From: Haloferula rosea
Lineage (GTDB): Bacteria; Verrucomicrobiota; Verrucomicrobiia; Verrucomicrobiales; Akkermansiaceae
Length of the DNA stretch: 64,000 nucleotides
Assembly: GCF_016595525.1 (NCBI RefSeq)
Contig: NZ_JAENII010000006.1
Location: 186,001 to 250,000, forward strand
Reading direction: 5' to 3'
Position 1 is the stretch's first letter, and the number at the start of each line of letters is the position of its first letter. Under the pieces are notes generated by a model. It worked only from the letters and a program-made list of their open reading frames with translations. It made no database searches and had not been told where the DNA came from. Positions 1 through 64,000 of the stretch are shown one piece after another. The translations under genes were made by a program, and so were the position numbers.

Positions 1-1395
1 ACGCTTGACCCAATCGGCGAGCCACTTTGCGTGGTTCGGGCCTCCCGGTTCGTTGCCGTAGGCCATCAGGAGGAAACTCGGATGGTTGCCGTACTCCTCG
101 CGGATCCGTTCGGTTTCGGCATTGATCCACGCATCGACCGGGCGACCTGATCCGACCGCAGCAGTTCCGTTTGCCCAGGCGGATGCTTCGACCTGATAGT
201 AGAAGCCGAGTTCATCCGCTGCGATGAAGGCGGCCTTGGGTGGGCACCACGAGTGGAAACGAATGTGGTTCAGGCCGTGGGCCTTGCAGATGCGGATGAT
301 GCGTTTCCATGGTTCCACCTCGGTCGGCGGGTGCCCGAGTATCGGGAAGATCGCGCACTCAAGCGTGCCGCGGAGGAAGGCTGGCTCACCATTCAGGATG
401 AGGCGTCCGTCGCGGTTCTCGATTTCGCGGAAGCCAAAGGTGGTGTGGTGGGTGTCCTCGGCCATGTCGTCGCCGGTCTGGAGAAAGACGGTCGCCTGAT
501 AGAGCGTGGGACTGAATTCGTTCCACAGCTTCGGGTCCTCGACCTTGGCCACGCGTTCGGCGTTGAAACTTCCATCTGCCGCCTGCTTCACCACTTCGGA
601 TTTGAGAAAGGTCGTCTTGTTGCTGTCGCCGACCGGGTGGATTTCGACGCGGAGGGTCGCCTCGCCGACCTGATCACTGAGTTGGCCATCGACCTTGATC
701 CGGACGGTGCCATCGGCCGATGGGAACAGGTCGACCCGTTCGATGTGGCTGGCGGCCAGTGCCTGAAGCTCCATGGTGCCGACCACGCCATTCCAGTTGC
801 CCTGGGTTTGGTCGCTGACACTATGGGCGGAAGGACCGACGTTGATCTTGTCCAGGCGGTTATCGATCCGCATGGTCAGCGTGTGGGTACCCGGTGCGAG
901 TTCACCGAGACGGAGTCGATGGGGGGTGCCGAGAGCGTTCGCTTCTCCGATTTTCCTGCCATCGAGCCACACTGTGCTCTGCCAATGGACCCGCTCGAGA
1001 AACAGGTCGACGGGATGGCCTTTCCAGTCGTCCGGGACTTCGATCTCCCGCTGGTACCATGCCGGGCCGAGGAAATGCAGGGGCGGCTGGAGGAAGAAGG
1101 GGAACTTGAAGTTGTCGGGCGCCTGCCACTCGACGAACATGTCGGGATAGCGCCACGTTTCACCGGTCCAGTTGGTTTCGAATGACGGCTCGTCGCCGAA
1201 TCCCTGGGCGGTGACCATGCCGGGCAGTTGGATGACATCGGGAAACTTCCATCGGTCAGGCGCCTCCTTGATGCCATAGTCCTCGGCATCGAGGGCGAAC
1301 TTCCATTCACCAGCGAGGTCGAGGGTTTCGATCGGCTGGGGAGATGCGCTCAGGACACCGATCGACACGAGTGTGGGGAGGTAGAGGGATTTCAT
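1..1395 (-). CDS. Secreted glycoside hydrolase family 2 enzyme, C-terminus beyond window
   Basis: This frame is open from an ATG at 1395 to the left edge (465 codons) and has no stop inside the window, so the protein is partial. It begins with a hydrophobic signal peptide of about 20 residues. A GH2 sugar-binding jelly-roll region follows (about 25-200, with 'LAGEWKF' and 'AWYQREIEVP'), then an Ig-like middle part ending 'HHTTFGFREIENRDG', then the start of the TIM barrel ('LNGEPAFLRG', 'LNHIRFHSWCPP'). The GH2 acid/base glutamate is E449 in 'YGNEPGG'; the nucleophile would lie outside the window. The ATG overlaps the stop of the upstream DUF5107 gene in an ATGA arrangement, which implies translational coupling. 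It is probably a periplasmic or outer-surface beta-glycosidase; substrate specificity cannot be read from the sequence. Confidence 0.9.
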   Translation of the reverse strand, partial: MKSLYLPTLVSIGVLSASPQPIETLDLAGEWKFALDAEDYGIKEAPDRWKFPDVIQLPGMVTAQGFGDEPSFETNWTGETWRYPDMFVEWQAPDNFKFPFFLQPPLHFLGPAWYQREIEVPDDWKGHPVDLFLERVHWQSTVWLDGRKIGEANALGTPHRLRLGELAPGTHTLTMRIDNRLDKINVGPSAHSVSDQTQGNWNGVVGTMELQALAASHIERVDLFPSADGTVRIKVDGQLSDQVGEATLRVEIHPVGDSNKTTFLKSEVVKQAADGSFNAERVAKVEDPKLWNEFSPTLYQATVFLQTGDDMAEDTHHTTFGFREIENRDGRLILNGEPAFLRGTLECAIFPILGHPPTEVEPWKRIIRICKAHGLNHIRFHSWCPPKAAFIAADELGFYYQVEASAWANGTAAVGSGRPVDAWINAETERIREEYGNHPSFLLMAYGNEPGGPNHAKWLADWVKR

Positions 1396-4300
1396 GCAGG
1401 ATTGAGCGAAAGGGTGCGGTTGAGCATTGCTGCCATCGGGTCTGTGAGTGTGAAGGCGAGGGTTTTCCGGAGTTCCGTGACCGCATTTTCCGTTTCTTCC
1501 AGACCGTGATGGGCCAGAGCCATGAGAAGGTGGTGGTCGGCATCGCGCCTCTTCTGGAGGTCTTCCTCGAAGACGAGCAGGTTCGGCAGCGAAGTGGCGA
1601 AGTAATCGATCTTGGCCTTGGTCCTGAGTCCTTCCCGGGCGAATTCGGCAAGGCCGGTGAAGAGGCGGCGTGCCTCTTCCTCACGTCCCATTTCCCGCAG
1701 GGACAGGCCACGGAAGTAGGAAAGGGGGGAGTGGCTTGTGACGGCCATCTCGCTGAAGTCGCCTTCTTCCTCCGCAGACAGCTTGAAGTGCTGCAGCGCT
1801 TCCTCTTCCCTGCCCATGGCGCGCAAACTACGGCCAAGCCAGTAGTTCACGTCGGCCTTGGCCTGGAGGAGGTGGTAGGCTTCCCCGAGTGACTCGGGCG
1901 TGTCCATGGCGAGCGAGAACTGCTCGTAGGCGCCCGGGGCATCATCATTCTCCAATGCCTGCTGGCCGAGGAGGAGGCGGGCGTCGGTGTATTGCTTGAG
2001 CACGGCGCCCTCGCCGCCTTCCCACGGGTGGAATCGGCGGGAAAGCACGAGGTCGAGTGCTTCCTGGGGGCGGCCGGTCAGGTTGTAGAGGGATGCGAGT
2101 GCCACGGTGGCGTCATCGCGCAGCAGAACCGCTTCGCGATGGGATTCGAGGAACTTGAGCCGGTCCTCGAGCGGATCGTTGAGTTTCTGACAAAGTTGAT
2201 CGAACTCGGAGACCAAGCGGGCGTCGTCAGTATCCAGAGCAATGGCTTTCAGGTAGCAGGCTCTGGCCGCTTCGCCATCCCTGTTGAGGTTCCAGTGGGC
2301 GAGCGCGAGGTTCCGGTGGGCCTGTGGGTTGTCGGACGTGGCGGCGATACGCCACATCTCGAGAGCGTCCTGATGTCGCTTCAGGTCGTAATAGTAGTTG
2401 CCCAATCCGTAGGCGGCGAGGGTGTCGTCACCGGATGGTTCCATGGCCCATTCGAGGATGAGCTGCTCGTGGATCCGGGACGGGAAGAAGTGGGCCGGAT
2501 CCTGCTGGCGGGCGGTCGCCAGATCGGCGGGATCCCGGGACAGCCAAGCCTTGGCGTAGGCGGTCATCTGGCTTCGTTCGAGCGGGTTGGGGACCGCGCA
2601 GTCGGTGGTGCCGTGCTGGTCATGCAGGGCGAGCAGTGCCAGTGCCTCGTCCCTGAATCCGGCGTCGCTGTAGTCGAAGACCAGATCGAGAATGGTCTGG
2701 GCGTCGTTCCGCGTGCCGCTGAGGAATTTGTCGATGTCGCCGCTCACGTGGGTGGCCCAGTGGTCGAGTGGGTCGCTGGCAAGCAGTTCCTCGAGGATGG
2801 CGGATGCCTCGGAGTCCCGGCCGAGTTTCTTCAGCGCCAGGGCGGTGAGTGTTCTGGCCTTGTTGTGGTCGCGGTTGGTGGCGAGTGATTGATCGAGGTG
2901 ACCGAGTGCGGTTTCAAAGTCTCCCTTCCGGCAATCGAGGCAGGCGATCTGATAGAACGAGCTACTGCGCCATTCGTAGTTCCAGGTTGCCTTGTAGAAA
3001 AGCGAGTAGGCGGCTTCGGGTTCGCCGAGATGGACTTTCGTGAGTCCGAGGAAGTAGTGGGCTTCGCCGGTGACCGGGTTCGGGTGCCTTGTGGTGAGGC
3101 GGGCGATGGCCTTTTCCAGATGGGCTGCGGCTTCTTCGAGCAGGCCACGACGCAGGAGGCGCTTGCCCAGGGCGAGGTTGGCGCGGAAGTCAGCCGGGTC
3201 GATCTCCAGGCAGCGTTCGAGATACGGCTCGGGCGCCCGGGTCGGGTGGCGATAGAGTTCGAGGTGTTCAGCGGTGAAGAAGAGCTCGTCGGCGGATTCG
3301 AGTTCGTCGGCCGTCGGTGGCTCGGTGGCCTGGACGCGGTCGCGTTGCAGCGTGCTCACGTCGATCGGGCGGAAATCAAGGAGCAGCTTGCCTTCATCAT
3401 CGCGGAACTCGGCAAGCACTGCGGCGGGGTTCTCACCCTCGAAGGCGAGCGACTTGTCCTGCCATGCTTCACCGGGTTTCAGGTTGATCGGGAAGGCTCC
3501 GATCACCTCGCCATGGCGGGAGATGGTGAGCTCTCCGCTCGTGGGTTCCGAAACATTCAGGCCGAGTTGGATGGTGCGGTCGTCACGGATGGTGAGGTGC
3601 AGTGCGGCCTGCTGGTTGGCCGCCTGGACGGGGCCAATCCCCTGAATCGGCCACCAGAATTGCGAGAAGGTCTTGGTTTCGTAGGGAAGGAGGTAGGTGA
3701 AATCCGGTTGGTTGTCGGTGTAGACGCCCGCCATCAACTCGACGTAGGGGCCATTCTCATCGGTCAGCTCGCGGTCCCATGCCCATCCGAAGTCGTGGTT
3801 GCCCCAGGTCCATTGCTTTTTGCCGGGGGCGATGTGGCGGTTCGCGACGTGGACGAATCCACCATCGGCCTTGAAGTCGTAGCCACCGAAGAAGTCAGCG
3901 AGGGTCTGGCAGACCATGTAGCTGGTCGGCACCGGGATGTTCTCGTACCACGACAGGTCGTTGGCGCCGGGCCGGTTCTGGTAGTCGACGCCGTAGTAGG
4001 GGTTGTTCGCTTCCGGGAATGAGGAGAGCGCCCGCACGGCGTGATCGGCGACGTAGTTGACGTCCGGCGGGAAGAAAGACTGGTATTGGTCGTGCACCAT
4101 GGCGGCGACATTCGCCCACCAGAGGAAGGTGTGGGTGAGGGGCGTGCGGTTGTAGAGGCGGCCGCGGAGCTCGATGAGCGAGGAGTCCGGACGGATGCGG
4201 ATTCCGTGCATGCCTTTCAGGCGGTTGAGCGGGTCGTGCTCAGACATCCAGACCGTGGCGCTGCCATCTTCCTCGTGCTCGATGTGCACATCGGCCGGCA

Positions 4301-4685
4301 TGAAGGTCCCGGGGCGGTGGTGCTGGGGCCAGTTGAACTCGACGCCGCCTGAGATCCATGGGCCGGCCAGGCCGACGAGGGCGGGTTTGATCACATCGTT
4401 TCTGTAGAAGAAGTCGTAATCGTCATTTGTCTTGTCCTGCCCGAGGAAGATGCGCCCACCGATCTCCGGGAGCATGACAAGCCGGATGAAGTCGTTCTCC
4501 AGGCGCGCGGAGGTGTAGGTGATGTCCTCGGGGACGTCGTGCACCTTGTCCACGAAGGGCACAGGGTAGACTTTTCCCGAGGAACCCTGATAGACGCGCT
4601 TTTCAAAGAAGAGCGGGTTCTTCTCCGGGGCGCCCAGCGGGTACGTCGGAAGAGTCAGGGGTTCGAGTTGGGCGATCAGGGACAT
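1392..4685 (-). CDS. DUF5107 domain protein with TPR repeats (1097 aa)
   Basis: No signal peptide is evident. The N-terminal part (about 25-350) has the DUF5107 look, with 'ENDFIRLVMLPEIGGRIF' and 'GGVEFNWPQHHRPGTF'. This is a galactose-mutarotase-like beta-sandwich family found with polysaccharide utilisation genes in Bacteroidota and Verrucomicrobiota. After a linker, residues about 470-1090 are a long series of TPR-type helical repeats such as 'LALGKRLLRRGLLEEAAAHLEKA' and 'AYGLGNYYYDLKRHQDALEMW' (parts given). It lies between a sugar-type sodium symporter and a GH2 enzyme in the same direction, and its stop overlaps the GH2 start. A role in intracellular sugar handling or as a scaffold in glycan use is inferred; no catalytic activity is established for DUF5107 proteins of this size. 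Confidence 0.85.
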   Translation of the reverse strand: MSLIAQLEPLTLPTYPLGAPEKNPLFFEKRVYQGSSGKVYPVPFVDKVHDVPEDITYTSARLENDFIRLVMLPEIGGRIFLGQDKTNDDYDFFYRNDVIKPALVGLAGPWISGGVEFNWPQHHRPGTFMPADVHIEHEEDGSATVWMSEHDPLNRLKGMHGIRIRPDSSLIELRGRLYNRTPLTHTFLWWANVAAMVHDQYQSFFPPDVNYVADHAVRALSSFPEANNPYYGVDYQNRPGANDLSWYENIPVPTSYMVCQTLADFFGGYDFKADGGFVHVANRHIAPGKKQWTWGNHDFGWAWDRELTDENGPYVELMAGVYTDNQPDFTYLLPYETKTFSQFWWPIQGIGPVQAANQQAALHLTIRDDRTIQLGLNVSEPTSGELTISRHGEVIGAFPINLKPGEAWQDKSLAFEGENPAAVLAEFRDDEGKLLLDFRPIDVSTLQRDRVQATEPPTADELESADELFFTAEHLELYRHPTRAPEPYLERCLEIDPADFRANLALGKRLLRRGLLEEAAAHLEKAIARLTTRHPNPVTGEAHYFLGLTKVHLGEPEAAYSLFYKATWNYEWRSSSFYQIACLDCRKGDFETALGHLDQSLATNRDHNKARTLTALALKKLGRDSEASAILEELLASDPLDHWATHVSGDIDKFLSGTRNDAQTILDLVFDYSDAGFRDEALALLALHDQHGTTDCAVPNPLERSQMTAYAKAWLSRDPADLATARQQDPAHFFPSRIHEQLILEWAMEPSGDDTLAAYGLGNYYYDLKRHQDALEMWRIAATSDNPQAHRNLALAHWNLNRDGEAARACYLKAIALDTDDARLVSEFDQLCQKLNDPLEDRLKFLESHREAVLLRDDATVALASLYNLTGRPQEALDLVLSRRFHPWEGGEGAVLKQYTDARLLLGQQALENDDAPGAYEQFSLAMDTPESLGEAYHLLQAKADVNYWLGRSLRAMGREEEALQHFKLSAEEEGDFSEMAVTSHSPLSYFRGLSLREMGREEEARRLFTGLAEFAREGLRTKAKIDYFATSLPNLLVFEEDLQKRRDADHHLLMALAHHGLEETENAVTELRKTLAFTLTDPMAAMLNRTLSLNPA

Positions 4686-4739
4686 GGGTCGATGGAGGTC
4701 CGGTGGTTTGCAGGATGGATGCTGAGGGACGGCGCCCGA

Positions 4740-6284
4740 TCAGCGGAAAATGATGAAGAAGGCGATGACGCCTGCGATCACGAGTGCACCGCAGATTTTC
4801 ACGACGGGCTCGGTCTTGATGGCGACTTCCTCGCGGATCGGGAGGGTGCGGGGTTCCGAGAGTGGATTGACCAGGGTCATGATCAGCATGACGGTCGACA
4901 CCCCAAGGAAGGCGATGAGCACCTGGTGGAGGAAGAACAGCCCGTGCGTTTCCTGGGTGAACTGGAGGATGCCGTAGAACAGGGGGCCGAGAAGCAGGGC
5001 GACCGCACCGGCGGCCTGGGGTGCCTTCGGCATGAGGAAGGCGAACACGAAGGCGGCGACCACGCCGGGCCAGATGTAGCCTTGGAACTGCTGGATGAAC
5101 TTGAAGACGCCGCCGAATTCCGGGTTATCGAGGACGGGGGCGATGGTGCAGCCGATGGCGACGATGCCCACGGTGAGCAACCGACCGAGCCAGACGAGGT
5201 TCTTCTCACTCACCTCTGGATTGATGAGTCCGCGGTAGATGTCCATGGTGGCAATCGTCGAGGACGAGTTGAGCAGCGAGGCGAGGGTGGAGGTCACGGC
5301 ACCTGCGATGGCCGCATAGATGAGGCCGCTGATTCCCGGTGGGATGAGCTCCTTGATCAGGGTGGGGAAGGCGGCGTCGGGCGTCGGCAGCTTGTCGGCG
5401 AAAAGCTGGTTCGCCATGAGTCCGGGCATGACGATGGCGAATGGCACCAGCAGCCACAGCGCTCCGGCGAAGATCATGCCGAGCTGGCCGTGCTTCAGCG
5501 TCTTGGCGGCCAGATTTCGCTGCACGATGAATTGGTTCAGGCCGCAGTAGTAGATCATCACGATCCACATGCCCGACAGGATGCCGGTCCACGGGAGTTC
5601 CGGGTGGTCCGCTGGCAGGATCATGTGAAGGCTGTCGGCATTGGTGGTGGTGAAGGCCTCCCAGCCACCGACGGCTTTCAACCCGAAGAAGAAGACGAGC
5701 AGTCCGCCGCCGATCAGGGCGAGCCCCTGGACGAGGTCGGCCCAGGCGATGGCCTTGAGGCCGCCGAGCGTGGAATAGAACATCCCGATCGCACCGATGA
5801 TGATCACCCCTTGCCACAGCGGCAGCCCCACGATGGCGCGCATCGTCACGCCACCGGAGTAGAGCACCGCGGGAAGCATCACGACGGCGTAGATGATGAC
5901 CGTGAGGATGGCCATGATGCCGCGTGCGGTGCGGTTGTAGCGATACTCGAGGAACTCAGGCATGGTGTAGATGCCGGCCCGCAGGAAGCGCGGGAGAAGG
6001 GACATCGAAACCACCACGATGAAGACCGAACCAAGAAGCTGCCACGCGCTCACGGCGAGCCCCGTGCCGCCAGCGGCTGAGCCGGCCATGCCTACCATTT
6101 GCTCGGTCGAGATATTTGCCGCGACGATCGAGATCCCGATCAGTGGCCAGGTCAGGCTGCGGCCTCCGAGGAAGAAGTCGGAAGAACTTTGGTCGGCTCC
6201 AGCTGCTCGTCGACTTTTCCAGACCGACAGTCCGATGACGAAGACGAAGAAAAGGACGAATGAGATGAGTGATAGAGAGTGCAC
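4740..6284 (-). CDS. Sodium:solute symporter (SSS family, SGLT-like)
   Basis: A 514-residue protein rich in hydrophobic segments, with about 13-14 transmembrane helices, which is the normal size for the SSS family. Family-typical features are the first loop 'DFFLGGRSLTWPLIGISI' and 'AANISTEQMVGMAGSAA' in the sodium-site region, then 'YRYNRTARGI' and the mid-protein 'ALWLLVPFAIVMPGLMA' stretch. The start is GTG at 6284 (reads HSLSLISF next). The gene is 54 bp upstream of the DUF5107/TPR gene and two genes from the GH2 enzyme, so it probably imports the sugar that enzyme releases, using the sodium gradient. The exact sugar is unknown. A 13-bp palindrome lies just upstream. Confidence 0.9.
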   Translation of the reverse strand: MHSLSLISFVLFFVFVIGLSVWKSRRAAGADQSSSDFFLGGRSLTWPLIGISIVAANISTEQMVGMAGSAAGGTGLAVSAWQLLGSVFIVVVSMSLLPRFLRAGIYTMPEFLEYRYNRTARGIMAILTVIIYAVVMLPAVLYSGGVTMRAIVGLPLWQGVIIIGAIGMFYSTLGGLKAIAWADLVQGLALIGGGLLVFFFGLKAVGGWEAFTTTNADSLHMILPADHPELPWTGILSGMWIVMIYYCGLNQFIVQRNLAAKTLKHGQLGMIFAGALWLLVPFAIVMPGLMANQLFADKLPTPDAAFPTLIKELIPPGISGLIYAAIAGAVTSTLASLLNSSSTIATMDIYRGLINPEVSEKNLVWLGRLLTVGIVAIGCTIAPVLDNPEFGGVFKFIQQFQGYIWPGVVAAFVFAFLMPKAPQAAGAVALLLGPLFYGILQFTQETHGLFFLHQVLIAFLGVSTVMLIMTLVNPLSEPRTLPIREEVAIKTEPVVKICGALVIAGVIAFFIIFR

Positions 6285-6334
6285 GGGTTTGGGCTTTGGA
6301 GCATGCTATCGGAAGTGATGGCTTCCTATGGTCT

Positions 6335-6347
6335 GTTTTCAGAAAAC
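6335..6347. promoter_or_regulatory. Perfect 13-bp palindrome upstream of the symporter operon
   Basis: GTTTTC-A-GAAAAC reads identically on both strands and lies 51-63 bp upstream of the GTG start of the symporter gene. Position and symmetry fit an operator for a carbohydrate repressor, but no regulator gene is adjacent and no second copy was found, so this is a candidate only. Confidence 0.3.
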
Positions 6348-6553
6348 ATTTGTCCAAACCGTTCGCATCGGTGATCCAAGGGCACTGGCTTGCCGTGCTT
6401 CGGGGATTTTTCCGCCTTGGACCGGGCCTGGGATTCGTCCTGTGGTTGCTCTTGTTCGCGGTCGTTGAGTCCGCGAAGACGGTGGTTGAACCACTCCCTG
6501 CTGGTGCGGAAGGGCTTCCTTCACCGGCGGAGGAACGGGTGCTGGGCGAGTCG

Positions 6554-6609
6554 CCGGAGGAGTGATGAAGTCCGGGTGGCCGGAGGAGTGATGAAGTCCG
6601 GGTGGCCGG
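6554..6609. repeat. Tandem repeat, two 26-bp units plus CCGG
   Basis: The unit CCGGAGGAGTGATGAAGTCCGGGTGG (split here as CCGGAGGAGTGATG and AAGTCCGGGTGG) occurs at 6554-6579 and 6580-6605 without mismatch, followed by CCGG. The right end also forms a hairpin, AAGTCCGG-GTGG-CCGGACTT (6594-6613), directly beside the tmk stop. It may act as a transcript end for tmk, or be a small mobile palindromic repeat. Confidence 0.75.
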
Positions 6610-6614
6610 ACTTT

Positions 6615-7187
6615 TCACTGCAAGGCCTCGCGCAGGCTGGCCTGGACCTCGGCGATGGGGCGATTGGTATCGATGACGTGGACGAAGGGCTCTTCGGCAA
6701 GGCCGAGGAAGATCTCGCGGCATTTGGCCAGTGAGTCGCGCTTTTCGAACTCGTTGGTGGTGTCGCCGCGGGCACCGATCCGCTCGCGGGCGGCATCGAC
6801 ATCGAGATCGAGGATGAACAGGTGATCGGGACGGGGGGCGAAGGCTTCGTTCTTGGCGCGGATTTCGCGTGGGTTGAAACCGCGGCTCCCCTGATAGGCC
6901 ATGGTGGAGAAGTAGTAGCGATCGAGGATGACGACCTTCCCGGCATCGAGGGCGGGACGGATCAGCTCGTCGATGTGCTGTTTCCGGTCCTTGAGGAAAT
7001 ACTCCAGTTCGTCCTCCGGCGACAGGCGTCCGGTCGCGGCGGACTCGCGCAGCTTCTTTCCCCACGGTTGATCGGTGGGTTCACGACTGGTCACGACCTC
7101 GCGCCCCTGACTGCGGAACCAATCGGCGAGGAGTTGGACCTGCGTGGACTTGCCGGTTCCGTCGATGCCTTCGAGGACGATGAACAT
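6615..7187 (-). CDS. tmk: Thymidylate kinase
   Basis: Phosphorylates dTMP to dTDP with ATP in the cytoplasm, an essential step of dTTP synthesis. The chosen ATG at 7187 gives 190 residues beginning 'MFIVLEGIDGTGKST', which places the P-loop (EGIDGTGKST) at the extreme N-terminus as in other Tmk proteins; a longer frame starting further upstream would add unrelated residues. The 'DRYYFSTMAYQG' motif (DRY/DRH class) and a LID-like segment 'ERIGARGDTTNEFEKR' are present, and the length is slightly short of the usual 200-215. It stands alone between the symporter operon and a divergent phosphatase gene. Confidence 0.93.
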   Translation of the reverse strand: MFIVLEGIDGTGKSTQVQLLADWFRSQGREVVTSREPTDQPWGKKLRESAATGRLSPEDELEYFLKDRKQHIDELIRPALDAGKVVILDRYYFSTMAYQGSRGFNPREIRAKNEAFAPRPDHLFILDLDVDAARERIGARGDTTNEFEKRDSLAKCREIFLGLAEEPFVHVIDTNRPIAEVQASLREALQ

Positions 7188-7367
7188 GTGCGGGAGTCTT
7201 GGGAATGGCGGGCACCCGCGCAAAGCTGAAATGAGGGGGAATGCTCCGTGGTCCAATGAGGCGGATCTGGCTGAGCGCACGGGGTGTTATGCAGGCGGTT
7301 GATGGTGGTCGGTGGAGGAAGCAGATACGCCTGTAAGGATGGCAGTATTTGATCGGTATTCGCTGAT

Positions 7368-9668
7368 ATGGTGATGTTTGTTCGTGTAATGCTCGGAATT
7401 CTAGGGGTGGGTTTGCTCGCTGCAGAAGAGCCCCTGCGGGTGCTGGTTTGGAATACCGAGAGGGGGTCGAACCCGTATGGTCCAGCGGGGAAAGAGCGGG
7501 TGCTGAAGGTAATCAAGGACAGCAAGGCGGACGTGGTCTTGTGGCAGGAGAGCTACCCGCTGGAGGGCATGGACGAGACTCTGGGAGCGTGGGTGTCGAA
7601 GCAGCTGGGGTGGAACTTCTGGCAGGGGGAGAGCCCGCATCTGGCGGTGGCGACCCGCTTCACGCCGATCGAGCGAGACTTCCAGCATCCGTGGCATGGC
7701 CTGGGGGCGAGGTTGAAGGATGATGCAGGGCGGGAATTCGTGGCGTGGAGCATCTGGCTCGACCACCGGGCTCCGGTGCAGTGGGCGTCGGTGGCCGAGC
7801 CCTCGCCGAGCGATGAGGAGTTGCTGGCCTGTGACACGACCCTGTCCGATCGCTTCAAGCAGGCACAGGCCTTGTTGGATGATCTGGACCGAAGGGGCCT
7901 CCTTGATGCCCAAGTGCCGGTACTGGTCGGCGGGGACTGGAATTGCTCATCCCATCTCGATTGGACGGCTCGGGCTGCGGAGAAATTTCCGCATCGGCGT
8001 CCTCTGGCGTTGCCGATCAGTCGATTGATGCACTCGGCGGGGTTTGATGATGCGTTCCGTGTGGTCCATGCGGATCCGGCCGAGCATCCGGGAACTACCT
8101 GGACTCCGCGAGGTGACCAGCGGGAGGACGGCAGTCCGGACCCTCCGGAGCGGATCGACCGGCTGTATGTGAAGAACGCCATCGGCCGCCCTGCCCTGCA
8201 ACCGGTGAAGGCAACGGTGTTTCCGCTGAATCCGGAGGATGCCCGGGCGCCCAGGACCGAAGCGGTGTTTCCGAGTGATCACGCCGCGACCTTGATCGAG
8301 TTCGAGTGGGTCGAGGCGGACGGAGCGACCGCAGGGGCCTTCGAGCCCGAACCGGCCTCTGCGTCCCCGGGATTGGATCATCGCGCGCCGAAGGAGGTGG
8401 AGCCGGGTTTCGCGCCGACGCGCATTGCGTGGGGCTCGTGTTTCCGGGAGTCACAGCCATGCCCGATGCTGGACACCCTCGGGAAGGAGAAGCCCGAGCT
8501 CTACTTCGCCCTCGGCGACAACATCTACGGGGATACCCAGGACATGGGATTACTACGGATGAAGTACCGCCGGCTGGCACGGCATCCCGGGTGGCGGGCG
8601 TTGACCGACACGGCACGTGTGATCGCCACCTGGGATGATCACGACTACGGAGCCGACGACTCGGGAGAAAACTACAAACCCCGGGAGGCTTCCAAGGAGA
8701 TCTTCCTCGATTTCTTTGATGAGCCAGCCGGCAGTGTCCGGCGGAAGCGTGAGGGGATCCACGCTTCCTCCATGCTCGGACCTGAAGACCGCCGTATCCA
8801 GTGCCTGATGCTGGATCTGCGGACGTTCCGATCGGATCTCATCCGCGATGACGCCAAGCCCTACCCAGAGCTGGGAAGGTATCGCGCGCTCCGGGATGAC
8901 GAACCCCAGAGGATGATGAGTGAAGCGCAGTGGGCATGGCTTGAGGAGGAACTCAATAAACCGGCCAGGCTGCGCCTGATCGGCCTGTCGACCCAACTCG
9001 GCAGCGGTCACAATGGTTATGAGGCATGGGCCAACATGCCGAAGGAGCGGGAGCGATTCTTTGCGCTGCTGGAGAAAACGAAGGCAGAAGGGGTGATTCT
9101 CCTGTCGGGCGACACCCACTGGGCGGAGGTGAGTCTGGTCGAACGTCCCGGACTCTATCCGATCTATGATCTGACATCGAGCAGTCTGAACCAGCAATGG
9201 GATCCACCGGGCGCCAACCCGAACCGGATCGGCACGGCCTACACGAAACCCAATGCCGGGGTGATGGATATCGATTGGGAGGCTGGCATGGTGAAGACAC
9301 GCATTCTTGATGCCTCGGGCGGCACTCGGATCGCCCTTGAGATTCCGATGGATCAGCTCCGATCGGGGGTTGCTGGAACCGAAGCCGATGTGTCGGGTGT
9401 CTGGGAGTCGGCCTTCGGTGAATTGCATCTCGAGCAGGATGGCGCCGCGTGGAAGGGGCGCTATCCGGGGGGGAGCTGCACATTGACCGAGCAGGACGGA
9501 GTTTATGTCGGGCGGTGGTCCGAGGGAGAGCGTGGGGGAGTCTGTCGCTTCCGGCTGTCATCCTGCGGGCGCTTTCTTCAGGGGGCCTACGGACGCGGAG
9601 AGGGTGAAGCACTGCTGCCGTGGCCGGCGTGGCGTGCCGATGCCGTTGGCGTCGAGTTCGTGAAGTGA
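7368..9668 (+). CDS. Fusion of endonuclease/exonuclease/phosphatase domain and PhoD-like phosphatase
   Basis: The 766-residue protein starts with a short signal-like hydrophobic stretch. Residues about 22-320 form an EEP (DNase I/exonuclease III) domain with Asn in 'VWNTERG', Glu in 'LWQES', 'GGDWNCSS' and terminal 'SDHAA'. Residues about 355-665 form a PhoD-type calcineurin-like metallophosphatase with 'WGSC', 'ALGDNIYGD', 'TWDDHDYG' and 'SGDTHWAEV'. A C-terminal segment of about 90 residues (after 'VSGVWES') looks like a small all-beta module of the kind that ends with 'GRW...G' turns. Both active-site sets look complete. It is divergent from tmk. A secreted phosphodiesterase/phosphomonoesterase that scavenges phosphate from nucleic acids or lipids is a reasonable inference. 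ATG at 7374 is an alternative start. Confidence 0.85.
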   Translation: MVMFVRVMLGILGVGLLAAEEPLRVLVWNTERGSNPYGPAGKERVLKVIKDSKADVVLWQESYPLEGMDETLGAWVSKQLGWNFWQGESPHLAVATRFTPIERDFQHPWHGLGARLKDDAGREFVAWSIWLDHRAPVQWASVAEPSPSDEELLACDTTLSDRFKQAQALLDDLDRRGLLDAQVPVLVGGDWNCSSHLDWTARAAEKFPHRRPLALPISRLMHSAGFDDAFRVVHADPAEHPGTTWTPRGDQREDGSPDPPERIDRLYVKNAIGRPALQPVKATVFPLNPEDARAPRTEAVFPSDHAATLIEFEWVEADGATAGAFEPEPASASPGLDHRAPKEVEPGFAPTRIAWGSCFRESQPCPMLDTLGKEKPELYFALGDNIYGDTQDMGLLRMKYRRLARHPGWRALTDTARVIATWDDHDYGADDSGENYKPREASKEIFLDFFDEPAGSVRRKREGIHASSMLGPEDRRIQCLMLDLRTFRSDLIRDDAKPYPELGRYRALRDDEPQRMMSEAQWAWLEEELNKPARLRLIGLSTQLGSGHNGYEAWANMPKERERFFALLEKTKAEGVILLSGDTHWAEVSLVERPGLYPIYDLTSSSLNQQWDPPGANPNRIGTAYTKPNAGVMDIDWEAGMVKTRILDASGGTRIALEIPMDQLRSGVAGTEADVSGVWESAFGELHLEQDGAAWKGRYPGGSCTLTEQDGVYVGRWSEGERGGVCRFRLSSCGRFLQGAYGRGEGEALLPWPAWRADAVGVEFVK

Positions 9669-9954
9669 CCCCCGGATCTCTACGTCGGGCTTTCCGTGCT
9701 TCCGCGTCCCTCGGGGAGCGGAATGTCGGTGGGTAAGGCCCCCGCATGAGGAAAGGGGAGGCAAGGGGGTTACGAACTTTCCCGCGAAAAGCTCGAGTTC
9801 ACTGTTAACGCATGGAGGGGGGACGTCATCAACAGGCGTATTCGATGAGGTGACATTGCAACACTTCCACTCCCTGTTCCTGAACCCATGGGCAGGGTCG
9901 GAAGGAGTTGATGGCGATGACGAAGAGTTCCTCAGCTGAACCACACACAGAAGC
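9669..9954 (+). promoter_or_regulatory. Leader region of the secreted-protein cluster
   Basis: The gap holds a motif also seen upstream of the related gene at 16927: CCCGCGAAA (9781-9789), 14 bp, then GTTAACG (9804-9810). In the second place the motif is at 16819-16847 with a 13-bp gap. The pairing suggests a shared promoter or regulator site. The 3' end contains a short upstream reading frame, listed separately. No other gene is apparent. Confidence 0.4.
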
Positions 9955-9958
9955 ATGA
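9911..9958 (+). CDS. Candidate 15-codon leader ORF overlapping the next start
   Basis: The frame ATG at 9911 encodes MAMTKSSSAEPHTEA and stops with TGA at 9956-9958, so its stop overlaps the ATG at 9955 of the large secreted protein (ATGA). It is preceded by GAAGGAG at 9901-9907, 3 nt before the ATG, which is the clearest ribosome-binding site in this neighbourhood, whereas the downstream gene has none of its own. Translational coupling through a leader peptide is inferred. It could equally be chance; only ribosome profiling or a reporter would tell. Confidence 0.35.
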   Translation: MAMTKSSSAEPHTEA

Positions 9959-12525
9959 AAAACCCGGGAAACTACAAGATGAGACTCCAGCTCGGCGCCG
10001 CGTTGGGCATCGCGGCGATGGCAAGTTCGAGCGCGAATGCCGCCGTCCGAACCTGGAATGGCAATACGGATACCAACTACAACGTCCCCGGAAACTGGTC
10101 GGGCGGCGATGTGCCCGATGGCAATGATAGCGGAGTCCTCGGGGGCGGCGGCACAGGCATCACGGATCTGGCGGGTGGGATCAGTCCGAGTACTGCAAAT
10201 GCCCTCAATGTCCGGGGCGGCCATGTCTTCAACATCAACAATGCTGGTGGCATCCTGAACGTGAATGCGAACGTCAATGTGGGTCGAGGTGTCGCGGGTA
10301 ATGATAATGAGATCAACCACTCGGGCGGAGCCTTCAACATCGGTGGGCTGGATATGGGTGGTAATGCCACCGGCGGCACATCCACCTACACGCTTTCCGG
10401 CACGGCCATCCTTTCCATCGATGCAGGAGCCTCGGCACGAGACTTCGACATTGGTGGCGATGTGGGTAGTGGAGATTTCGATACGACTTTCGCGATCGAG
10501 GGGGATGTTGCCACGGTGTCCCTGAATGCAGCTCCCGTGCTGCTTCGTTCGAGTGCGATCATCGACCTCAGTCTGGGTGCAACCGGGATCGATACAATCG
10601 ACACCACGGGAGGCTTCACCCTCCAGAGCGGGGCAGTGCTGACCGTTGATGGTTCGTCCTATACCGGAGGAGCCGGCACCATCACGCTTTTCAGCTACGG
10701 CTCGCGGACGGACGCCACGGAGTTCAGCACCGAGAACATTTCAGGATTCGCCGGCTACGATGTCGATGTCGTCCACGATGAAGACAGCATCGATCTGGTG
10801 CTCGTGGCGGGTGATCCCGGTGGACTTGCCATCACCTCTTTCGATACGGATCTCTACACGGTTGCCCCTGGCGAGCCAGTGACCTTGAGTTGGGCAACCC
10901 AAGGGGCCACCACGGTCACGCTGGATGGCGCACCTGTCGACGCCAATGGAAGCACCGTGGTCAATCCGACCGTCTCGACCACCTACACCCTGAGCGCGGG
11001 TGATGGAGTTGGCACCGTCAACGACACCCTTGCCGTCTTCGTCCTTCCTCAGATCAATTCCTTCACGGCCGATGATACCCAGGTCGGCACGGGCGATCCT
11101 GTGAGTTTGAATTGGAGTGTTTCCGGCGCGGATAGCCTGACCCTCGATCCCGGTGGTATCGATGTGACGGCGGTGACGCCCCCCTACGTGGTGAATCCGG
11201 TTTCAAGCGAGACCTACACGCTCACCGCAACCAACGCTTCCGGGAGTGTCGGGTCGGATGTGGTGGTCTCGGTCGGGCCTGTGATCGATTCGTTTTCCGG
11301 GAGCCAGCAGTATGTGTTCTCCGGTGGTCTGGTGACCCTCGGTTGGGTCGCTGATGATTTCACGAGCCTGACTCTCACGGCCGACAATCTGATCGACCCT
11401 CCCGTGGACAGCGATGTGACCTCGGATAGTTCCGTGGACGTCAATCCCACAGAAAACATGCTCTACACCCTCACGGCATCGGATGGCGTGAATGCGGATG
11501 TCACCGCGACCTTTGAGATCGTGATCATGCCTGAGTATCCGGTGATCCCATCCGGACCGACCATCAGCGTGAATTTCCACGTCGATGATCTGGATGCCCT
11601 TGCCGACCATCAACTCACGATGGGAGAAACCGCGGGCTTTGTGCCGGTCGATGGCGAGTTCTGGACGAACATCAATTTGGGTGTGCCCAGCAATCATGAG
11701 GGTGAAGCGCTCTTTCCGTCGACCCAACTGATCGATGATACCGGCAATGCCAGTGCTGCGACGATCGCTCCCTCGGTCGACAGCAGTTATTTCGTCGGTT
11801 ATGCGGCAAGTGCGGCCTCGGAGGCGCTTGAGCTGGGCCTCCCGGGAGATGACGACAATCTGTTCAACTCCTATCTCGCCCTTAACGGCCCGAACGGAGA
11901 TGGAACTCCAGCGGACCTTGCCATTCTGGATATCAGTGGTTTGGGGTCGGAGTATACCAGCGGGGGCTACACATTGATCATCTACAGCGACAGCGACCGC
12001 CGTAACAACAGTGCCAACAAACGGCAGAGTCTCTACACCCTGACACCCTCCGGCGGGAGTGCGGTCACGGCCTTCGTCGAGGACGATGACCCGGCAGATG
12101 GGATCAATATCTTCGACAACACCTACGTCTTCAGCGACTACGTGGATGATGGCGATGACTACTCCAACTTCGTGATTTTTGAAGGACTGACCTCTGCGAG
12201 CTTCAGCCTTGAGATCAGTTCACCCGATGGTGGACGTGGGGCCATCAGTGGTTTCCAGATCATCGGGGGCACAGGGTTGCCTGCCGATCCGCTCAAGCTG
12301 AGTGTGGTGGGGAATGGAGCGAATCTGGATTTTGAATGGAACAGCTTGGCAGGCATGTCCTACAACCTGAGGGGGAGCGCTTCGCTGGACAGCGATCCCG
12401 CCACCTGGCCGATTGTCACAGGACAGAATGGCATCCTTGCGACGCCTCCGAACAATACCTTGTCCATTCCGCGTCCGGTTGACGACAAGTTCTTCTACGT
12501 CGTGGAAGAGTTCCCAACCCCTTGA
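9955..12525 (+). CDS. Large secreted protein: beta-rich passenger, Ig-like repeats and DRR domain
   Basis: 856 residues with a signal peptide ending near residue 29 ('MASSSANA'). Residues about 30-285 are Gly/Asn/Thr-rich and repetitive ('NINNAGGILNVNANVNVGRG', 'GGNATGGTSTYTLSG'), as in autotransporter-type beta-helices. About 285-520 hold three Ig-like repeats with 'GDPVSLNWSVSGADSLTLDPGG' style cores. Residues 537-772 are the roughly 235-residue domain shared with the proteins at 12686 and 16927, ending 'SPDGGRGAISGFQII'. The last 80 residues form a beta module ending 'FFYVVEEFP' common at the C-termini of verrucomicrobial secreted proteins. There is no PEP-CTERM motif. Function is unknown; surface adhesion or glycan binding is possible. 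The following gene is a partial tandem duplicate. Confidence 0.8.
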   Translation: MKNPGNYKMRLQLGAALGIAAMASSSANAAVRTWNGNTDTNYNVPGNWSGGDVPDGNDSGVLGGGGTGITDLAGGISPSTANALNVRGGHVFNINNAGGILNVNANVNVGRGVAGNDNEINHSGGAFNIGGLDMGGNATGGTSTYTLSGTAILSIDAGASARDFDIGGDVGSGDFDTTFAIEGDVATVSLNAAPVLLRSSAIIDLSLGATGIDTIDTTGGFTLQSGAVLTVDGSSYTGGAGTITLFSYGSRTDATEFSTENISGFAGYDVDVVHDEDSIDLVLVAGDPGGLAITSFDTDLYTVAPGEPVTLSWATQGATTVTLDGAPVDANGSTVVNPTVSTTYTLSAGDGVGTVNDTLAVFVLPQINSFTADDTQVGTGDPVSLNWSVSGADSLTLDPGGIDVTAVTPPYVVNPVSSETYTLTATNASGSVGSDVVVSVGPVIDSFSGSQQYVFSGGLVTLGWVADDFTSLTLTADNLIDPPVDSDVTSDSSVDVNPTENMLYTLTASDGVNADVTATFEIVIMPEYPVIPSGPTISVNFHVDDLDALADHQLTMGETAGFVPVDGEFWTNINLGVPSNHEGEALFPSTQLIDDTGNASAATIAPSVDSSYFVGYAASAASEALELGLPGDDDNLFNSYLALNGPNGDGTPADLAILDISGLGSEYTSGGYTLIIYSDSDRRNNSANKRQSLYTLTPSGGSAVTAFVEDDDPADGINIFDNTYVFSDYVDDGDDYSNFVIFEGLTSASFSLEISSPDGGRGAISGFQIIGGTGLPADPLKLSVVGNGANLDFEWNSLAGMSYNLRGSASLDSDPATWPIVTGQNGILATPPNNTLSIPRPVDDKFFYVVEEFPTP

Positions 12526-12685
12526 CCTCCTGGTGACGCCTATCTTCCGTGGCGAATCTCCGACGGGTGGAACTTTCCGGTTCCGCCCGTCGTTCGCCGC
12601 ATCCTGTGTTTGCCCCGTGATCCGTGCGATCCCTGCCGTTTCTCCCTTCGGTTTTCCGACTGCCCAGCCCACTACCCGTTCGTTC

Positions 12686-15600
12686 GTGATTACCACCGAT
12701 CCTCGAAAGAGACTTCCAAGACCAGGGGCCCTACTCGGCTTGCTCATGTTGACTGCGATCAGTTCGTCTGCCGCCACCCGGACGTGGGATGGTAGCACCG
12801 ACACGGATTACAACACGGCGACCAACTGGTCTGATGACGACGTGCCGGATGGCAACGATTCGGGTGTGCTGGATGGAGGGGGATCCGGCATCACGGACCT
12901 GACCGGGGGGGTCACACCCTCCGCGGCGAACGCGCTCAATGTGCGTGCGGGCCATGTGTTCAACATCAACAACGCGGGTGGCAGCCTGAGTGTGAATGCC
13001 AATGTCAATGTGGGTCGAGGAGCGGTGGGAAATGGCACACAGATCAACCATCAGGCAGGCGCCTTCAGCATCGGCGGTCTGGACATGGGCGGGAATGCCA
13101 CCGGCGGCACATCGACCTACACGCTCTCGGGAACAGGTTTCCTTTCGGTCGACTCAGGCACGTCGGCCAGAGATTTCGACCTTGGCGGTGACCTTGGTGT
13201 CGGAGACTTCGCCACGACCTTCGCGATCGTGGGTGATGCCGCCGTGGTCACTGCGGGTGCCACCCCTGTGGTGCTGCGTTCGAGTGCCAGGTTGGACTTC
13301 ACGCTTGGAGCAACCGGGGTCGATGCCATCGATACGACCGGTGGTTTCACCCTCCAATCGGGCGCTACCCTGACCATTGATGGTTCTTCCTACACAGGCG
13401 GAGCCGGGGTCATTCCGCTTATCAGCTATGGATCCCGGGCGGATGCGACGAAGTTCAGCACGGAGGACGTCTCGGGCTTCGTGGGGCTGAATGCGGAAAT
13501 TGTCTACGATGACGATGGTGTCGATCTGGTGCTTGCGGCTCCCGGTGCTGTTGCCATCAACACGTTTGATGCGGATGTGCTCACGGTGAATGCGGGAGAC
13601 CCGGTCACGCTGAGTTGGACAGTACAGAACGAGACCAGTTTGCTTCTCGACCCGGGTGGGATCGATGTCCTTGGGAGTAGTTCGCTGGTGGTCAATCCAA
13701 CGGAGACAACGACCTACACCCTGACCGCGGGCGATGGATCCACCACGGTGACGGAAACCGTGGATGTCACCGTGAACCCTGCAGCCACGGCGACTTCGAT
13801 CAGTGTCAATTTTCATGCGAATGATACCGATGCCCTTGCGGATCACCAACTGGAGTCGGGGGAGTCGGCAGGCCTCACGCCACTGGATGGAAGTCACTGG
13901 AACAACATCAGTGTCGGAAACCCTGCGGTGAATGGTGGAGCGGTGATTTTCGCTCCCACTCCTCTCGTCGATGACGTGGGGAATGCATCGGCCGCCACGA
14001 TCAGTTCGAGCCCGGGAACGGGGGCGACCGGCTCGTGGTTCGTCGGCTATGCGGCCTCATCTGCCTCCGATGAAAATGAACTCACCAATGGGATCTCCGA
14101 CGACAGTCTCTTCAATTCCTACTTGGCCACGAATGCCGGCGACGATTTTGTGTTGAATGTGGCGGGTCTCGGGGCGGACTTCACCACCGAGGGCTACAGC
14201 CTCATCATCTATTCGGATTCCGATCGCCGCAATACGAGCACCAACAACGTCCGTCAGAGTCTCTACACGATCACGCCTGATGGCGGGGCTCCGATGAACG
14301 GATTCGTTGAGGACGACGACGGAGCAAGCGTCGTGAACATCTTCGATGGGACCTACATTCCGAGTGACGGAGTCGATGATGGCGCGGACTACTCGAACTA
14401 CGTGGTCATCGGCGGCCTGAGCGCATCGGAGTTCACCCTGGAGATGGATTCTCCCGATGGTGGTCGAGGAGCCATCAGTGGATTCCAGATCATCGCCGGC
14501 GATGGGGGCGTGGTTCTTCCTCCGGTCATCCACAGTTTTGTGGCCGATGATCTTTACGTGGGAGCCGGGGATCCGGTGCAGCTCAGTTGGAGTGTCGGGA
14601 ATGCGGACTCCCTGACCCTTGATCCGGGCAACGTCGATGTGACCGGCCTGAGCCAGTATCAGATCAACCCGACAGCCACGGCGACCTACACGCTGACGGC
14701 CACCAGCAGTGGAGGCAGCGCGAGTGCCGATGTGGAGGTGACGGTCGGACCTGCGCGGCCCAACGTGATTCTCTGTCTGGTCGACGACTGGGGGGTGATG
14801 GATACGTCCGAGCCATTCTCCTACGACAGTTATACCGATGGAGCTCCAGCGGTGATACGGGCATTCAACACCTTTTATCAGACCCCGAATCTGGAGCAAC
14901 TGGCCGACGATGGCATGAAGTTTTCACAGGCCTATGCCCTACCGGTCTGCAGTCCGACCCGGACCTCGTTGATGACCGGTTTCAATGCGCCGCGCCACGG
15001 AGTGACCGTCCACCTCAATCTGAACGGAACGTACGAGAGGCCCACGGGATCGAATGTCGCCACCCACCGTAGCCCGAACAACTGGCGCTATCGCGGGATG
15101 GAAGTGACGGATGTCACTTTGCCGGGACTCCTGTCCGATCAAGGCTATCGATCCATTCACTGCGGTAAGGGACACTTCGGAGCGCGGGGTGACGCGACCG
15201 AGGACCCGCGGGCGATTGGATTCGACATCAACCTGGGTGGGAGCGGCGCCGGAGCCCCCGGTAGATACGTCGGCAATCCCGGGTTCTCGAGCGGCAGCAA
15301 TCCGGTGCCATACATCGAGGACTACCATGGAAATGGTAGATGGCTCACCGAAGCGCTTACCGAGGCGATGAATGACGCCATCGAGGACGCGGTCGATGAT
15401 GGCGTGCCGTTCTTTTCCTACATGTCCTACTACGCCGTCCACTCGCCATTCACCACGAATCCGAACGCGACGGGGGATTACAGTGCCGGGGTGAACTCAA
15501 ACCACCAGAAGTTCGCCACCATGGTCGAGGGGGTCGACACCTCGCTCGGGCAGATCCGCGCGAAGCTGCTGGAGTTGGAAGCCCTGGATCCGGCCGTCGC

Positions 15601-16708
15601 CGAGAACACCCTGATCATCTTCACCGGAGACAACGGCAGCGACTCACCCGCGCTGAACAGCGGCGGACAGATCGGCAGCAGTACCTTCAATGACTATCCG
15701 ATCCGCGGGAAGAAGGCGAACTGCTACGAAGGCGGGTATCATGTGCCTCTCTTCGTGGCATGGGCGAAGCACAACCCGTCCAACCCCTTCCAGCAGCAGT
15801 TGCCCATCGGGCAGGGATCGGTGGAGCACGACATCGTCTCGGTGGTCGACATCCCAACGACCATCCTCGCCGTGGCGGACGTCCCCCATCCGGACATGGA
15901 CGGCGTGGACCTGAGTCCCTACCTCACCTCGACGCCCGGGACCCACCGGGAACAGACGCTGCTTCGTCATCAGCCGAACTCGCAGAACTCGAGCTTCTTC
16001 ACCGCCTACCGTCGCAACGATTACAAGCTGATCTACTTCTACTACAAGGATGCGGCCGAGCAATTCGAGCTCTACGACCTGTCGGTGGACCGTGACGAGT
16101 CCGACAACCTCGCAAGCAGCCACCCCGAACTGGTTTTGGAGTTGGCCCGTGAGATGGCGGCCGCCCTCGACGAGGGTTGGGGTGAGTATGGAGCGCTTTG
16201 GCCGACCTTCGCGGTGGGCTCAGGGGATGGCGATGCGTTCCGTCCCCTGGCGGATGATCCATTCCTCATCGACTTCACCGTGGACGGTCGGGATTTGGTC
16301 GACAGCGACATCGATGGACTCACTGACGCGCTTGAGGATGCCGACGGCAATGGTTTGGTGGGTTTGACGGAAACGGATTCGAAGAATCCTGATACCGATG
16401 GCGACCAGTTCCTGGATGGTGAGGAACTGCGGACCGGGACGGACCCGCTGAGTCGGTCGAGTTACTTCAATCTCGCCATGCTGCCGCACACAACCACCAG
16501 CCTGATGCTCACCTGGCCGTCGGCCCCGGGCGCCGTGTATCGGATCGAGGAAAGCACCGATCTCGACAGCTGGGATACCCTGCTCGACAACGTGCCGGCT
16601 TCAGGATCCGGGTCATCCACCTCGCAGGAGGTCGACATCCCCGATTCTCCCGAAGCGGCTCACCAGTATTTCCTCCGGGTCGAGTTGCTGCCTCCGAGCA
16701 GCCCATGA
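12686..16708 (+). CDS. Multidomain secreted sulfatase with beta-rich N-terminus and TSP3 calcium repeat
   Basis: I place the start at GTG 12686, giving a signal peptide 'PRPGALLGLLMLTAISSSAA' and 1340 residues; an open frame back to 12413 overlaps the previous gene and is unlikely to be coding. Domains in order: passenger region (about 33-280) very similar to the previous protein, one Ig-like repeat, the shared 235-residue domain (372-605), another Ig-like repeat (607-690), a type I sulfatase (691-about 1180), a thrombospondin type 3-like 'DSDIDGLTD...DTDGDQFLDGEE' segment (about 1207-1255), and a C-terminal beta module. The sulfatase motif is C755-S-P-T-R, where Cys would be converted to formylglycine; 'VDDWG' and 'IIFTGDNGSD' supply metal ligands. 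It probably removes sulfate esters from marine-type polysaccharides at the cell surface. Confidence 0.85.
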   Translation: MITTDPRKRLPRPGALLGLLMLTAISSSAATRTWDGSTDTDYNTATNWSDDDVPDGNDSGVLDGGGSGITDLTGGVTPSAANALNVRAGHVFNINNAGGSLSVNANVNVGRGAVGNGTQINHQAGAFSIGGLDMGGNATGGTSTYTLSGTGFLSVDSGTSARDFDLGGDLGVGDFATTFAIVGDAAVVTAGATPVVLRSSARLDFTLGATGVDAIDTTGGFTLQSGATLTIDGSSYTGGAGVIPLISYGSRADATKFSTEDVSGFVGLNAEIVYDDDGVDLVLAAPGAVAINTFDADVLTVNAGDPVTLSWTVQNETSLLLDPGGIDVLGSSSLVVNPTETTTYTLTAGDGSTTVTETVDVTVNPAATATSISVNFHANDTDALADHQLESGESAGLTPLDGSHWNNISVGNPAVNGGAVIFAPTPLVDDVGNASAATISSSPGTGATGSWFVGYAASSASDENELTNGISDDSLFNSYLATNAGDDFVLNVAGLGADFTTEGYSLIIYSDSDRRNTSTNNVRQSLYTITPDGGAPMNGFVEDDDGASVVNIFDGTYIPSDGVDDGADYSNYVVIGGLSASEFTLEMDSPDGGRGAISGFQIIAGDGGVVLPPVIHSFVADDLYVGAGDPVQLSWSVGNADSLTLDPGNVDVTGLSQYQINPTATATYTLTATSSGGSASADVEVTVGPARPNVILCLVDDWGVMDTSEPFSYDSYTDGAPAVIRAFNTFYQTPNLEQLADDGMKFSQAYALPVCSPTRTSLMTGFNAPRHGVTVHLNLNGTYERPTGSNVATHRSPNNWRYRGMEVTDVTLPGLLSDQGYRSIHCGKGHFGARGDATEDPRAIGFDINLGGSGAGAPGRYVGNPGFSSGSNPVPYIEDYHGNGRWLTEALTEAMNDAIEDAVDDGVPFFSYMSYYAVHSPFTTNPNATGDYSAGVNSNHQKFATMVEGVDTSLGQIRAKLLELEALDPAVAENTLIIFTGDNGSDSPALNSGGQIGSSTFNDYPIRGKKANCYEGGYHVPLFVAWAKHNPSNPFQQQLPIGQGSVEHDIVSVVDIPTTILAVADVPHPDMDGVDLSPYLTSTPGTHREQTLLRHQPNSQNSSFFTAYRRNDYKLIYFYYKDAAEQFELYDLSVDRDESDNLASSHPELVLELAREMAAALDEGWGEYGALWPTFAVGSGDGDAFRPLADDPFLIDFTVDGRDLVDSDIDGLTDALEDADGNGLVGLTETDSKNPDTDGDQFLDGEELRTGTDPLSRSSYFNLAMLPHTTTSLMLTWPSAPGAVYRIEESTDLDSWDTLLDNVPASGSGSSTSQEVDIPDSPEAAHQYFLRVELLPPSSP

Positions 16709-16926
16709 TGGGATGTTGGGAAGGACGAGATCCAGTGGCTCTCTGGCGCCGGTGGGATAAGACCACCTGATCTGGAATGACTGACCATTTCCACGGTATG
16801 CGCCGATCTCGGGGGCTTCCCGCGAAATTCGCGCTTTTTTGTTAACGAAGCGTTCCGGGCCACCATTACCAGCATCCGACCCCAGTCGGGCCACGTGGTC
16901 CGACTGCTTCAGATTCTCAAGCGACC
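16709..16926 (+). promoter_or_regulatory. Upstream region with shared CCCGCGAAA / GTTAACG motif
   Basis: CCCGCGAAA at 16819-16827 and GTTAACG at 16841-16847 repeat the pair found at 9781-9810, here with a 13-bp gap and 79 bp before the ATG at 16927. Sequence around them otherwise differs, which makes functional conservation more likely than recent duplication. Confidence 0.4.
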
Positions 16927-17805
16927 ATGATTCCCCAATCGACCATTCCCGGCGTCTCCTCCCTGGTTCCAATCCTTGCCCTTTCGGGTGCCTTGGGTGC
17001 GAGCGCGCTCACCATCAGCGTGAATTTCCATGTGGGAGACGATGGAGCCAACCAAGCGGACCATGAACTCACCGGTAGCGAGTCGGCTGGCATCGACGGC
17101 AATACCAGCTGGAACAATGTCAATGTGGGCAATGGTGCGACGAACGCTGCCGCCGCACAAATATTCGCCACTACGACCTTGGCTGATGATGGTGGCAACA
17201 GCTCGGCAGCCACCCTCAGCTCAACCCTGACCAACTCGGCGACGGCCGCCACCTGGTTCGTCGGTTATGCAGCCAGCCAGGCGTCGCTCAAAGGGGAACT
17301 GTCCAATGGCATCTCGGACGACAACCTCTTCAATTCCTACCTCGCCTTGAACGGTGCTCATGGCGATGGCACTCCTCAGGACAACTTTCAGCTTACCATT
17401 TCCGGCCTGGGCACCAATTTCACGACCAACGGCTACAATGTGATCATCTACTCGGACTCGGACCGCCGCAATACGGGCAGCAACGTGCGCCGGAGTGAGT
17501 TCCTCGTCACACCAAGTGGTGGCTCGGGAACCACCGTATTCGTCGAAGATGACGATCCAGCGACGACACCGAACATCTTCAACGGCACCTACCTCTTGAG
17601 CGACAACAGCGAAACCGGAGCGGACTACTCGAATTACACGATTGTCAGTGGCCTGACCGCCAGCGGTTTCACCATCGATATCGAGTCGCCCGACGGTGGC
17701 CGTGGTGCCATCAGTGGCTTCCAGATCGTTGCGATCCCCGAGCCATCAACGATCGGGCTCCTCGGATTCGGGTTGTTGGGGTTGGGCCTGCGCCGGCGCC
17801 GATAG
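16927..17805 (+). CDS. PEP-CTERM protein consisting of the shared 235-residue domain
   Basis: A signal peptide (about 1-27, ending 'ALGASA') is followed by a single copy of the domain found inside the two preceding proteins (residues 30-269), with 'ISVNFHVGDD', 'WNNVNVGNG', 'WFVGYAASQAS', 'LFNSYLALNG', 'IIYSDSDRRN' and 'SPDGGRGAISGFQIV'. The C-terminus 'IPEPSTIGLLGFGLLGLGLRRRR' (PEP box, hydrophobic helix, Arg cluster) is a textbook PEP-CTERM exosortase signal, so the protein is sorted to the envelope and probably cleaved. Because it is the domain alone, it defines the domain boundaries. Function is unknown. An ECF sigma factor gene follows in the same direction after 95 bp. Confidence 0.9.
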   Translation: MIPQSTIPGVSSLVPILALSGALGASALTISVNFHVGDDGANQADHELTGSESAGIDGNTSWNNVNVGNGATNAAAAQIFATTTLADDGGNSSAATLSSTLTNSATAATWFVGYAASQASLKGELSNGISDDNLFNSYLALNGAHGDGTPQDNFQLTISGLGTNFTTNGYNVIIYSDSDRRNTGSNVRRSEFLVTPSGGSGTTVFVEDDDPATTPNIFNGTYLLSDNSETGADYSNYTIVSGLTASGFTIDIESPDGGRGAISGFQIVAIPEPSTIGLLGFGLLGLGLRRRR

Positions 17806-17900
17806 ATTCCCTTGACCGCCCCATCCCCGGTTTCTGATGAATGAACGTCCGCCTTGTCGATGAGACGGATTTCCCGACGTGACCCGCTACTCCGAACCTT

Positions 17901-18437
17901 GTGAAGACCGAACCGGCTCAGTTCGTTTCCCTGCTGATTGATCATCAGGAGATCATCCGGTCGTTCATCATCACGCAGATCCCGGGAAGTCCCGATGTCC
18001 GGGACATCCTGCAGGAAGTCAACATCGTCCTTTGGGAGAAGCGGGCTTCCTTCAAGCTGGGCACCAATTTCGGGGCATGGGCCTGTTCGATCGCCCGTTT
18101 CAAGGTGCTTGAGCACTGGCGCAAGGAGGCCCGCCGCCGTGGTGTGCTTGTTTTCAACGACGAGTTGAGCACGTCTCTCGCGGACAAGACACAGGACCGT
18201 GATCCTGGGTTGATCGAAGAACAGCGGGAGGCGCTTGAGCACTGCATGTCGAAGTTGTCCGAAAAAAACCGCCGCTTGTTGGAAGTTCGCTATTCGTCGC
18301 GAAGCGGTGGGCTGGAGAAGCTCACCAAGGATACGGGTCGTACCAATCAATCCCTCCGCGTCACCCTGTTCAGGCTCCGTACATCCTTGCGGAACTGCGT
18401 TCGTTCCTACCTGTTTGCGAAAGGAGAATTGTCATGA
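17901..18437 (+). CDS. ECF RNA polymerase sigma factor (Rhodopirellula/Verrucomicrobium type)
   Basis: 178 residues from a GTG start. The region-2 core reads 'DVRDILQEVNIVLWEKRASF' with 'FGAWACSIARFKVLEHWRK', and region 4 has 'LSEKNRRLLEVRY' and 'SLRVTLFRLRTSLRNCV', the helix-turn-helix that reads the -35 element. This matches the sigma-70 subgroup that is expanded in Planctomycetes and Verrucomicrobia. The stop overlaps the start of the FecR-LamG gene in ATGA form, so the two are translationally coupled and the membrane protein probably controls the sigma factor. Target promoters are not known; the neighbouring secreted-protein genes are candidates. Confidence 0.92.
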   Translation: MKTEPAQFVSLLIDHQEIIRSFIITQIPGSPDVRDILQEVNIVLWEKRASFKLGTNFGAWACSIARFKVLEHWRKEARRRGVLVFNDELSTSLADKTQDRDPGLIEEQREALEHCMSKLSEKNRRLLEVRYSSRSGGLEKLTKDTGRTNQSLRVTLFRLRTSLRNCVRSYLFAKGELS

Positions 18438-19966
18438 ATCCCGATGAGTTCGAGAAATCGGTTTGGTCTCTGCTGGACGGGAGTCTGGACGAAGAAGGGT
18501 TCCGGAAATTGGAGGAGTTCCTCATCGAGCAGGATGAGGCGCAGGAGCAATTCGTGAGGATGGTGGATCTTCATGGGATCCTGATCCAGAAGCTCTCGGA
18601 TCAAGGGGCCCCGCCCAGTGTGTTTTCGATGGACGAGGTGGTTCGTCGTCAGAAGCGCCGCTATTTCAAGCAGTCGGCGATGGCCGCCGCGGCCGTACTG
18701 GTGCTCGTGGCGATGGTCATGAAGGGCGTCTTCATGAAACCCGCGGAGCCGCTGCTGACCATCCGGCACAGTGAGGATGCGGTCTTCCAAGTGACGCATG
18801 CGAGTGAGGAGGATGGAGACGGAGGCGGATTGACGCTCGAGAAGGGGTCAAGGCTCCAGCTCAGTCAAGGTGGAGTGGAGTTGACCCTCCAGAGCGGCGT
18901 CCAGGCGCTGGTCCGTGCTCCGGCGGACCTGACGCTTCACGATGACGATCGGATCTACCAGAGTTTGGGGATTTCACACTTCGTGGTGCCACCTTCGGGG
19001 GTGGGCTTTCAGGTGCAGACTCCCGACCTGCTGGTGACGGACCTGGGCACCGAGTTCGGAGTGATTTCGAGTCCGGATGAGCTCGATCAGGTCCACCTGT
19101 TCAAGGGGAAGGTGGTGGTCGAGAACCATTGGGGGGTGAGGCACAAGGAACGGTTGGAGGGTCTCCAGTCGAGGCGTGCCGGTCCGGCGGGTCGATTGAA
19201 CCCCGTCGACTCCCGGCCCGAGCTCTTCATGACCTCGCTTGAGGACAAGCCCTCCTATCTTCGCCTGAGTTTCGATGATCTGAAGCGGGACGAGTTCGTG
19301 ATTTCGGGCAACCACCCGGATGCTCCTGGCATCAGGGCCACCCTGTTGGACAGCACGAGGGAGGACAAGCGCCCGGGTATCGTGGCGGGGAAATTCGGAA
19401 AGGCCCTGGAGTTGCACGGTCATGGAGGATGCGTGCAGACCAACTGGCCGGGAATCTCGGGCAGATCACCACGCTCCGTGGCATTCTGGGTGAAGCTTCC
19501 CGCGGAAATCGAAGGACCCCACAAGCAACGGGGCTTCCTGACTTGGGGAGATACCGATATCGAAGCCGGCAAGTTTGAATTGATCGTCAACCGCCACCGG
19601 AGCATCGGACCGTGGGGAGCGATCCGCTTCGATTGCGGCAAGGGACATGTCGTCGGTGAAACCAATCTCTACGATGGGGAATGGCATCACGTCGCCGTCG
19701 TCATGGGAGGAGTCGTCGATCCTGCTTCCGGCATGAAGGTTCAGCTCTACGTGGACGGCGAGCTCGAAACGATCACGGGATTCCTGCGCAACGAGCCGGA
19801 CACCATTCCCGGCACCGATGAGAGCTCCTGGATGAGCGTCGGGCGCTACTTGCATGCCGGAAGCCCGAATGAAGGCTACCTGATCGGCACTCTGGATGAG
19901 CTCTACGTCTTTTCAGGAGCCCTGACGCAAGCGGATATCCGTCAGGTCATGAACGGCGACTGGTAG
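18434..19966 (+). CDS. FecR-like membrane regulator with LamG domain
   Basis: 510 residues. The cytoplasmic N-terminus (about 1-75) looks like an anti-sigma segment ('LLDGSLDEEGFRKLEEFL'), followed by one transmembrane helix (about 77-95, 'AMAAAAVLVLVAMVM'). The periplasmic part has a FecR domain (about 100-235) with 'TPDLLVTDLGTEFGVISS' and 'LFKGKVVVE', then a concanavalin-like LamG domain (about 320-505) with 'RSVAFWVKLP', 'EWHHVAVVMGG', 'VQLYVDGELE' and 'IGTLDELYVFSGALT'. It is coupled to the sigma factor gene by a 4-bp overlap. The LamG module may sense a glycan or surface protein and relay through FecR to the sigma factor; this is inference from the domain order, which is common in Planctomycetes and Verrucomicrobia. 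Confidence 0.88.
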   Translation: MNPDEFEKSVWSLLDGSLDEEGFRKLEEFLIEQDEAQEQFVRMVDLHGILIQKLSDQGAPPSVFSMDEVVRRQKRRYFKQSAMAAAAVLVLVAMVMKGVFMKPAEPLLTIRHSEDAVFQVTHASEEDGDGGGLTLEKGSRLQLSQGGVELTLQSGVQALVRAPADLTLHDDDRIYQSLGISHFVVPPSGVGFQVQTPDLLVTDLGTEFGVISSPDELDQVHLFKGKVVVENHWGVRHKERLEGLQSRRAGPAGRLNPVDSRPELFMTSLEDKPSYLRLSFDDLKRDEFVISGNHPDAPGIRATLLDSTREDKRPGIVAGKFGKALELHGHGGCVQTNWPGISGRSPRSVAFWVKLPAEIEGPHKQRGFLTWGDTDIEAGKFELIVNRHRSIGPWGAIRFDCGKGHVVGETNLYDGEWHHVAVVMGGVVDPASGMKVQLYVDGELETITGFLRNEPDTIPGTDESSWMSVGRYLHAGSPNEGYLIGTLDELYVFSGALTQADIRQVMNGDW

Positions 19967-19981
19967 ACCGGCGGTCGGTGG

Positions 19982-22027
19982 TCAGGCCCGGTCGATCGTG
20001 GGGGCGGGCTGCTTCTCGATCAGCGCTTCGAGGGCCCGATGCTTGTGGCTCAGATCAGGATCTTCCTGGAGGACTTGTTCGGCGAGGGCACGCGCTTCGC
20101 GGAGGAGGACGGTATCGGCGAGGAAGTCGGGGAAGCGGAAGTCGCCAAGGCCGCTCTGCATGGTGCCGAGCACGTCACCCGGACCGCGGAGGCGCAGGTC
20201 CTCTTCCGCGATCTGGAAACCGTCACTGGTCTTCTCCATCACACCCAGCTTGTCGACGGCTCCCTCGGTCTTGCCGTCGCTGATGAGGATGCAGTAGCTG
20301 GTGTGCTCACCGCGGCCGATCCTGCCTCGTAGCTGGTGGAGCTGTGCCAGGCCGAAGCGTTCGGCGTGATGGATGACCATGAGGTTGGCATTCGGGACAT
20401 CGACGCCGACCTCGATCACCGAGGTGGCGACGAGCACATCGATCTCGTGGGCCCGGAAACGCCGCATGATGTCCTCTTTCTCTTCCGGGCTGAGTTTGCC
20501 GTGGAGCAGTCCGACTTCGTATTTGCTCAGGCGTTTGCGCCACTTCTCGACCGCTTCGGTGGCGGATTGGATCTTCAGGGATTCGCTTTCCTCGACCAGA
20601 GGATAGACGAGGTAGGCCTGTCGGCCGGCTGCGAGTTGATCCTTCACGAAGCGGTTGAGGTCGGTCTGCTTCGGCTTCATCCGCAGGGCGGTGATCATCT
20701 TCCCGCGACCGGCGGGACGCTCATCGAGGATGGAGACATCGAGGTCGCCATAGATGGTCATGGTCAAGGTGCGGGGGATGGGGGTGGCGGTCATCACCAG
20801 CACATCGGGAGTGACTCCCTGCGCGATGAGACGCCCGCGCTGCATCACGCCGAATTTGTGCTGCTCGTCGATGACGATCAGTCCGAGATCGGAGAACAGG
20901 GCGTCATCGAAGAGCAGGGCATGGGTGCCGATGAGGATCTGGGGGTCACCCTCGAGATCGAGGTGGGTTCCTTCCTGGCGGTCGGCGGTCCGCAGGGCGA
21001 CGCGGACGCCGAGCGGCTCGAGCCATTTCTGGAAGGTCAGGAAGTGCTGTTCGGCGAGAATCTGGGTGGGGGCCATGAGGGCCGCCTGGGCGCCCGAATC
21101 CACGGCCATGAGCATGGCGGCCATGGCCACGAAGGTCTTGCCGGATCCGACGTCACCCTGGAGGAGCCGGTTCATCGGGTGGGGTTGCCGCATGTCGGCG
21201 ATGATCTCCTTGATCGAACGCTTCTGGGCACCGGTGAGGTCGAAGGGGAGCTTGTGGTAGAACTCGGTGAGCAGGGCGGTCTTCTTGCCCATGATGCGTC
21301 CATCGCGGGCGTGATGGCGGGCACGACGCCAGACGACCTGAAGCTGAAGCGCGAAGAATTCCTCGAGGGCGAAGCGCCTGCGCGCGGCCTCGCTCTGTTC
21401 GATGGATTCGGGAAAATGGACTTCGCGATAGGCCTCCGCGGCGGGATAGGTGGGGTCGACTTCGTAGGGGGGAGCCAGCGAGGCGGGATCGACCGCCTGA
21501 AGCGTCAAATACTGGATTTCTCGTAGACGCCTCTGGGGGATGCCGGAGATGTTGCGATAGATCGGGACGATCCGTTCGAGGTGGATCGAGGGTCCGGAGT
21601 CCTCCTTGATGACTTCGAAGTCGGGATGGTCGATGACGAGTCGGCCCTGGGATTCCTTCGGCTTGCCGTGGAGGATGACTTCCTGTCCCGCAGCAAGCAC
21701 CTTGCTGAGGAAGGGCATGTTGAACCAGCGGCAGGTCAGTGTGGAAGGCCCCATGGCGGGGTTCCCGGAGGTGTCGGACACCACGGCTTCGTAGAAGCGG
21801 ACGCGGGGGCCGAAGCGGTTGCGGGTGTCGATGACAGTACCACGGATGCAGACGGCCGTGCCGCCGGCCATGGCGGGAAAGGCGTCAAATCTACGACGAT
21901 CCTCGTAGCGGCGCGGAAGGTGGTCGAGCAGCTGGCGTGGGCTGCCGATGCCGACGGCGGCGAGGGCCTGGGTTTCCTTACCGGTGAGGAAGTCCGCGGT
22001 CGAGAGCTCGGTGTCGGCGTGCAGCAC
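19982..22027 (-). CDS. recG: ATP-dependent DNA helicase RecG
   Basis: 681 residues, the usual RecG length. The N-terminal wedge/OB domain (about 30-150) carries 'LLDHLPRRYEDRR' and 'ITRGTV'-type OB strands. Helicase motifs follow: Walker A 'GDVGSGKT' (291-298), 'MAPTQILAEQH', motif II 'DEQH' (387-390) with 'KFGVMQRG', 'MTATPIPRTL', then in RecA domain 2 'ATSVIEVGVDVPNA' and 'QLRGRIGRGEHTSYC'. The C-terminal 'RGPGDVLGTMQSGLGDFRF' TRG-like segment is also present. It unwinds branched DNA and reverses stalled replication forks. It ends facing the FecR-LamG gene (convergent), and the upstream kinase-like gene is 12 bp away in the same direction. Confidence 0.97.
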   Translation of the reverse strand: MLHADTELSTADFLTGKETQALAAVGIGSPRQLLDHLPRRYEDRRRFDAFPAMAGGTAVCIRGTVIDTRNRFGPRVRFYEAVVSDTSGNPAMGPSTLTCRWFNMPFLSKVLAAGQEVILHGKPKESQGRLVIDHPDFEVIKEDSGPSIHLERIVPIYRNISGIPQRRLREIQYLTLQAVDPASLAPPYEVDPTYPAAEAYREVHFPESIEQSEAARRRFALEEFFALQLQVVWRRARHHARDGRIMGKKTALLTEFYHKLPFDLTGAQKRSIKEIIADMRQPHPMNRLLQGDVGSGKTFVAMAAMLMAVDSGAQAALMAPTQILAEQHFLTFQKWLEPLGVRVALRTADRQEGTHLDLEGDPQILIGTHALLFDDALFSDLGLIVIDEQHKFGVMQRGRLIAQGVTPDVLVMTATPIPRTLTMTIYGDLDVSILDERPAGRGKMITALRMKPKQTDLNRFVKDQLAAGRQAYLVYPLVEESESLKIQSATEAVEKWRKRLSKYEVGLLHGKLSPEEKEDIMRRFRAHEIDVLVATSVIEVGVDVPNANLMVIHHAERFGLAQLHQLRGRIGRGEHTSYCILISDGKTEGAVDKLGVMEKTSDGFQIAEEDLRLRGPGDVLGTMQSGLGDFRFPDFLADTVLLREARALAEQVLQEDPDLSHKHRALEALIEKQPAPTIDRA

Positions 22028-22039
22028 GGTGGATCAGGT

Positions 22040-23407
22040 CTATTCTCCCAGACGTTCGATCTGTTCGGGGCGGTTGAGCTCGATCAGGAGGCCGCCGGAT
22101 TCCTTCACGACCTTGCCGGTGACCCGGATTTCGGCGCCGGTGAATTGCTTCAGCCACGGCAGTTTGACGGCTTTGATGGAGGTGCGATGGCGGATACCGA
22201 TGATCCCGTCCCGCGGTGCTCCTTCAAAAATGAGATAGGTGGTCTTTTTCGACCTAGATTGGCGCACGACCTTGATCGGACCTTCGACGGTGAAAGGCTC
22301 GCCGACGGTCGGGGAGACCGGGGCGTCGGCAGACTGTGCTTCCTCGGCGAGAGCCAGTGCCCGGGCGGAGGCTGCTTCTGCCGGGCTGAGTTTCCGGGTG
22401 GGTTCGGCCGCCTCGTCCTTGTCCATGCCGATGGAAATCGGAGGTGGGACTTGTCGCTCACGGGTGGCCTGCCAACCGACAAAGGCCAGGGCGCTGGTGG
22501 TGAGGACGCCGGCGACGATCCATGGCCAGATCGTGGTGGAACTCTTCGATGGGAGGGGTTGCCCGCTTGCCGGAATGGTCTGAGGGCCACTGGGCGCTGG
22601 GGCTGGGCGCACTCCCTGCAGGGTGGGGGTGGGCGTCGCCGAGGGAGGGCCTTCATGGAGGGCAACTCGGGCCTGCTCGAGGCTCCATTGGTCCGGATTC
22701 TTGCGCAGGGCCTTGAACCACCAGCCCAGCCCGTCGCCCGCTGAATCCGGAACGACGCTGTTCTTCCAGCCGGTGACTTCCTCAATCATGTCGACGATGG
22801 GCCGGAGCCCGCTGCGTTCGTCGGCGCTTCCGAGCCATCGAAGGGGAGAGATCCAGAAGGTGACCTTGCGGTCGGATTCAGCACCCCCGAGGATGATGGA
22901 GAGGGGGTGGGTTTCGATCCAGATGGTCTCTTCCTGAAAGGTTTCGGAGAGGATCTGGGAGCATTCCAGGGCCAGATCGGCCAGTGCCTTCGCGGATGGA
23001 GGGCTGAGGGGGCGGATCTTGAGGCGCTCCGAGAGAGGTTCGCCCTCGTGCCACTCGGTGACGAGGAATGGCATGCCGTCGACCGGGTCCGTGCCTCCAT
23101 TCATCACGCGGCGCAGAGCGGGGTGTTCGACCTCCATCAGGCGGCGAACGGCGATGTCGTAGGCAATGCGCTCTTCTTCTTCCAATCCGCCTCCGTCCAC
23201 GCCGAAGGGGAAGAAGCGTCTCAGGACGACATCGCAGTCGGACTCGCGGTCATGGGCCCGGAAGACCACACCGCTGGCATCTTGTGCGAGGATATCCTGA
23301 ATTTCGTAGCGACTGTTCACGAATCGAGGAAGATTCGTAGAGCGTTTGGCGGGCGATGGCCAGCAAGAGAATTCGCGGCGAGCCATCACGACGCAACTTT
23401 TGCTCAT
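22040..23407 (-). CDS. Degenerate protein-kinase-like membrane protein with C-terminal OB-like domain
   Basis: With ATG 23407 the protein has 455 residues; ATG 23386 or GTG 23320 (just before 'NSRYEIQDIL') are alternative starts. Residues about 30-250 follow a Hanks-type kinase layout ('YEIQDILAQDASGVVFRAHDRES', 'FLVTEWHEGEPLSERL') but the key residues are missing: the glycine loop is altered, the VAIK lysine is replaced ('VVLRRFF'), 'HRDxxxxN' reads 'ETHPLSII', and no DFG is seen. A Pro-rich linker and one transmembrane helix ('IWPWIVAGVLTTSALAFVGW') lead to a C-terminal segment ('PFTVEGPIKVV', 'RVTGKVVKE') that looks like an OB fold. It is thus a pseudokinase in appearance. It directly precedes recG; a link between them is unknown. 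Confidence 0.7.
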   Translation of the reverse strand: MSKSCVVMARREFSCWPSPAKRSTNLPRFVNSRYEIQDILAQDASGVVFRAHDRESDCDVVLRRFFPFGVDGGGLEEEERIAYDIAVRRLMEVEHPALRRVMNGGTDPVDGMPFLVTEWHEGEPLSERLKIRPLSPPSAKALADLALECSQILSETFQEETIWIETHPLSIILGGAESDRKVTFWISPLRWLGSADERSGLRPIVDMIEEVTGWKNSVVPDSAGDGLGWWFKALRKNPDQWSLEQARVALHEGPPSATPTPTLQGVRPAPAPSGPQTIPASGQPLPSKSSTTIWPWIVAGVLTTSALAFVGWQATRERQVPPPISIGMDKDEAAEPTRKLSPAEAASARALALAEEAQSADAPVSPTVGEPFTVEGPIKVVRQSRSKKTTYLIFEGAPRDGIIGIRHRTSIKAVKLPWLKQFTGAEIRVTGKVVKESGGLLIELNRPEQIERLGE

Positions 23408-23444
23408 GGGTTGGGTTTCCCACTTTGAACATCCCCACAAGACC

Positions 23445-24137
23445 ATGAAAATCATTCCACTCCTACTCATCACCGTTCTCGGCCTTCCGCTTCTCGCTGC
23501 ACCTCCGGGTGCCCAAGGTCGAGGGAAGGGCGGAGCCGCAAAGATCCGAGGCGGCGTACCGCTGGAAGAACGGGCGGCCATGAAGGAAGAAGCGCTGCTG
23601 GATCATCTCGACACGCACAAGTGGAAGCAGGATCCCGAAGCCACGGACAAGCGCCCGGAGAACCTCGGCGAGTATCTCAACCGCACCTATCAACGCATCG
23701 TGCGTCTGCTTCATCACGGCGCCCTCACCGAGAAGGACGGACTTGCTTTCAAGATGACCCACACGGACATCACCACGAAGGGCAAGTCGATGCGTGCCCA
23801 AGGCGAGTTGACCTCCGAGCAGAAAGAGGAAATCCGTGGTGAGCTGGATACGCTGAACGACGACATCAATGCTGCGCTGAAAGCCGCGGAAGAGGGCTCC
23901 GAACGCAGCCCGATCCTGAACCGGGTGCAGCATCGGTTCGAAGAGCAGATCGAGTTCGGCGTGCGTTCCGGACGGCTGTCGAATGGCGAGGCGAGCCGAC
24001 TCAAGCGCAAGGTCGCCAAGCTGGCCGAAATCGAGGAAAAAGCGAAGGACGGAGGCCTGAGCACCCGGGAGCGTGAAAAGCTCTTCGAGGAGGCGAAGGA
24101 AATCGGCCGTGAGCTGCGCGAAGATCTTCTCGACTGA
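23445..24137 (+). CDS. Small secreted helical protein, function unknown
   Basis: The ATG at 23445 gives 230 residues beginning with a clear signal peptide ('MKIIPLLLITVLGLPLLAAP'). The rest is strongly charged and predicted helical, with heptad-like runs such as 'LTSEQKEEIRGELDTLNDDI' and 'KRKVAKLAEIEEKAKDGG'. I recognise no domain. The open frame extends further upstream, but only this start gives a signal peptide. It is divergent from the kinase-like gene (37 bp apart) and is followed by a 10-bp stem hairpin, so it is probably transcribed alone. Confidence 0.7.
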   Translation: MKIIPLLLITVLGLPLLAAPPGAQGRGKGGAAKIRGGVPLEERAAMKEEALLDHLDTHKWKQDPEATDKRPENLGEYLNRTYQRIVRLLHHGALTEKDGLAFKMTHTDITTKGKSMRAQGELTSEQKEEIRGELDTLNDDINAALKAAEEGSERSPILNRVQHRFEEQIEFGVRSGRLSNGEASRLKRKVAKLAEIEEKAKDGGLSTREREKLFEEAKEIGRELREDLLD

Positions 24138-24163
24138 CAATTGAGGTTCAGTCGGTAAGGGAT

Positions 24164-24193
24164 GGGCCACTGCTGCGAAGGCGGCAGTGGCCC
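24164..24193 (+). terminator. Strong hairpin after the small secreted protein gene
   Basis: GGGCCACTGC (24164-24173) pairs perfectly with GCAGTGGCCC (24184-24193) around a 10-nt loop, starting 26 bp after the stop codon. The downstream sequence TTGTGCGC is not a T tract, so it may be a weak terminator or a 3'-end stabilising structure. Confidence 0.5.
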
Positions 24194-24323
24194 TTGTGCG
24201 CAAAAACAAACACGGTTTTAGGCCGTTCGCGGGGTTTGATGGTAATTTTTACGTGCCTTTAGGCATTTTCGCGGTTTCCATCCCGCCGCCCGGCGGAGCT
24301 TCCCTCCGCGGATCCCACGCATC

Positions 24324-26123
<1,800 letters not shown>

Positions 26124-26151
26124 ATGCGGGTGACTGCCTCGGATTGAGGGG

Positions 26152-26161
26152 CTTGTACAAG
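26152..26161. promoter_or_regulatory. 10-bp perfect palindrome upstream of Na/Pi cotransporter gene
   Basis: CTTGTACAAG lies about 100 bp before the preferred start codon of the cotransporter gene, in the short gap after lepA. A longer imperfect pairing, ATCGGGC with GCCCGAT, follows it. Either could be an operator or part of the lepA transcript end; evidence is position and symmetry only. Confidence 0.25.
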
Positions 26162-26262
26162 TCCTGATCGGGCTGGAGCTGGTAGAGGCGGTCGGGTGGT
26201 GCCCGATTGGCAGAGATTTTGCTGGCAGCGTGGCTCTGAATGTGACGGTTTCGTCACAACCC

Positions 26263-28053
26263 ATGACGCTGCTTTCGTCGCTCTCGCTACCGTCCGTCGT
26301 TTTTGGGATCCTGCAGGTGCTAGGCGCCTTGGGGGTCTTCCTTTTCGGCATGAAAATCATGTCGGAAGGCGTCCAGCGGGTCGCCGGGAAACGGATGAGG
26401 CAGGCATTGGCCGGCGTCACCAGCAACCGATTCAGCGGGATCGTGACGGGCTTCCTGACCACCACGCTGGTCCAGTCCTCCTCCGCGACCACGGTGCTGG
26501 TGGTTTCGTTCGTGAATGCCGGGCTTCTGACCCTGGTTCAGTCCATCGGCGTGGTCATGGGGGCGAACCTCGGCACCACCGTGACGGCCTGGATTGTCGC
26601 CCTGATCGGCAAGTTCAGTGTCTCCAGTGTGGCGCTGCCGCTGATCGGCGTGGGTCTTCCCTTCGTCTTCATTGGCAAGGACAAGGCCAAGAGCTGGGGC
26701 GAGACCCTGTTGGGCTTCGGACTCGTTTTCTTCGGCCTGGGGCTGCTCAAGGACTCCGTGCCCGACCTGCGGGAGCTGATGAAGACCGACCCAGGGACCG
26801 CCGATGCCATCCGCAATGTGGTGACCTGGATGGGTGATCGGGGATTTGCCTCGACCGTCCTTTATCTCTTCGGAGGCATCATCCTGACTCTGATGGTCCA
26901 GTCGTCCTCGGCGGCGATGGCGATTACCATCACCTGTGCGCTGAATGGTTGGCTCGGTGACCTTTCGGATCCCATGCTGGTCTTCCGGAACTCGGCGGCG
27001 ATCGTGCTGGGTGAGAACATCGGCACCACGGTTACGGCGTGGCTGGCTTCGCTGGGGGCCAATATCCACGCCAAACGCGCCGCACGAGCCCACTTCACCT
27101 TCAACGTGATCGGGGTGCTGTGGATGCTGGTCGCCTTTGTTCCCTTCACGGCGATGGCATGGAATCTCGCCGGGCACTTGCCCGAGGGCCTTCGTTCGGC
27201 ATCAAAGGGTTTCCAGACCTCGGAGATCGCGTTTGCGACCGCCATTTTTCACACCTCATTCAACTTCATCAACATCTGCCTTCTGGTGTGGTTCGTGCCG
27301 CACATCACCCGACTGGTCGAGTGGTGGGTGCGGGACACTTCCCCGACCGCGGGAGAGTCGCGCCTGAAGTACATTTCTCAGGGTCTGGTGGATCTGGGTG
27401 AGGTGAATCTCGCCGAGGCGGAGAAGGCCACGCAGAGGATGAGCGAGCTGACCTCGCGCATGTATGATGGATTCGTCCACGTGCTCAACCAGCCCCATGA
27501 AGATCTCTCCGAGACCGTTGCCTCGCTGAAGGAGATCGAGGACCAGTGTGACGAACTGCTTCACGACATCACGGCGTATTTGATCCAGTGCTCTTCTCAT
27601 GAGATCGGCTCGGAGAATGCCCAGCGCATCACCTCGATGCTGCGTGTGGTGTCGGAGTATGAGGAAGCCAGCGATCGGATCTACCGCCTGGTGAAGATCG
27701 TGCAGCGGAAGTATGAGAAGAGCCGTAGTTTCTCCGAGGAGCAGCACGTGGAGCTTACCGAGATCTGTTCGCAAGTCCGTGCCATCCTCGATTTGAGTGG
27801 CCAATCCCTCACCTCAGCGAACAAGCAGATGCTTGAGACGGCGAACCAACTCGAGGACCAGATCGACCGTCTGCGCAAGGCGCACAACAAGCGGGCGGTG
27901 CGTCGCATGAAGCAGGGGGATGCCGTCCAGACGGAAATGCTCTTCACGGAGATCAACAACCACCTCGAAGCAGTCGGGAATCACGCCCTGAACATCATCC
28001 AGTGTGCGGAAGTGGTGGGCGGACCGGCATCCGTGGCCCCTGTGGACGTGTGA
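26263..28053 (+). CDS. Na/Pi cotransporter family protein with PhoU-like C-terminus
   Basis: From ATG 26263 the protein has 596 residues (GTG 26230 would add 11). The N-terminal half has two inverted repeats of the Na_Pi_cotrans family, each with the QSSS signature: 'TTTLVQSSSATTVLVVSF' and 'LTLMVQSSSAAMAITITC', plus 'GANLGTTVTAW' and 'GENIGTTVTAW'. The C-terminal part (about 385-580) is helical with PhoU-like pattern ('ASDRIYRLVKIVQRKYEKS'). The family imports phosphate with sodium or works with PhoU to balance phosphate. No Pho regulon genes sit next to it; the PhoD-like fusion 17 kb upstream may be related physiologically. Confidence 0.93.
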   Translation: MTLLSSLSLPSVVFGILQVLGALGVFLFGMKIMSEGVQRVAGKRMRQALAGVTSNRFSGIVTGFLTTTLVQSSSATTVLVVSFVNAGLLTLVQSIGVVMGANLGTTVTAWIVALIGKFSVSSVALPLIGVGLPFVFIGKDKAKSWGETLLGFGLVFFGLGLLKDSVPDLRELMKTDPGTADAIRNVVTWMGDRGFASTVLYLFGGIILTLMVQSSSAAMAITITCALNGWLGDLSDPMLVFRNSAAIVLGENIGTTVTAWLASLGANIHAKRAARAHFTFNVIGVLWMLVAFVPFTAMAWNLAGHLPEGLRSASKGFQTSEIAFATAIFHTSFNFINICLLVWFVPHITRLVEWWVRDTSPTAGESRLKYISQGLVDLGEVNLAEAEKATQRMSELTSRMYDGFVHVLNQPHEDLSETVASLKEIEDQCDELLHDITAYLIQCSSHEIGSENAQRITSMLRVVSEYEEASDRIYRLVKIVQRKYEKSRSFSEEQHVELTEICSQVRAILDLSGQSLTSANKQMLETANQLEDQIDRLRKAHNKRAVRRMKQGDAVQTEMLFTEINNHLEAVGNHALNIIQCAEVVGGPASVAPVDV

Positions 28054-28059
28054 GACCGG

Positions 28060-29493
28060 TCAGTGGCCGGTGGGAGGATAGTGGAACTCGTAGTCATCCG
28101 GCATGTCCGGATTCTCGGCGGTGAAGATGAGGTCTCCGTCCGGTGATGGGGTCATCTCCATGGGATGGTCCATGACCGGGGATTCGAGCGGCCGTGGGAG
28201 GATTCCCGGCACAAGCTGATCGAGCGTTTCGGGGAATCTTCCGTGTGCTTCCCGGTAACGTTCGCAGGCGATGGCCAGCCGGATGAAGTGGATCTGCACG
28301 TGGTTCTGGATGGCTGCTTCGATGATGTTGGCGTGGATCTGGATGCCCGTATGCCTGGACAAGGAACCGGTGCGTTGAAGCTGTGCTTCGAAGTCGAGGA
28401 CGTCGGCCTGCGTGATGTGGGTGCGCAGGGTTCCGGAGGGAGTCCGGGTAAGGGGATCGAGGTGAAGGTCGATGGCCTCGGCCATCTGTGCCTTCAGGTA
28501 ACCGACGGGCCGGATCTGCCACCACCAATCGTCCAGGGTGGATTGCCATCTCTTCCAGGAATCGTCCCAATTGAAGTCCCAGTCCATGTCGGACGCCGGG
28601 AGCGTGGTGGCACTCTGGTGACCATTGAAGAGGTGGTAGAACCAGAAACCCATCTCGAACTCCACTCCACGCAGGAGGTTGTCGACGCGGTCGATCGAAT
28701 GCATGCCCTCGTCAACCGTGTCGAGAATGTGACGTTGATTCTGCGAATGCCCGACGAGGATCAGAGCCGTGTCTGCAAGGTAGGGGATGACGCCATAGAG
28801 CATGACACTGTCCATCGCGCTGTGGCTTTGGTCCTGCCACCTTCCGGTGAAATCAACGACGGCTTTGAAGTCGGCGAGCGCTGCATCAAGATTCCCTGCC
28901 TTGGCGCGTAGCACCGATCTGAGGAGGAGATAGTTGTTGAGGTTCCGGACGACCGCCCACTGGGAATGAGGCATGTGATCGGGGGTGGTCGAATCGATCA
29001 CGAGGGAAGGCTCCGCCATGGCCTCCACGATGCCTTGGATGGACTGATCGGTGGAAGTGAAGCGGGCGAGGATCTCACCCGCGCGTTCCGGGCTGAGTTC
29101 ACCGTCCGTCGCCGCGGGATCGAGGAATCTCAGGTCGCCCGGCGGGTGGGTTGCATCGCCGGAGAAAAAACCCCACCAGTCAGGATCGGTAAACCCGGCC
29201 TTGGAGAGGACATGGAATGGGTCGCATTCGGTGGGAGTGAGAGCCAGCACATCGGGGTGCGTCAGCAGGCAAGCCCCGGAAGTCGAATAGTAGGCATCGA
29301 CGGCGCGGTTGGTGGTCGGGATGCCGAACTCCTCGAGCCTCGCTCGGGAGTGCTCGAGCTTCGCATTTCCCCAGCGGTTGACCTGCCAGTACCAACAGGT
29401 CAGGCCGAGAATCAGGATGAAGGGTGAGACGATCAGAGCGCGATGGAAGCGCTTCGACCGCAGGATCCGCCAGATGGGTTTCGGCAGTCTCAT
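28060..29493 (-). CDS. Membrane-anchored protein of unknown function, last gene of the ten-gene operon
   Basis: 477 residues with one N-terminal transmembrane helix (about 19-37, 'ALIVSPFILILGLTCWYW') and a large, Trp-rich periplasmic part. The final 130 residues include 'IRLAIACERYREAHGRFPETLDQL', a pattern seen in the ends of many Planctomycetes/Verrucomicrobia proteins (a pseudopilin-like helix and 'GRFPETLDQL' turn). I do not recognise a family. It begins 22 bp after the AAA ATPase stop, so it is very probably co-transcribed with the ABC/OmpA/VWA genes, though its place at the 3' end makes it the least certain member. Confidence 0.7.
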   Translation of the reverse strand: MRLPKPIWRILRSKRFHRALIVSPFILILGLTCWYWQVNRWGNAKLEHSRARLEEFGIPTTNRAVDAYYSTSGACLLTHPDVLALTPTECDPFHVLSKAGFTDPDWWGFFSGDATHPPGDLRFLDPAATDGELSPERAGEILARFTSTDQSIQGIVEAMAEPSLVIDSTTPDHMPHSQWAVVRNLNNYLLLRSVLRAKAGNLDAALADFKAVVDFTGRWQDQSHSAMDSVMLYGVIPYLADTALILVGHSQNQRHILDTVDEGMHSIDRVDNLLRGVEFEMGFWFYHLFNGHQSATTLPASDMDWDFNWDDSWKRWQSTLDDWWWQIRPVGYLKAQMAEAIDLHLDPLTRTPSGTLRTHITQADVLDFEAQLQRTGSLSRHTGIQIHANIIEAAIQNHVQIHFIRLAIACERYREAHGRFPETLDQLVPGILPRPLESPVMDHPMEMTPSPDGDLIFTAENPDMPDDYEFHYPPTGH

Positions 29494-29515
29494 GGGAGCC
29501 GGAAGAGTGGCGGCA

Positions 29516-31366
29516 TCATCTCGAAAGCATCACTTTTGCCCGCTGCAGGTCGTCTTCGAAGGTCGGCGTCTTGAAGCGCGCTGGCACGAGTGCCGGGTAG
29601 CTGCTGGTGGAGGCGGCAATGAGGGATTGGGCGGCTCGCTTGGACACGATGCCCTTGGAGGCGGACCAGGTTTCGAGGACTTCAGTGACCAGGGTGTCCG
29701 GCTTGTCGCGCCGGGCGCTCTTCACTTCGCGGATCAGGAAGTCGAGGTCCCGGTTCGAATACCAACCGGTGGCGGCGACCACATCAGCGAGTTCCGCATC
29801 CCCGAGCTCGATGTCGCGGTGGGCGAACATGGCGCGGAAGAACTCGCTGCGTTCTCCGCCCTCGAGATCGAAGATGGGGATCTGCTTCGGAGCCCGGCTG
29901 AGGACATCGGGGTCCAACAGATCGGGGCGGGTGGTCATCAGGCACCAGACGACCTTCGAGAGGAGCCCCTTGTCGGACATCATCTTGATGATGTTGGCCA
30001 TCAGGCGTTTTTCGGTGTCGTGGGTCTCACCCGAATGGATGCTGCCGAATGCGGCGTGCGCTTCATCGACGAGAATGGCGACCTTGCCGTAGATCTCGAC
30101 GTAGCGCCGGACCATCTCGAAAAGGCGGTCGGTGCCACCGAAGTCGGACGAGCGGATCTGGGAGAGCTCGATGACGATGCGACCGGAGTCGGCGGCATGG
30201 GCCTCGACATTGAAGGTCTTGCCCACGCCATTGGGTCCCGACACGACGAAGGCGGAAATGGCGGTTTCGGGGTCCTCGCAGTCGCGAAAGACCCGCTTGA
30301 TCGCCTCGCGCGGGCCCTTGTAGCCGCAGAGGTCGGCGTCGCCATGGCTGGGGCGCTTGATCGTGACCACGCCATCGAGCTGCGACTTGAGGATCTCGTT
30401 GAGCAGGGCATTGACGGCGGCCCGGGTGACGGCTTTTCCGGATCGGGCCGATTCCTCGAGCAGGGATGAAATGGCGTTGAGCCCGAGACCGGCGGCATCT
30501 TCGACGAAGTCCTCCTCGCTGGTTTCGAAGGTCGGGGCGCTCGAATCTTCCCGATCGGAGAAGGTGGCGATCTTGCGGGCGACGAAGTGGCGGCGCGTGG
30601 CGTCGTTGGGAAAGCCGACCTCGATGGACTGGGATGAGGGCAGCGAGTGGATGCGTGAGTTCAGCTCCGAGCGGTTGTCGGCGATCAGAATCGTGATGTG
30701 GCCACCGGCCTGATAGGCGGGATCACTGAGCCAGCTGAGCAGGGTGGCCAGCCGGTTGCGGTCGAGCTCCGAGAGTTTTCCGAAATCCCCCGGCGGGAAG
30801 AAGGCGCCCGCCAAGCGGACGATGGTACACACCGGTTTGATGTTCTCACCCCGATCACTTGCCTCGCGTGCCATCTCGGTGAGTTCCCTGAGCAGGACGA
30901 GGGCGGCACCCGGACGTTGTTTGGTCCGCTCAAGCAGTTGGTCCGGACTGGGCGCCACCGGTTGGGCGGCTGGCGCCGACGAATTCCCACGCAGGTGCTT
31001 GCTGACGATCTCGGAGCCGAAGTCCAGCAGTCCGCCGAGTGATTCCACCGAGGGCTTGCCGGCACCCGGGAGGGCCCGGCGGCTCCAGCCGATGGCTTCG
31101 AACAGGGCGTGGCGTTGCTGGGATTCGTAGAAACCGACTCCGAGCGAAAGGTCGAGGCGCACCATGGTGAAGCGCGAGCTGAACGACTGGCAGATGCGCT
31201 CTTCCAAGGTCGAGTAGCCTGGTCCGTCCCGGTCCGGGAACAAGTCCATGACGTCACCCGTCAGCGAGAAGATGCGGCGCCCACGGTGCTTCACCCCGTC
31301 GACAAGCTGCCTCATGAATGCCGGGGTCGGGCCGGGCCGGGATTCTCGGTTCTCCTTGGTGCTCAT
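29516..31366 (-). CDS. AAA ATPase with degenerate N-terminal and active C-terminal AAA module
   Basis: 616 residues, cytoplasmic. The C-terminal module (about 345-540) has Walker A 'GPNGVGKT' (377-384), Walker B 'AILVDEA' (430-436), a sensor-1-like 'LMTTR' and an arginine-finger candidate in 'LSRAPKQ'. The N-terminal 330 residues also have an AAA-like course ('ILIADNRSELN' in Walker B position, 'VGFPNDATRRHFVARKI' like a lid) but lack a Walker A, so they look like an inactive partner domain, as in tandem AAA proteins of the Cdc48/NSF type. The ATG overlaps the stop of the ABC ATPase gene (ATGA). It may remodel the PspA-like coiled-coil protein or the transporter; this is inference from co-transcription. 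Confidence 0.85.
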   Translation of the reverse strand: MSTKENRESRPGPTPAFMRQLVDGVKHRGRRIFSLTGDVMDLFPDRDGPGYSTLEERICQSFSSRFTMVRLDLSLGVGFYESQQRHALFEAIGWSRRALPGAGKPSVESLGGLLDFGSEIVSKHLRGNSSAPAAQPVAPSPDQLLERTKQRPGAALVLLRELTEMAREASDRGENIKPVCTIVRLAGAFFPPGDFGKLSELDRNRLATLLSWLSDPAYQAGGHITILIADNRSELNSRIHSLPSSQSIEVGFPNDATRRHFVARKIATFSDREDSSAPTFETSEEDFVEDAAGLGLNAISSLLEESARSGKAVTRAAVNALLNEILKSQLDGVVTIKRPSHGDADLCGYKGPREAIKRVFRDCEDPETAISAFVVSGPNGVGKTFNVEAHAADSGRIVIELSQIRSSDFGGTDRLFEMVRRYVEIYGKVAILVDEAHAAFGSIHSGETHDTEKRLMANIIKMMSDKGLLSKVVWCLMTTRPDLLDPDVLSRAPKQIPIFDLEGGERSEFFRAMFAHRDIELGDAELADVVAATGWYSNRDLDFLIREVKSARRDKPDTLVTEVLETWSASKGIVSKRAAQSLIAASTSSYPALVPARFKTPTFEDDLQRAKVMLSR

Positions 31367-32322
31367 GGTGTTCCGATGCTGTCGGAGTGATCGTGATCGA
31401 ACTCGGCGATGTGTTGGAGTCGCTCGGGGTCGAGCACGTCCTCGTGGACCTTGCGCCGGAGTGCCCGGAACTCAGGTGTGTCGATGGAGGTGGTCGGGCG
31501 GGGATAGGCGCCCCCGAGGGCAGCGGTCACGTCGCGATCGGTGACAATCCTGGCGCCGACCTTCTGCTGCGGTGTGTCGGCCTGCCAGTATTGGGACAGC
31601 CCGATGATGCGGCTACCGAGGAACAAGGCCTCATCCAGATCGTGCGTCACGAAGATCACGGTGAGTTTGTTGAGCTTGGCCTGCTCAAGGATGAACAACT
31701 GCATGTCCTCGCGGGTGCTGTGATCGAGGGCACCGAAAGGCTCGTCCATCAGCAGCACGCGGGGTTTCATGATGGTTGCCTGCGCGATGGCGACCCGTTG
31801 CTGCATGCCGCCGGAAAGCTCGTGGGGGTACTTGTCGCCATCCTCCTGACTCAGTCCGACACTTCCCAGAAGGCTGAAGGCTTCATCGCGTGCCTCGCGG
31901 AGGACCCGGCGGTAGCGCGGTCCGATGCTCCGGATGAGCGACTCGGCGGGGCCGGTCTGTTGCAGCAGCGGACCAAGCGCGATGTTGTTCGCCACCGTCA
32001 GGTGCGGGAAGAGGGAGTAGCGCTGATAGACGATCCCGGTCTTGGGGGTGACATGGCGGATCGGTTTGCCGTCGATGAAAGCCTCGCCCGCGGTGGGGAA
32101 TTGGGACCCCAGGATCAGCCGGAAGAGGGTGGATTTGCCGCAGCCACTGGGGCCGACGATGGTGGTGAACTCACCCTCGCGGATATTCAGGTTCAGCCCG
32201 GTGAACACCGTGACGGCATCGCGGTGGAATCGGGGGCCTCCCTGAAACTTGAGCTTGGGCTTCGAGTGGTAGGTGACCTCGACGTTGCGAAGCTCGACGA
32301 CTGGAGTGGAATTCTGACTCAT
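31363..32322 (-). CDS. ABC transporter ATP-binding protein, NitT/TauT type
   Basis: 319 residues from ATG 32322 ('MSQNSTPVVELRNVEVTYHSK'). Walker A 'VGPSGCGKST', Q-loop 'VYQRYSLFPHLTV', signature 'LSGGMQQRVAIAQA', Walker B 'VLLMDEPFGALD' and the switch 'FVTHDLDEALFLGSR' are all intact. A C-terminal extension of about 60 residues follows the switch. It is the ATPase of the transporter whose permease starts 20 bp upstream. Sequence type is that of nitrate/taurine/sulfonate and urea-carboxylase-linked importers. It is coupled to the AAA gene by a 4-bp overlap. Confidence 0.94.
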   Translation of the reverse strand: MSQNSTPVVELRNVEVTYHSKPKLKFQGGPRFHRDAVTVFTGLNLNIREGEFTTIVGPSGCGKSTLFRLILGSQFPTAGEAFIDGKPIRHVTPKTGIVYQRYSLFPHLTVANNIALGPLLQQTGPAESLIRSIGPRYRRVLREARDEAFSLLGSVGLSQEDGDKYPHELSGGMQQRVAIAQATIMKPRVLLMDEPFGALDHSTREDMQLFILEQAKLNKLTVIFVTHDLDEALFLGSRIIGLSQYWQADTPQQKVGARIVTDRDVTAALGGAYPRPTTSIDTPEFRALRRKVHEDVLDPERLQHIAEFDHDHSDSIGTP

Positions 32323-32342
32323 GGGTGTCGGGGAGGTCGGGT

Positions 32343-33191
32343 TCACTGGCTGGAGAGCCACTTGTAGCGGTGTTTGATCCAGAGGCTGATTGCCAGATCG
32401 AGAAGGAACATCAGCAAGGTCAGCCAGATCACGTAGACGATGGTCGAATCCATCGCCGTGGTGCGGTAGAACTTGATGAAGATGCGGTAGCCGATGCCGG
32501 ATTCGGCGGAGATGGACTCGCCCGCGATCATCAGCACGGCCATCACGCCAAGGTTGAGACGGATGGTGTTCAGGACGTCCGGCCAGATCTGGGGGAAGAC
32601 GACGCGCCATGGCATCTCGAGCTCACAGGCACCGAGACTCTGGGCCTTGTAGAACTGCTGGCGGGGCAGGGCCTTGGCACGGAGGTAGGTGTCCAGACAG
32701 ATCATCGGAAAGACGCCGAGGACGATCAGCCCGACCTTGGCGACTTCACCCGTGCCGAGGGTGAGGAAAAGAATGGAGAGCAGCGCGAGCGCGGGGATCA
32801 TGCTGAGGATAACCATGATGGTCTTGCCCAGCGATTCCGCCCACGGATAGCTGCCCATCATCACGCCGATGGGCACGGCAATGAGAATCACCAGCATGGC
32901 CCAACCCATGCGCTTGAAGCTGGCAACGGTGTCCTTGTAGAGCATGAACTGCCGTTCGAGCCGGAGTTCCTTGCGCCGCTCGCTTTCCCGCTCCGGGGCG
33001 GGGATGGGCAGCGCGACCTTCTTGGCCGCATCGACGAGCTTGCCCGCCGTCGGCATCAACTTGGCACGATCGGTTTCCGCGAGCTCGGATGAGCGCTTCA
33101 CGTAGGCGAAGCACAGGACGAGCACGGGAAGCAGGGTCAGGATCAGTTTGCCGGCCCATGGAAGCCTGGCATCGGTGCGGAGGAAGGTCAT
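32343..33191 (-). CDS. ABC transporter permease, NitT/TauT type
   Basis: 282 residues with about six transmembrane helices and the inner-membrane-component signature in 'SLGACELEMPWRVVFPQIWPDVLNTIR' (EAA-like loop, given in part). 'GESISAESGIGYRIF' near residue 225 is typical of SsuC/TauC-like permeases. An unusual feature is the long charged loop between the first helix and the second (about 33-85, 'RESERRKELRLERQ'), predicted to lie in the periplasm or as a coiled coil; it could contact the neighbouring OmpA-type proteins. It lies 48 bp after the binding-protein gene. Confidence 0.93.
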   Translation of the reverse strand: MTFLRTDARLPWAGKLILTLLPVLVLCFAYVKRSSELAETDRAKLMPTAGKLVDAAKKVALPIPAPERESERRKELRLERQFMLYKDTVASFKRMGWAMLVILIAVPIGVMMGSYPWAESLGKTIMVILSMIPALALLSILFLTLGTGEVAKVGLIVLGVFPMICLDTYLRAKALPRQQFYKAQSLGACELEMPWRVVFPQIWPDVLNTIRLNLGVMAVLMIAGESISAESGIGYRIFIKFYRTTAMDSTIVYVIWLTLLMFLLDLAISLWIKHRYKWLSSQ

Positions 33192-33239
33192 CGGGTTTTG
33201 AAGAGTGCGGTGGCACGAACCACCGCACTCCGGATGGGG

Positions 33240-34286
33240 TTACTTCGATGCGGCCACGTTGAAGCGGAGCTTCACGTTGCCCTTGTCACCGAGGACTTCG
33301 CCGTCGGCGAACTCGATGCCGATGTAGCCGGCGTCGTCGGCATCCTCACCGAGCAGCGCCTGATCGAAGCAGAAGTCACGGACCAGTTCGGTGGCCTGCT
33401 TGTGGGCCTTCGATTTGAGGGCCTCCGCCATGGTGTCCGGCGTGTAGTAGAAGAAGGTCGTCTTCAGTTGGGCCTTCGCCTCGGCCACGGTGACATTGGC
33501 CGCCTGAGCGATGGTGGCGACGAGGTCCTCGGCTTCCTGACCACCGCCATTGAGCGTGGCCATGGCTTCGAACCACGCTCCGGAGATGGCCTTGGCAAGC
33601 TTGGGATCCTCCTTCAGCAGGTCCGTGCGCATGACGAAGCCGTCGAGAATTTCGCCGGGGATCTTCGAGGAATTGAAAACATCGGTCACACCCGGTTGTT
33701 GGAGCAGCCCGAGTGCGTGTGGATTCCAGGTGGCGGTGGACTTGACCTTGGCATCATCACTGGTGAACCCACTGACGATGCCCTTCTCCGCACGGTGGGC
33801 GAACTTGAAGTCGGATTCCTTCAAACCGTTGAGCACGATACCACGGTAGACGAGGTAGTGGCTCACGGTGAACTCTTCGCCGTGCACGGTGGTCCCCTTC
33901 AGGTCCGCGATCGATTTGGCTCCGGTGGCAAGCCACTTGTCATTGCCATTCGAGTAGTCACCGACGAGGAAGAACGAGCAGTCGATTCCGGCTTGGCTGA
34001 TCAAGGTCAGGGCGTCCATGGTGGTCACGGGAACCACGTCGATGTTCTGCGCCTTGAAGGCATCGATCGAGGCCACGTAGCCGAACTCCTTCACCCCGAT
34101 CTTGATGCCATTGGCTTCGGCGTGTTTGTCCAGTAGTCCGGTGTCGGCGAGGTATTTGACCGGACACCAGCCGATGTAGTTGCTCCAGCCGAAGGTGTAG
34201 TCGCCGTCGGCCTGGGCGTGGGCCGCCAGAGGTGCGGCCAGAGTGAGAGCCGCAGTGAGGGCGGCGAGATTTGATTTGAGGATCAT
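33240..34286 (-). CDS. ABC transporter substrate-binding protein resembling urea-carboxylase-linked family
   Basis: 348 residues with a signal peptide ending 'PLAAHA'. The mature start 'FGWSNYIGWCPVKYLADTG' and 'TTMDALTLISQAGIDCSFFLVGDYSNGNDK' (parts) resemble, from my knowledge of the family, the binding protein associated with urea carboxylase operons (TIGR03427), a NitT/TauT-type cluster. In the window there is no urea carboxylase or allophanate hydrolase, so the substrate here is not predicted. It sits 26 bp after the PspA-like gene and 48 bp before the permease. Confidence 0.88.
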   Translation of the reverse strand: MILKSNLAALTAALTLAAPLAAHAQADGDYTFGWSNYIGWCPVKYLADTGLLDKHAEANGIKIGVKEFGYVASIDAFKAQNIDVVPVTTMDALTLISQAGIDCSFFLVGDYSNGNDKWLATGAKSIADLKGTTVHGEEFTVSHYLVYRGIVLNGLKESDFKFAHRAEKGIVSGFTSDDAKVKSTATWNPHALGLLQQPGVTDVFNSSKIPGEILDGFVMRTDLLKEDPKLAKAISGAWFEAMATLNGGGQEAEDLVATIAQAANVTVAEAKAQLKTTFFYYTPDTMAEALKSKAHKQATELVRDFCFDQALLGEDADDAGYIGIEFADGEVLGDKGNVKLRFNVAASK

Positions 34287-34312
34287 GTTGTTCTTTGGGG
34301 TAGGGGAAGTGA

Positions 34313-35134
34313 TCAGGCCTTGAGTTCGCCTTCGTCTTCCTGGGTGGTGGTCTTGGGTGCACCTTCCGGTGTGTCTGCTGCGAGCATCTCGTCGAGCAGG
34401 TCGAGTCCGGCCTGTTCGACCAGAGTGGACTCCAGCTCGGTTTCGATGGAATCGGCCGATGCCCCTTCGAGCTCGGACTTGATCTTCGCCTGCTGCTTCA
34501 TCTGCGCGACGCGTGAGGTCACGGTATTGATGGCCGAACGGTCGGAGGATTCCTCCAATCCGCTGAGACGGTCCATCAGTGCGGAGGTGGTCTTGGCATC
34601 GACGAAGTCCGCGATGGCCTGGGCCTTCTGGTCATCGAGGGCCTTGATCTCACGCTGGCGCTTGGCCAACTGCGTCTTGAGTTGATCGAGGCGCCCTTGG
34701 CGGTCCTTCAACTCGGGTTCGATCTGCGCCTGCAGTTCATCCTCCGTCCTGACCTTCGCCTGGTAGTCGATGAAGGCGCGCTGCCATTTCATCACATCCG
34801 GGTCGTTCTGAGCGGTTTCACGGGTGAGGCCCTTTTCCTTGAGGACCTTGGCGAGCTGGATCTTGGCGGCATCGCGCAGCTTGATGGCGCCCTCTTCACG
34901 CTCGAGGCTGTCCTCGAGGCGCTTCTTGCTGGATTCCACGTTGGCGGCGAGTTGTGAGACCGCGTTGATGAATTCCGCGTGGTCCTTGATCTCCTTGTCC
35001 TTCTGGATGTCGAAGGCCATGCCCACGCCCTCGGCGGACGAGGTGAAGGTCTCTTCAGCGGCTTTGTTGACTTTTCCGCCAGCCCACAACCATTTGAAGG
35101 TGAGGAACCGGCCGATTGCTTTTAGTAATCCCAT
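34313..35134 (-). CDS. PspA/IM30-like coiled-coil protein
   Basis: 273 residues, no signal peptide. The N-terminus 'MGLLKAIGRFLTFKWLWAGG' is amphipathic, followed by a long coiled coil (about 48-190) rich in Lys, Glu and Gln, and an acidic C-terminal tail with 'TPEGAPKTTTQEDEGELKA'. This arrangement (amphipathic helix, then a long coiled coil) is that of PspA/Vipp1, which form rings on stressed membranes, although the sequence match is weak. It is in a gene string with an ABC transporter and an AAA ATPase. I am confident about the coiled coil, less about the PspA assignment. Confidence 0.6.
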   Translation of the reverse strand: MGLLKAIGRFLTFKWLWAGGKVNKAAEETFTSSAEGVGMAFDIQKDKEIKDHAEFINAVSQLAANVESSKKRLEDSLEREEGAIKLRDAAKIQLAKVLKEKGLTRETAQNDPDVMKWQRAFIDYQAKVRTEDELQAQIEPELKDRQGRLDQLKTQLAKRQREIKALDDQKAQAIADFVDAKTTSALMDRLSGLEESSDRSAINTVTSRVAQMKQQAKIKSELEGASADSIETELESTLVEQAGLDLLDEMLAADTPEGAPKTTTQEDEGELKA

Positions 35135-35153
35135 GGTTGTCTTTGGTGCGTTG

Positions 35154-36047
35154 TTACAGTGTGTTGGATGTCTCTTGGCGGACCGTCTGGAGGAAATCCT
35201 TCATGTCCGATTCCGCGGCTTCAGCCGCGGCGACCACATGAGACAATCGTGTGGCCGGGTTATCATTACTTTCATCCAGGCTCAGGTCGGAGCGACCTGC
35301 GTCTGACATGTAGGCGGTTTTCAAGGCCGCCTCCAGTTCGTTCGATTCGGCAATCAATTGATCGCGCTTCGAAGCGAGCTGTTGGTAGCGGTTGATCTGT
35401 TGTTCGTGGGCCCGGATCTTCTGGTCGAGCACGGTGGGGTCCGATGATCCGGTGGTGCGTTCCGCCGTCCACTCGGCGTGCTCGCGTCTCAGCATGTCGA
35501 TGCCGATGCCGGCCAGTGCGGTATGAATTTCGGTGGCTTGCCGCAGGTGTTCCACTCCAGCCTTGCGGGCGGACTCGGCAAGCCCGAGACGCTGCCCGAC
35601 GGCGGCTCCCAGTTTGGCTCCTGCCCGGGTTTCGAGGAACTCGGTGTATTTCGAGTAGGCGTCCGACAATTCGTCGGCCTCCTTCGCCGCTTCCGGGAAA
35701 CCGATTTCGCGGCACATCCGCGAGATTTCCTCGAGAGCATTGCGGCGATCCTGCTTCAGCTGCTCCATCAGCCACTGGATGTGTTCCCTGGCCAGGGTTT
35801 CGCCGCGGATCCACATGTTGTAGATGAAGGCCGCGGCCCCAATCACCCCGAGTGCCACCGAGGCAAAGACACCGAGAAACCCCCAGCTGAAGGCGCCGGT
35901 CAGCAGCAGCATGCCTCCGGCGATCGCCAGTGGAAGGATGGTGAATGGAGATTGGATGCACTTGTTTCGAACGGCTTTGAAGATGGCTTCCTCGTCGGTC
36001 AGGCTTTCGAGACTGACTTGGTTTTGCTTTCCACCCCGTTTCGCCAT
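35154..36047 (-). CDS. Two-helix membrane protein with long coiled coil
   Basis: The ATG at 36047 ('MAKRGGKQNQVSLESLTDEE') gives 297 residues; an open frame extends upstream but into the preceding OmpA-type gene. Two adjacent transmembrane helices occupy about 35-80 ('FTILPLAIAGGMLLLTGAFSWGFLGVFASVALGVIGAAAF' in pieces), so a hairpin in the inner membrane is expected. The rest is coiled coil with repeated Glu/Lys/Ala, including 'EHEQQINRYQQL'-type heptads. It is separated by 19 bp from the PspA-like gene. I suggest it forms a membrane docking partner for that protein; no family is recognised. Confidence 0.75.
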   Translation of the reverse strand: MAKRGGKQNQVSLESLTDEEAIFKAVRNKCIQSPFTILPLAIAGGMLLLTGAFSWGFLGVFASVALGVIGAAAFIYNMWIRGETLAREHIQWLMEQLKQDRRNALEEISRMCREIGFPEAAKEADELSDAYSKYTEFLETRAGAKLGAAVGQRLGLAESARKAGVEHLRQATEIHTALAGIGIDMLRREHAEWTAERTTGSSDPTVLDQKIRAHEQQINRYQQLASKRDQLIAESNELEAALKTAYMSDAGRSDLSLDESNDNPATRLSHVVAAAEAAESDMKDFLQTVRQETSNTL

Positions 36048-36072
36048 GGTCACTGGTTGAGATACTGGGAAA

Positions 36073-37683
36073 TCAGAGCCCGCCCCGCTCGACGAGGATG
36101 GCTTCGACGCGCGGGACCCGGCCGCGGTAGGCTCTTGACCGTGGGTTTTCGCCGGGGCGCACCTGCGGGGGATCGGAAGAACCCACGCCTTCGATGAACA
36201 AGCGGTCCTCGTCGAAGCCATGCACGAGAACGAGCCGCTTTCTGACCACTTCGGCGCGCAATTCGGAAAGCTCCCGGTTTTCGTCGCTGTCCTGGCCACC
36301 GGTGTGACCACGAATGATGACGCGGTAGTTCGGGTAGTTCACGGAGAGGAGCTTGGCGATCTTGTCGACTTCCTCAGCGGCGCCGACTTCGAACTCCGTC
36401 TGGTTGCGGAAGCGAATCGGGCGAACCTGAAGCTTGGCGATTTCCCGGAGTTTCTCCCAAGCGGAGTCGGACAGGGGCTCGAAGTCGATCGTGCCCTGGT
36501 CGTTCTGACCGAGTGCCCGCGGAGCCGTGTTCTTGAGTGCTTCGAGCACTCTGGAATTCACCAGCCGATAGGGATCGTTGATCTCGGAGGGCTTCAGACG
36601 ATCCGTATCGATGAGCACGTCCGTGCACGAGAGAATGGTGTCGATCACCCCTTCCTGAGGCGGAATGTTCGAGCCGGAGGCGGAGATGCCGAACTGCTGC
36701 TGGCAGTTGTCGTGGAGATCGAGCCAATCGATCTTCTGCTCGTTGACGATGGCCTCGACGGTGTCCCGGTCGAGGTCGGCCCAGCGGGCCATGTCGGTGG
36801 TGAGTTCTTCCGAATGCCGGCGATAGTGGTCGAGCGAACGGAAGTAGGCCTTGAAGTATTTCAGGACGTCGTCTTCGCGGCTTGCGAGCGTCTGCTTGTT
36901 CACCACGAAGTAGTCCACGATGTAGCCTGCGAATTTGTCCGAACCCCAGATGTAGGTCAGCTTGGGGTTCTTCTTGAGGGCGCGGGAGATGTCGGGCTCC
37001 CACATCACGAAGACGTCGCCCTGACCATTCATGGCCCGGGTGTAGACTTCGGCGGATGAACCGACGGGTCTGCGCCATCCGCCACCGTTGCTTCCGGCGG
37101 CTTCATCGGCGGATCGCAGGTTGAAGAAGTCCAGATCCTTGACGGTGATATCGACGAGGAACTCGCTCGGACTGTCTCCGGTATAGACCCACTCCAGCGA
37201 GGCGTCGTTCAGGTCGGCCACGTCGTTGTTGGGCAACTTGTCCTTCGTGACGACGACGCCGTCGCCCCCATTCGAGCGTGCGATGGCGGCAACCATCACG
37301 CCGGGGAATCCTTTCGACCGCCCATGAATGAGATACTCGGCCGCGGGGATGGCGATGATGTCGTATTCCCCGGATGCCAGCTTGGAAACGCGCTCGGCAA
37401 CGGCCGCTCCATCATCGATCCACTGGATGCCGAGCCCCTGCCTCACGGCTTCCTTCTTCGTCTGCCTCGCGGAGGCGAAAAAGTATCCGAGGTAGCCATC
37501 CCCGGCAACGGTGAGGGTGGAGTTCACCTTGGCGTCCGAAATCTCGCGTTCGAACTGTTCGGCTTTCTCCTGCTCGGCCTGTTCCTGGTGTTTGCGGAAA
37601 AGCGGCTTCAGGGCGAACCATGCCCCGGCCAACAGGGCGCAGACTCCGAAGATCAGGACGGCCAGCTTTGAAGTGGTGTTCAT
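36073..37683 (-). CDS. Membrane-anchored binding-protein/OmpA fusion (type 2)
   Basis: 536 residues. An N-terminal transmembrane anchor (about 7-25, 'LAVLIFGVCALLAGAWFAL') and a short charged coiled stretch precede a periplasmic binding-protein-like region (about 50-350) with 'LTVAGDGYLGYFFASA', 'YDIIAIPAAEYLIHGRS' and 'GDVFVMWEPDISRALK'. A C-terminal OmpA-like domain (about 425-536) has 'RVIIRGHTGG', 'SELRAEVVRKRLV', 'LFIEGVGSSDPP' and 'YRGRVPRVEAIL' in place of the usual NRRVEI. OmpA domains bind peptidoglycan. It is the third gene of the operon, 84 bp after the VWA gene. A protein that spans inner membrane to cell wall and senses a ligand is inferred. Confidence 0.85.
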   Translation of the reverse strand: MNTTSKLAVLIFGVCALLAGAWFALKPLFRKHQEQAEQEKAEQFEREISDAKVNSTLTVAGDGYLGYFFASARQTKKEAVRQGLGIQWIDDGAAVAERVSKLASGEYDIIAIPAAEYLIHGRSKGFPGVMVAAIARSNGGDGVVVTKDKLPNNDVADLNDASLEWVYTGDSPSEFLVDITVKDLDFFNLRSADEAAGSNGGGWRRPVGSSAEVYTRAMNGQGDVFVMWEPDISRALKKNPKLTYIWGSDKFAGYIVDYFVVNKQTLASREDDVLKYFKAYFRSLDHYRRHSEELTTDMARWADLDRDTVEAIVNEQKIDWLDLHDNCQQQFGISASGSNIPPQEGVIDTILSCTDVLIDTDRLKPSEINDPYRLVNSRVLEALKNTAPRALGQNDQGTIDFEPLSDSAWEKLREIAKLQVRPIRFRNQTEFEVGAAEEVDKIAKLLSVNYPNYRVIIRGHTGGQDSDENRELSELRAEVVRKRLVLVHGFDEDRLFIEGVGSSDPPQVRPGENPRSRAYRGRVPRVEAILVERGGL

Positions 37684-37767
37684 TCAGTGGGGTGAGGATC
37701 CGGCAGGCTGGAGGGCGCGGCAGGTGCTGCTGCTAGAGTGTGTGAGTGGGATGGAGAGGTCGAGGAC

Positions 37768-38532
37768 TTAGAGATCGATGGTGGCGCTGTCATCCAGTTC
37801 GGCCAGGGTCTCCTGCATGGCTCCGAGCAACTCCTGTTCGTCGTTGGCCGTAAAGTAGGCTTCGGAGAACTGCCGCAGGGGGTGGTCACTGTTGATCCGG
37901 AATCCGATGGTGTAGATCGGCACGTGGTGGTCCCTGGCGAAGGTGATCCCACGGCGGAACGCGGAGGGGTCGCTGGCCTGGCCGTCGGTCACCACGATGA
38001 GCCGGATGTCTCCGTAGCGCAGCTGCTCCTGAAACTGGGTGATCAGGGCATTCGTGCCGGTCTGGATGGCGGACCCGAGCGGGGTGCCGCCACCGGCCGA
38101 GATCCGGCTGATCTCGTCCTTCAAAGCGGTACGGTGATCATTGCCGCGACCGAGTTTGACGGTTTCCCGACCGAGACCGCTGCGGGCATCGAATACGAAG
38201 AGGCCGATGTTCAGGTCGGTGGGGGCACCGTCGACGAAGGATGCGACAGCCCGCTTGGCCTGCTGGATCGGCTCGCCCGCCATGCTGCCACTGCCATCGA
38301 AAACGATGTAGGCATTCGAGCTGGGGTCCATTTTGGATCCGGGCGGCGTCGTATTCGGGATGGGCTCGTGGTCGGAGCTGCCCTTGCTGGCGTTGGCGGC
38401 GACCATCGGGCTTTCGAATGTCGATTGCCGCTCGGATGAGTTGCCGCTGCTGGTGGTCCGCGATTTCTCGCAGCCCGCGGGTAGCAACGCCGCGACGGCG
38501 AGCAGTCCCAGGGAGTAGTTTCGATGAATCAT
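37768..38532 (-). CDS. VWA-domain lipoprotein
   Basis: 254 residues with a lipoprotein signal: lipobox 'LLPAGC' with Cys21. After a Ser/Asn-rich linker, a von Willebrand factor A domain (about 72-250) has an intact MIDAS: D79-x-S81-x-S83 ('DGSGSM'), 'GGGTPLGSAI' for the Thr, and 'IVVTDGQASD' for the Asp. It should bind a metal and a partner protein's acidic residue. It lies 20 bp after the first binding-protein/OmpA fusion and 84 bp before the second, suggesting it links them or the ABC transporter on the periplasmic side. Confidence 0.9.
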   Translation of the reverse strand: MIHRNYSLGLLAVAALLPAGCEKSRTTSSGNSSERQSTFESPMVAANASKGSSDHEPIPNTTPPGSKMDPSSNAYIVFDGSGSMAGEPIQQAKRAVASFVDGAPTDLNIGLFVFDARSGLGRETVKLGRGNDHRTALKDEISRISAGGGTPLGSAIQTGTNALITQFQEQLRYGDIRLIVVTDGQASDPSAFRRGITFARDHHVPIYTIGFRINSDHPLRQFSEAYFTANDEQELLGAMQETLAELDDSATIDL

Positions 38533-38552
38533 TCTGAGGAGGGGGTCGGAGG

Positions 38553-40307
38553 TTAGAAGTCGATCTCGACGTCGTCTCCGACTTCAAGGACTTCGAGGCG
38601 CTCGAGGATGATGACACCCCGGCGGTTCTCGGCACGCTTCTGGGGCGTGTCGGCATTTTCGTAGATCGGAGCGGTCGAGCCACGGCCCACGGCGACGATG
38701 CGGTTGGTGTCCATCACGAGGCCCTTCTTGTCACAGTAGTCGACGAAGGCATCGCGCAGGGCTTCCGCCCGTTCGGCGGACTTGGTCTTGAGCGAACGCT
38801 CGAGCAGGGTGGCGGTCTGTTGGGTCGGGGTGGACGACATCTTGAGGACCTTCTGGATCTTGCCGAGCAGTGCCTGATCGTTCTTTTCCAGCGCCTGACG
38901 CAGACGCATGAGCAGGTAGCCATCGGCATGCGCCTCGATGATCATCGTGGTGCCGGCGTAGGTGTCGACCATGCCCATGGCTTGGTTGAAATAGTTCTGC
39001 AGGGCGGAGTCGTTGGAATCGAAGCTGTTCTGGTTGGCGGCGAAGGGAACCGTGAAGTCGAAGAGGGCGGTGTCCCGCTCGTCGAGTTCCGGATTCTCCA
39101 TCAGGAACTTCTCCACCTTCTGTTGGGCCTGCTCGGTGGATTTGAACACCGACTTGGCGACCTTCACTTCGCCTGCGTATTTCAGGCCGGCTCCAAGAGC
39201 GGCCCAGTCCCATCCTGCGACGGGCATGTCGAAGCGTCCGATGCCCCGTCCCGCCTTGTCGAAGGCGACCTGGATTTCCTCGGTGAGGGTTTCCATGCTG
39301 CGGGTGGTTCCCTGTCCGGTGAAGAAGGCGACATTGCCGGAATGGCCGACCAGTTCGGCTTCCGAAAGCATGGCCTCGGTATCGCCCACCAGCCCTGCAT
39401 CTCCGAGCAGGAGCTTGGCCGATGTGGTCATCACCTTGCGGTGTTCGGCGGTCTTCGTGGCCTTGGCGGCTACGAGGTCACGCAGGGTCTCCTCGGCCTT
39501 GAGCAGGCCTTTCACGAAGCCTTCGACCTTCTTTTTGTTGCTGTCGAAGTAGTCTTTCCGGACGGCGTAGACATCCGGGATGATGCGGCTTGCCTGCTTC
39601 GAGGTGAAGAGGATGCGGGCACCTTTCACCGCGTAGTCTCCCTCGGTGAGTGCAGCAGCGTCGGGTGAGATCACCCACACGGCGTCAACGTCTTCCTGAG
39701 CCTCGAACAGGCCGGGCGGGGAGACGATCTTGTTACCGCCTCCGTCAAGGGGGGCGGCCAGTTCGGGGAGGTAGTGGAACTTCACGTTCGATGGATCCAC
39801 TCCAGCGTCCTGAAGCACCTTGATGGCGGGGTGCTCATGAGGACCATAGAGTTGGAGGGCGACGGACTTGATGTCCTTGATCGACTTCACCCGGTCGCGC
39901 ACGACGAGGCAGTCCCCGCCGTTGCTCCATGAGAGCTGATAAATCACGACGAGGTCGGTGCCCGCATTCTGGAACGCCTTCCGGGCCTGCAGGATCATCG
40001 GCAGGGTGCCGCGGAGGTAGGGGGAGCTGCCATTGAGGCAGTTCGCGACCTGAGCGGGGAAGTTGTCTTCCCGATAGAGTTCGGTGCCGGGGAGGATTCC
40101 GTCCATCACCGCGAGTTGGGTGGCGACATCGGCACCCCAGGCGATGACCGGGACCTTCTTGTCGTTGGTGACCGGTTTGAGGCCGGACTTGGTGGCGGCT
40201 TCAAGCGGTTTGTAGCTCAGGGTCTGGGCATTCTGGGCCAGACCGGGAGTGGCAGTGAGACCTACCAGCAGGGCGGCGCCGAGCGCCGAGGGAAACAGGG
40301 ATTTCAT
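38553..40307 (-). CDS. Secreted binding-protein/OmpA fusion (type 1), first gene of operon
   Basis: 584 residues with a Sec signal peptide ending 'TPGLAQ'. Residues about 45-400 resemble a NitT/TauT-type solute-binding protein ('VIAWGADVATQLAVMDGILPG', 'AFQNAGTDLVVIYQLSWSNGG' in part, and 'LYGPHEHPAIKVLQDAGVDPSNV'). Residues about 415-570 are an OmpA-like domain: 'IEAHADGY', then an insertion of about 40 residues, then 'SAERAEALRDAFVDYCDKKGL', 'NRIVAVGRGSTAPIYEN' and 'KRAENRRGVIIL' with the peptidoglycan-contact Asp and Arg. The insertion inside the OmpA fold is unusual. It begins the ten-gene operon that ends at 28060. Confidence 0.87.
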   Translation of the reverse strand: MKSLFPSALGAALLVGLTATPGLAQNAQTLSYKPLEAATKSGLKPVTNDKKVPVIAWGADVATQLAVMDGILPGTELYREDNFPAQVANCLNGSSPYLRGTLPMILQARKAFQNAGTDLVVIYQLSWSNGGDCLVVRDRVKSIKDIKSVALQLYGPHEHPAIKVLQDAGVDPSNVKFHYLPELAAPLDGGGNKIVSPPGLFEAQEDVDAVWVISPDAAALTEGDYAVKGARILFTSKQASRIIPDVYAVRKDYFDSNKKKVEGFVKGLLKAEETLRDLVAAKATKTAEHRKVMTTSAKLLLGDAGLVGDTEAMLSEAELVGHSGNVAFFTGQGTTRSMETLTEEIQVAFDKAGRGIGRFDMPVAGWDWAALGAGLKYAGEVKVAKSVFKSTEQAQQKVEKFLMENPELDERDTALFDFTVPFAANQNSFDSNDSALQNYFNQAMGMVDTYAGTTMIIEAHADGYLLMRLRQALEKNDQALLGKIQKVLKMSSTPTQQTATLLERSLKTKSAERAEALRDAFVDYCDKKGLVMDTNRIVAVGRGSTAPIYENADTPQKRAENRRGVIILERLEVLEVGDDVEIDF

Positions 40308-40593
40308 GATTGGAGAGGAGGTTGGGGTATTTCGATGTAGGCTTTACCCCCAGACAACGCGGGTTGCAGGGGAAAATAAACACAAAAACCCGTGCGTTTC
40401 TGCCTTCGGGCGGGGTGCGGGGGTTGGTTCCATCAAGGAAGGGTGGGATCTGGACATGCCGCCAGTATTCGGAGTCTCAACATTGTGCGCCATTACACGC
40501 TGCCTCGTCGTTTGGAGCGACCGGGGGCAGGCTCCGGCACCAATCGCTTGTTGAAATGGTGCGGATCGTGCTGAGTTTCCCCGCCCTGAACCC
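40308..40593. promoter_or_regulatory. Divergent intergenic region of the ten-gene operon
   Basis: 286 bp between the minus-strand operon (start 40307) and the plus-strand gene at 40594. An A/T-rich block on the minus strand (TTTTTGTGTTTATTTTCCCC) lies about 60-80 bp upstream of the operon start and is the likeliest promoter area. No gene, tRNA or clear operator was found. Confidence 0.4.
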
Positions 40594-41235
40594 ATGACTA
40601 CCGACGATCCCATCGCCACCAGTTCCGACCCGGCCGAGCGTCCGGGAATCACGGAAGGAAAGAAATTCAGCGAATTCCTCAAGACCTGGATCACCAAGCT
40701 GGAGGATGACGAAATTACGATGCGTGAGGCCTACGAGAGCCTGATGTCGATCGGCAACTCGCAGGATGAAGTGCCTCTCATCGTGAAGCTGACCGAGAAC
40801 CCGAAATTCCATTTCGGTGGGTTGGGGTTCTTCAAGGGTCGGGTCACGCTGGAACAGCATGACTACATCCACATTCTGTTGGGTCGTGGGCTGACGCTGA
40901 TGGATGAAGCCTTCGTGATCGGTTTCACCATGGGGTCCACCGACCGGGTCTCATCCCATGAGCAAAGTCTGTTCGGGTTCATCAACAAGGTGCTTTATCC
41001 CAAGCCCTACCGCTTCAAGGAAGACGGGATGAAGGTCTTCAAGGATGCGGTGGCACTGGCCTATGTTTCCGACTGCCTGCCACTCGAGGAGGTCGACTTC
41101 AAGCCGATGCTGGACATGCCACTGCGCGAGATCAGAAAGGCGGTGAATCTGGAGGTCGATCTATTGCAGGCCTACTACCGGATCGAAGCCCGGAGGTATC
41201 CGGAATGCGCGGCGAGTCAGCGCTTGATCGAGTGA
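40594..41235 (+). CDS. Protein of unknown function with COQ4-like HDxxH-x11-E motif
   Basis: 213 residues, probably cytoplasmic. The central 'EQHDYIHILLGRGLTLMDEAFVIGFTMG' region (given in part) contains H89-D90-x-x-H93-x11-E105. This exact spacing is the metal-binding signature known for COQ4, a ubiquinone-synthesis protein. The flanking hydrophobic and helical pattern ('KPYRFKEDGMKVFKDAVALAY') would fit too. Whole-protein similarity to COQ4 is not clear to me, so this is a motif-level suggestion; no other quinone genes are nearby. Confidence 0.75.
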   Translation: MTTDDPIATSSDPAERPGITEGKKFSEFLKTWITKLEDDEITMREAYESLMSIGNSQDEVPLIVKLTENPKFHFGGLGFFKGRVTLEQHDYIHILLGRGLTLMDEAFVIGFTMGSTDRVSSHEQSLFGFINKVLYPKPYRFKEDGMKVFKDAVALAYVSDCLPLEEVDFKPMLDMPLREIRKAVNLEVDLLQAYYRIEARRYPECAASQRLIE

Positions 41236-41248
41236 GGCGCGGGCTCGG

Positions 41249-41758
41249 TTACTTCGGGTTGAGTTCGATATCGTCGTCCGTGAACATTTCCCGGTCGGGT
41301 CCGGCGGAACGAAGCTCGATCTCCCTTCCGGCCACGGGATGGACGAAGAGGGGGGTGCCCCAGCGGTCGACGAGCTGCTCCGTCGCGTCGAAGGCAGGGT
41401 GATCCGCGGGGAGGAACGCCTGCTGTCCGGCATTCTCCCCGCGCAGGGCGGCCGCGAGGTCGGCGTTGCCACCGATGGGATGCTTCGAGTGGTCCTTGAT
41501 GATGGAGAAATAGCCGGTGAGGACGCGGTCGACCGCCTTCAGGTCCTCGAGCGGATCGGTCGATGGGTCACCATAGGAAACCATCAGGGCCTCGCCGGGG
41601 AGTGGGCCGGTCGCGGGAACGGAGGGTGTGCGACTCTCGGTCGGCTGGGGCGGAGGTTGATTGGCCGGGGTTTCCCGGGGAGGGCGCAGGGTCATCCACA
41701 GGAAGATGCCTGCCGCCCCCAGGGCGATGATGAAGGCAAGCGCACGGGAAATCCGCAT
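41249..41758 (-). CDS. Small anchored protein with pseudopilin-like C-terminus
   Basis: 169 residues with an N-terminal transmembrane segment (about 5-22), a Pro-rich linker and a short domain. The end, 'WGTPLFVHPVAGREIELRSAGPDREMFTDDDI' (given in part), matches the C-terminal pattern of type II pseudopilins (GspG-like 'WGTPY... SAGPDG...DDDI'). It begins 3 bp after the DUF1501 gene, in the operon order DUF1800, DUF1501, this gene, which I know to recur in Planctomycetes and Verrucomicrobia. Function unknown. Confidence 0.8.
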   Translation of the reverse strand: MRISRALAFIIALGAAGIFLWMTLRPPRETPANQPPPQPTESRTPSVPATGPLPGEALMVSYGDPSTDPLEDLKAVDRVLTGYFSIIKDHSKHPIGGNADLAAALRGENAGQQAFLPADHPAFDATEQLVDRWGTPLFVHPVAGREIELRSAGPDREMFTDDDIELNPK

Positions 41759-41761
41759 GGT

Positions 41762-43234
41762 TCAGGCGAGGAAGCCGACCGGGTTGGTGCTACTGTAGGG
41801 ATCGTAGAAGGTTCGGATGTTCGGCAGGACGGTGTCCATTTCTCCATTGCTCACCCCAAACCACCGCAGCAGCTCGCAGAAATACTCGTCCACCGACATG
41901 CGCGGGAAAATGCGCCCACCGCGACCGATGTCGTCGGGGCCGTCGATGGCCAGTGACGGGAAGTGACCGAGGATCTCGCCGCCTCCCACCGGTCCGCCGA
42001 GGACCATCTGGTTGGCCGACCACGCGTGGTCGGTGCCCTGCCCGTTCGACCGCAGGGTGCGGCCGAAATCGGAGGCGGTGAAGGTCATGACATCATCGCT
42101 GAGCCCGAGTTGTTCGAGGCATTGCTGGAAGGCGAAGAGTGCCTGGTCGAGGACCGCCAGCATCCCCCCCTGGGTGTTGAGCAGCTCGCTGTGGTGATCC
42201 CAGCCGCCGAATTCGATGAAGAAGGTCTGGCGGTGGAGCTTGAGGTCGTCGCGGATGGCGATGGTCCGCACGGCGGCGGCGAGATTCCGTCCGACCGAGT
42301 GGTCGGGGAAATTCGCGGCGTTGATGACGGCTTCGACGTTGGTTCCGTCGATGCTGCCCGGGTCGTCGAAGTGGGTTTGGAAATCCTCACCGCGGGCGAT
42401 GCTGTTCGCGGTGATCTGGCCGTGGGTCCGCTGGAAGAGATTCTGGTAGTGGTCCTCGATCGGGCTTTCGACGGTAGAGCCGATCGCGGCCTGCTTCGCG
42501 CGGTGGGCCGGGGTGTTGCTGTTGGCGCCGGTGAAGGTGAGCGCGCCGTTGCTGGTGATGACGAACTGGCCTTCACTCTCGCCGATCTGGAAGGTCGAAT
42601 TCCCGGAAAGGGAGAAATTCATGGGCATGTAGTAGCCACCGGTCTGCTCGGTGTTGAGCCGGGAATGGATGACGTCGGCACAGCGTCCGGCCCAGCCGGT
42701 GAGGACCTGCATGCCCTGGGGCACGGAGGTCTGCCATTGCTCGGTCTGGTCGCGGTGGGAGAACAGGGCCTGGGGGAGGTCGACGAGTTTCTGCTGGTAG
42801 GCCTCCTTGTCGGGGATGGGTTCGATGAGGGTGCCGATGTTGGCGAGCAGGCTGAGGCGCTTCTCGGCGGGGTCGCCTTCGAGTCCGTTGAACATCTCGG
42901 CGATGCGCGGGCAGGATGGGTGGATGCCGTAGGTGCGGCCGAAGGAGTCGCTGAAATTCAGCGGAATGAGTTGGGAGCGGGGGATGGCCAGATTGGTACG
43001 GGAGGCGGCGTATTCGTCGTAGCCGCCGGGCTGGTCCATCGGGATGAGGAAGTTGAAGGTGTCGCAGCCACCTCCGAGGTAGAGGCAGACGAGCGCCTTG
43101 CGGGTGCCGGCGGCCTCACCATTGGCCGCGGCGGCGTGGTTCGCCATGGTGAGGTTGAGGAGTGTCGAGAGGATCGGGGTCGAGCCGATGGCGGCGCAAC
43201 TGGCTTCTCCGAGGAACTGACGGCGTGATTTCAT
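41762..43234 (-). CDS. DUF1501 family protein with twin-arginine signal
   Basis: 490 residues from ATG 43234. The N-terminus 'MKSRRQFLGEASCAAIG' is a twin-arginine (Tat) signal, so the folded protein is exported. The body has the DUF1501 pattern, related to the alkaline phosphatase/sulfatase superfamily: 'ALVCLYLGGGCDTFNFLIPMD', 'FIEFGGWDHHSELLN', 'DDVMTFTASDFGRTL' and 'NGQGTDHAWSANQMVLGG'. It follows the DUF1800 gene (37 bp), the standard partner. Proposed as a metal-dependent hydrolase or sorting-related factor, but the activity is unproven. Confidence 0.92.
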   Translation of the reverse strand: MKSRRQFLGEASCAAIGSTPILSTLLNLTMANHAAAANGEAAGTRKALVCLYLGGGCDTFNFLIPMDQPGGYDEYAASRTNLAIPRSQLIPLNFSDSFGRTYGIHPSCPRIAEMFNGLEGDPAEKRLSLLANIGTLIEPIPDKEAYQQKLVDLPQALFSHRDQTEQWQTSVPQGMQVLTGWAGRCADVIHSRLNTEQTGGYYMPMNFSLSGNSTFQIGESEGQFVITSNGALTFTGANSNTPAHRAKQAAIGSTVESPIEDHYQNLFQRTHGQITANSIARGEDFQTHFDDPGSIDGTNVEAVINAANFPDHSVGRNLAAAVRTIAIRDDLKLHRQTFFIEFGGWDHHSELLNTQGGMLAVLDQALFAFQQCLEQLGLSDDVMTFTASDFGRTLRSNGQGTDHAWSANQMVLGGPVGGGEILGHFPSLAIDGPDDIGRGGRIFPRMSVDEYFCELLRWFGVSNGEMDTVLPNIRTFYDPYSSTNPVGFLA

Positions 43235-43271
43235 GGTATGGGACGGGAAATGGGTTCGGGTAAGGGTTGGC

Positions 43272-46200
43272 TCAGCGCTGGGTGGCGCCCTCGGGTGAGT
43301 TGATGGTGGTCCAGAGGGCCACGACGACCTTGTCCTTGGGCGTGAGGTCGGGTTCGGCGGCGAAGGCATCGAGGATGGCACTGCGGGTGCGGGCACTCAT
43401 GTTCCCGGCGCAGAGCAGGAGGTTGATGCGGTCGATGAGCATCCCGTCCTCGGCCGTGAGTTTCAGGAGTTCGCTGTGATTGGGGTCGAAGTTGATGCTC
43501 CATCCCGAGTCGAATCCTTCGTTGAGGTAGTCCCACAGGAGGTTCGGGAAGGAGACGACCGAGTAGGAGTCGAGGATCTGGAATCCCGGACTGACGAGCC
43601 CTGAGTTCCGGATGGCTCCGGGTGCCTGATATTCGGGCGTGAAGAAGTTGAACACGCTCGGAGAGCTCAGGGGTTCCTGAAAACTGTAGTCGTAGTAGGT
43701 CTCGTCCGGATTCCACCAGACAAATTCCTCGTGGGCCTCGGTCATCTTCATCAGCCGGGCCAGGTGCATCGTCCGGATCACCGGCTCGCGGGTCTTTCCG
43801 AATGCCGGGTCGGTCGGCAGGTTCCGTGCCTCGGGGTCGAGCAGGATGGCTTTGGCAACTGCGCCGAGGTTGCCCCGCTTGCCCTCGCCGTCGTCTGCGA
43901 AGACCGACGAGACCCGGCTGACGTAGGCGGGCGATGGATTGGCGGTGACCAGGAACTGGATGAGCCTTCGTGAGATGAAGGGTGCGGTGTTCGGGTGGCG
44001 GAAGAGATGGTCCACGGCATCGTGGATGTCGCTGAGTCCGTTCTCAGCCGAGGGCTCCCGTGCGGGGAGCGTTACGCCGCCCAGCAGGGTCTTCGAACCA
44101 AAGTCGTGGTACTGCGGGTGCATTACCATCGGTTTGAGGTAATGCTCGTCGGCCCATCCGCCGCTGCCCCAGCCCCAGGGGGAGTCGTAGTAGAGGCCGG
44201 TGAAGACCCGGGCCAGTTCGGTGATCTCGGCGTTGCCGTAGGTGGCGATGGGTTGGCCGTTCGGAGTAGATTTCCGGGTGCCGTCCATGTTCAGCTCCCA
44301 CAGGCCGATGCTGAAGAGCTGCATGATCTCGCGGGCGAAGTTCTCGTCGGGATACCTCGGGATGGTCGGGTCGGCCTTCTGGTTGCCAACGTGGCTGAGA
44401 TACCAGCCCATGGCCGGATGCAGGGCGACGTCGTAGAGGAGTTCGCCGTAGTTGCCGAACGCATGGCGGCTGAGCATGTCGTAGTAGTGGGCCATGCCCT
44501 CGGGCCGGTCGGCCAACTGGGCGTCGCGGCGTGAAACGACGAGAATCTGTGACAGCGCGAAGGCGAGGCGCTGGCGGAGTTGGTCGGGACCGTCGATGGC
44601 GTGGCGTGCCCAAGGGGTGGTGACATTCCGGCCGGTGACGTAGCTGCCGCCATCGTTGTAATCGTAGAGTGGATCCAGTCTGCCGTTCCGGGCGTCCTCC
44701 TTGATCTCGCGGATGTAGGGAGTGAGCGCCGAGGCGGGCATGGCGAGTTGCTCATCGATCCACGCTTCGTAGCCGATCTCGCGCACCCGGTCGATCGACT
44801 CGGGAGTGGGGCCGAAGCTGGCCTGCATCAGGAAGCGGGCTGCATGTACCGCCGACGGGCTGCCGGTCGATCCCGGTCCGGATCCCGGGAAGGCGCCGGT
44901 TGATAGTTTTTCGACCAGTGCCTTGGCATCGCCGGACAGCGGTGCTCCGACGGCTCTCTCGGCGGCCTGGCCCGAGGAGTTCGCCGAATCGGGTGAACTG
45001 GCGAGAAACTCGAGCTCGACCCAGTCCTCGACGCCGTCGCCATCGCTGTCCATGGGACCGATCGTAGTACGATAGAAGCCGTGGGTTCCGGAAAGGGCGT
45101 TGGGAATGGTGAGGGAGCGGCGGCCGTTGGAAGCGGATGAGGCGGGGAGTCCGCTGGCTGGATCCCACTGGTCGAGGGTCTCGGAATATTCGATCCCATG
45201 TGCCTTCCCCCGGATGTCGGGCCATTCGAGGCTCAGGTCGTTGCCCGACTTCAGGGCGACAAGGTCGAGTCGGGAGTTCGGGTCATCCGGGTCGGTGCCG
45301 GCCTCGCTCTCGGCGAGGTTGCTCATGCCGTCACCGTCGTCATCGGCGAGAGGGTTGCGCGGGGCGCCACCTGCCCAGAGTGTCCACGCGTCGGACAGCC
45401 CGTTTCCATCGAGGTCGTCGGGGGAGCTGCTGAAGTGGAAGTAGGTCGGATACGAGTTCGGGTCGTTTGGCGAACTGCCTTGGCGGATTTCCTCGCCGTC
45501 GAGCACCTGGTCGCCGTCGCTATCGTCGTCGTTCGGGTCGGTGCCGGCGAAGAACTCGTCGCGGCTGATTACTCCGTCGTTGTCGGGGTCGAGGGTGGCA
45601 TCGGCGGGGTCGGCGGGATTCAGCAGGTGGGTGGTTTCCCAGCTGTCCGGCATGCCATCGCTGTCGGCATCCGCCGGGCCGAGGGCTTGGCGGGTGATGA
45701 AGGCCTCCACGCCGGGTTCGTTGTCAAAGGTGGGAACGTTGGGGTTGCCGTAGACGTCGGTCCAAGGAGCGGAGCCATCGAGGAGTCTGGGATCGGCGGC
45801 GACGCCATTGGTCCAGCTTTCCGTGCCGAGCAGCACCGGTTGGGCGGGGTTTTCGGTCTGATAGAGGTTGTAGGTGAGCGTCCACAGGTTCTCGCCGGGG
45901 TCCGGCTGGTGAGCGGTGAACTGGAGACGCAGGGGCAGTGAGTCGTCGGCTTCACCAAAACCGCTGAAACCCAAGGCCTGCTTGAGGTCGTTCGCGGGCT
46001 GGGTGGAACCGGTGCCGTAGAATGACCAGCCGGGCTGTCCTTCGTAGTGGAACACGCCATTGATGCAGCGGATGCGGTGGGTCACCACCCCGTCGCGGTA
46101 GTAGAGACCCATGCGGATGGCTGCTGACCAGCCACCGTCGTCGAACTCGGTGACCAGTTCGAAGAGCTCGGTCCGGCGGCCTGCCAGTGGGGACTCGGCG

Positions 46201-48209
46201 TGGTTCCAGCGCAGGCGGATGTCGTCGACCTGCCAGAGCCACGTGCGGGTGGTGGGATTCCAGACCGGCACGCCCGGTGGCACGTCCGCCGGGTTCTGCG
46301 GGTCAGTGCCGGCGGCCAGCTCGGTCGGGTCATCGCGTCCGTCGCTGTCGCTGTCGATCAGCATCGGGTTGGACGGGAAGGGGTTGCCGTGGACTTCATC
46401 GCCATCGCGCAGGCCGTCGTCGTCGCTATCCGGGTCGAGTGGATCGGTGATCGTCTCTTCGCCGTCCAGCAGGCCATCGTGATCGGTGTCGGCTTCATGC
46501 GGGTCGGTGCCGGCGGTCAGCTCCGCGGCGTTTCCGAGGCCGTCCTGATCGGGGTCGGCGGTGGCATCGGAGGCCGCGGGATCGAGGCGGTGCTCGATTT
46601 CCACTGCATCGGGGATGCCGTCGCCGTCGCTGTCCGCGGCCATGTCGATGATCTGCACGCCGTGAATGGCCACGGAGTCGTTGTCGAGTTGTTCGAGGAT
46701 GACCTTCTGGCTGCTGCCGCTCAGTCCACGAAAACGGACGTAGTTGGCATCGGTGAGCTCGGGCTCGGTGGTGGCGGTGGCTTCCGTCCAGGCGAGGAAG
46801 GGTGGTGCGGCGGCGGAGCGGAGATAGCGGGTGCTGGAGGCATCGCCATCGAGGCGCGCGCTGGCACGGTTGTAGGGATTTGGCCCGCCGCAGTAGACGA
46901 TCACGTCGTAGGTGCTGAAGGGGATCCCGGACAGGGTGACTTCGACGGGGATGTCCGGTCCATGCGGCTGGTCGGTCCAGATGCCGCTGTCGAGGAGCCG
47001 TTCATCGCCGCCCCCCGAGTGCCGTCCGACCACGGCATAGCCGAAGGACCAGCTTGCGTGGACGGTGGTGGCATTGCCGGCGCCGTCGATCAGCGCCGTG
47101 GCGCTGTCGGTCAGCGGGGTGCTGTTCGGTGGCCAGGTCGGTTGGAGGTTGGATGCGTTCCAATGGGGTGCGGGGATGACGCCGGCGCGTTCCCACGTGC
47201 CGAGTGCGATCGAGTCCTCCCGGGCGGCGAGGAATTGCAGACCGATGCTTCCGGGGAAGGAGAACGGGGTGGAGGCGGCGGATGCGGGATCGCTGCCAAG
47301 CTCGACCTCGTAGCCGTCCGGGAAATTGTCGCCGTCGCTGTCCGGGTTGTCGGTGAGAGTGGTGAGTTCGTCCCCGTCGAGCAGCCCATCATCGTCGCTG
47401 TCGGCATCGAGTGGGTCGCTGGCTTCGTCATCGAAAAGCCCGTCGTTGTCGGTGTCTGGATCGGTGGGGTTCGTGCGCAGCGCCGATTCGGCAAGCGAGC
47501 TCAGGCCGTCGCCGTCCGGGTCGAGTGCGGCGTCCGTGCCGTCGCCATCGTCGAGGCCGTACATTTCCTCATACCATCGGGGCATGCCGTCGCCATCGCC
47601 GTCCGCGTAGGCGTCTTCGTCGACATCCAGCTTGAGGTAATCCAGCGAGATGTAGCCGCCGGCGGTGGTGCCGGTGCGTTCGATGGTGAGGATGTTGTCC
47701 TCGGCGGTCAGCGGGAATGCGGAGGCATCGAAAGGGATCTTCAGCAGCGTGTTGGTCTCGATACTCGTCCAGGTTCCGAGTGGCTGGCCATTGAGGGAAA
47801 TCGTGATGTCATGCTGGCCGAATCCCGGAAGCGTTCCGCCGACCCAGATGCCGCCGCCGAACAGGTCGACCGTGAGCATGAAGTGGGCGTCCGACGAGCG
47901 TTGGGCCGCGGAGAGGGGAAAGTGGAAGCGTTGTCGCGGGTCCCCGGCAGTCAGGGCGCGTTCGACATTCTCGATCGCTTCATCGCTCGCCAAGGAGCCG
48001 ATCGGTGAAGGGTAGTTCCCCGCGAAGTAGTAGTCGTCATCCTTCGCGGTGGAAGAACCGGGGGCGCTGTTCGGACCGAAACTCTCCTGCCGGAACGGCG
48101 AGGTGGAGCCGTCATCGGAACCGAGGGACCAAACGGAATTCAGAGCTTGGGGGGTCGCGGCCATCGCCGCAGAGCTCAGAGCTAAAGCCAAGCTGATATT
48201 TTGGGACAC
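43272..48209 (-). CDS. DUF1800 protein with long TSP3-type calcium-repeat region
   Basis: I place the start at GTG 48209 ('SQNISLALALSSAAMAA' is then a signal peptide), 14 bp after the PEP-CTERM gene stop; the frame stays open further upstream without a better start. The protein has about 1645 residues. Residues about 60-185 look like a carbohydrate-binding beta-sandwich. Then several groups of Asp-rich thrombospondin type 3-like repeats ('DPDGDGLSSLAE', 'DSDDDGLLDGDE', 'DTDHDGLLDGEE') bind calcium, interspersed with two further beta-rich parts. The C-terminal 500 residues are DUF1800 ('AARFLMQASFGPTPESIDRV', 'NFAREIMQLFSIGLWEL', 'PFISRRLIQFLVTANPSPAYV'). It pairs with the DUF1501 gene downstream. 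Confidence 0.88.
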   Translation of the reverse strand: MSQNISLALALSSAAMAATPQALNSVWSLGSDDGSTSPFRQESFGPNSAPGSSTAKDDDYYFAGNYPSPIGSLASDEAIENVERALTAGDPRQRFHFPLSAAQRSSDAHFMLTVDLFGGGIWVGGTLPGFGQHDITISLNGQPLGTWTSIETNTLLKIPFDASAFPLTAEDNILTIERTGTTAGGYISLDYLKLDVDEDAYADGDGDGMPRWYEEMYGLDDGDGTDAALDPDGDGLSSLAESALRTNPTDPDTDNDGLFDDEASDPLDADSDDDGLLDGDELTTLTDNPDSDGDNFPDGYEVELGSDPASAASTPFSFPGSIGLQFLAAREDSIALGTWERAGVIPAPHWNASNLQPTWPPNSTPLTDSATALIDGAGNATTVHASWSFGYAVVGRHSGGGDERLLDSGIWTDQPHGPDIPVEVTLSGIPFSTYDVIVYCGGPNPYNRASARLDGDASSTRYLRSAAAPPFLAWTEATATTEPELTDANYVRFRGLSGSSQKVILEQLDNDSVAIHGVQIIDMAADSDGDGIPDAVEIEHRLDPAASDATADPDQDGLGNAAELTAGTDPHEADTDHDGLLDGEETITDPLDPDSDDDGLRDGDEVHGNPFPSNPMLIDSDSDGRDDPTELAAGTDPQNPADVPPGVPVWNPTTRTWLWQVDDIRLRWNHAESPLAGRRTELFELVTEFDDGGWSAAIRMGLYYRDGVVTHRIRCINGVFHYEGQPGWSFYGTGSTQPANDLKQALGFSGFGEADDSLPLRLQFTAHQPDPGENLWTLTYNLYQTENPAQPVLLGTESWTNGVAADPRLLDGSAPWTDVYGNPNVPTFDNEPGVEAFITRQALGPADADSDGMPDSWETTHLLNPADPADATLDPDNDGVISRDEFFAGTDPNDDDSDGDQVLDGEEIRQGSSPNDPNSYPTYFHFSSSPDDLDGNGLSDAWTLWAGGAPRNPLADDDGDGMSNLAESEAGTDPDDPNSRLDLVALKSGNDLSLEWPDIRGKAHGIEYSETLDQWDPASGLPASSASNGRRSLTIPNALSGTHGFYRTTIGPMDSDGDGVEDWVELEFLASSPDSANSSGQAAERAVGAPLSGDAKALVEKLSTGAFPGSGPGSTGSPSAVHAARFLMQASFGPTPESIDRVREIGYEAWIDEQLAMPASALTPYIREIKEDARNGRLDPLYDYNDGGSYVTGRNVTTPWARHAIDGPDQLRQRLAFALSQILVVSRRDAQLADRPEGMAHYYDMLSRHAFGNYGELLYDVALHPAMGWYLSHVGNQKADPTIPRYPDENFAREIMQLFSIGLWELNMDGTRKSTPNGQPIATYGNAEITELARVFTGLYYDSPWGWGSGGWADEHYLKPMVMHPQYHDFGSKTLLGGVTLPAREPSAENGLSDIHDAVDHLFRHPNTAPFISRRLIQFLVTANPSPAYVSRVSSVFADDGEGKRGNLGAVAKAILLDPEARNLPTDPAFGKTREPVIRTMHLARLMKMTEAHEEFVWWNPDETYYDYSFQEPLSSPSVFNFFTPEYQAPGAIRNSGLVSPGFQILDSYSVVSFPNLLWDYLNEGFDSGWSINFDPNHSELLKLTAEDGMLIDRINLLLCAGNMSARTRSAILDAFAAEPDLTPKDKVVVALWTTINSPEGATQR

Positions 48210-48222
48210 AAAAGCGAACCAA

Positions 48223-48906
48223 TCAGAATCGGCCCCCTCGTGCAACCGTACGTTTGCGACGAAGTAGAGCGAGGGCGGCAAAGGTCGTGAGCATCAGGGT
48301 TTTCGGCTCCGGGACGGCCTGAATATTGTCCACGAGCACCGTGCGTTGGCCCGTGCCACCGCGGAACGAGGGCGTGGAGCTGTGGAGGATGCGGATTTCC
48401 CCCACATCGGACAGCGTGGAGCTGGCATCGGATCCACCCGCGCTGATCAGGGCGCCCGGGCTGAGGTCGAAGGAGACGGGGGTCCAGGTCGAGAAAGCGC
48501 TGAGGGATTGGGAATCCGTGACGAACCAGCCGCCCGGCCCGTTGACGGCGACCCGCATGTCCGACGACAGGAAGGACTGGTTCCGCAGATCCATGGTCAG
48601 GGTGTCGATGCCTGCAGTGAGGTAGTCGCCCGCCCAGTCGGAGGTGTTGATGATGGCCAGCCTGCTGCCGGCACCTTGTCCTGCGGAGGCGGACATGCGC
48701 AGGGCGAAGTCCCCGTTGCCATCGGGACCGACGTCGGCCTGGATCGACGGCGGGGAAGGGTGCGGATTTCCCACGCCCCAGCCGGTGCTGCTGTCGAAGG
48801 TCTCCAGCTGCATCAGGACGACCCCATGGGTGACGGCGGGAAACAGGAAGCCTGCGAGGATCAGGGAGTGGGAAGCAGGTGCGCGCATCGGCTTCACAGG
48901 CTGCAT
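48223..48906 (-). CDS. PEP-CTERM protein
   Basis: 227 residues; a signal peptide is followed by a small beta-rich domain with 'ETFDSSTGWGVGNP' and 'WAGDYLTAGIDTLTMDLRN', the look of a carbohydrate-binding or lectin-like fold. The C-terminus 'AVPEPKTLMLTTFAALALLRRKR' is a PEP-CTERM sorting signal, so it is processed by an exosortase. An internal ATG at 48888 is an alternative start. It is the first gene of the run leading to DUF1800 and DUF1501. Confidence 0.87.
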   Translation of the reverse strand: MQPVKPMRAPASHSLILAGFLFPAVTHGVVLMQLETFDSSTGWGVGNPHPSPPSIQADVGPDGNGDFALRMSASAGQGAGSRLAIINTSDWAGDYLTAGIDTLTMDLRNQSFLSSDMRVAVNGPGGWFVTDSQSLSAFSTWTPVSFDLSPGALISAGGSDASSTLSDVGEIRILHSSTPSFRGGTGQRTVLVDNIQAVPEPKTLMLTTFAALALLRRKRTVARGGRF

Positions 48907-49054
48907 GGTCGCATCATCGGATCAAGGCTGGAACACGTTGGGGAAAGAGGGCGTAGCATGGGAGGCGGCGGCAACTTTGGGCACGAATGAGCTAAGAAAG
49001 TGCTTTGTATGTCCATGTTTCCAGCGCACGCTCTGGCCATTGACTCTCTGGACC

Positions 49055-52000
49055 ATGAATCGAATCTCACTCAGTCTCTTCTTTGGCATGTCCCTGCACG
49101 GTTTTGCGTCGGCCCCTTTGGAGGGCTTCACTTACGGTGAGCAAAAGGCGCCGACCGGCAAGGAATGGGAGTCGCCCGAGCATGTGGCGCACAATAAGGA
49201 GCAACCGCGGGCGACCTTCTATTCGTTTCCGGATGTCGAAAGCGCGCGCAAGGTGCTGCCGGAGCATTCCCGCTTCGTGAAGTCGCTCGATGGGATGTGG
49301 AGATTCCACTGGGTCGGCACGCCGGACGAGCGGCCGAAGGAATTCCACCAGCCGTCCTTCGACGTGTCGTCGTGGGATGAGATTCCGGTGCCTTCGAACT
49401 GGAACCTGCTCGGGCTGAAGCAGAATCAGAAATACGGCACGCCGATCTACTGCAACCAACCGGTCATCTTCCAGCACAGCGTCAAGCCGGACGATTGGCG
49501 GGGCGGCGTGATGCGCGAACCCGCGAAGGACTGGGTGACTTATGAAGACCGCAATGAAGTCGGCTCGCACCGCCGGGACTTCGAGCTGCCGGCCGACTGG
49601 GATGGTCGCGAGGTGTTCGTGAAGTTCGAAGGCGTCGACTCCTTCTTCTACCTGTGGATCAACGGCAGCTACGTCGGATTCTCCAAGAACTCGCGCAATG
49701 CCGCCGTCTTCAACATCACCGATCATGTGAAGCCGGGGAGCAACGTCATCGCCGCCGAGGTCTATCGGAACTCGGACGGTTCCTTCCTCGAGGCCCAGGA
49801 CATGTTCCGCCTGCCGGGCATCTTCCGCTCGGTCTCGCTCTACTCGACTCCCAAGCTGCAGATCCGCGACCTGTTCGTGCTACCGGATCTGGATGAGGAC
49901 TACGAGGACGGCTCGCTGAAGATCACGGCCGACATCCGCAACCTCGGCGACGGGAAGGCCGACGGCCACACGGTGAGCTACTCGCTCTTCGCCAATGAAC
50001 TCTATTCCGACGAGAACCAGCCGGTCGACGGTGCCACGGCAACGGCCCAGGTCGACGCGGTGGCAGCCGGTGGGGAAACTGCGTCGACGGTGGAGCTGGC
50101 GGTCGAGGCACCGCGCAAGTGGTCGTCCGAGCAACCCTACCGCTACACACTGGTCGCCGAGCTCAAGGATGCGTCCGGCAAGGTGGTCGAAACGGTCTCG
50201 GTGCACACTGGTTTCCGCGAGGTCGAGATCAAGGACACCGCCGCCGAGGATGATGAGTTCGGTTTGGCCGGGCGCTACTACTACATCAATGGGATGCCGG
50301 TGAAGATGAAGGGGGTGAACCGCCACGAGACCCACCCGGAGACCGGACATGTGCTCACCCGTGAGCAGATGGAGGAGGAAGTGATGCTGATGCTGCAGGG
50401 CAACATCAACCACGTCCGCAACTCCCACTATCCGACCGACGAATACTGGTACTATCTCTGCGACAAGTTCGGCATCTATCTGGAGGACGAAGCGAACATC
50501 GAGTCGCACCAATATTACTACGGCGAAGCCTCGCTGTCCCATCCGCCGGAGTGGAAGAATGCCCACGTCGGCCGGGTGATGGAAATGACCCATCAGAACA
50601 AGAACCACGCGTCCATCGTCATCTGGTCACTCGGCAACGAGGCGGGGCCCGGCGAGAACTTCGTCCATGCCTACAAGGCGCTCAAGGAAGTGGATGCCTC
50701 ACGCCCGGTCCAGTATGAGCGGAACAACTCCATCGTCGACATCGGTTCGAACCAGTATCCGTCGATCGGCTGGATGCGCTCGGCGGTGAAGGGGACCATG
50801 GGGATCAAGTATCCCTTCCATATCTCCGAATACGCCCACTCGATGGGCAATGCCTGCGGCAACCTGGTCGACTACTGGGATGCCATCGAGTCGAACAACT
50901 TCTTCATGGGGGGTGCCATCTGGGATTGGGTCGATCAGGCGGTTTACAACTACGATCCCGACACCGGCGAACGCTATCTCGCCTACGGCGGCGACTTTGG
51001 CGACAAGCCGAACAGCGGGCAGTTCGTGATGAACGGCATCATCTTCGCCGAGCGTGATCCGAAGCCGCAGTACTACGAGGTGAAGAAGGTCTATCAATAC
51101 CTCGCGGTGAAGGCCGACGATTTGCAGAAGGGAAGCTTCGCGATTTTCAACAAGCACTACTTCGAGCCGACGCACGAGTATGTGCTGGGCTGGTCGCTGT
51201 GGAAGGACGGCGTGGAAGTGAAGGGCGGCGACCTCGCCATGCCGGATCTCGCCCCGCGATCGAGCGCCACGGTCACGGTGCCCTACGATGTCTCGACCTT
51301 GGAAGCGGACTCGGAATACTTCGTGAAGTTCCAGTTCAAGCTGGCCGACGACATGCCGTGGGCGAAGGCCGGCTACGTGCAGGCGGAAGAGCAGATCCTC
51401 CTTAAACCTGCCACAGAGAGGCCGTCGATTGCCGCGGTGGCCGGCAAGGGAGCGCTTGAAGTCGTGGAAGCCTCGGCAACGATCCGGGAAGTCCGGGGCA
51501 AGGGATTCACCGCGCGATTCAACCTCGAGGATGGATCGCTGCATGGTCTCGAGCAGGGCGGTGACACGGTGATTGCCGATGGATACGGGCCGAAGCTCGA
51601 TGCCTTCCGCGCCTTCGTGAACAACGATACCTGGGGATACGTCAGCTGGTTTGAAAAGGGACTGTATAACCTCAAGCATCGCGCAACCGCATCGAAGGTG
51701 CGCACCCATGCGGATGGCACGGTGTCTCTGGCCTTCACGGTGATCTCGCAGGCACCGAATGCGGGGAAGCAGCACGGTGGCACGAGCTCGGCGGACATTC
51801 GCGTGGAGGAACTCACCAACCGTCCCTACGACGAGGATGACTTCCGCTTCGTTACCAACCAGATCTGGACGGTTTATCCCGACGGGTCGATCGAGTTGCA
51901 GTCGAGCATCACCTCGAACGAACCCGGCTTCGTGTTGCCCCGCCTGGGCTACTCGATGACCGTGCCGGCGAAGTTTTCCGACTTCACCTACTACGGACGC

Positions 52001-53059
52001 GGGCCGATCAACAACTACAACGACCGTAGGACGAGCCAGTTCATCCAGAAATACGAGAGTACTGTGGCCGACCAGTTCGTGCCATTCCCGAAACCCCAGG
52101 ACATGGCCAACCGCGAGGAAACCCGCTGGTGTGCGCTGACGGGTGACAAGGGCGGGCTGGTCTTCGTCGGCACCGGACCGATGGCGGTCAGCGCGCTGGC
52201 TTACAAGGATCTGGATCTCGCGCTTGCCGGCCACATCCATGAGCTGCCGCCAGCGGGCGACACCATCCTTCATCTCGATGCCAAGGTGTCCGGCCTCGGG
52301 GGTGCCAGCTGCGGTCAGGGTGGCCCGCTGGAACATGACCGGGCCTACGCGAAGCAAACGGACTTCGGCTTCATCATCCGGCCTGCCACCGGCGAGCTGA
52401 CGGAAGTGGCGAATGTCGGTCCATCAGGGCAGGTGCCGCTTTCCATCGTCCGTGCGAAGAATGGGGAGGTACAGGTCGCGACCAGCAAGCAAGGGGCGAA
52501 GCTCACCATCGCGATCGATGACGGCGAGGCGCGACCCTACCGTGGTCCGGTGCCGCTGAAGCAGGGGGGCACGGTCCGCGCCTGGTATGAAGGCGACCGC
52601 GAGTCCGAGGTGAGCATGAGCTTTCCGAAGCTGGAGAAGATCGACCTTGAGGTGGTCTTCACCAGCAGCGAGGAACCCGGTGGCGGCAACGCGGCGCGGA
52701 ACCTCGTCGATGGCAATCCCGCGACCATGTGGCACACGATGTATTCGGTGACCGTCGCGACCTTCCCGCACTGGGTCGACTTCGATGGCGGCGAGGAAAA
52801 ATCGATCAAGGGCTTCATCTATCAGCCCCGCCTCGATGGTCCGAATGGTGACATCAAGGAGTACACGATCCAGATCAGCAAGGACGGGAAGCAGTGGAGC
52901 GAGCCGATCCAGAAGGGGAGCTTCGCCAAGAACAAGAAGGAGAAACGCGTGATCTTCGACAAGCCGGTGAAGGCCCGCTTCGTCCGCTTCACGGCCCTCA
53001 GTTCGCAGAATGGACAGGACTTTGCCAGTGGAGCGGAGTTCGGTCTGCTGGAAGAGTGA
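49055..53059 (+). CDS. LacZ-type GH2 beta-galactosidase with C-terminal F5/8-type domain
   Basis: 1334 residues from ATG 49055 with a signal peptide ('ISLSLFFGMSLHGFASA'); the frame runs further upstream without a credible start. GH2 domains are complete: jelly roll 'GSHRRDFELPADWDGREVFVKFEGV' (part), Ig-like, and TIM barrel with acid/base E529 in 'SLGNEAGPGENF' and nucleophile E592 in 'SEYAHSMGN'. A beta-galactosidase small-chain domain (about 790-1130) is present. The last 130 residues ('GGNAARNLVDGNPATMWHT', 'RFVRFTALSS') form a discoidin/F5-8 type carbohydrate-binding domain. Unlike cytoplasmic LacZ it is exported. The sulfatase 14 bp downstream suggests joint attack on a sulfated galactan. 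Confidence 0.95.
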   Translation: MNRISLSLFFGMSLHGFASAPLEGFTYGEQKAPTGKEWESPEHVAHNKEQPRATFYSFPDVESARKVLPEHSRFVKSLDGMWRFHWVGTPDERPKEFHQPSFDVSSWDEIPVPSNWNLLGLKQNQKYGTPIYCNQPVIFQHSVKPDDWRGGVMREPAKDWVTYEDRNEVGSHRRDFELPADWDGREVFVKFEGVDSFFYLWINGSYVGFSKNSRNAAVFNITDHVKPGSNVIAAEVYRNSDGSFLEAQDMFRLPGIFRSVSLYSTPKLQIRDLFVLPDLDEDYEDGSLKITADIRNLGDGKADGHTVSYSLFANELYSDENQPVDGATATAQVDAVAAGGETASTVELAVEAPRKWSSEQPYRYTLVAELKDASGKVVETVSVHTGFREVEIKDTAAEDDEFGLAGRYYYINGMPVKMKGVNRHETHPETGHVLTREQMEEEVMLMLQGNINHVRNSHYPTDEYWYYLCDKFGIYLEDEANIESHQYYYGEASLSHPPEWKNAHVGRVMEMTHQNKNHASIVIWSLGNEAGPGENFVHAYKALKEVDASRPVQYERNNSIVDIGSNQYPSIGWMRSAVKGTMGIKYPFHISEYAHSMGNACGNLVDYWDAIESNNFFMGGAIWDWVDQAVYNYDPDTGERYLAYGGDFGDKPNSGQFVMNGIIFAERDPKPQYYEVKKVYQYLAVKADDLQKGSFAIFNKHYFEPTHEYVLGWSLWKDGVEVKGGDLAMPDLAPRSSATVTVPYDVSTLEADSEYFVKFQFKLADDMPWAKAGYVQAEEQILLKPATERPSIAAVAGKGALEVVEASATIREVRGKGFTARFNLEDGSLHGLEQGGDTVIADGYGPKLDAFRAFVNNDTWGYVSWFEKGLYNLKHRATASKVRTHADGTVSLAFTVISQAPNAGKQHGGTSSADIRVEELTNRPYDEDDFRFVTNQIWTVYPDGSIELQSSITSNEPGFVLPRLGYSMTVPAKFSDFTYYGRGPINNYNDRRTSQFIQKYESTVADQFVPFPKPQDMANREETRWCALTGDKGGLVFVGTGPMAVSALAYKDLDLALAGHIHELPPAGDTILHLDAKVSGLGGASCGQGGPLEHDRAYAKQTDFGFIIRPATGELTEVANVGPSGQVPLSIVRAKNGEVQVATSKQGAKLTIAIDDGEARPYRGPVPLKQGGTVRAWYEGDRESEVSMSFPKLEKIDLEVVFTSSEEPGGGNAARNLVDGNPATMWHTMYSVTVATFPHWVDFDGGEEKSIKGFIYQPRLDGPNGDIKEYTIQISKDGKQWSEPIQKGSFAKNKKEKRVIFDKPVKARFVRFTALSSQNGQDFASGAEFGLLEE

Positions 53060-53073
53060 ACCTGAATTTCCGT

Positions 53074-54483
53074 ATGCCTGTTTCCATGAAGTTCCTGCCT
53101 TCCATCCTCGCCGCCGCCGTCGTGGTGAGCACCGCGGCCGCACGCCCGGCGCTCGATCGGCCGAATGTGGTCCTCATCTATCTGGATGACAGCGGCTTCG
53201 GCGATTACTCGCTCAATGGCAATCCGGTGATCGAGACGCCGCACATCGATGAGATGGCGCGCAAGGGGGTGAACTTCACCCAGTTCTACGTCACCTCACC
53301 GGCCTGCAGTGCCTCGCGCTATTCGTTGATGACCGGACGCTACCCGATGCACTCGGGCTTCGGCTCGTGGGTGATCGGCCCGGGAGCCAAGCCGCACCTG
53401 AAGGAGGAGGAAACCACATTGGCCGAAGGGCTGAAGGCACGCGGCTACGCCACCGGCATGTTCGGCAAGTGGCACATGGGGAATCCCAATCAGGGCAACA
53501 AGATGTCCGCCGCCGCCCTGCCGCTGGCGCACGGCTTCGACACCTGGGTGGGCACCAACGTGTCCCACGACTACGGCGATGCGAAGCTGCTCAAGTCCGA
53601 CCCCGATGGCAGCAACCCGGTGCCCGGCTACTCGGAGATCGCCAGGAACCTGCCGTCGGACATCGAGGCTTCCACCTCTCTGACCGGCCGCTACACCGAT
53701 GCCGCCGTGTCCTTCATCAAGGCACACAAGGACGAGCCCTTCCTTGCCTACATCGCGCACAACCAGCCGCACCTCGGGCTCTTCGTGAGTGAGGAATTCA
53801 AGGGCAAGTCGCGCCGGGGTTTGCTCGGCGACGTCATGGCCGAGATCGATGACTCGGTGGCGCGCATCCTGCAGACGCTGCGCGACGAAGGCATCGAGAA
53901 GAACACGCTGGTCATTTTCTCATCCGACAACGGGCCCTGGGTCCGCTTCCGCACGGTGGAGAAGAGCAAGTACGGCGAAGCTCGGATGCACGTCGGCTAT
54001 GCCTTACCGTTCCGCGATGGCAAGGGCTCGTGCTGGGAAGGAGGTCACCGCACCCCGGGGATCTTCTACTGGCCGGGAACGATCGGTGCGAAGCGCGAAC
54101 TCACACCCGTGAGCACCCTGGACGTCTTGCCGACCCTCTTCGCCCTCACCGGCGCCAAGTCACCCGACCCCGCCGTGCTCGACGGGCGCGACATCCGTTC
54201 ACTCCTGCTGGAAGACTCATCCGCTCCGGAACTCGGGGAGTTCGAGTTCTACTACAGCCACTCGCAGAACAACCTCATCGCCGTCCGTCAGGGACCGTGG
54301 AAACTCATGGTCGCCAACCCCTCGCAAACCGGCAAGGACCACGGTTTCAAGCCGAGCGAACAATCGCCCATCCTGTTCAATGTCGAGGAAGACATCGGCG
54401 AACGCATCGACCGCGCCGCCGAACATCCCGAACGGGTGGAACGCATGCTCAAGCTGCTCCTCGAGAAGCGGAAGCAACGCTGA
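53074..54483 (+). CDS. Secreted type I sulfatase
   Basis: From ATG 53074 the protein has 469 residues (ATG 53086 is equally likely), with signal peptide 'MKFLPSILAAAVVVSTAAA'. The active-site motif is C-S-A-S-R (Cys78 by this start), the Cys form that is converted to formylglycine by an anaerobic- or FGE-type enzyme, not encoded here. Metal ligands: 'IYLDDSGFGDY', 'GKWHMGN' and 'VIFSSDNGPW'. The start of the protein 'RPNVVLIYLDDSG' is canonical. It is 14 bp after the beta-galactosidase gene and likely co-transcribed; probably an exo- or endo-sulfatase on algal polysaccharide. Confidence 0.94.
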   Translation: MPVSMKFLPSILAAAVVVSTAAARPALDRPNVVLIYLDDSGFGDYSLNGNPVIETPHIDEMARKGVNFTQFYVTSPACSASRYSLMTGRYPMHSGFGSWVIGPGAKPHLKEEETTLAEGLKARGYATGMFGKWHMGNPNQGNKMSAAALPLAHGFDTWVGTNVSHDYGDAKLLKSDPDGSNPVPGYSEIARNLPSDIEASTSLTGRYTDAAVSFIKAHKDEPFLAYIAHNQPHLGLFVSEEFKGKSRRGLLGDVMAEIDDSVARILQTLRDEGIEKNTLVIFSSDNGPWVRFRTVEKSKYGEARMHVGYALPFRDGKGSCWEGGHRTPGIFYWPGTIGAKRELTPVSTLDVLPTLFALTGAKSPDPAVLDGRDIRSLLLEDSSAPELGEFEFYYSHSQNNLIAVRQGPWKLMVANPSQTGKDHGFKPSEQSPILFNVEEDIGERIDRAAEHPERVERMLKLLLEKRKQR

Positions 54484-54556
54484 GATGGGCTTTGCCTCTT
54501 CTGCGGAACTGAAGGCGCGGGAAGGTAAGGAGCGCGGGTTTTCCAACCCGCTGAGT

Positions 54557-54792
54557 GGAGGGGAGGGAAAGGGTAAGGAGCGCGGGCAATCCTGCCCGCG
54601 GTGAGGAGGTAGCGGGAGGGTAGGGAGCGCGGGTTTTCCAACCCGCTGAGTGGGAGTAGGAGGAGGGAAGAATCAGTAGAGGGGAGACAGCGGGTTGCAG
54701 ACCCGCGCTCCGGAGTCCGGGAGCCCGGGCTGTGGGCTTGTCACTCAAGGGCGGGCTCGGTTGGACACTCCCGTACCAACTCGCAACCGCGC
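54557..54792. repeat. Composite palindromic repeat, copy 1
   Basis: This 236-bp stretch matches 56013-56242 closely along its length. It contains at least three hairpin units: GCGGGCA-ATCC-TGCCCGC, GCGGGTT-TTCC-AACCCGC and GCGGGT-TGCAG-ACCCGC, joined by purine-rich linkers (GGAGGGGAGGGAAAGGG) and ended by a constant tail GGGCTGTGGGCTTGTCACTC and then CCAACTCGCAA. It is a REP/MITE-like family of Verrucomicrobiota by appearance. It lies just after the sulfatase gene. Confidence 0.85.
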
Positions 54793-55101
54793 CACGAAAT
54801 CGAAGCGATCATCGAGCTTCTGGAAACTGAGGACGCCTCGCACGTCTTGGGCGAGGCGATTGATCCGCATGACGGCGCGACGGGGCACGAGGCGCAGAAA
54901 GGGAACCCTAAGGGGCTCCAATCAGCCGTCATTTTTTCACAGAATGCCCCTTCAACTTGTGAAAGATGTTTTGATCAATGGAGATGCAACGCATTGAAAA
55001 CAAGTTCCCTTCGAGGGCTTTAGGCAACCAGGGGGCTGGGTGTTTTCCAAGAACGGATCGATCAACGGCAAACTCCAAGCTCGCCAGAATTTCTTAAAAC
55101 A

Positions 55102-55123
55102 AGTAACTTGCGGTCAAGTTACT
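55102..55123. promoter_or_regulatory. Inverted-repeat operator just upstream of the AbiEi gene
   Basis: AGTAACTTG (55102-55110), CGGT, CAAGTTACT (55115-55123) is a perfect 9-bp inverted repeat with a 4-bp centre, ending 5 nt before the ATG of the AbiEi gene. AbiEi antitoxins are known to repress their own promoter through inverted repeats, so this is a strong candidate operator. It leaves only GAAAG between the repeat and the start, so it could also block translation as an RNA hairpin. Confidence 0.7.
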
Positions 55124-55128
55124 GAAAG

Positions 55129-55728
55129 ATGGAAAGCCAACGATCCCAGCTTCTGCGCCTTGCGGGGGAGTCACGCCTACTGCGTGAGGAGCGGCTGCGT
55201 GAGGCCGGGATCAGTAGTACGGTGATCTCGCAGGCGGTGAAGGCGGGTGAGCTGATCCGGCTGTCGCGAGGAGTTTACCACCATCCCGAGGCGGAGCTTG
55301 ACGAGAACCTGAGCCTTTCCGAAGTGGCGGCTCGGGTTCCTCATGCAGTGATCACACTTCTTTCCGCGCTGCAGTTTCACCAGATTGGAACCCAGCAGCC
55401 GCATGCGGTTTGGATTCTCATGAAGCAGAATGCGGTCACTCCAAGGATCGACTATCCACCGCTCGAAGTGGTTCGCAGTAGTGTGGCTGCGTCTCTTTCG
55501 GCAGGCGTCGATATCCATCCACTCAATGACATTCCCGTCCGGATGACCAATCCAGCGCGTACCGTGGTCGACTGTTTCAAATACCGGAACCGGGTCGGTC
55601 TCGATGTCTGCCTGGAAGCACTCAAGGATGTCCTGCAACGAGGTCTGAAGCCCGTTGAAGTGATGGACTATGCCAAAATCCAGCGGGTCACGAGCGTGAT
55701 CCGTCCCTACCTCGATGCTCTCGTCTGA
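55129..55728 (+). CDS. abiEi: AbiEi-type antitoxin/transcriptional repressor
   Basis: 199 residues with the AbiEi layout: an N-terminal winged helix ('REAGISSTVISQAVKAGELIRLSRGVYHHPE' in part) and a C-terminal domain ('LSEVAARVPHAVITLLSALQFHQIGTQ', 'VRMTNPARTVVDCFKYRNRVGLDVCLEAL' in part). Type IV AbiE systems use this protein to repress the operon and neutralise the toxin AbiEii. Its reading frame is complete. The toxin gene starts at 55732, 3 bp after the stop, but is truncated. A perfect inverted repeat immediately upstream fits autoregulation. Confidence 0.9.
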   Translation: MESQRSQLLRLAGESRLLREERLREAGISSTVISQAVKAGELIRLSRGVYHHPEAELDENLSLSEVAARVPHAVITLLSALQFHQIGTQQPHAVWILMKQNAVTPRIDYPPLEVVRSSVAASLSAGVDIHPLNDIPVRMTNPARTVVDCFKYRNRVGLDVCLEALKDVLQRGLKPVEVMDYAKIQRVTSVIRPYLDALV

Positions 55729-55731
55729 ACC

Positions 55732-56214
55732 ATGAACCTCGTCGCCTCACTCCAGGACCGACTCAAGAACGAAGGGCGGCGAAGGGGCATTCATTATGCC
55801 TCCTTGCTGGAGCAATTTGCCCTCAGTCGCTTTTTTGCGCGCCTGGCTCAGAGTGACTACGCGGATCGCTTTGTCCTCAAAGGGGCCCAGCTGTTCCGCT
55901 TTCTGAACGAAGAGGGACACCGCCCGACCCGGAATGCCGATTTCCTCAGTTTTGGCGATCATGATCCCGAAGCGCTGAAAGCGATTTTCACTGAGATTTG
56001 CCAGCTTACGCCGGAGGGGAGGGAAAGGGTAAGGAGCGCGGGCAATCCTGCCCGCGGCGTGGAGGTAGCGGGAGGGTCAGGAGCGCGGGTTTCCAACCCG
56101 CTGGGCGGAGGGGAGGGAAGAACCAGGAGAGGGGAGACAGCGGGTTGCAAACCCGCATTCCGGATTCCTGGAGCCTGGGCTGTGGGCTTGTCACTCAAGG
56201 GCCGGCACGGTTAG
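55732..56214 (+). pseudogene. abiEii: Truncated AbiEii-type toxin gene (nucleotidyltransferase fragment)
   Basis: The first about 93 codons match AbiEii toxins: 'DRFVLKGAQLFRFLNEEG' then 'RPTRNADFLSFGDHDPEALKAIF'. In this family the catalytic motif is normally 'RPTRDxDxL'; here the first Asp is Asn. From about 56013 onward the frame enters the palindromic repeat ('TPEGRERVRSAGNPARG...') and continues to a stop at 56214 with no further family sequence, so at least two thirds of the toxin (usually around 300 residues) is missing. I call it inactive. The partner antitoxin gene is intact. Confidence 0.85.
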
Positions 56215-56242
56215 ATGCTCCCGTGCCAACTCGCAAACGCGC
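56013..56242. repeat. Composite palindromic repeat, copy 2, inside abiEii
   Basis: Same architecture as 54557-54792, with the same order of three hairpins and the tail GGGCTGTGGGCTTGTCACTC. It interrupts the AbiEii reading frame, so it either transposed into the gene or arose through recombination with copy 1, removing the rest of the toxin gene. The right end continues into CCAACTCGCAA as in copy 1. The two copies are direct repeats flanking 1.2 kb that includes the antitoxin. Confidence 0.85.
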
Positions 56243-56370
56243 TTTCAAGAGGGTGGCCCACAATCCCCCCCGGAAAGACAGATCCCCCGAACGCGGGATC
56301 TTCGATGCCGCCTGCTCCATGGGCGGGGCTGGCATCCAGCGCATCGCCGACATATGAATTTTCCCCAATA

Positions 56371-57999
56371 ATGCCTGCCCGCAAACGTGCCGCCAAAACG
56401 GCGAAGAAGAAAGACTCCACCGCCCACCTCGGCTTCGAGGCGAAGCTCTGGCTCGCCGCCGACAAGCTCCGCAACAACATGGACGCGGCGGAATACAAGC
56501 ACGTCGTCCTCGGGCTCATCTTCCTCAAATACATCTCCGACGCCTTCGAGGACCACCGTGCCAAGCTTCTCGCCGGGGAGGGTGACTACGCCGGGGCCGA
56601 TCCGGAGGATCCGGACGAATACCGCGCCGAAAACATCTTCTGGGTGCCGCAGGAGGCCCGCTGGTCCCATCTCCAGGGCCGCGCCAAGCTGCCGACCATC
56701 GGCACGGACGTGGACGACGCCATGGACGCCATCGAGCGCGACAACCCACGACTCAAGGGCGCGCTCAACAAGAACTATGGGCGGGCAGATTTGGACAAGC
56801 ACCGGCTCGGCGAGCTGATCGACCTCATCGGCTCCATCGAGCTGAAGGAGGAGGCGGGCCAGTCGAAGGACATCCTCGGCCGCGTCTTTGAATACTTCCT
56901 CACCCAGTTCGCCAGCGCCGAGGGCAAGAACGGCGGGCAGTTCTACACGCCCTCCTGCGTCGTCCGCCTGCTGGTGGAAATGCTGGCACCCACGTCCGGC
57001 TCCCGCATCTACGACCCCGCCTGTGGCTCCGGCGGCATGTTCGTGCAGTCGGAAAAGTTCATCGAGTCCCATGGCGGCAAGCTGGGCGAAATCTCGGTCT
57101 ACGGTCAGGAGAGCAACCCGACAACCCGCCGCCTCGCCATCATGAACCTCGCCCTGCGCGGCATCGAGGCGGACTTCGGCAAGGAACACGCCGACACCTT
57201 CCGAAACGTCCAGCACCCCGACCTCCGCGCCGACTACGTGCTGGCCAATCCCCCCTTCAACGACAGCGACTGGCACCGCAAGGACGACGATGTGCGCTGG
57301 CAATTCGGCGTCCCGCCCAAGGGCAACGCCAACTTCGCCTGGGTCCAGCACTTCATCCACCACCTCGCGCCCAAGGGCATGGCCGGCTTCGTTCTCGCCA
57401 ATGGCAGCATGAGCTCGAACCAGTCCGGCGAGGGCGAGATCCGCAAGGCCATCGTCGAGGCCGACCTCGTCGACTGCATGGTCGCCCTGCCCGGCCAGCT
57501 CTTCTACTCCACCCAGATTGAGGTTTGCCTCTGGTTCCTTGCCCGCAACAAGAACGACGGGAAACGCCGGGACCGGCGCGGCGAAACCCTCTTCATCGAC
57601 GCCCGCAAGATGGGCAGCATGGTTAGCCGCGTGAACCGCGAACTCACCGGCGAGGACATCGCCAGGATCGCCGACACCTATCACCTTTGGCGTGGTGACC
57701 AAGGGTATGTAGTCCCGCCTTCAGGCGGATCGAAGAAGGACCGCCTAAAGGCGGAACTACGAACCTACGAAGACGTGCCCGGTTTTTGTAAATCGGCGAC
57801 CACCGAGGAGATCGGGAAACACGGCTTCGTCCTCACCCCGGGCCGCTACGTCGGTGCCGAGGAAGCTGAGGACGACGGCGAGCCCTTCGAGGAAAAGATG
57901 CCGCGCCTCGTCGCGGAGCTGAACGCCCAGTTCGCCGAGTCCGCGAAACTGGAGCAGGCCATCAAATCAAACCTGAAGGGGCTGGGGTATGGCGGGTGA
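56371..57999 (+). CDS. hsdM: Type I restriction-modification system, DNA methyltransferase subunit HsdM
   Basis: 542 residues from ATG 56371 ('[14 protein letters not shown]'). N-terminal HsdM helical domain ('[32 protein letters not shown]' in part), then the N6-adenine methylase with SAM motif '[10 protein letters not shown]' (D215) and catalytic 'NPPF' (N293), as expected for class gamma. Residues about 447-464 are encoded by a 52-bp palindromic element and are not in ordinary HsdM, where the text runs 'WRG...[12 protein letters not shown]'. The gene overlaps hsdS by 11 bp. No hsdR occurs in the window. Confidence 0.96.
57709..57760. repeat. 52-bp palindromic element inserted in frame in hsdM
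   Basis: Left arm GTAGTCCCGCCTTCAGGCGG (57709-57728) and right arm CCGCCTAAAGGCGGAACTAC (57741-57760) pair with 18 of 20 matches around a 12-nt centre. It lies within hsdM, keeps the reading frame and adds about 18 residues ('[18 protein letters not shown]') between two otherwise contiguous family motifs. This recalls protein-coding palindromic elements described in Rickettsia. Confidence 0.8.
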
Positions 58000-59314
58000 T
58001 GCTGGCTCAGTCGTGACCATTGAGGAGTTGATGGCCGACGGCACCATTGTTGCTCACAAGGATGGGAACTACGGGTCGAACTATCCACGGGTTGAGGAGT
58101 TCGGGTCTGAGGGCGTGCCGTTCCTGACGGCGAAGTCCCTTCGCGAAGGCTATGTGGATATTGCTGGCGCACCACGCTTGGCGGACGAACGAGCCGATGG
58201 TCTGACGTTTGGATTTGTTCAGGAGAACGATGTGCTCCTTTCTCACAACGCAACGATTGGACGTGTTGCCATTGTCCCTCCGCATAAAGGACGCCTTCTG
58301 GTCGGAACTTCGCTGACCTACTTCCGCCTCAACCCGCAGAAGCTGCTTCCTCGCTATCTTGCAGTCTACTTTGCAGGGACGGAGTTCCAGAACCAGCTCG
58401 CGGCAGTGATGAGTCACTCAACGCGAAACCAGGTTCCGGTAACGGCGCAGCGAAAGTTGAGTGTCGTGGTCCCACCCCTCCCCGAGCAAAAAGCCATCGC
58501 GGCGGTGCTTGGGGCGCTGGACGACAAGATCGAGTTGAACCGGCGGATGAACGCGACGCTGGAGGCGATGGCGCGGGCGCTCTTCCAGAGCTGGTTCGTG
58601 GATTTCGACCCCGTCCGCGCCAAGCTAGATGGTCGCAAGCCCCCCAATCTCGACCCCGCCACTGCCGCCCTCTTCCCTGAGCACTTTGACCACGGCGATG
58701 ATGGTTTGCTTCCCGTCGGTTGGCGTCGTGCCTCCATCGAAGAGCTTTGCGAGATCAATGGATGGGCCCTCAGCAAGCGGGACGATCTGGAAACGCTCGA
58801 ATACATCGAGATTTCCGAGGTGAATCGCGGCAACATCTCGAATGTTGCAACCTACAATCGCGGAGAGGAGCCAAGCCGCGCTCGCCGCCGCCTCCGGCAT
58901 GGAGATACGGCGCTTTCCACGGTGCGTCCGGATCGCGGTGCCTACTTCCTCGCCCTAAATCCGCCTGAGAACCGAGTGGCTTCCACCGGCTTTGCCCTCC
59001 TCACGCCAACTGAGGCGCCATGGTCGTTCGTTCACGCAGCTATGACTCAGCAGGAAGTCTCCGACCACCTCGGCCAGATGGCCGATGGAGGTGCCTATCC
59101 TGCCGTTCGTCCTGAGATCATTGGGGCAATGCAGGTCGCCATTCCCGGTGAATCAAAGATCCTCGATGCATTCCACCGCATCTGCGCACCATTTTACGAA
59201 CAGGCGGAATCCAATCGAGTCCAATCCCGCACCCTCGCCACCCTGCGCGACACACTGTTGCCGAAGCTGCTGAGTGGGGAGGTTTCAATCGATCAAGTTG
59301 CCTTGGATGCCTAA
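57989..59314 (+). CDS. hsdS: Type I restriction-modification specificity subunit HsdS
   Basis: 441 residues with two target-recognition domains (about 5-185 and 240-425) joined by the conserved helices '[39 protein letters not shown]' and a matching set at the C-terminus ('[19 protein letters not shown]'; parts given). TRD1 has '[11 protein letters not shown]' and TRD2 '[12 protein letters not shown]'. It selects the DNA site for HsdM (and HsdR elsewhere). ATG overlaps the hsdM stop region by 11 bp, and its own stop overlaps the next gene by 8 bp, so the operon continues into the DUF6119 gene. Confidence 0.95.
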
Positions 59315-60893
59315 TCTTACCCTCACCATGTTCTTGCTGAAGGATTCGATCACGAATCCCGAGGACGCTTTGGATCCGGACAAGTCGAGAACTGCGATCC
59401 AGCTTGCGGATAATTCAAGTGTTTGGGGAACCTTGTTTGTAGGGGCACAGAAACGGGGAATCCCGGACTGGGTTGGGATGCTCAATCAGTTTCTGGTTGA
59501 ACCCGTGGTCGACGTTTACAGCGCGAGCATCGCGGCAGTTCTGATTGTTTGGCATGAAGAGCGTTATTTTGCCCTGACCTTTGGAAGTGGCAGGTTCCTG
59601 CTCGATCCCCGTGCTTGTGTTCGAGATTTCGGTCTCAAAGTAACCTTGAACCGCGTGGATCCCGCGAAGCTACGAAGTATGGACTCCAAGGTTTACGACG
59701 ATCTTGTGGTTTCAACCCGGAAGCAGCTCAGCCGCAGCGGAGCCGTCGCGAACTTTGAGTTGGATGTCGGGCGGGCACTATTGCGGGGTGTGACGGGCGA
59801 CGCTAACGACGGCGAAATCTTCAAGCGGCTGACGGGAGCTTCGGCACTTCGTTTTACGACGGAGCTTTCCTTTTCTCAGTTGGACGATATTCTTGAGGAG
59901 GTGGTTGCTGCGTACGAAGACACGACCTATCAGGCCAATTTCGGGTGGATCGACAATGTCCGGGAGGTGAACGAAGAACGCGCTGAGGAGCTAGATGGTT
60001 TGTTGGAAACGGCTCTACTTCAACCTGATGCCGGCGGGGCCTACCTAGCGCCCGCGGACGTGGTGGATTGGACTGAAATTGATGCCTTCAATTACACCGG
60101 CGGTAGTAGCGGCGTTGAATATCAGGATCTCTCTCTGCCCGCGTACGTTGCGATCCACATTGGAAAGGGGCAACCTCCTGACATAGCTGCTCTGAAACGC
60201 CATCGAGTGAAGGTGCGCAGAGACGGGCAACCTCAGTGGAGGGACGAATGGGCCGTTTACGAATGCATCGTTTGGGAGACGGACCTCAATGGACGAAAGT
60301 ATGTCCTCTTCGATGGCCGGTGGTTCGCGGTTGATCAGCAGTATGCCGCTAGCGTGCTTGGATATGTGGCATCAATCTCAGTGGATCCGTCAGGATTGCC
60401 GGACGGGACGGTTGGGGAATGGGAAGAGGTCTACAACGCCGCGGTCGAAACCGCTGATCCAGCGACCTACGCCCTCTTGGACCGGCAGTTGTTCACGCCT
60501 ACAGGCGGCGGATCGCAGATTGAGTTCTGCGATCTCCTGTCTTCTGGCTGTGAACTTGTTCATGTCAAAAAGCGTTCCGGTTCGGCGACCCTGAGCCACT
60601 TGTTTGCCCAAGGTTCAGTAGCAGCGGACTTGTTCCTCCAAGACCAAGGGCTTCGTGCAGCGGTCCGCCAGAATCTGACCACCGCTGGAAAGACGGGGCA
60701 TGCTGCGCTTATACCGCCCGATCGGCCTGTTCCTAATGATTTCGAGGTCGTCTATGCCGTCTTGGTGAAGCCCGGGCGACGCGCGTGGCCTCCACCACTC
60801 CCTTTCTTTTCCGCAGTCAACCTGATGCACCATGCTACACGGATTCAGAATCTTGGATTCCGAGTTTCGATTCGGCATGTCCGGCTCAACTAA
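59307..60893 (+). CDS. TIGR04141/DUF6119 sporadically distributed protein
   Basis: 528 residues from ATG 59307, which overlaps the hsdS stop (8 bp). Family-typical points are 'LTLTMFLLKDSITNPEDAL' at the start, 'YFALTFGSGRFLLDPRACVRDFGLKVTLNRV' (part) and 'HIGKGQPPDIAALKRH'. The family (TIGR04141, now DUF6119) has no known biochemical function but is often found beside restriction-modification genes. It appears visibly less GC-rich than its neighbours, consistent with horizontal acquisition. It probably acts as an accessory to this type I system or to an anti-phage module. Confidence 0.85.
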   Translation: MPNLTLTMFLLKDSITNPEDALDPDKSRTAIQLADNSSVWGTLFVGAQKRGIPDWVGMLNQFLVEPVVDVYSASIAAVLIVWHEERYFALTFGSGRFLLDPRACVRDFGLKVTLNRVDPAKLRSMDSKVYDDLVVSTRKQLSRSGAVANFELDVGRALLRGVTGDANDGEIFKRLTGASALRFTTELSFSQLDDILEEVVAAYEDTTYQANFGWIDNVREVNEERAEELDGLLETALLQPDAGGAYLAPADVVDWTEIDAFNYTGGSSGVEYQDLSLPAYVAIHIGKGQPPDIAALKRHRVKVRRDGQPQWRDEWAVYECIVWETDLNGRKYVLFDGRWFAVDQQYAASVLGYVASISVDPSGLPDGTVGEWEEVYNAAVETADPATYALLDRQLFTPTGGGSQIEFCDLLSSGCELVHVKKRSGSATLSHLFAQGSVAADLFLQDQGLRAAVRQNLTTAGKTGHAALIPPDRPVPNDFEVVYAVLVKPGRRAWPPPLPFFSAVNLMHHATRIQNLGFRVSIRHVRLN

Positions 60894-60906
60894 TCCATCA
60901 AGCTGC

Positions 60907-62982
60907 ATGCCACACAACTCGACACGTGCTCTCGAACTGCTCCGCCTCGGAACCCAGAATCCGTCCGCGGAGTTCCGCGACGGGCAAGAGGAAGCCATTC
61001 GCCATGTCGTCGAGGGGCTGGGCCGTTTGCTGGTGGTGCAAAAGACCGGCTGGGGAAAGAGTTCCGTGTATTTCATCGCGACGAAGTTGCTACGCGAGCA
61101 AGGCTTGGGGCCGGCGATCTTGATCTCTCCGCTCTTATCTTTGATGCGGAACCAGATCGCGGCGGCGGAGCGGATGGGTGTGCGGGCGCTGACGATCCAT
61201 TCCGGCAATACCGCCGATTGGGACGAGGTGAAGGAGCGGGTCAGAAATGATGAGGTGGACATTCTCCTCATTTCGCCTGAGCGGCTTTCGAATGAGTATT
61301 TCCGCAACGAGGTTCTTGGTCCGGTGGCGGGAAGGATTTCGCTGCTGGTGGTGGATGAGGCGCATTGCATTTCCGATTGGGGTCACGACTTCCGTCCGCA
61401 CTACCGCTTCATTGAGCGGATCGTTCGTCAGTTGCCCGCCAACCTTCGTCTGCTGGCCACCACAGCGACGGCAAACGAGCGGGTGATGAACGACCTGGAG
61501 CAGATCCTCGGGCCGAACCTTGAAGTTTCGCGAGGCGAGCTGGGGAGGCCGTCGCTTTTCCTGCAGACGATCCGCCTGGCGGGTCAGGCAGAGCGTCTGG
61601 CGTGGCTGGCACAACACCTGCCGGGGATTCCGGGCAGCGGGATCGTCTACACGCTGACGGTGAGGGATGCTGCCCAGGTGGCGGAGTGGCTCAGGTCGAG
61701 AGGGATCGAGGCGAGGGCCTACAGCGGTCAATCCGGCGACGAGCGCCCGGAGCTTGAAGATGCCCTGCTGCGGAATGAGGTGAAGGTGCTGGCGGCAACG
61801 ACGGCGCTTGGCATGGGATTCGACAAGCCGGATCTGGCATTCGTGATCCATTTCCAGATGCCGGGATCGGTGGTGGCTTACTATCAGCAGGTGGGGCGTG
61901 CAGGGCGCAACATTGATTCGGCCTACGGCATTCTCCTAAGCGGAGTAGAGGAGCAGGAGATCAACGATTACTTCATCGAAAGCGCCTTTCCCAAACGCGA
62001 GGAGGTGTCAGCGGTGCTGGATGCCTTGGGAGAGGCTGAGGAGGGCTTTTCCGTTCCGGAATTGATGGCTCGGGTGAACGCGACGATGGGCCGGATTGAT
62101 AAGGCGCTCTTGCTGATGAGTCTGGAGTCCCCGGCGGCGGTTGTGAAGGAGGGGACGAAGTGGAGGCTGACGGCGGCCGGGCTGTCGGAGGATTTTTGGA
62201 TTCGCGCCGAGAGGCTTACTTCGCTGCGTCGTGATGAGCAGCAGCAGATGAAGGACTATGTGGATCTGGAGACCGGGCACATGGAGTTTCTCATTTCGGC
62301 ATTGGACGGCGATCCTGCAGGATATGTCCCGCCCGGAGTGCCTGAGATTGCACAGGATGTGGAGCCCGGACTGATCTGGGAGGCGGAGAGTTTTCTGCGC
62401 AGGACGGGTTTGCCCCTGGAGCCGCGCAAGAGGTGGCCAAACGGAGGTCTGCCGCAGATGGGGGTGCGTGGAAACCTAGCGGAGGAGCTTCGCGCGGAGA
62501 GCGGAAGGGTGCTTTGCTATTGGGGCGGAGCTGGATGGGGGGAAGAGGTGCGGCGGGGGAAGTATCATGATGCGCGCTTTTCCGATGATCTGGTGGCTGC
62601 CTGTGTCGCCATGGTGGGCGACTGGAATCCGCATCCTGCACCGGAGTGGGTCACCTGTGTGCCGTCGCTGCGACACCCGGACTTGGTGCCGGATTTTGCC
62701 CGTCGGCTGGCTGCGGCCCTTGGATTGCCCTTTTTTGAAACCCTCCGGAAGACTGATGCTCGCCCGGAGCAGAAGACCATGGCCAACAGCATTCAGCAGG
62801 CCCGCAACATTGATGGATCGCTTGAAATCCTGAGTGGCAGCGTCCGGGAGGGCTCCGTCTTGCTGGTGGACGATATGGTGGATTCCAAATGGACCCTGAC
62901 TGTGGCAGCCTACCTCCTCAGGCAGCAGGGTAGTGGACCGATCCACCCGCTCGCACTGGCCACCACCGCCCACGCCGAATAA
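60907..62982 (+). CDS. RecQ-like DEAH helicase with C-terminal phosphoribosyltransferase domain
   Basis: 691 residues from ATG 60907 (ATG 60877 or 60832 possible). Helicase motifs: 'FRDGQEEAI' (RecQ-type motif 0), Walker A '[14 protein letters not shown]' (about 43-56), DEAH (150-153) in '[19 protein letters not shown]', '[11 protein letters not shown]', and in domain 2 '[26 protein letters not shown]' (part) and 'QQVGRAGR'. It lacks RecQ's zinc and HRDC parts; instead the C-terminus (about 520-691) resembles a ComF/type I phosphoribosyltransferase with the PRPP loop '[14 protein letters not shown]' (651-664). The next gene is a DprA-like protein, 2 bp away. Confidence 0.9.
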
Positions 62983-62984
62983 GC

Positions 62985-64000
62985 ATGGAAATCTCACCCA
63001 ACACCCAAGCCATCCTGCTGCTGACCGCTCCATTGATTGCGGGGAAGAAAGCGGAGCCTGCTCCTTTGTTGACGTTAAAGGACTACAACTGTTTCGCCCG
63101 TTGCCTGCGGGATGCGGGAAAAGAGCCAGCGGACCTGCTTGGGGCAGATGTTGGTGAGTTGTTGGACAGTTGCGGTGCACGCTATGGACGGGAGCGTCTG
63201 GAAGCCTTGCTCGCTCGGGGTTTCCTGCTCGGACAGGCGGCGGACCGTTGGCGTTCGCGTGGAATCTGGGTGATCAGTCGGGCTGATGCCTGCTATCCCC
63301 GCCGCTTGAAGGCTCGCCTGCGGGAAGCGGCGCCACCCATCCTTTACGGCTGCGGTGAACCTGGCCTGCTCGATGCAGGGGGCTTGGCCGTCGTAGGTTC
63401 CCGGCACGTGGACGATGAATTGGTGCGCTACACGACTCAACTGGGAGCGGTGGCCGCCGAAGCGGGAGTTGCGATCGTCTCCGGGGCGGCGCGAGGGATC
63501 GATAGTTCGGCGATGGCGGGTGCTCTGGATGCGGGAGGAAGAGTGATCGGCGTGATGGCGGATAGTCTTCAACGAGCCGCCTTGGCAAAGGGCAACCGTG
63601 ATGCATTTCGCGATGGGCGACTCGTCGTGGTGTCCGCGTACGATCCAGCGGCTGGATTCAATGTCGGGCATGCGATGCAGCGCAACAAGGCGATCTATGC
63701 TCTTTCCGATGCCGGACTGGTGGTGACCTCGGATTTCAAGAAGGGGGGAACTTGGGCAGGAGCGATCGAGCAGTTGGGGAAGCTCAAACTCGTCCCGGTC
63801 TTCGTGCGGAATGGGTCTGCTGCCGGGAAAGGAAATCAAGCCCTGCTCCAACAGGGAGGGGAGGCATGGCCTGAGCCGGCGACTGGAGAAGAACTCACGG
63901 AGGCCATTTGCAGGGCGAAGGAGGACCGCGCCAAGGAGCCCAAGCAGGAGTCACTTGGGCTGCCCCTTCGTGAGGAAGAGGGCAACTACGCGGCGGAATC
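62985..64000 (+). CDS. DprA-like DNA-processing protein, C-terminus beyond window
   Basis: The frame is open from ATG 62985 to the right edge (338 codons). An N-terminal helical part (about 1-100) is followed by a Rossmann-like DprA/Smf domain with '[13 protein letters not shown]', '[21 protein letters not shown]' (part), 'VIGVMADSL' and '[19 protein letters not shown]'. DprA loads RecA on single-stranded DNA in transformation, but this copy sits in a restriction island next to a helicase/phosphoribosyltransferase fusion, so a defence or ComF-like role is more probable. It follows the helicase gene after 2 bp. Confidence 0.88.

Follow-up and report, generated by a model that had tools for sequence, protein, structure and literature searches.

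The window, i.e. the whole stretch of 64,000 nucleotides analysed here, ends inside a type I restriction-modification operon with the gene order hsdM-hsdS-DUF6119-psyrT-psyrA-ORF436-hsdR, in which hsdM, hsdS and hsdR lie on one strand and hsdR is located just downstream of the window. The methyltransferase HsdM (56215..57999, + strand) is matched by N6_Mtase (355 bits), HsdM_N (92 bits) and PADLOC MTase_I (689 bits); its true start is probably further in, because the HsdM_N match begins at residue 75. It is followed by the specificity subunit HsdS (57989..59314, + strand; Methylase_S, and PADLOC Specificity_I with 292 bits) and by a DUF6119/TIGR04141 protein (59274..60893, + strand; PF19614 with 453 bits, TIGR04141 with 447 bits), a further passenger of the slot between hsdS and hsdR. 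On the 5' side of hsdM, and outside PsyrTA, lie a gene for an AbiEi-like antitoxin (55129..55728, + strand; PADLOC AbiEi with 225 bits) and a truncated AbiEii-like open reading frame (55732..56214, + strand), in which the PADLOC AbiEii homology is confined to the first ~93 residues and is interrupted by a repeat.

The psyrT open reading frame spans positions 60832-62982, with an ATG at 60907 that yields a predicted toxin, PsyrT (RqlH), of 691 residues (60907..62982, + strand), matched over residues 2-690 by PADLOC model PDLC03928 with 907 bits. The gene of the predicted antitoxin PsyrA (RqlI) starts at 62985, leaving a gap of 2 bp after the psyrT stop at 62982, as an earlier note on this DNA had stated. 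The window end interrupts psyrA (62985..64000, + strand); the gene extends beyond it (L008:9986-11257, 423 residues, stop at contig position C66:250256), and its full-length product is matched by PDLC03927 with 442 bits. The helicase-phosphoribosyltransferase and its DprA-like partner are the known PsyrTA (RqlHI) toxin-antitoxin and phage-defence system, not a new one, and with a probability of about 0.88 what lies here is such a module, occupying as cargo the space between hsdS and hsdR of a complete type I operon. The PADLOC assignments also make the relation to defence proposed in the earlier note probable, and its restriction island is borne out by HsdM, HsdS and the DUF6119/TIGR04141 protein upstream and by HsdR beyond the window.

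In Escherichia coli, RqlH combines a RecQ-like helicase with a phosphoribosyltransferase and is genotoxic; the DprA-like RqlI binds and counters it, and in the absence of RqlI it triggers the SOS response and impairs growth (PMC4670107). According to the same source, toxicity requires the phosphoribosyltransferase domain and its PRPP pocket, but this domain alone is insufficient, and helicase-dead mutants show more SOS induction, which suggests that helicase activity keeps the phosphoribosyltransferase restrained. PsyrTA is listed as an abortive-infection system in PMC10855318, and in an expression assay of the PsyrTA of E. coli NILS69 a growth defect was seen while phage protection was undetectable (PMC12409345).

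Domain organization and relatives of PsyrT and PsyrA

PsyrT consists of a RecQ-like SF2 helicase with Walker and DEAH motifs (Pfam DEAD, 82.7 bits; Helicase_C, 56.3 bits), a linker without zinc cysteines and a C-terminal ComF-like phosphoribosyltransferase domain with an acidic PRPP loop. Across 47 aligned sequences, including that of the window, K51, D150-E151 and the PRPP-loop residues D655-D656 are invariant, and D659 is nearly so. By motif position, K51, D150 and D659 should correspond to the residues changed in the published F11 RqlH mutants K49A, D148A and D663A (the latter in DIVD). The Pfam Pribosyltran match of 21.8 bits stays under the curated cut-off of 26.3, and the domain is backed by the PsyrT model itself, a match to a PRPP synthetase profile (E 5e-6) and the predicted fold. 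The C-terminal part was folded separately, because helicases filled the fold lists of the whole model; its best match is ComF (Z 15.6), followed by the ShosT toxin (Z 11.7). Neither HRDC nor RQC was detected in a Pfam scan of PsyrT. A phmmer search for solved structures of PsyrT or PsyrA returned RecQ and other helicase chains (among the best 60 of 120 matches) and five DprA chains. The helicase, the absence of zinc and HRDC parts, the fused domain with its PRPP loop and the resemblance to ComF, all read from the letters in the earlier note, are thus upheld.

PsyrA contains a DprA-like Rossmann domain (DNA_processg_A, 119 bits) and a C-terminal helix-turn-helix region, for which all matches, at residues 360-419, are sub-threshold. 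With the DprA equivalog model TIGR00732 it scores 84.9 bits, under the cut-off of 191.15, whereas a separate DprA of the same genome (C66:146892-147542) reaches 244 bits. The suggestion in the earlier note that the pair is a competence-like module for processing incoming DNA is for this reason, and on account of the genomic context, rejected. A derivation from competence would fit the ComF-like fold of the C-terminal domain and a partner with a DprA fold by sequence, and the idea is discussed in PMC4670107, the competence comparison for RqlHI being in print there and in PMC5512222. However, the genome's ComEC-type family PF03772 lies on a different contig, the scanned neighbours of PsyrTA are restriction and toxin-antitoxin genes, and RqlH, its E. 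coli counterpart, is genotoxic, which together with the separate DprA make such a module very improbable.

A reading of PsyrT as a conventional RecQ repair helicase, with a dprA gene next to it by accident, is extremely improbable. The protein does score above the cut-off of the RecQ family model TIGR00614 (228.1 versus 219.8 bits), but it falls far below that of the equivalog TIGR01389 (263.8 versus 640.2 bits), and the phosphoribosyltransferase domain takes the place of HRDC. The genome's two best other matches span only residues 22-383 and 22-372. Moreover, among 387 genomes full-length PsyrT proteins score at least 854 bits and the next matches at most 406 bits, the partial G385 standing apart.

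For comparison with relatives, one set of 80 loci was retrieved with patterns from the window's own clade, so that clade proportions are not frequencies. After removal of duplicate records (L069, L113, L116, L118, L135 and L136) from all the loci gathered, 95 remain, 77 of which provide a full-length PsyrT. In a quick tree without bootstrap, the window PsyrT falls in a clade of 50 rows that lack the zinc cysteines, and therein in a subclade of 16 rows. Within the full-length set, the CxxCxxC motif is absent from all 49 proteins that are at least 58% identical to the window protein (itself counted) and present in all 28 that are at most 55% identical; it is a trait of the other clade and does not define PsyrTA. 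Phage records rarely match PsyrT: at E 1e-40 there are 5 among 50,697, each covering 42-50% of the protein, in its helicase part.

The slot between hsdS and hsdR

Genes of the hsd type or their remnants adjoin PsyrTA in 12 of the 16 rows of the window's subclade. The same order between hsdS and hsdR is found for a PsyrTA copy of the other clade on the E. coli plasmid NZ_OX030731; there, hsdS and psyrT are 14 bp apart, and psyrA and hsdR 12 bp. The window PsyrT is 48.5% identical to an E. coli plasmid copy. Among 5426 E. coli genomes, 53 carry PsyrTA and 53 the hsdR next to it, equal counts that, at 99% identity or more, may represent one recent spread. In a sample of the phylum, 3 of 20 PsyrT-bearing genomes (the partial G385 counted) encode an HsdR N-terminal domain no more than 5 kb from PsyrT, a lower bound since several loci are on contigs of 4-9 kb; a general tie between PsyrTA and type I operons is rejected on this count. 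DUF6119 is present in 2 of the 20 genomes and adjoins PsyrT in one, the window's own, which argues against the partnership with TIGR04141 put forward in the earlier note. The link to HsdMS made there fares better, as PsyrTA recurs between hsdS and hsdR, although it does so as one of several cargo units.

Other slots of this kind hold DarTG, a CBASS cyclase with SLATT, HEC-01B, RhuM, HTH-ImmA with a PIN protein, and DUF3644, and in one locus (L053) DarTG and PsyrTA are adjacent within a single slot. In related hsd operons without PsyrTA, the hsdS-hsdR spacing exceeds 400 bp in 16 of 18 cases. PsyrTA was also found within a BREX operon and, at another site, next to a gene that we take to encode a putative guanylate-kinase-like protein, a label assigned from reading the protein. 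In two loci (L065 and L072) its open frames survive next to decayed hsd genes. It is plausible, at slightly less than even odds, that PsyrTA is a selfish addiction pair residing in an insertion-tolerant slot, with no functional tie to restriction. The variety of unrelated units, the wide spacing in operons without PsyrTA, the additional sites and the persistence beside decayed hsd genes all agree with such a passenger. On the other hand, the cargo of the scanned slots is not a random set but belongs largely to defence and toxin-antitoxin systems, and the equal counts of PsyrTA and hsdR in E. coli, possibly due to one recent spread, point the other way.

A closer tie to restriction is suggested by PrrC, an anticodon nuclease that a linked type I enzyme keeps silent until a phage anti-restriction peptide sets it free (PMC2610378). 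By analogy, PsyrTA might respond to the condition of the type I enzyme, being released once a phage disables restriction. This precedent, the embedding in the operon as for other toxins of type I operons, the tight spacing in E. coli and the hsd traces kept in the subclade are in line with such a guard, but PsyrT has its own antitoxin, the HsdR N-terminal domain was not seen within 5 kb in 17 of the 20 genomes (several of them with short contigs), and PsyrTA survives next to a broken hsdR. Its open frames beside decayed hsd genes indicate that PsyrTA, unlike PrrC, need not rely on the restriction enzyme for silencing, and a guarding role is regarded as rather unlikely.

Extrapolating from E. 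coli RqlHI, PsyrA and the helicase activity would keep the phosphoribosyltransferase of PsyrT in check in healthy cells, while the helicase part may position this domain on DNA. A phage-related event would then release the phosphoribosyltransferase, and the freed domain could produce a damaging nucleotide or DNA adduct, such that growth stops before phage maturation. Placed between hsdS and hsdR, PsyrTA might, with the same rather low likelihood, act much like PrrC as a backup to restriction.

Flanking repeats and the mode of insertion

Of the 95 loci, 74 contain both ends of the gene pair with over 150 bp to either side and entered a test for direct repeats, 21 falling outside it. PsyrTA lies between such repeats in 10 of these 74, compared with none of 272 pairs of segments with the same spacing. 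One case is the cyanobacterial locus L095, which differs from the empty sites of L193, L194 and L197, relatives with one repeat copy, by an insertion of 3,438 bp and a duplication of 177-179 bp. Of the four further relatives in this comparison of seven, L195 starts within the repeat, and alignment gave no empty site for L196 (from the L086 genome, itself a PsyrTA carrier), L198 and L199. In four of the ten loci with repeats (L043, L047, L075 and L122), the pair resembles dispersed or other repeats and not a target duplication. With ARAGORN, no tRNA was found at the repeats in 12 loci, including all ten with repeats, and tRNA attachment sites were rejected as their source.

Around the PsyrTA of the window no direct repeats were found, nor a copy of the hsdR 5' end in its slot. 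A match to the hsdR 5' end is present in the slot in 4 of 24 loci, compared with 1 of 96 for control pieces from inside hsdR; loci with a broken or divergent hsdR (L065, L072, L078, L083, L088 and L091) were dropped from this test, and the matches in L176 and L184, of only 15-22 bp, may be due to chance. A match to the hsdM 3' end was seen in 1 of 22 slots (control, 1 of 66).

AbiE pairs have flanking repeats in 7 of 40 cases (Fisher p 0.59 against PsyrTA), in a test that differed in using a 2-kb upstream segment, which includes the antitoxin gene, and loci chosen among the highest scores. Flanking repeats are therefore not special to PsyrTA, which weakens self-mobilisation as a trait of PsyrTA only; an insertion brought about by the pair itself, with PsyrT acting as helicase and PsyrA as a DprA-like protein for annealing, is quite improbable.

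The related copies suggest that no visible transposase is needed for PsyrTA-type pairs to enter a genome, and that neighbouring sequence is duplicated in the process. Tentatively, toxin-antitoxin pairs, PsyrTA among others, might move as bare, transposase-free cassettes with a long target duplication, which would duplicate the start of hsdR and leave the operon intact; repeated rounds could stack defence cassettes, each behind an hsdR 5' stub. Entry of PsyrTA into such operons would be a gene-exact insertion, after which hsdR would still work because its start had been duplicated, the copy in the window carrying no such scar. To what is known of the pair, these results add a PsyrT clade without the zinc motif, a PsyrTA lineage linked to type I restriction operons and, from empty sites, evidence that a toxin-antitoxin pair can enter as a gene-exact unit with a target duplication of 177-179 bp. 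They bear on how defence genes enter and accumulate in islands, a process for which hsdR 5' stubs would offer a recognizable trace that lends itself to counts in many genomes.

Comparison with known systems

The closest known system is RqlH-RqlI of E. coli F11, which has the same order of a helicase fused to a phosphoribosyltransferase followed by a DprA-like protein with a helix-turn-helix. The window pair differs in belonging to a PsyrT clade without the CxxCxxC zinc motif and in its location within a type I restriction operon. ShosTA, which pairs a phosphoribosyltransferase toxin not known to carry a helicase with the antitoxin ShosA, likewise combines a DprA-like antitoxin with a phosphoribosyltransferase toxin. 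Membership in ShosTA is excluded by the fused helicase and by the scores of PsyrA, 80 bits with the ShosA model versus 442 bits with the PsyrA model. Phage defence is reported for a DprA-phosphoribosyltransferase pair in PMC9122126, where it is described with no mention of a helicase. The ComFA/ComFC and DprA proteins of natural transformation share the helicase, the ComF-type fold and the DprA fold with the window pair, but in competence they are encoded by separate genes, whereas in PsyrT the helicase is of RecQ type, part of a fusion protein and found among defence genes. Models of DpdF, of the 7-deazaguanine DNA modification system, match the helicase part and a C-terminal piece of PsyrT; membership is excluded by a score of 156.9 bits with the NCBIfam DpdF equivalog (cut-off 550), and no Dpd system was detected among the other scanned neighbours.

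With respect to location, DarTG2 of the EPEC RRDM island likewise lies exactly between hsdS and hsdR (PMC12255303), and TgvAB within a type I operon (PMC11411939), both consisting of different proteins. PrrC, too, is an hsd-linked passenger and a different protein.

Insertion with a long target duplication has reportedly been described by Nobusato, Kobayashi and colleagues for restriction-modification genes. Units of restriction-modification genes without a known mobile element, flanked by a target duplication of ~100 bp, are described in PMC3874152 and PMC3031569. Here, in contrast, the inserted unit is a toxin-antitoxin pair, PsyrTA and perhaps also AbiE, and the 5' end of hsdR would serve as target.

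Identity and predicted structure of the PsyrTA pair

The open reading frame at 60907-62982 codes for a protein of 691 aa, and the DprA-like gene starts 2 bp past it, at 62985, both as read in the earlier note; the window ends before the second gene does, and on the contig this gene encodes 423 aa (9986-11257 of L008, the window's own locus with flanks past the window end). The helicase matches the PADLOC model of PsyrT, the RecQ-like helicase-phosphoribosyltransferase (PRTase) of the PsyrTA pair, with 907 bits over residues 2-690, and its partner matches the PsyrA model with 442 bits over residues 1-415. It is close to certain that the pair belongs to the same family as RqlHI of E. coli, for which rqlH is described as lying upstream of rqlI in genomes with both genes (PMC4670107). 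Among 387 genomes of the phylum Verrucomicrobiota, there are 20 full-length PsyrT matches (at least 854 bits), spread over 19 genomes; genome G385 adds a partial one. The best matches after these reach 406 bits, and their coverage is mostly of the helicase (about 480 of 689 positions, in a few cases as many as 574), a score gap that makes the family clearly separable from RecQ. Its distribution in this phylum sample is sporadic.

In an AlphaFold2 model of the whole protein, computed with 47 sequences (mean pLDDT 89.9), the first ~480 residues resemble RecQ cores, with Z up to 38.1 at rmsd 2.9 over 398 aligned residues. Residues 478-691, folded separately (pLDDT 92.1), have as top structural match ComF of H. 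pylori (7p0h_A; Z 15.6, 177 aligned residues, rmsd 5.8), followed by the ShosT toxin (8zvd, Z 11.7, 157 aligned residues, rmsd 3.1; 8zvc with PRPP-Mg, Z 11.7) and by adenine phosphoribosyltransferases with Z near 10.9. The predicted C-terminal domain resembles ComF in fold, so that the resemblance noticed earlier stands as one of predicted fold and not as the sign of a competence gene; the proposed competence-like module falls, as does the proposed joint action with TIGR04141. Residues K51, D150-E151 and D655-D656 do not vary across 47 aligned sequences, and D659 is nearly invariant.

In other PsyrT proteins, the stretch that links helicase and PRTase contains a CxxCxxC motif. Among 77 full-length sequences from 95 non-redundant loci, the motif is missing in all 49 with at least 58% identity to the window protein (itself included) and present in all 28 with at most 55%. 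In a quick tree without bootstrap, comprising these 77 and four plasmid copies (81 rows), a branch with SH-aLRT 100 separates the 50 zinc-less rows from the others; of the plasmid copies, those from E. coli, Acinetobacter and Nostoc have the motif and that from Sinorhizobium lacks it. This zinc-less PsyrT clade is new here.

PsyrTA as cargo of type I restriction operons

The genes follow each other on one strand in the order AbiEi, truncated AbiEii, hsdM, hsdS, DUF6119/TIGR04141, psyrT, psyrA, a 436-aa ORF and hsdR. With hsdR present on the contig, the type I restriction operon is complete, and PsyrTA occupies its slot between hsdS and hsdR. The 436-aa ORF lies just past the window (L008 11285-12595, equivalent to 250284-251594 of the window's contig, C66); it has no Pfam match over the cut-off and no PADLOC match, and shows a sub-threshold RWP-RK match of 17.9 bits near its N-terminus. 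The truncated AbiEii-like ORF (55732-56214) retains PADLOC homology up to about aa 93, where a repeat starts (~56013-56242 versus ~54557-54792, or L008 3014-3243 and 1558-1793; 88.6% identity over 236 bp).

The window PsyrT falls in a mostly verrucomicrobial subclade of 16 rows (support 99), and hsd genes or remnants adjoin PsyrTA in 12 of these. The order hsdS-psyrTA-hsdR is found in the window locus L008 and in loci L053, L064, L079 and L094 (the genes of L064 run off the contig, and hsdR of L094 is perhaps interrupted near its start), while remnants are seen in L052, L059, L060, L065, L072, L076 and L078; no hsd genes or remnants were found beside PsyrTA in L067, L075, L093 and L120. Remnants of hsdR also occur in L083, which is outside the tree. 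In L072, hsdR pieces are repeated downstream of the decayed hsdR, beside PsyrTA (14425-15288).

Beyond the subclade, the same order recurs in L088, L091 and the close relatives L056 and L134, and E. coli plasmid NZ_OX030731 is annotated as N-6 methylase, subunit S, RecQ helicase, DprA and subunit R. PsyrTA of this plasmid type is present in 53 of 5426 E. coli genomes (54 records, 55 places) and the adjoining hsdR likewise in 53 of 5426; the two adjoin in the records common to both listings, each listing giving 40 of 54 records. At identities of at least 99%, these copies may represent one recent spread. On an Acinetobacter plasmid (L190), the interval between pglX and pglZ of a BREX operon holds PsyrTA and, after it, a DUF262 gene. 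Within the phylum sample, an HsdR N-terminal domain lies at most 5 kb from PsyrT in 3 of 20 PsyrT-bearing genomes, a minimum given the short contigs of several loci; this count speaks against a general rule tying PsyrTA to type I operons. The restriction-embedded PsyrTA lineage is new here: no earlier report of PsyrTA in the hsdS-hsdR slot was found in titles, abstracts and passages, most subscription journals lying outside this coverage.

Related operons without PsyrTA also have a wide slot, the hsdS-hsdR distance, taken from tblastn ends, exceeding 400 bp in 16 of 18 (20 regions were fetched, two of them unusable with too short an upstream sequence). The cargo of the slots inspected includes a CBASS-type cyclase with SLATT_6 (L064), HEC-01B (L091), an HTH-ImmA protein with a PIN protein (L088), DUF3644 (L094), a RhuM protein (L078) and, without PsyrTA, the RhuM-type PDC-S05 (L169). 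In L053 a single slot (5306-12450) holds DarTG and PsyrTA side by side, together with a metallo-beta-lactamase-fold protein. Citing papers credit Payne 2024 with the concept that defence genes can be embedded in this way. For EPEC, DarTG2 is described in exactly the hsdS-hsdR slot, a site that may be a recombination hotspot (PMC12255303), and for V. cholerae TgvAB is placed within a type I operon (PMC11411939).

Insertion scars

Short copies of the hsdR start (hsdR 5' stubs) lie just upstream of psyrT in L052, L053, L059, L060 and L076, beginning at or a few bases from codon 1 and ending at about codon 30-76. L169 carries a stub, 90% identical, before its RhuM-type gene. Three more are found between other cargo genes of L078, where a RhuM-family protein and an ORF that looks similar alternate with them in the manner of a cassette stack (12239-14967). 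The stretch between hsdM and hsdS of L171 contains a 50-bp copy of the hsdM 3' end (78%) as well as a 62-bp copy of the hsdS 5' region (98%), which suggest a putative second cargo slot with the same scar type.

When 1 kb before psyrT is compared with 1 kb after psyrA (E 1e-6 or better), flanking direct repeats are observed in 10 of 74 testable PsyrTA loci, against 0 of 272 same-spacing window pairs (Fisher p 1.2e-7). As further controls, mismatched pairs gave 0 of 216 and the inverted orientation 1 of 74. Of the ten, six resemble duplicated ends of adjacent genes and four are other or dispersed repeats; around PsyrTA of the window locus no repeat of this type was found. In L095 (Prochlorococcaceae), stretches 512-2170 and 5611-7500 form one continuous stretch at the empty site of L193 with an overlap of 177 bp, and at those of L194 and L197 the flanks overlap by 179 bp; none of the four other relatives in the comparison offers a clean empty site. 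The insert measures 3,438 bp, with the psyrT start at most 10 bp from its left end and the psyrA stop codon running into the right repeat. This is the same pattern as the insertion with long target duplication described for restriction genes (PMC3874152, PMC3031569). AbiE pairs of the same phylum (L204-L243) show flanking direct repeats of 37-195 bp in 7 of 40 loci, with a somewhat wider window than for PsyrTA, and for RecQ genes the count is 0 of 12 (flanks of at most 1.5 kb); the repeat effect is thus not special to PsyrTA. These insertion scars are new here.

Proposed mode of action

RqlH of E. coli is reported to be genotoxic and to be bound and countered by RqlI; its toxicity requires the PRTase domain and the PRPP pocket, the PRTase alone being insufficient, and helicase-dead mutants increase SOS induction rather than decreasing it (PMC4670107). 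From the behaviour of these mutants, it is likely that the helicase part of PsyrT would set the PRTase on DNA, that helicase activity and PsyrA would both restrain it, and that the reaction of the released PRTase would harm DNA metabolism. Phage may be the trigger of release. PsyrTA is cited as an abortive-infection system (PMC10855318), and in one study expressed E. coli PsyrTA is described as giving a growth defect instead of phage protection (PMC12409345). An attractive extra step would tie PsyrTA to the state of the restriction enzyme, as described for the toxin PrrC (PMC2610378), but open frames of PsyrTA persisting beside broken hsd genes (L065, L072) and its presence outside type I operons argue against an obligate tie.

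Overall, the earlier note correctly describes a system that is already known, in good context. Rousset and colleagues group shosTA with syrTA and rqlHI, the antitoxins of all three being DprA-like, and report phage protection for a DprA-PRTase pair (PMC9122126). The ShosT toxin has a fold resembling the predicted C-terminal domain of the window PsyrT.
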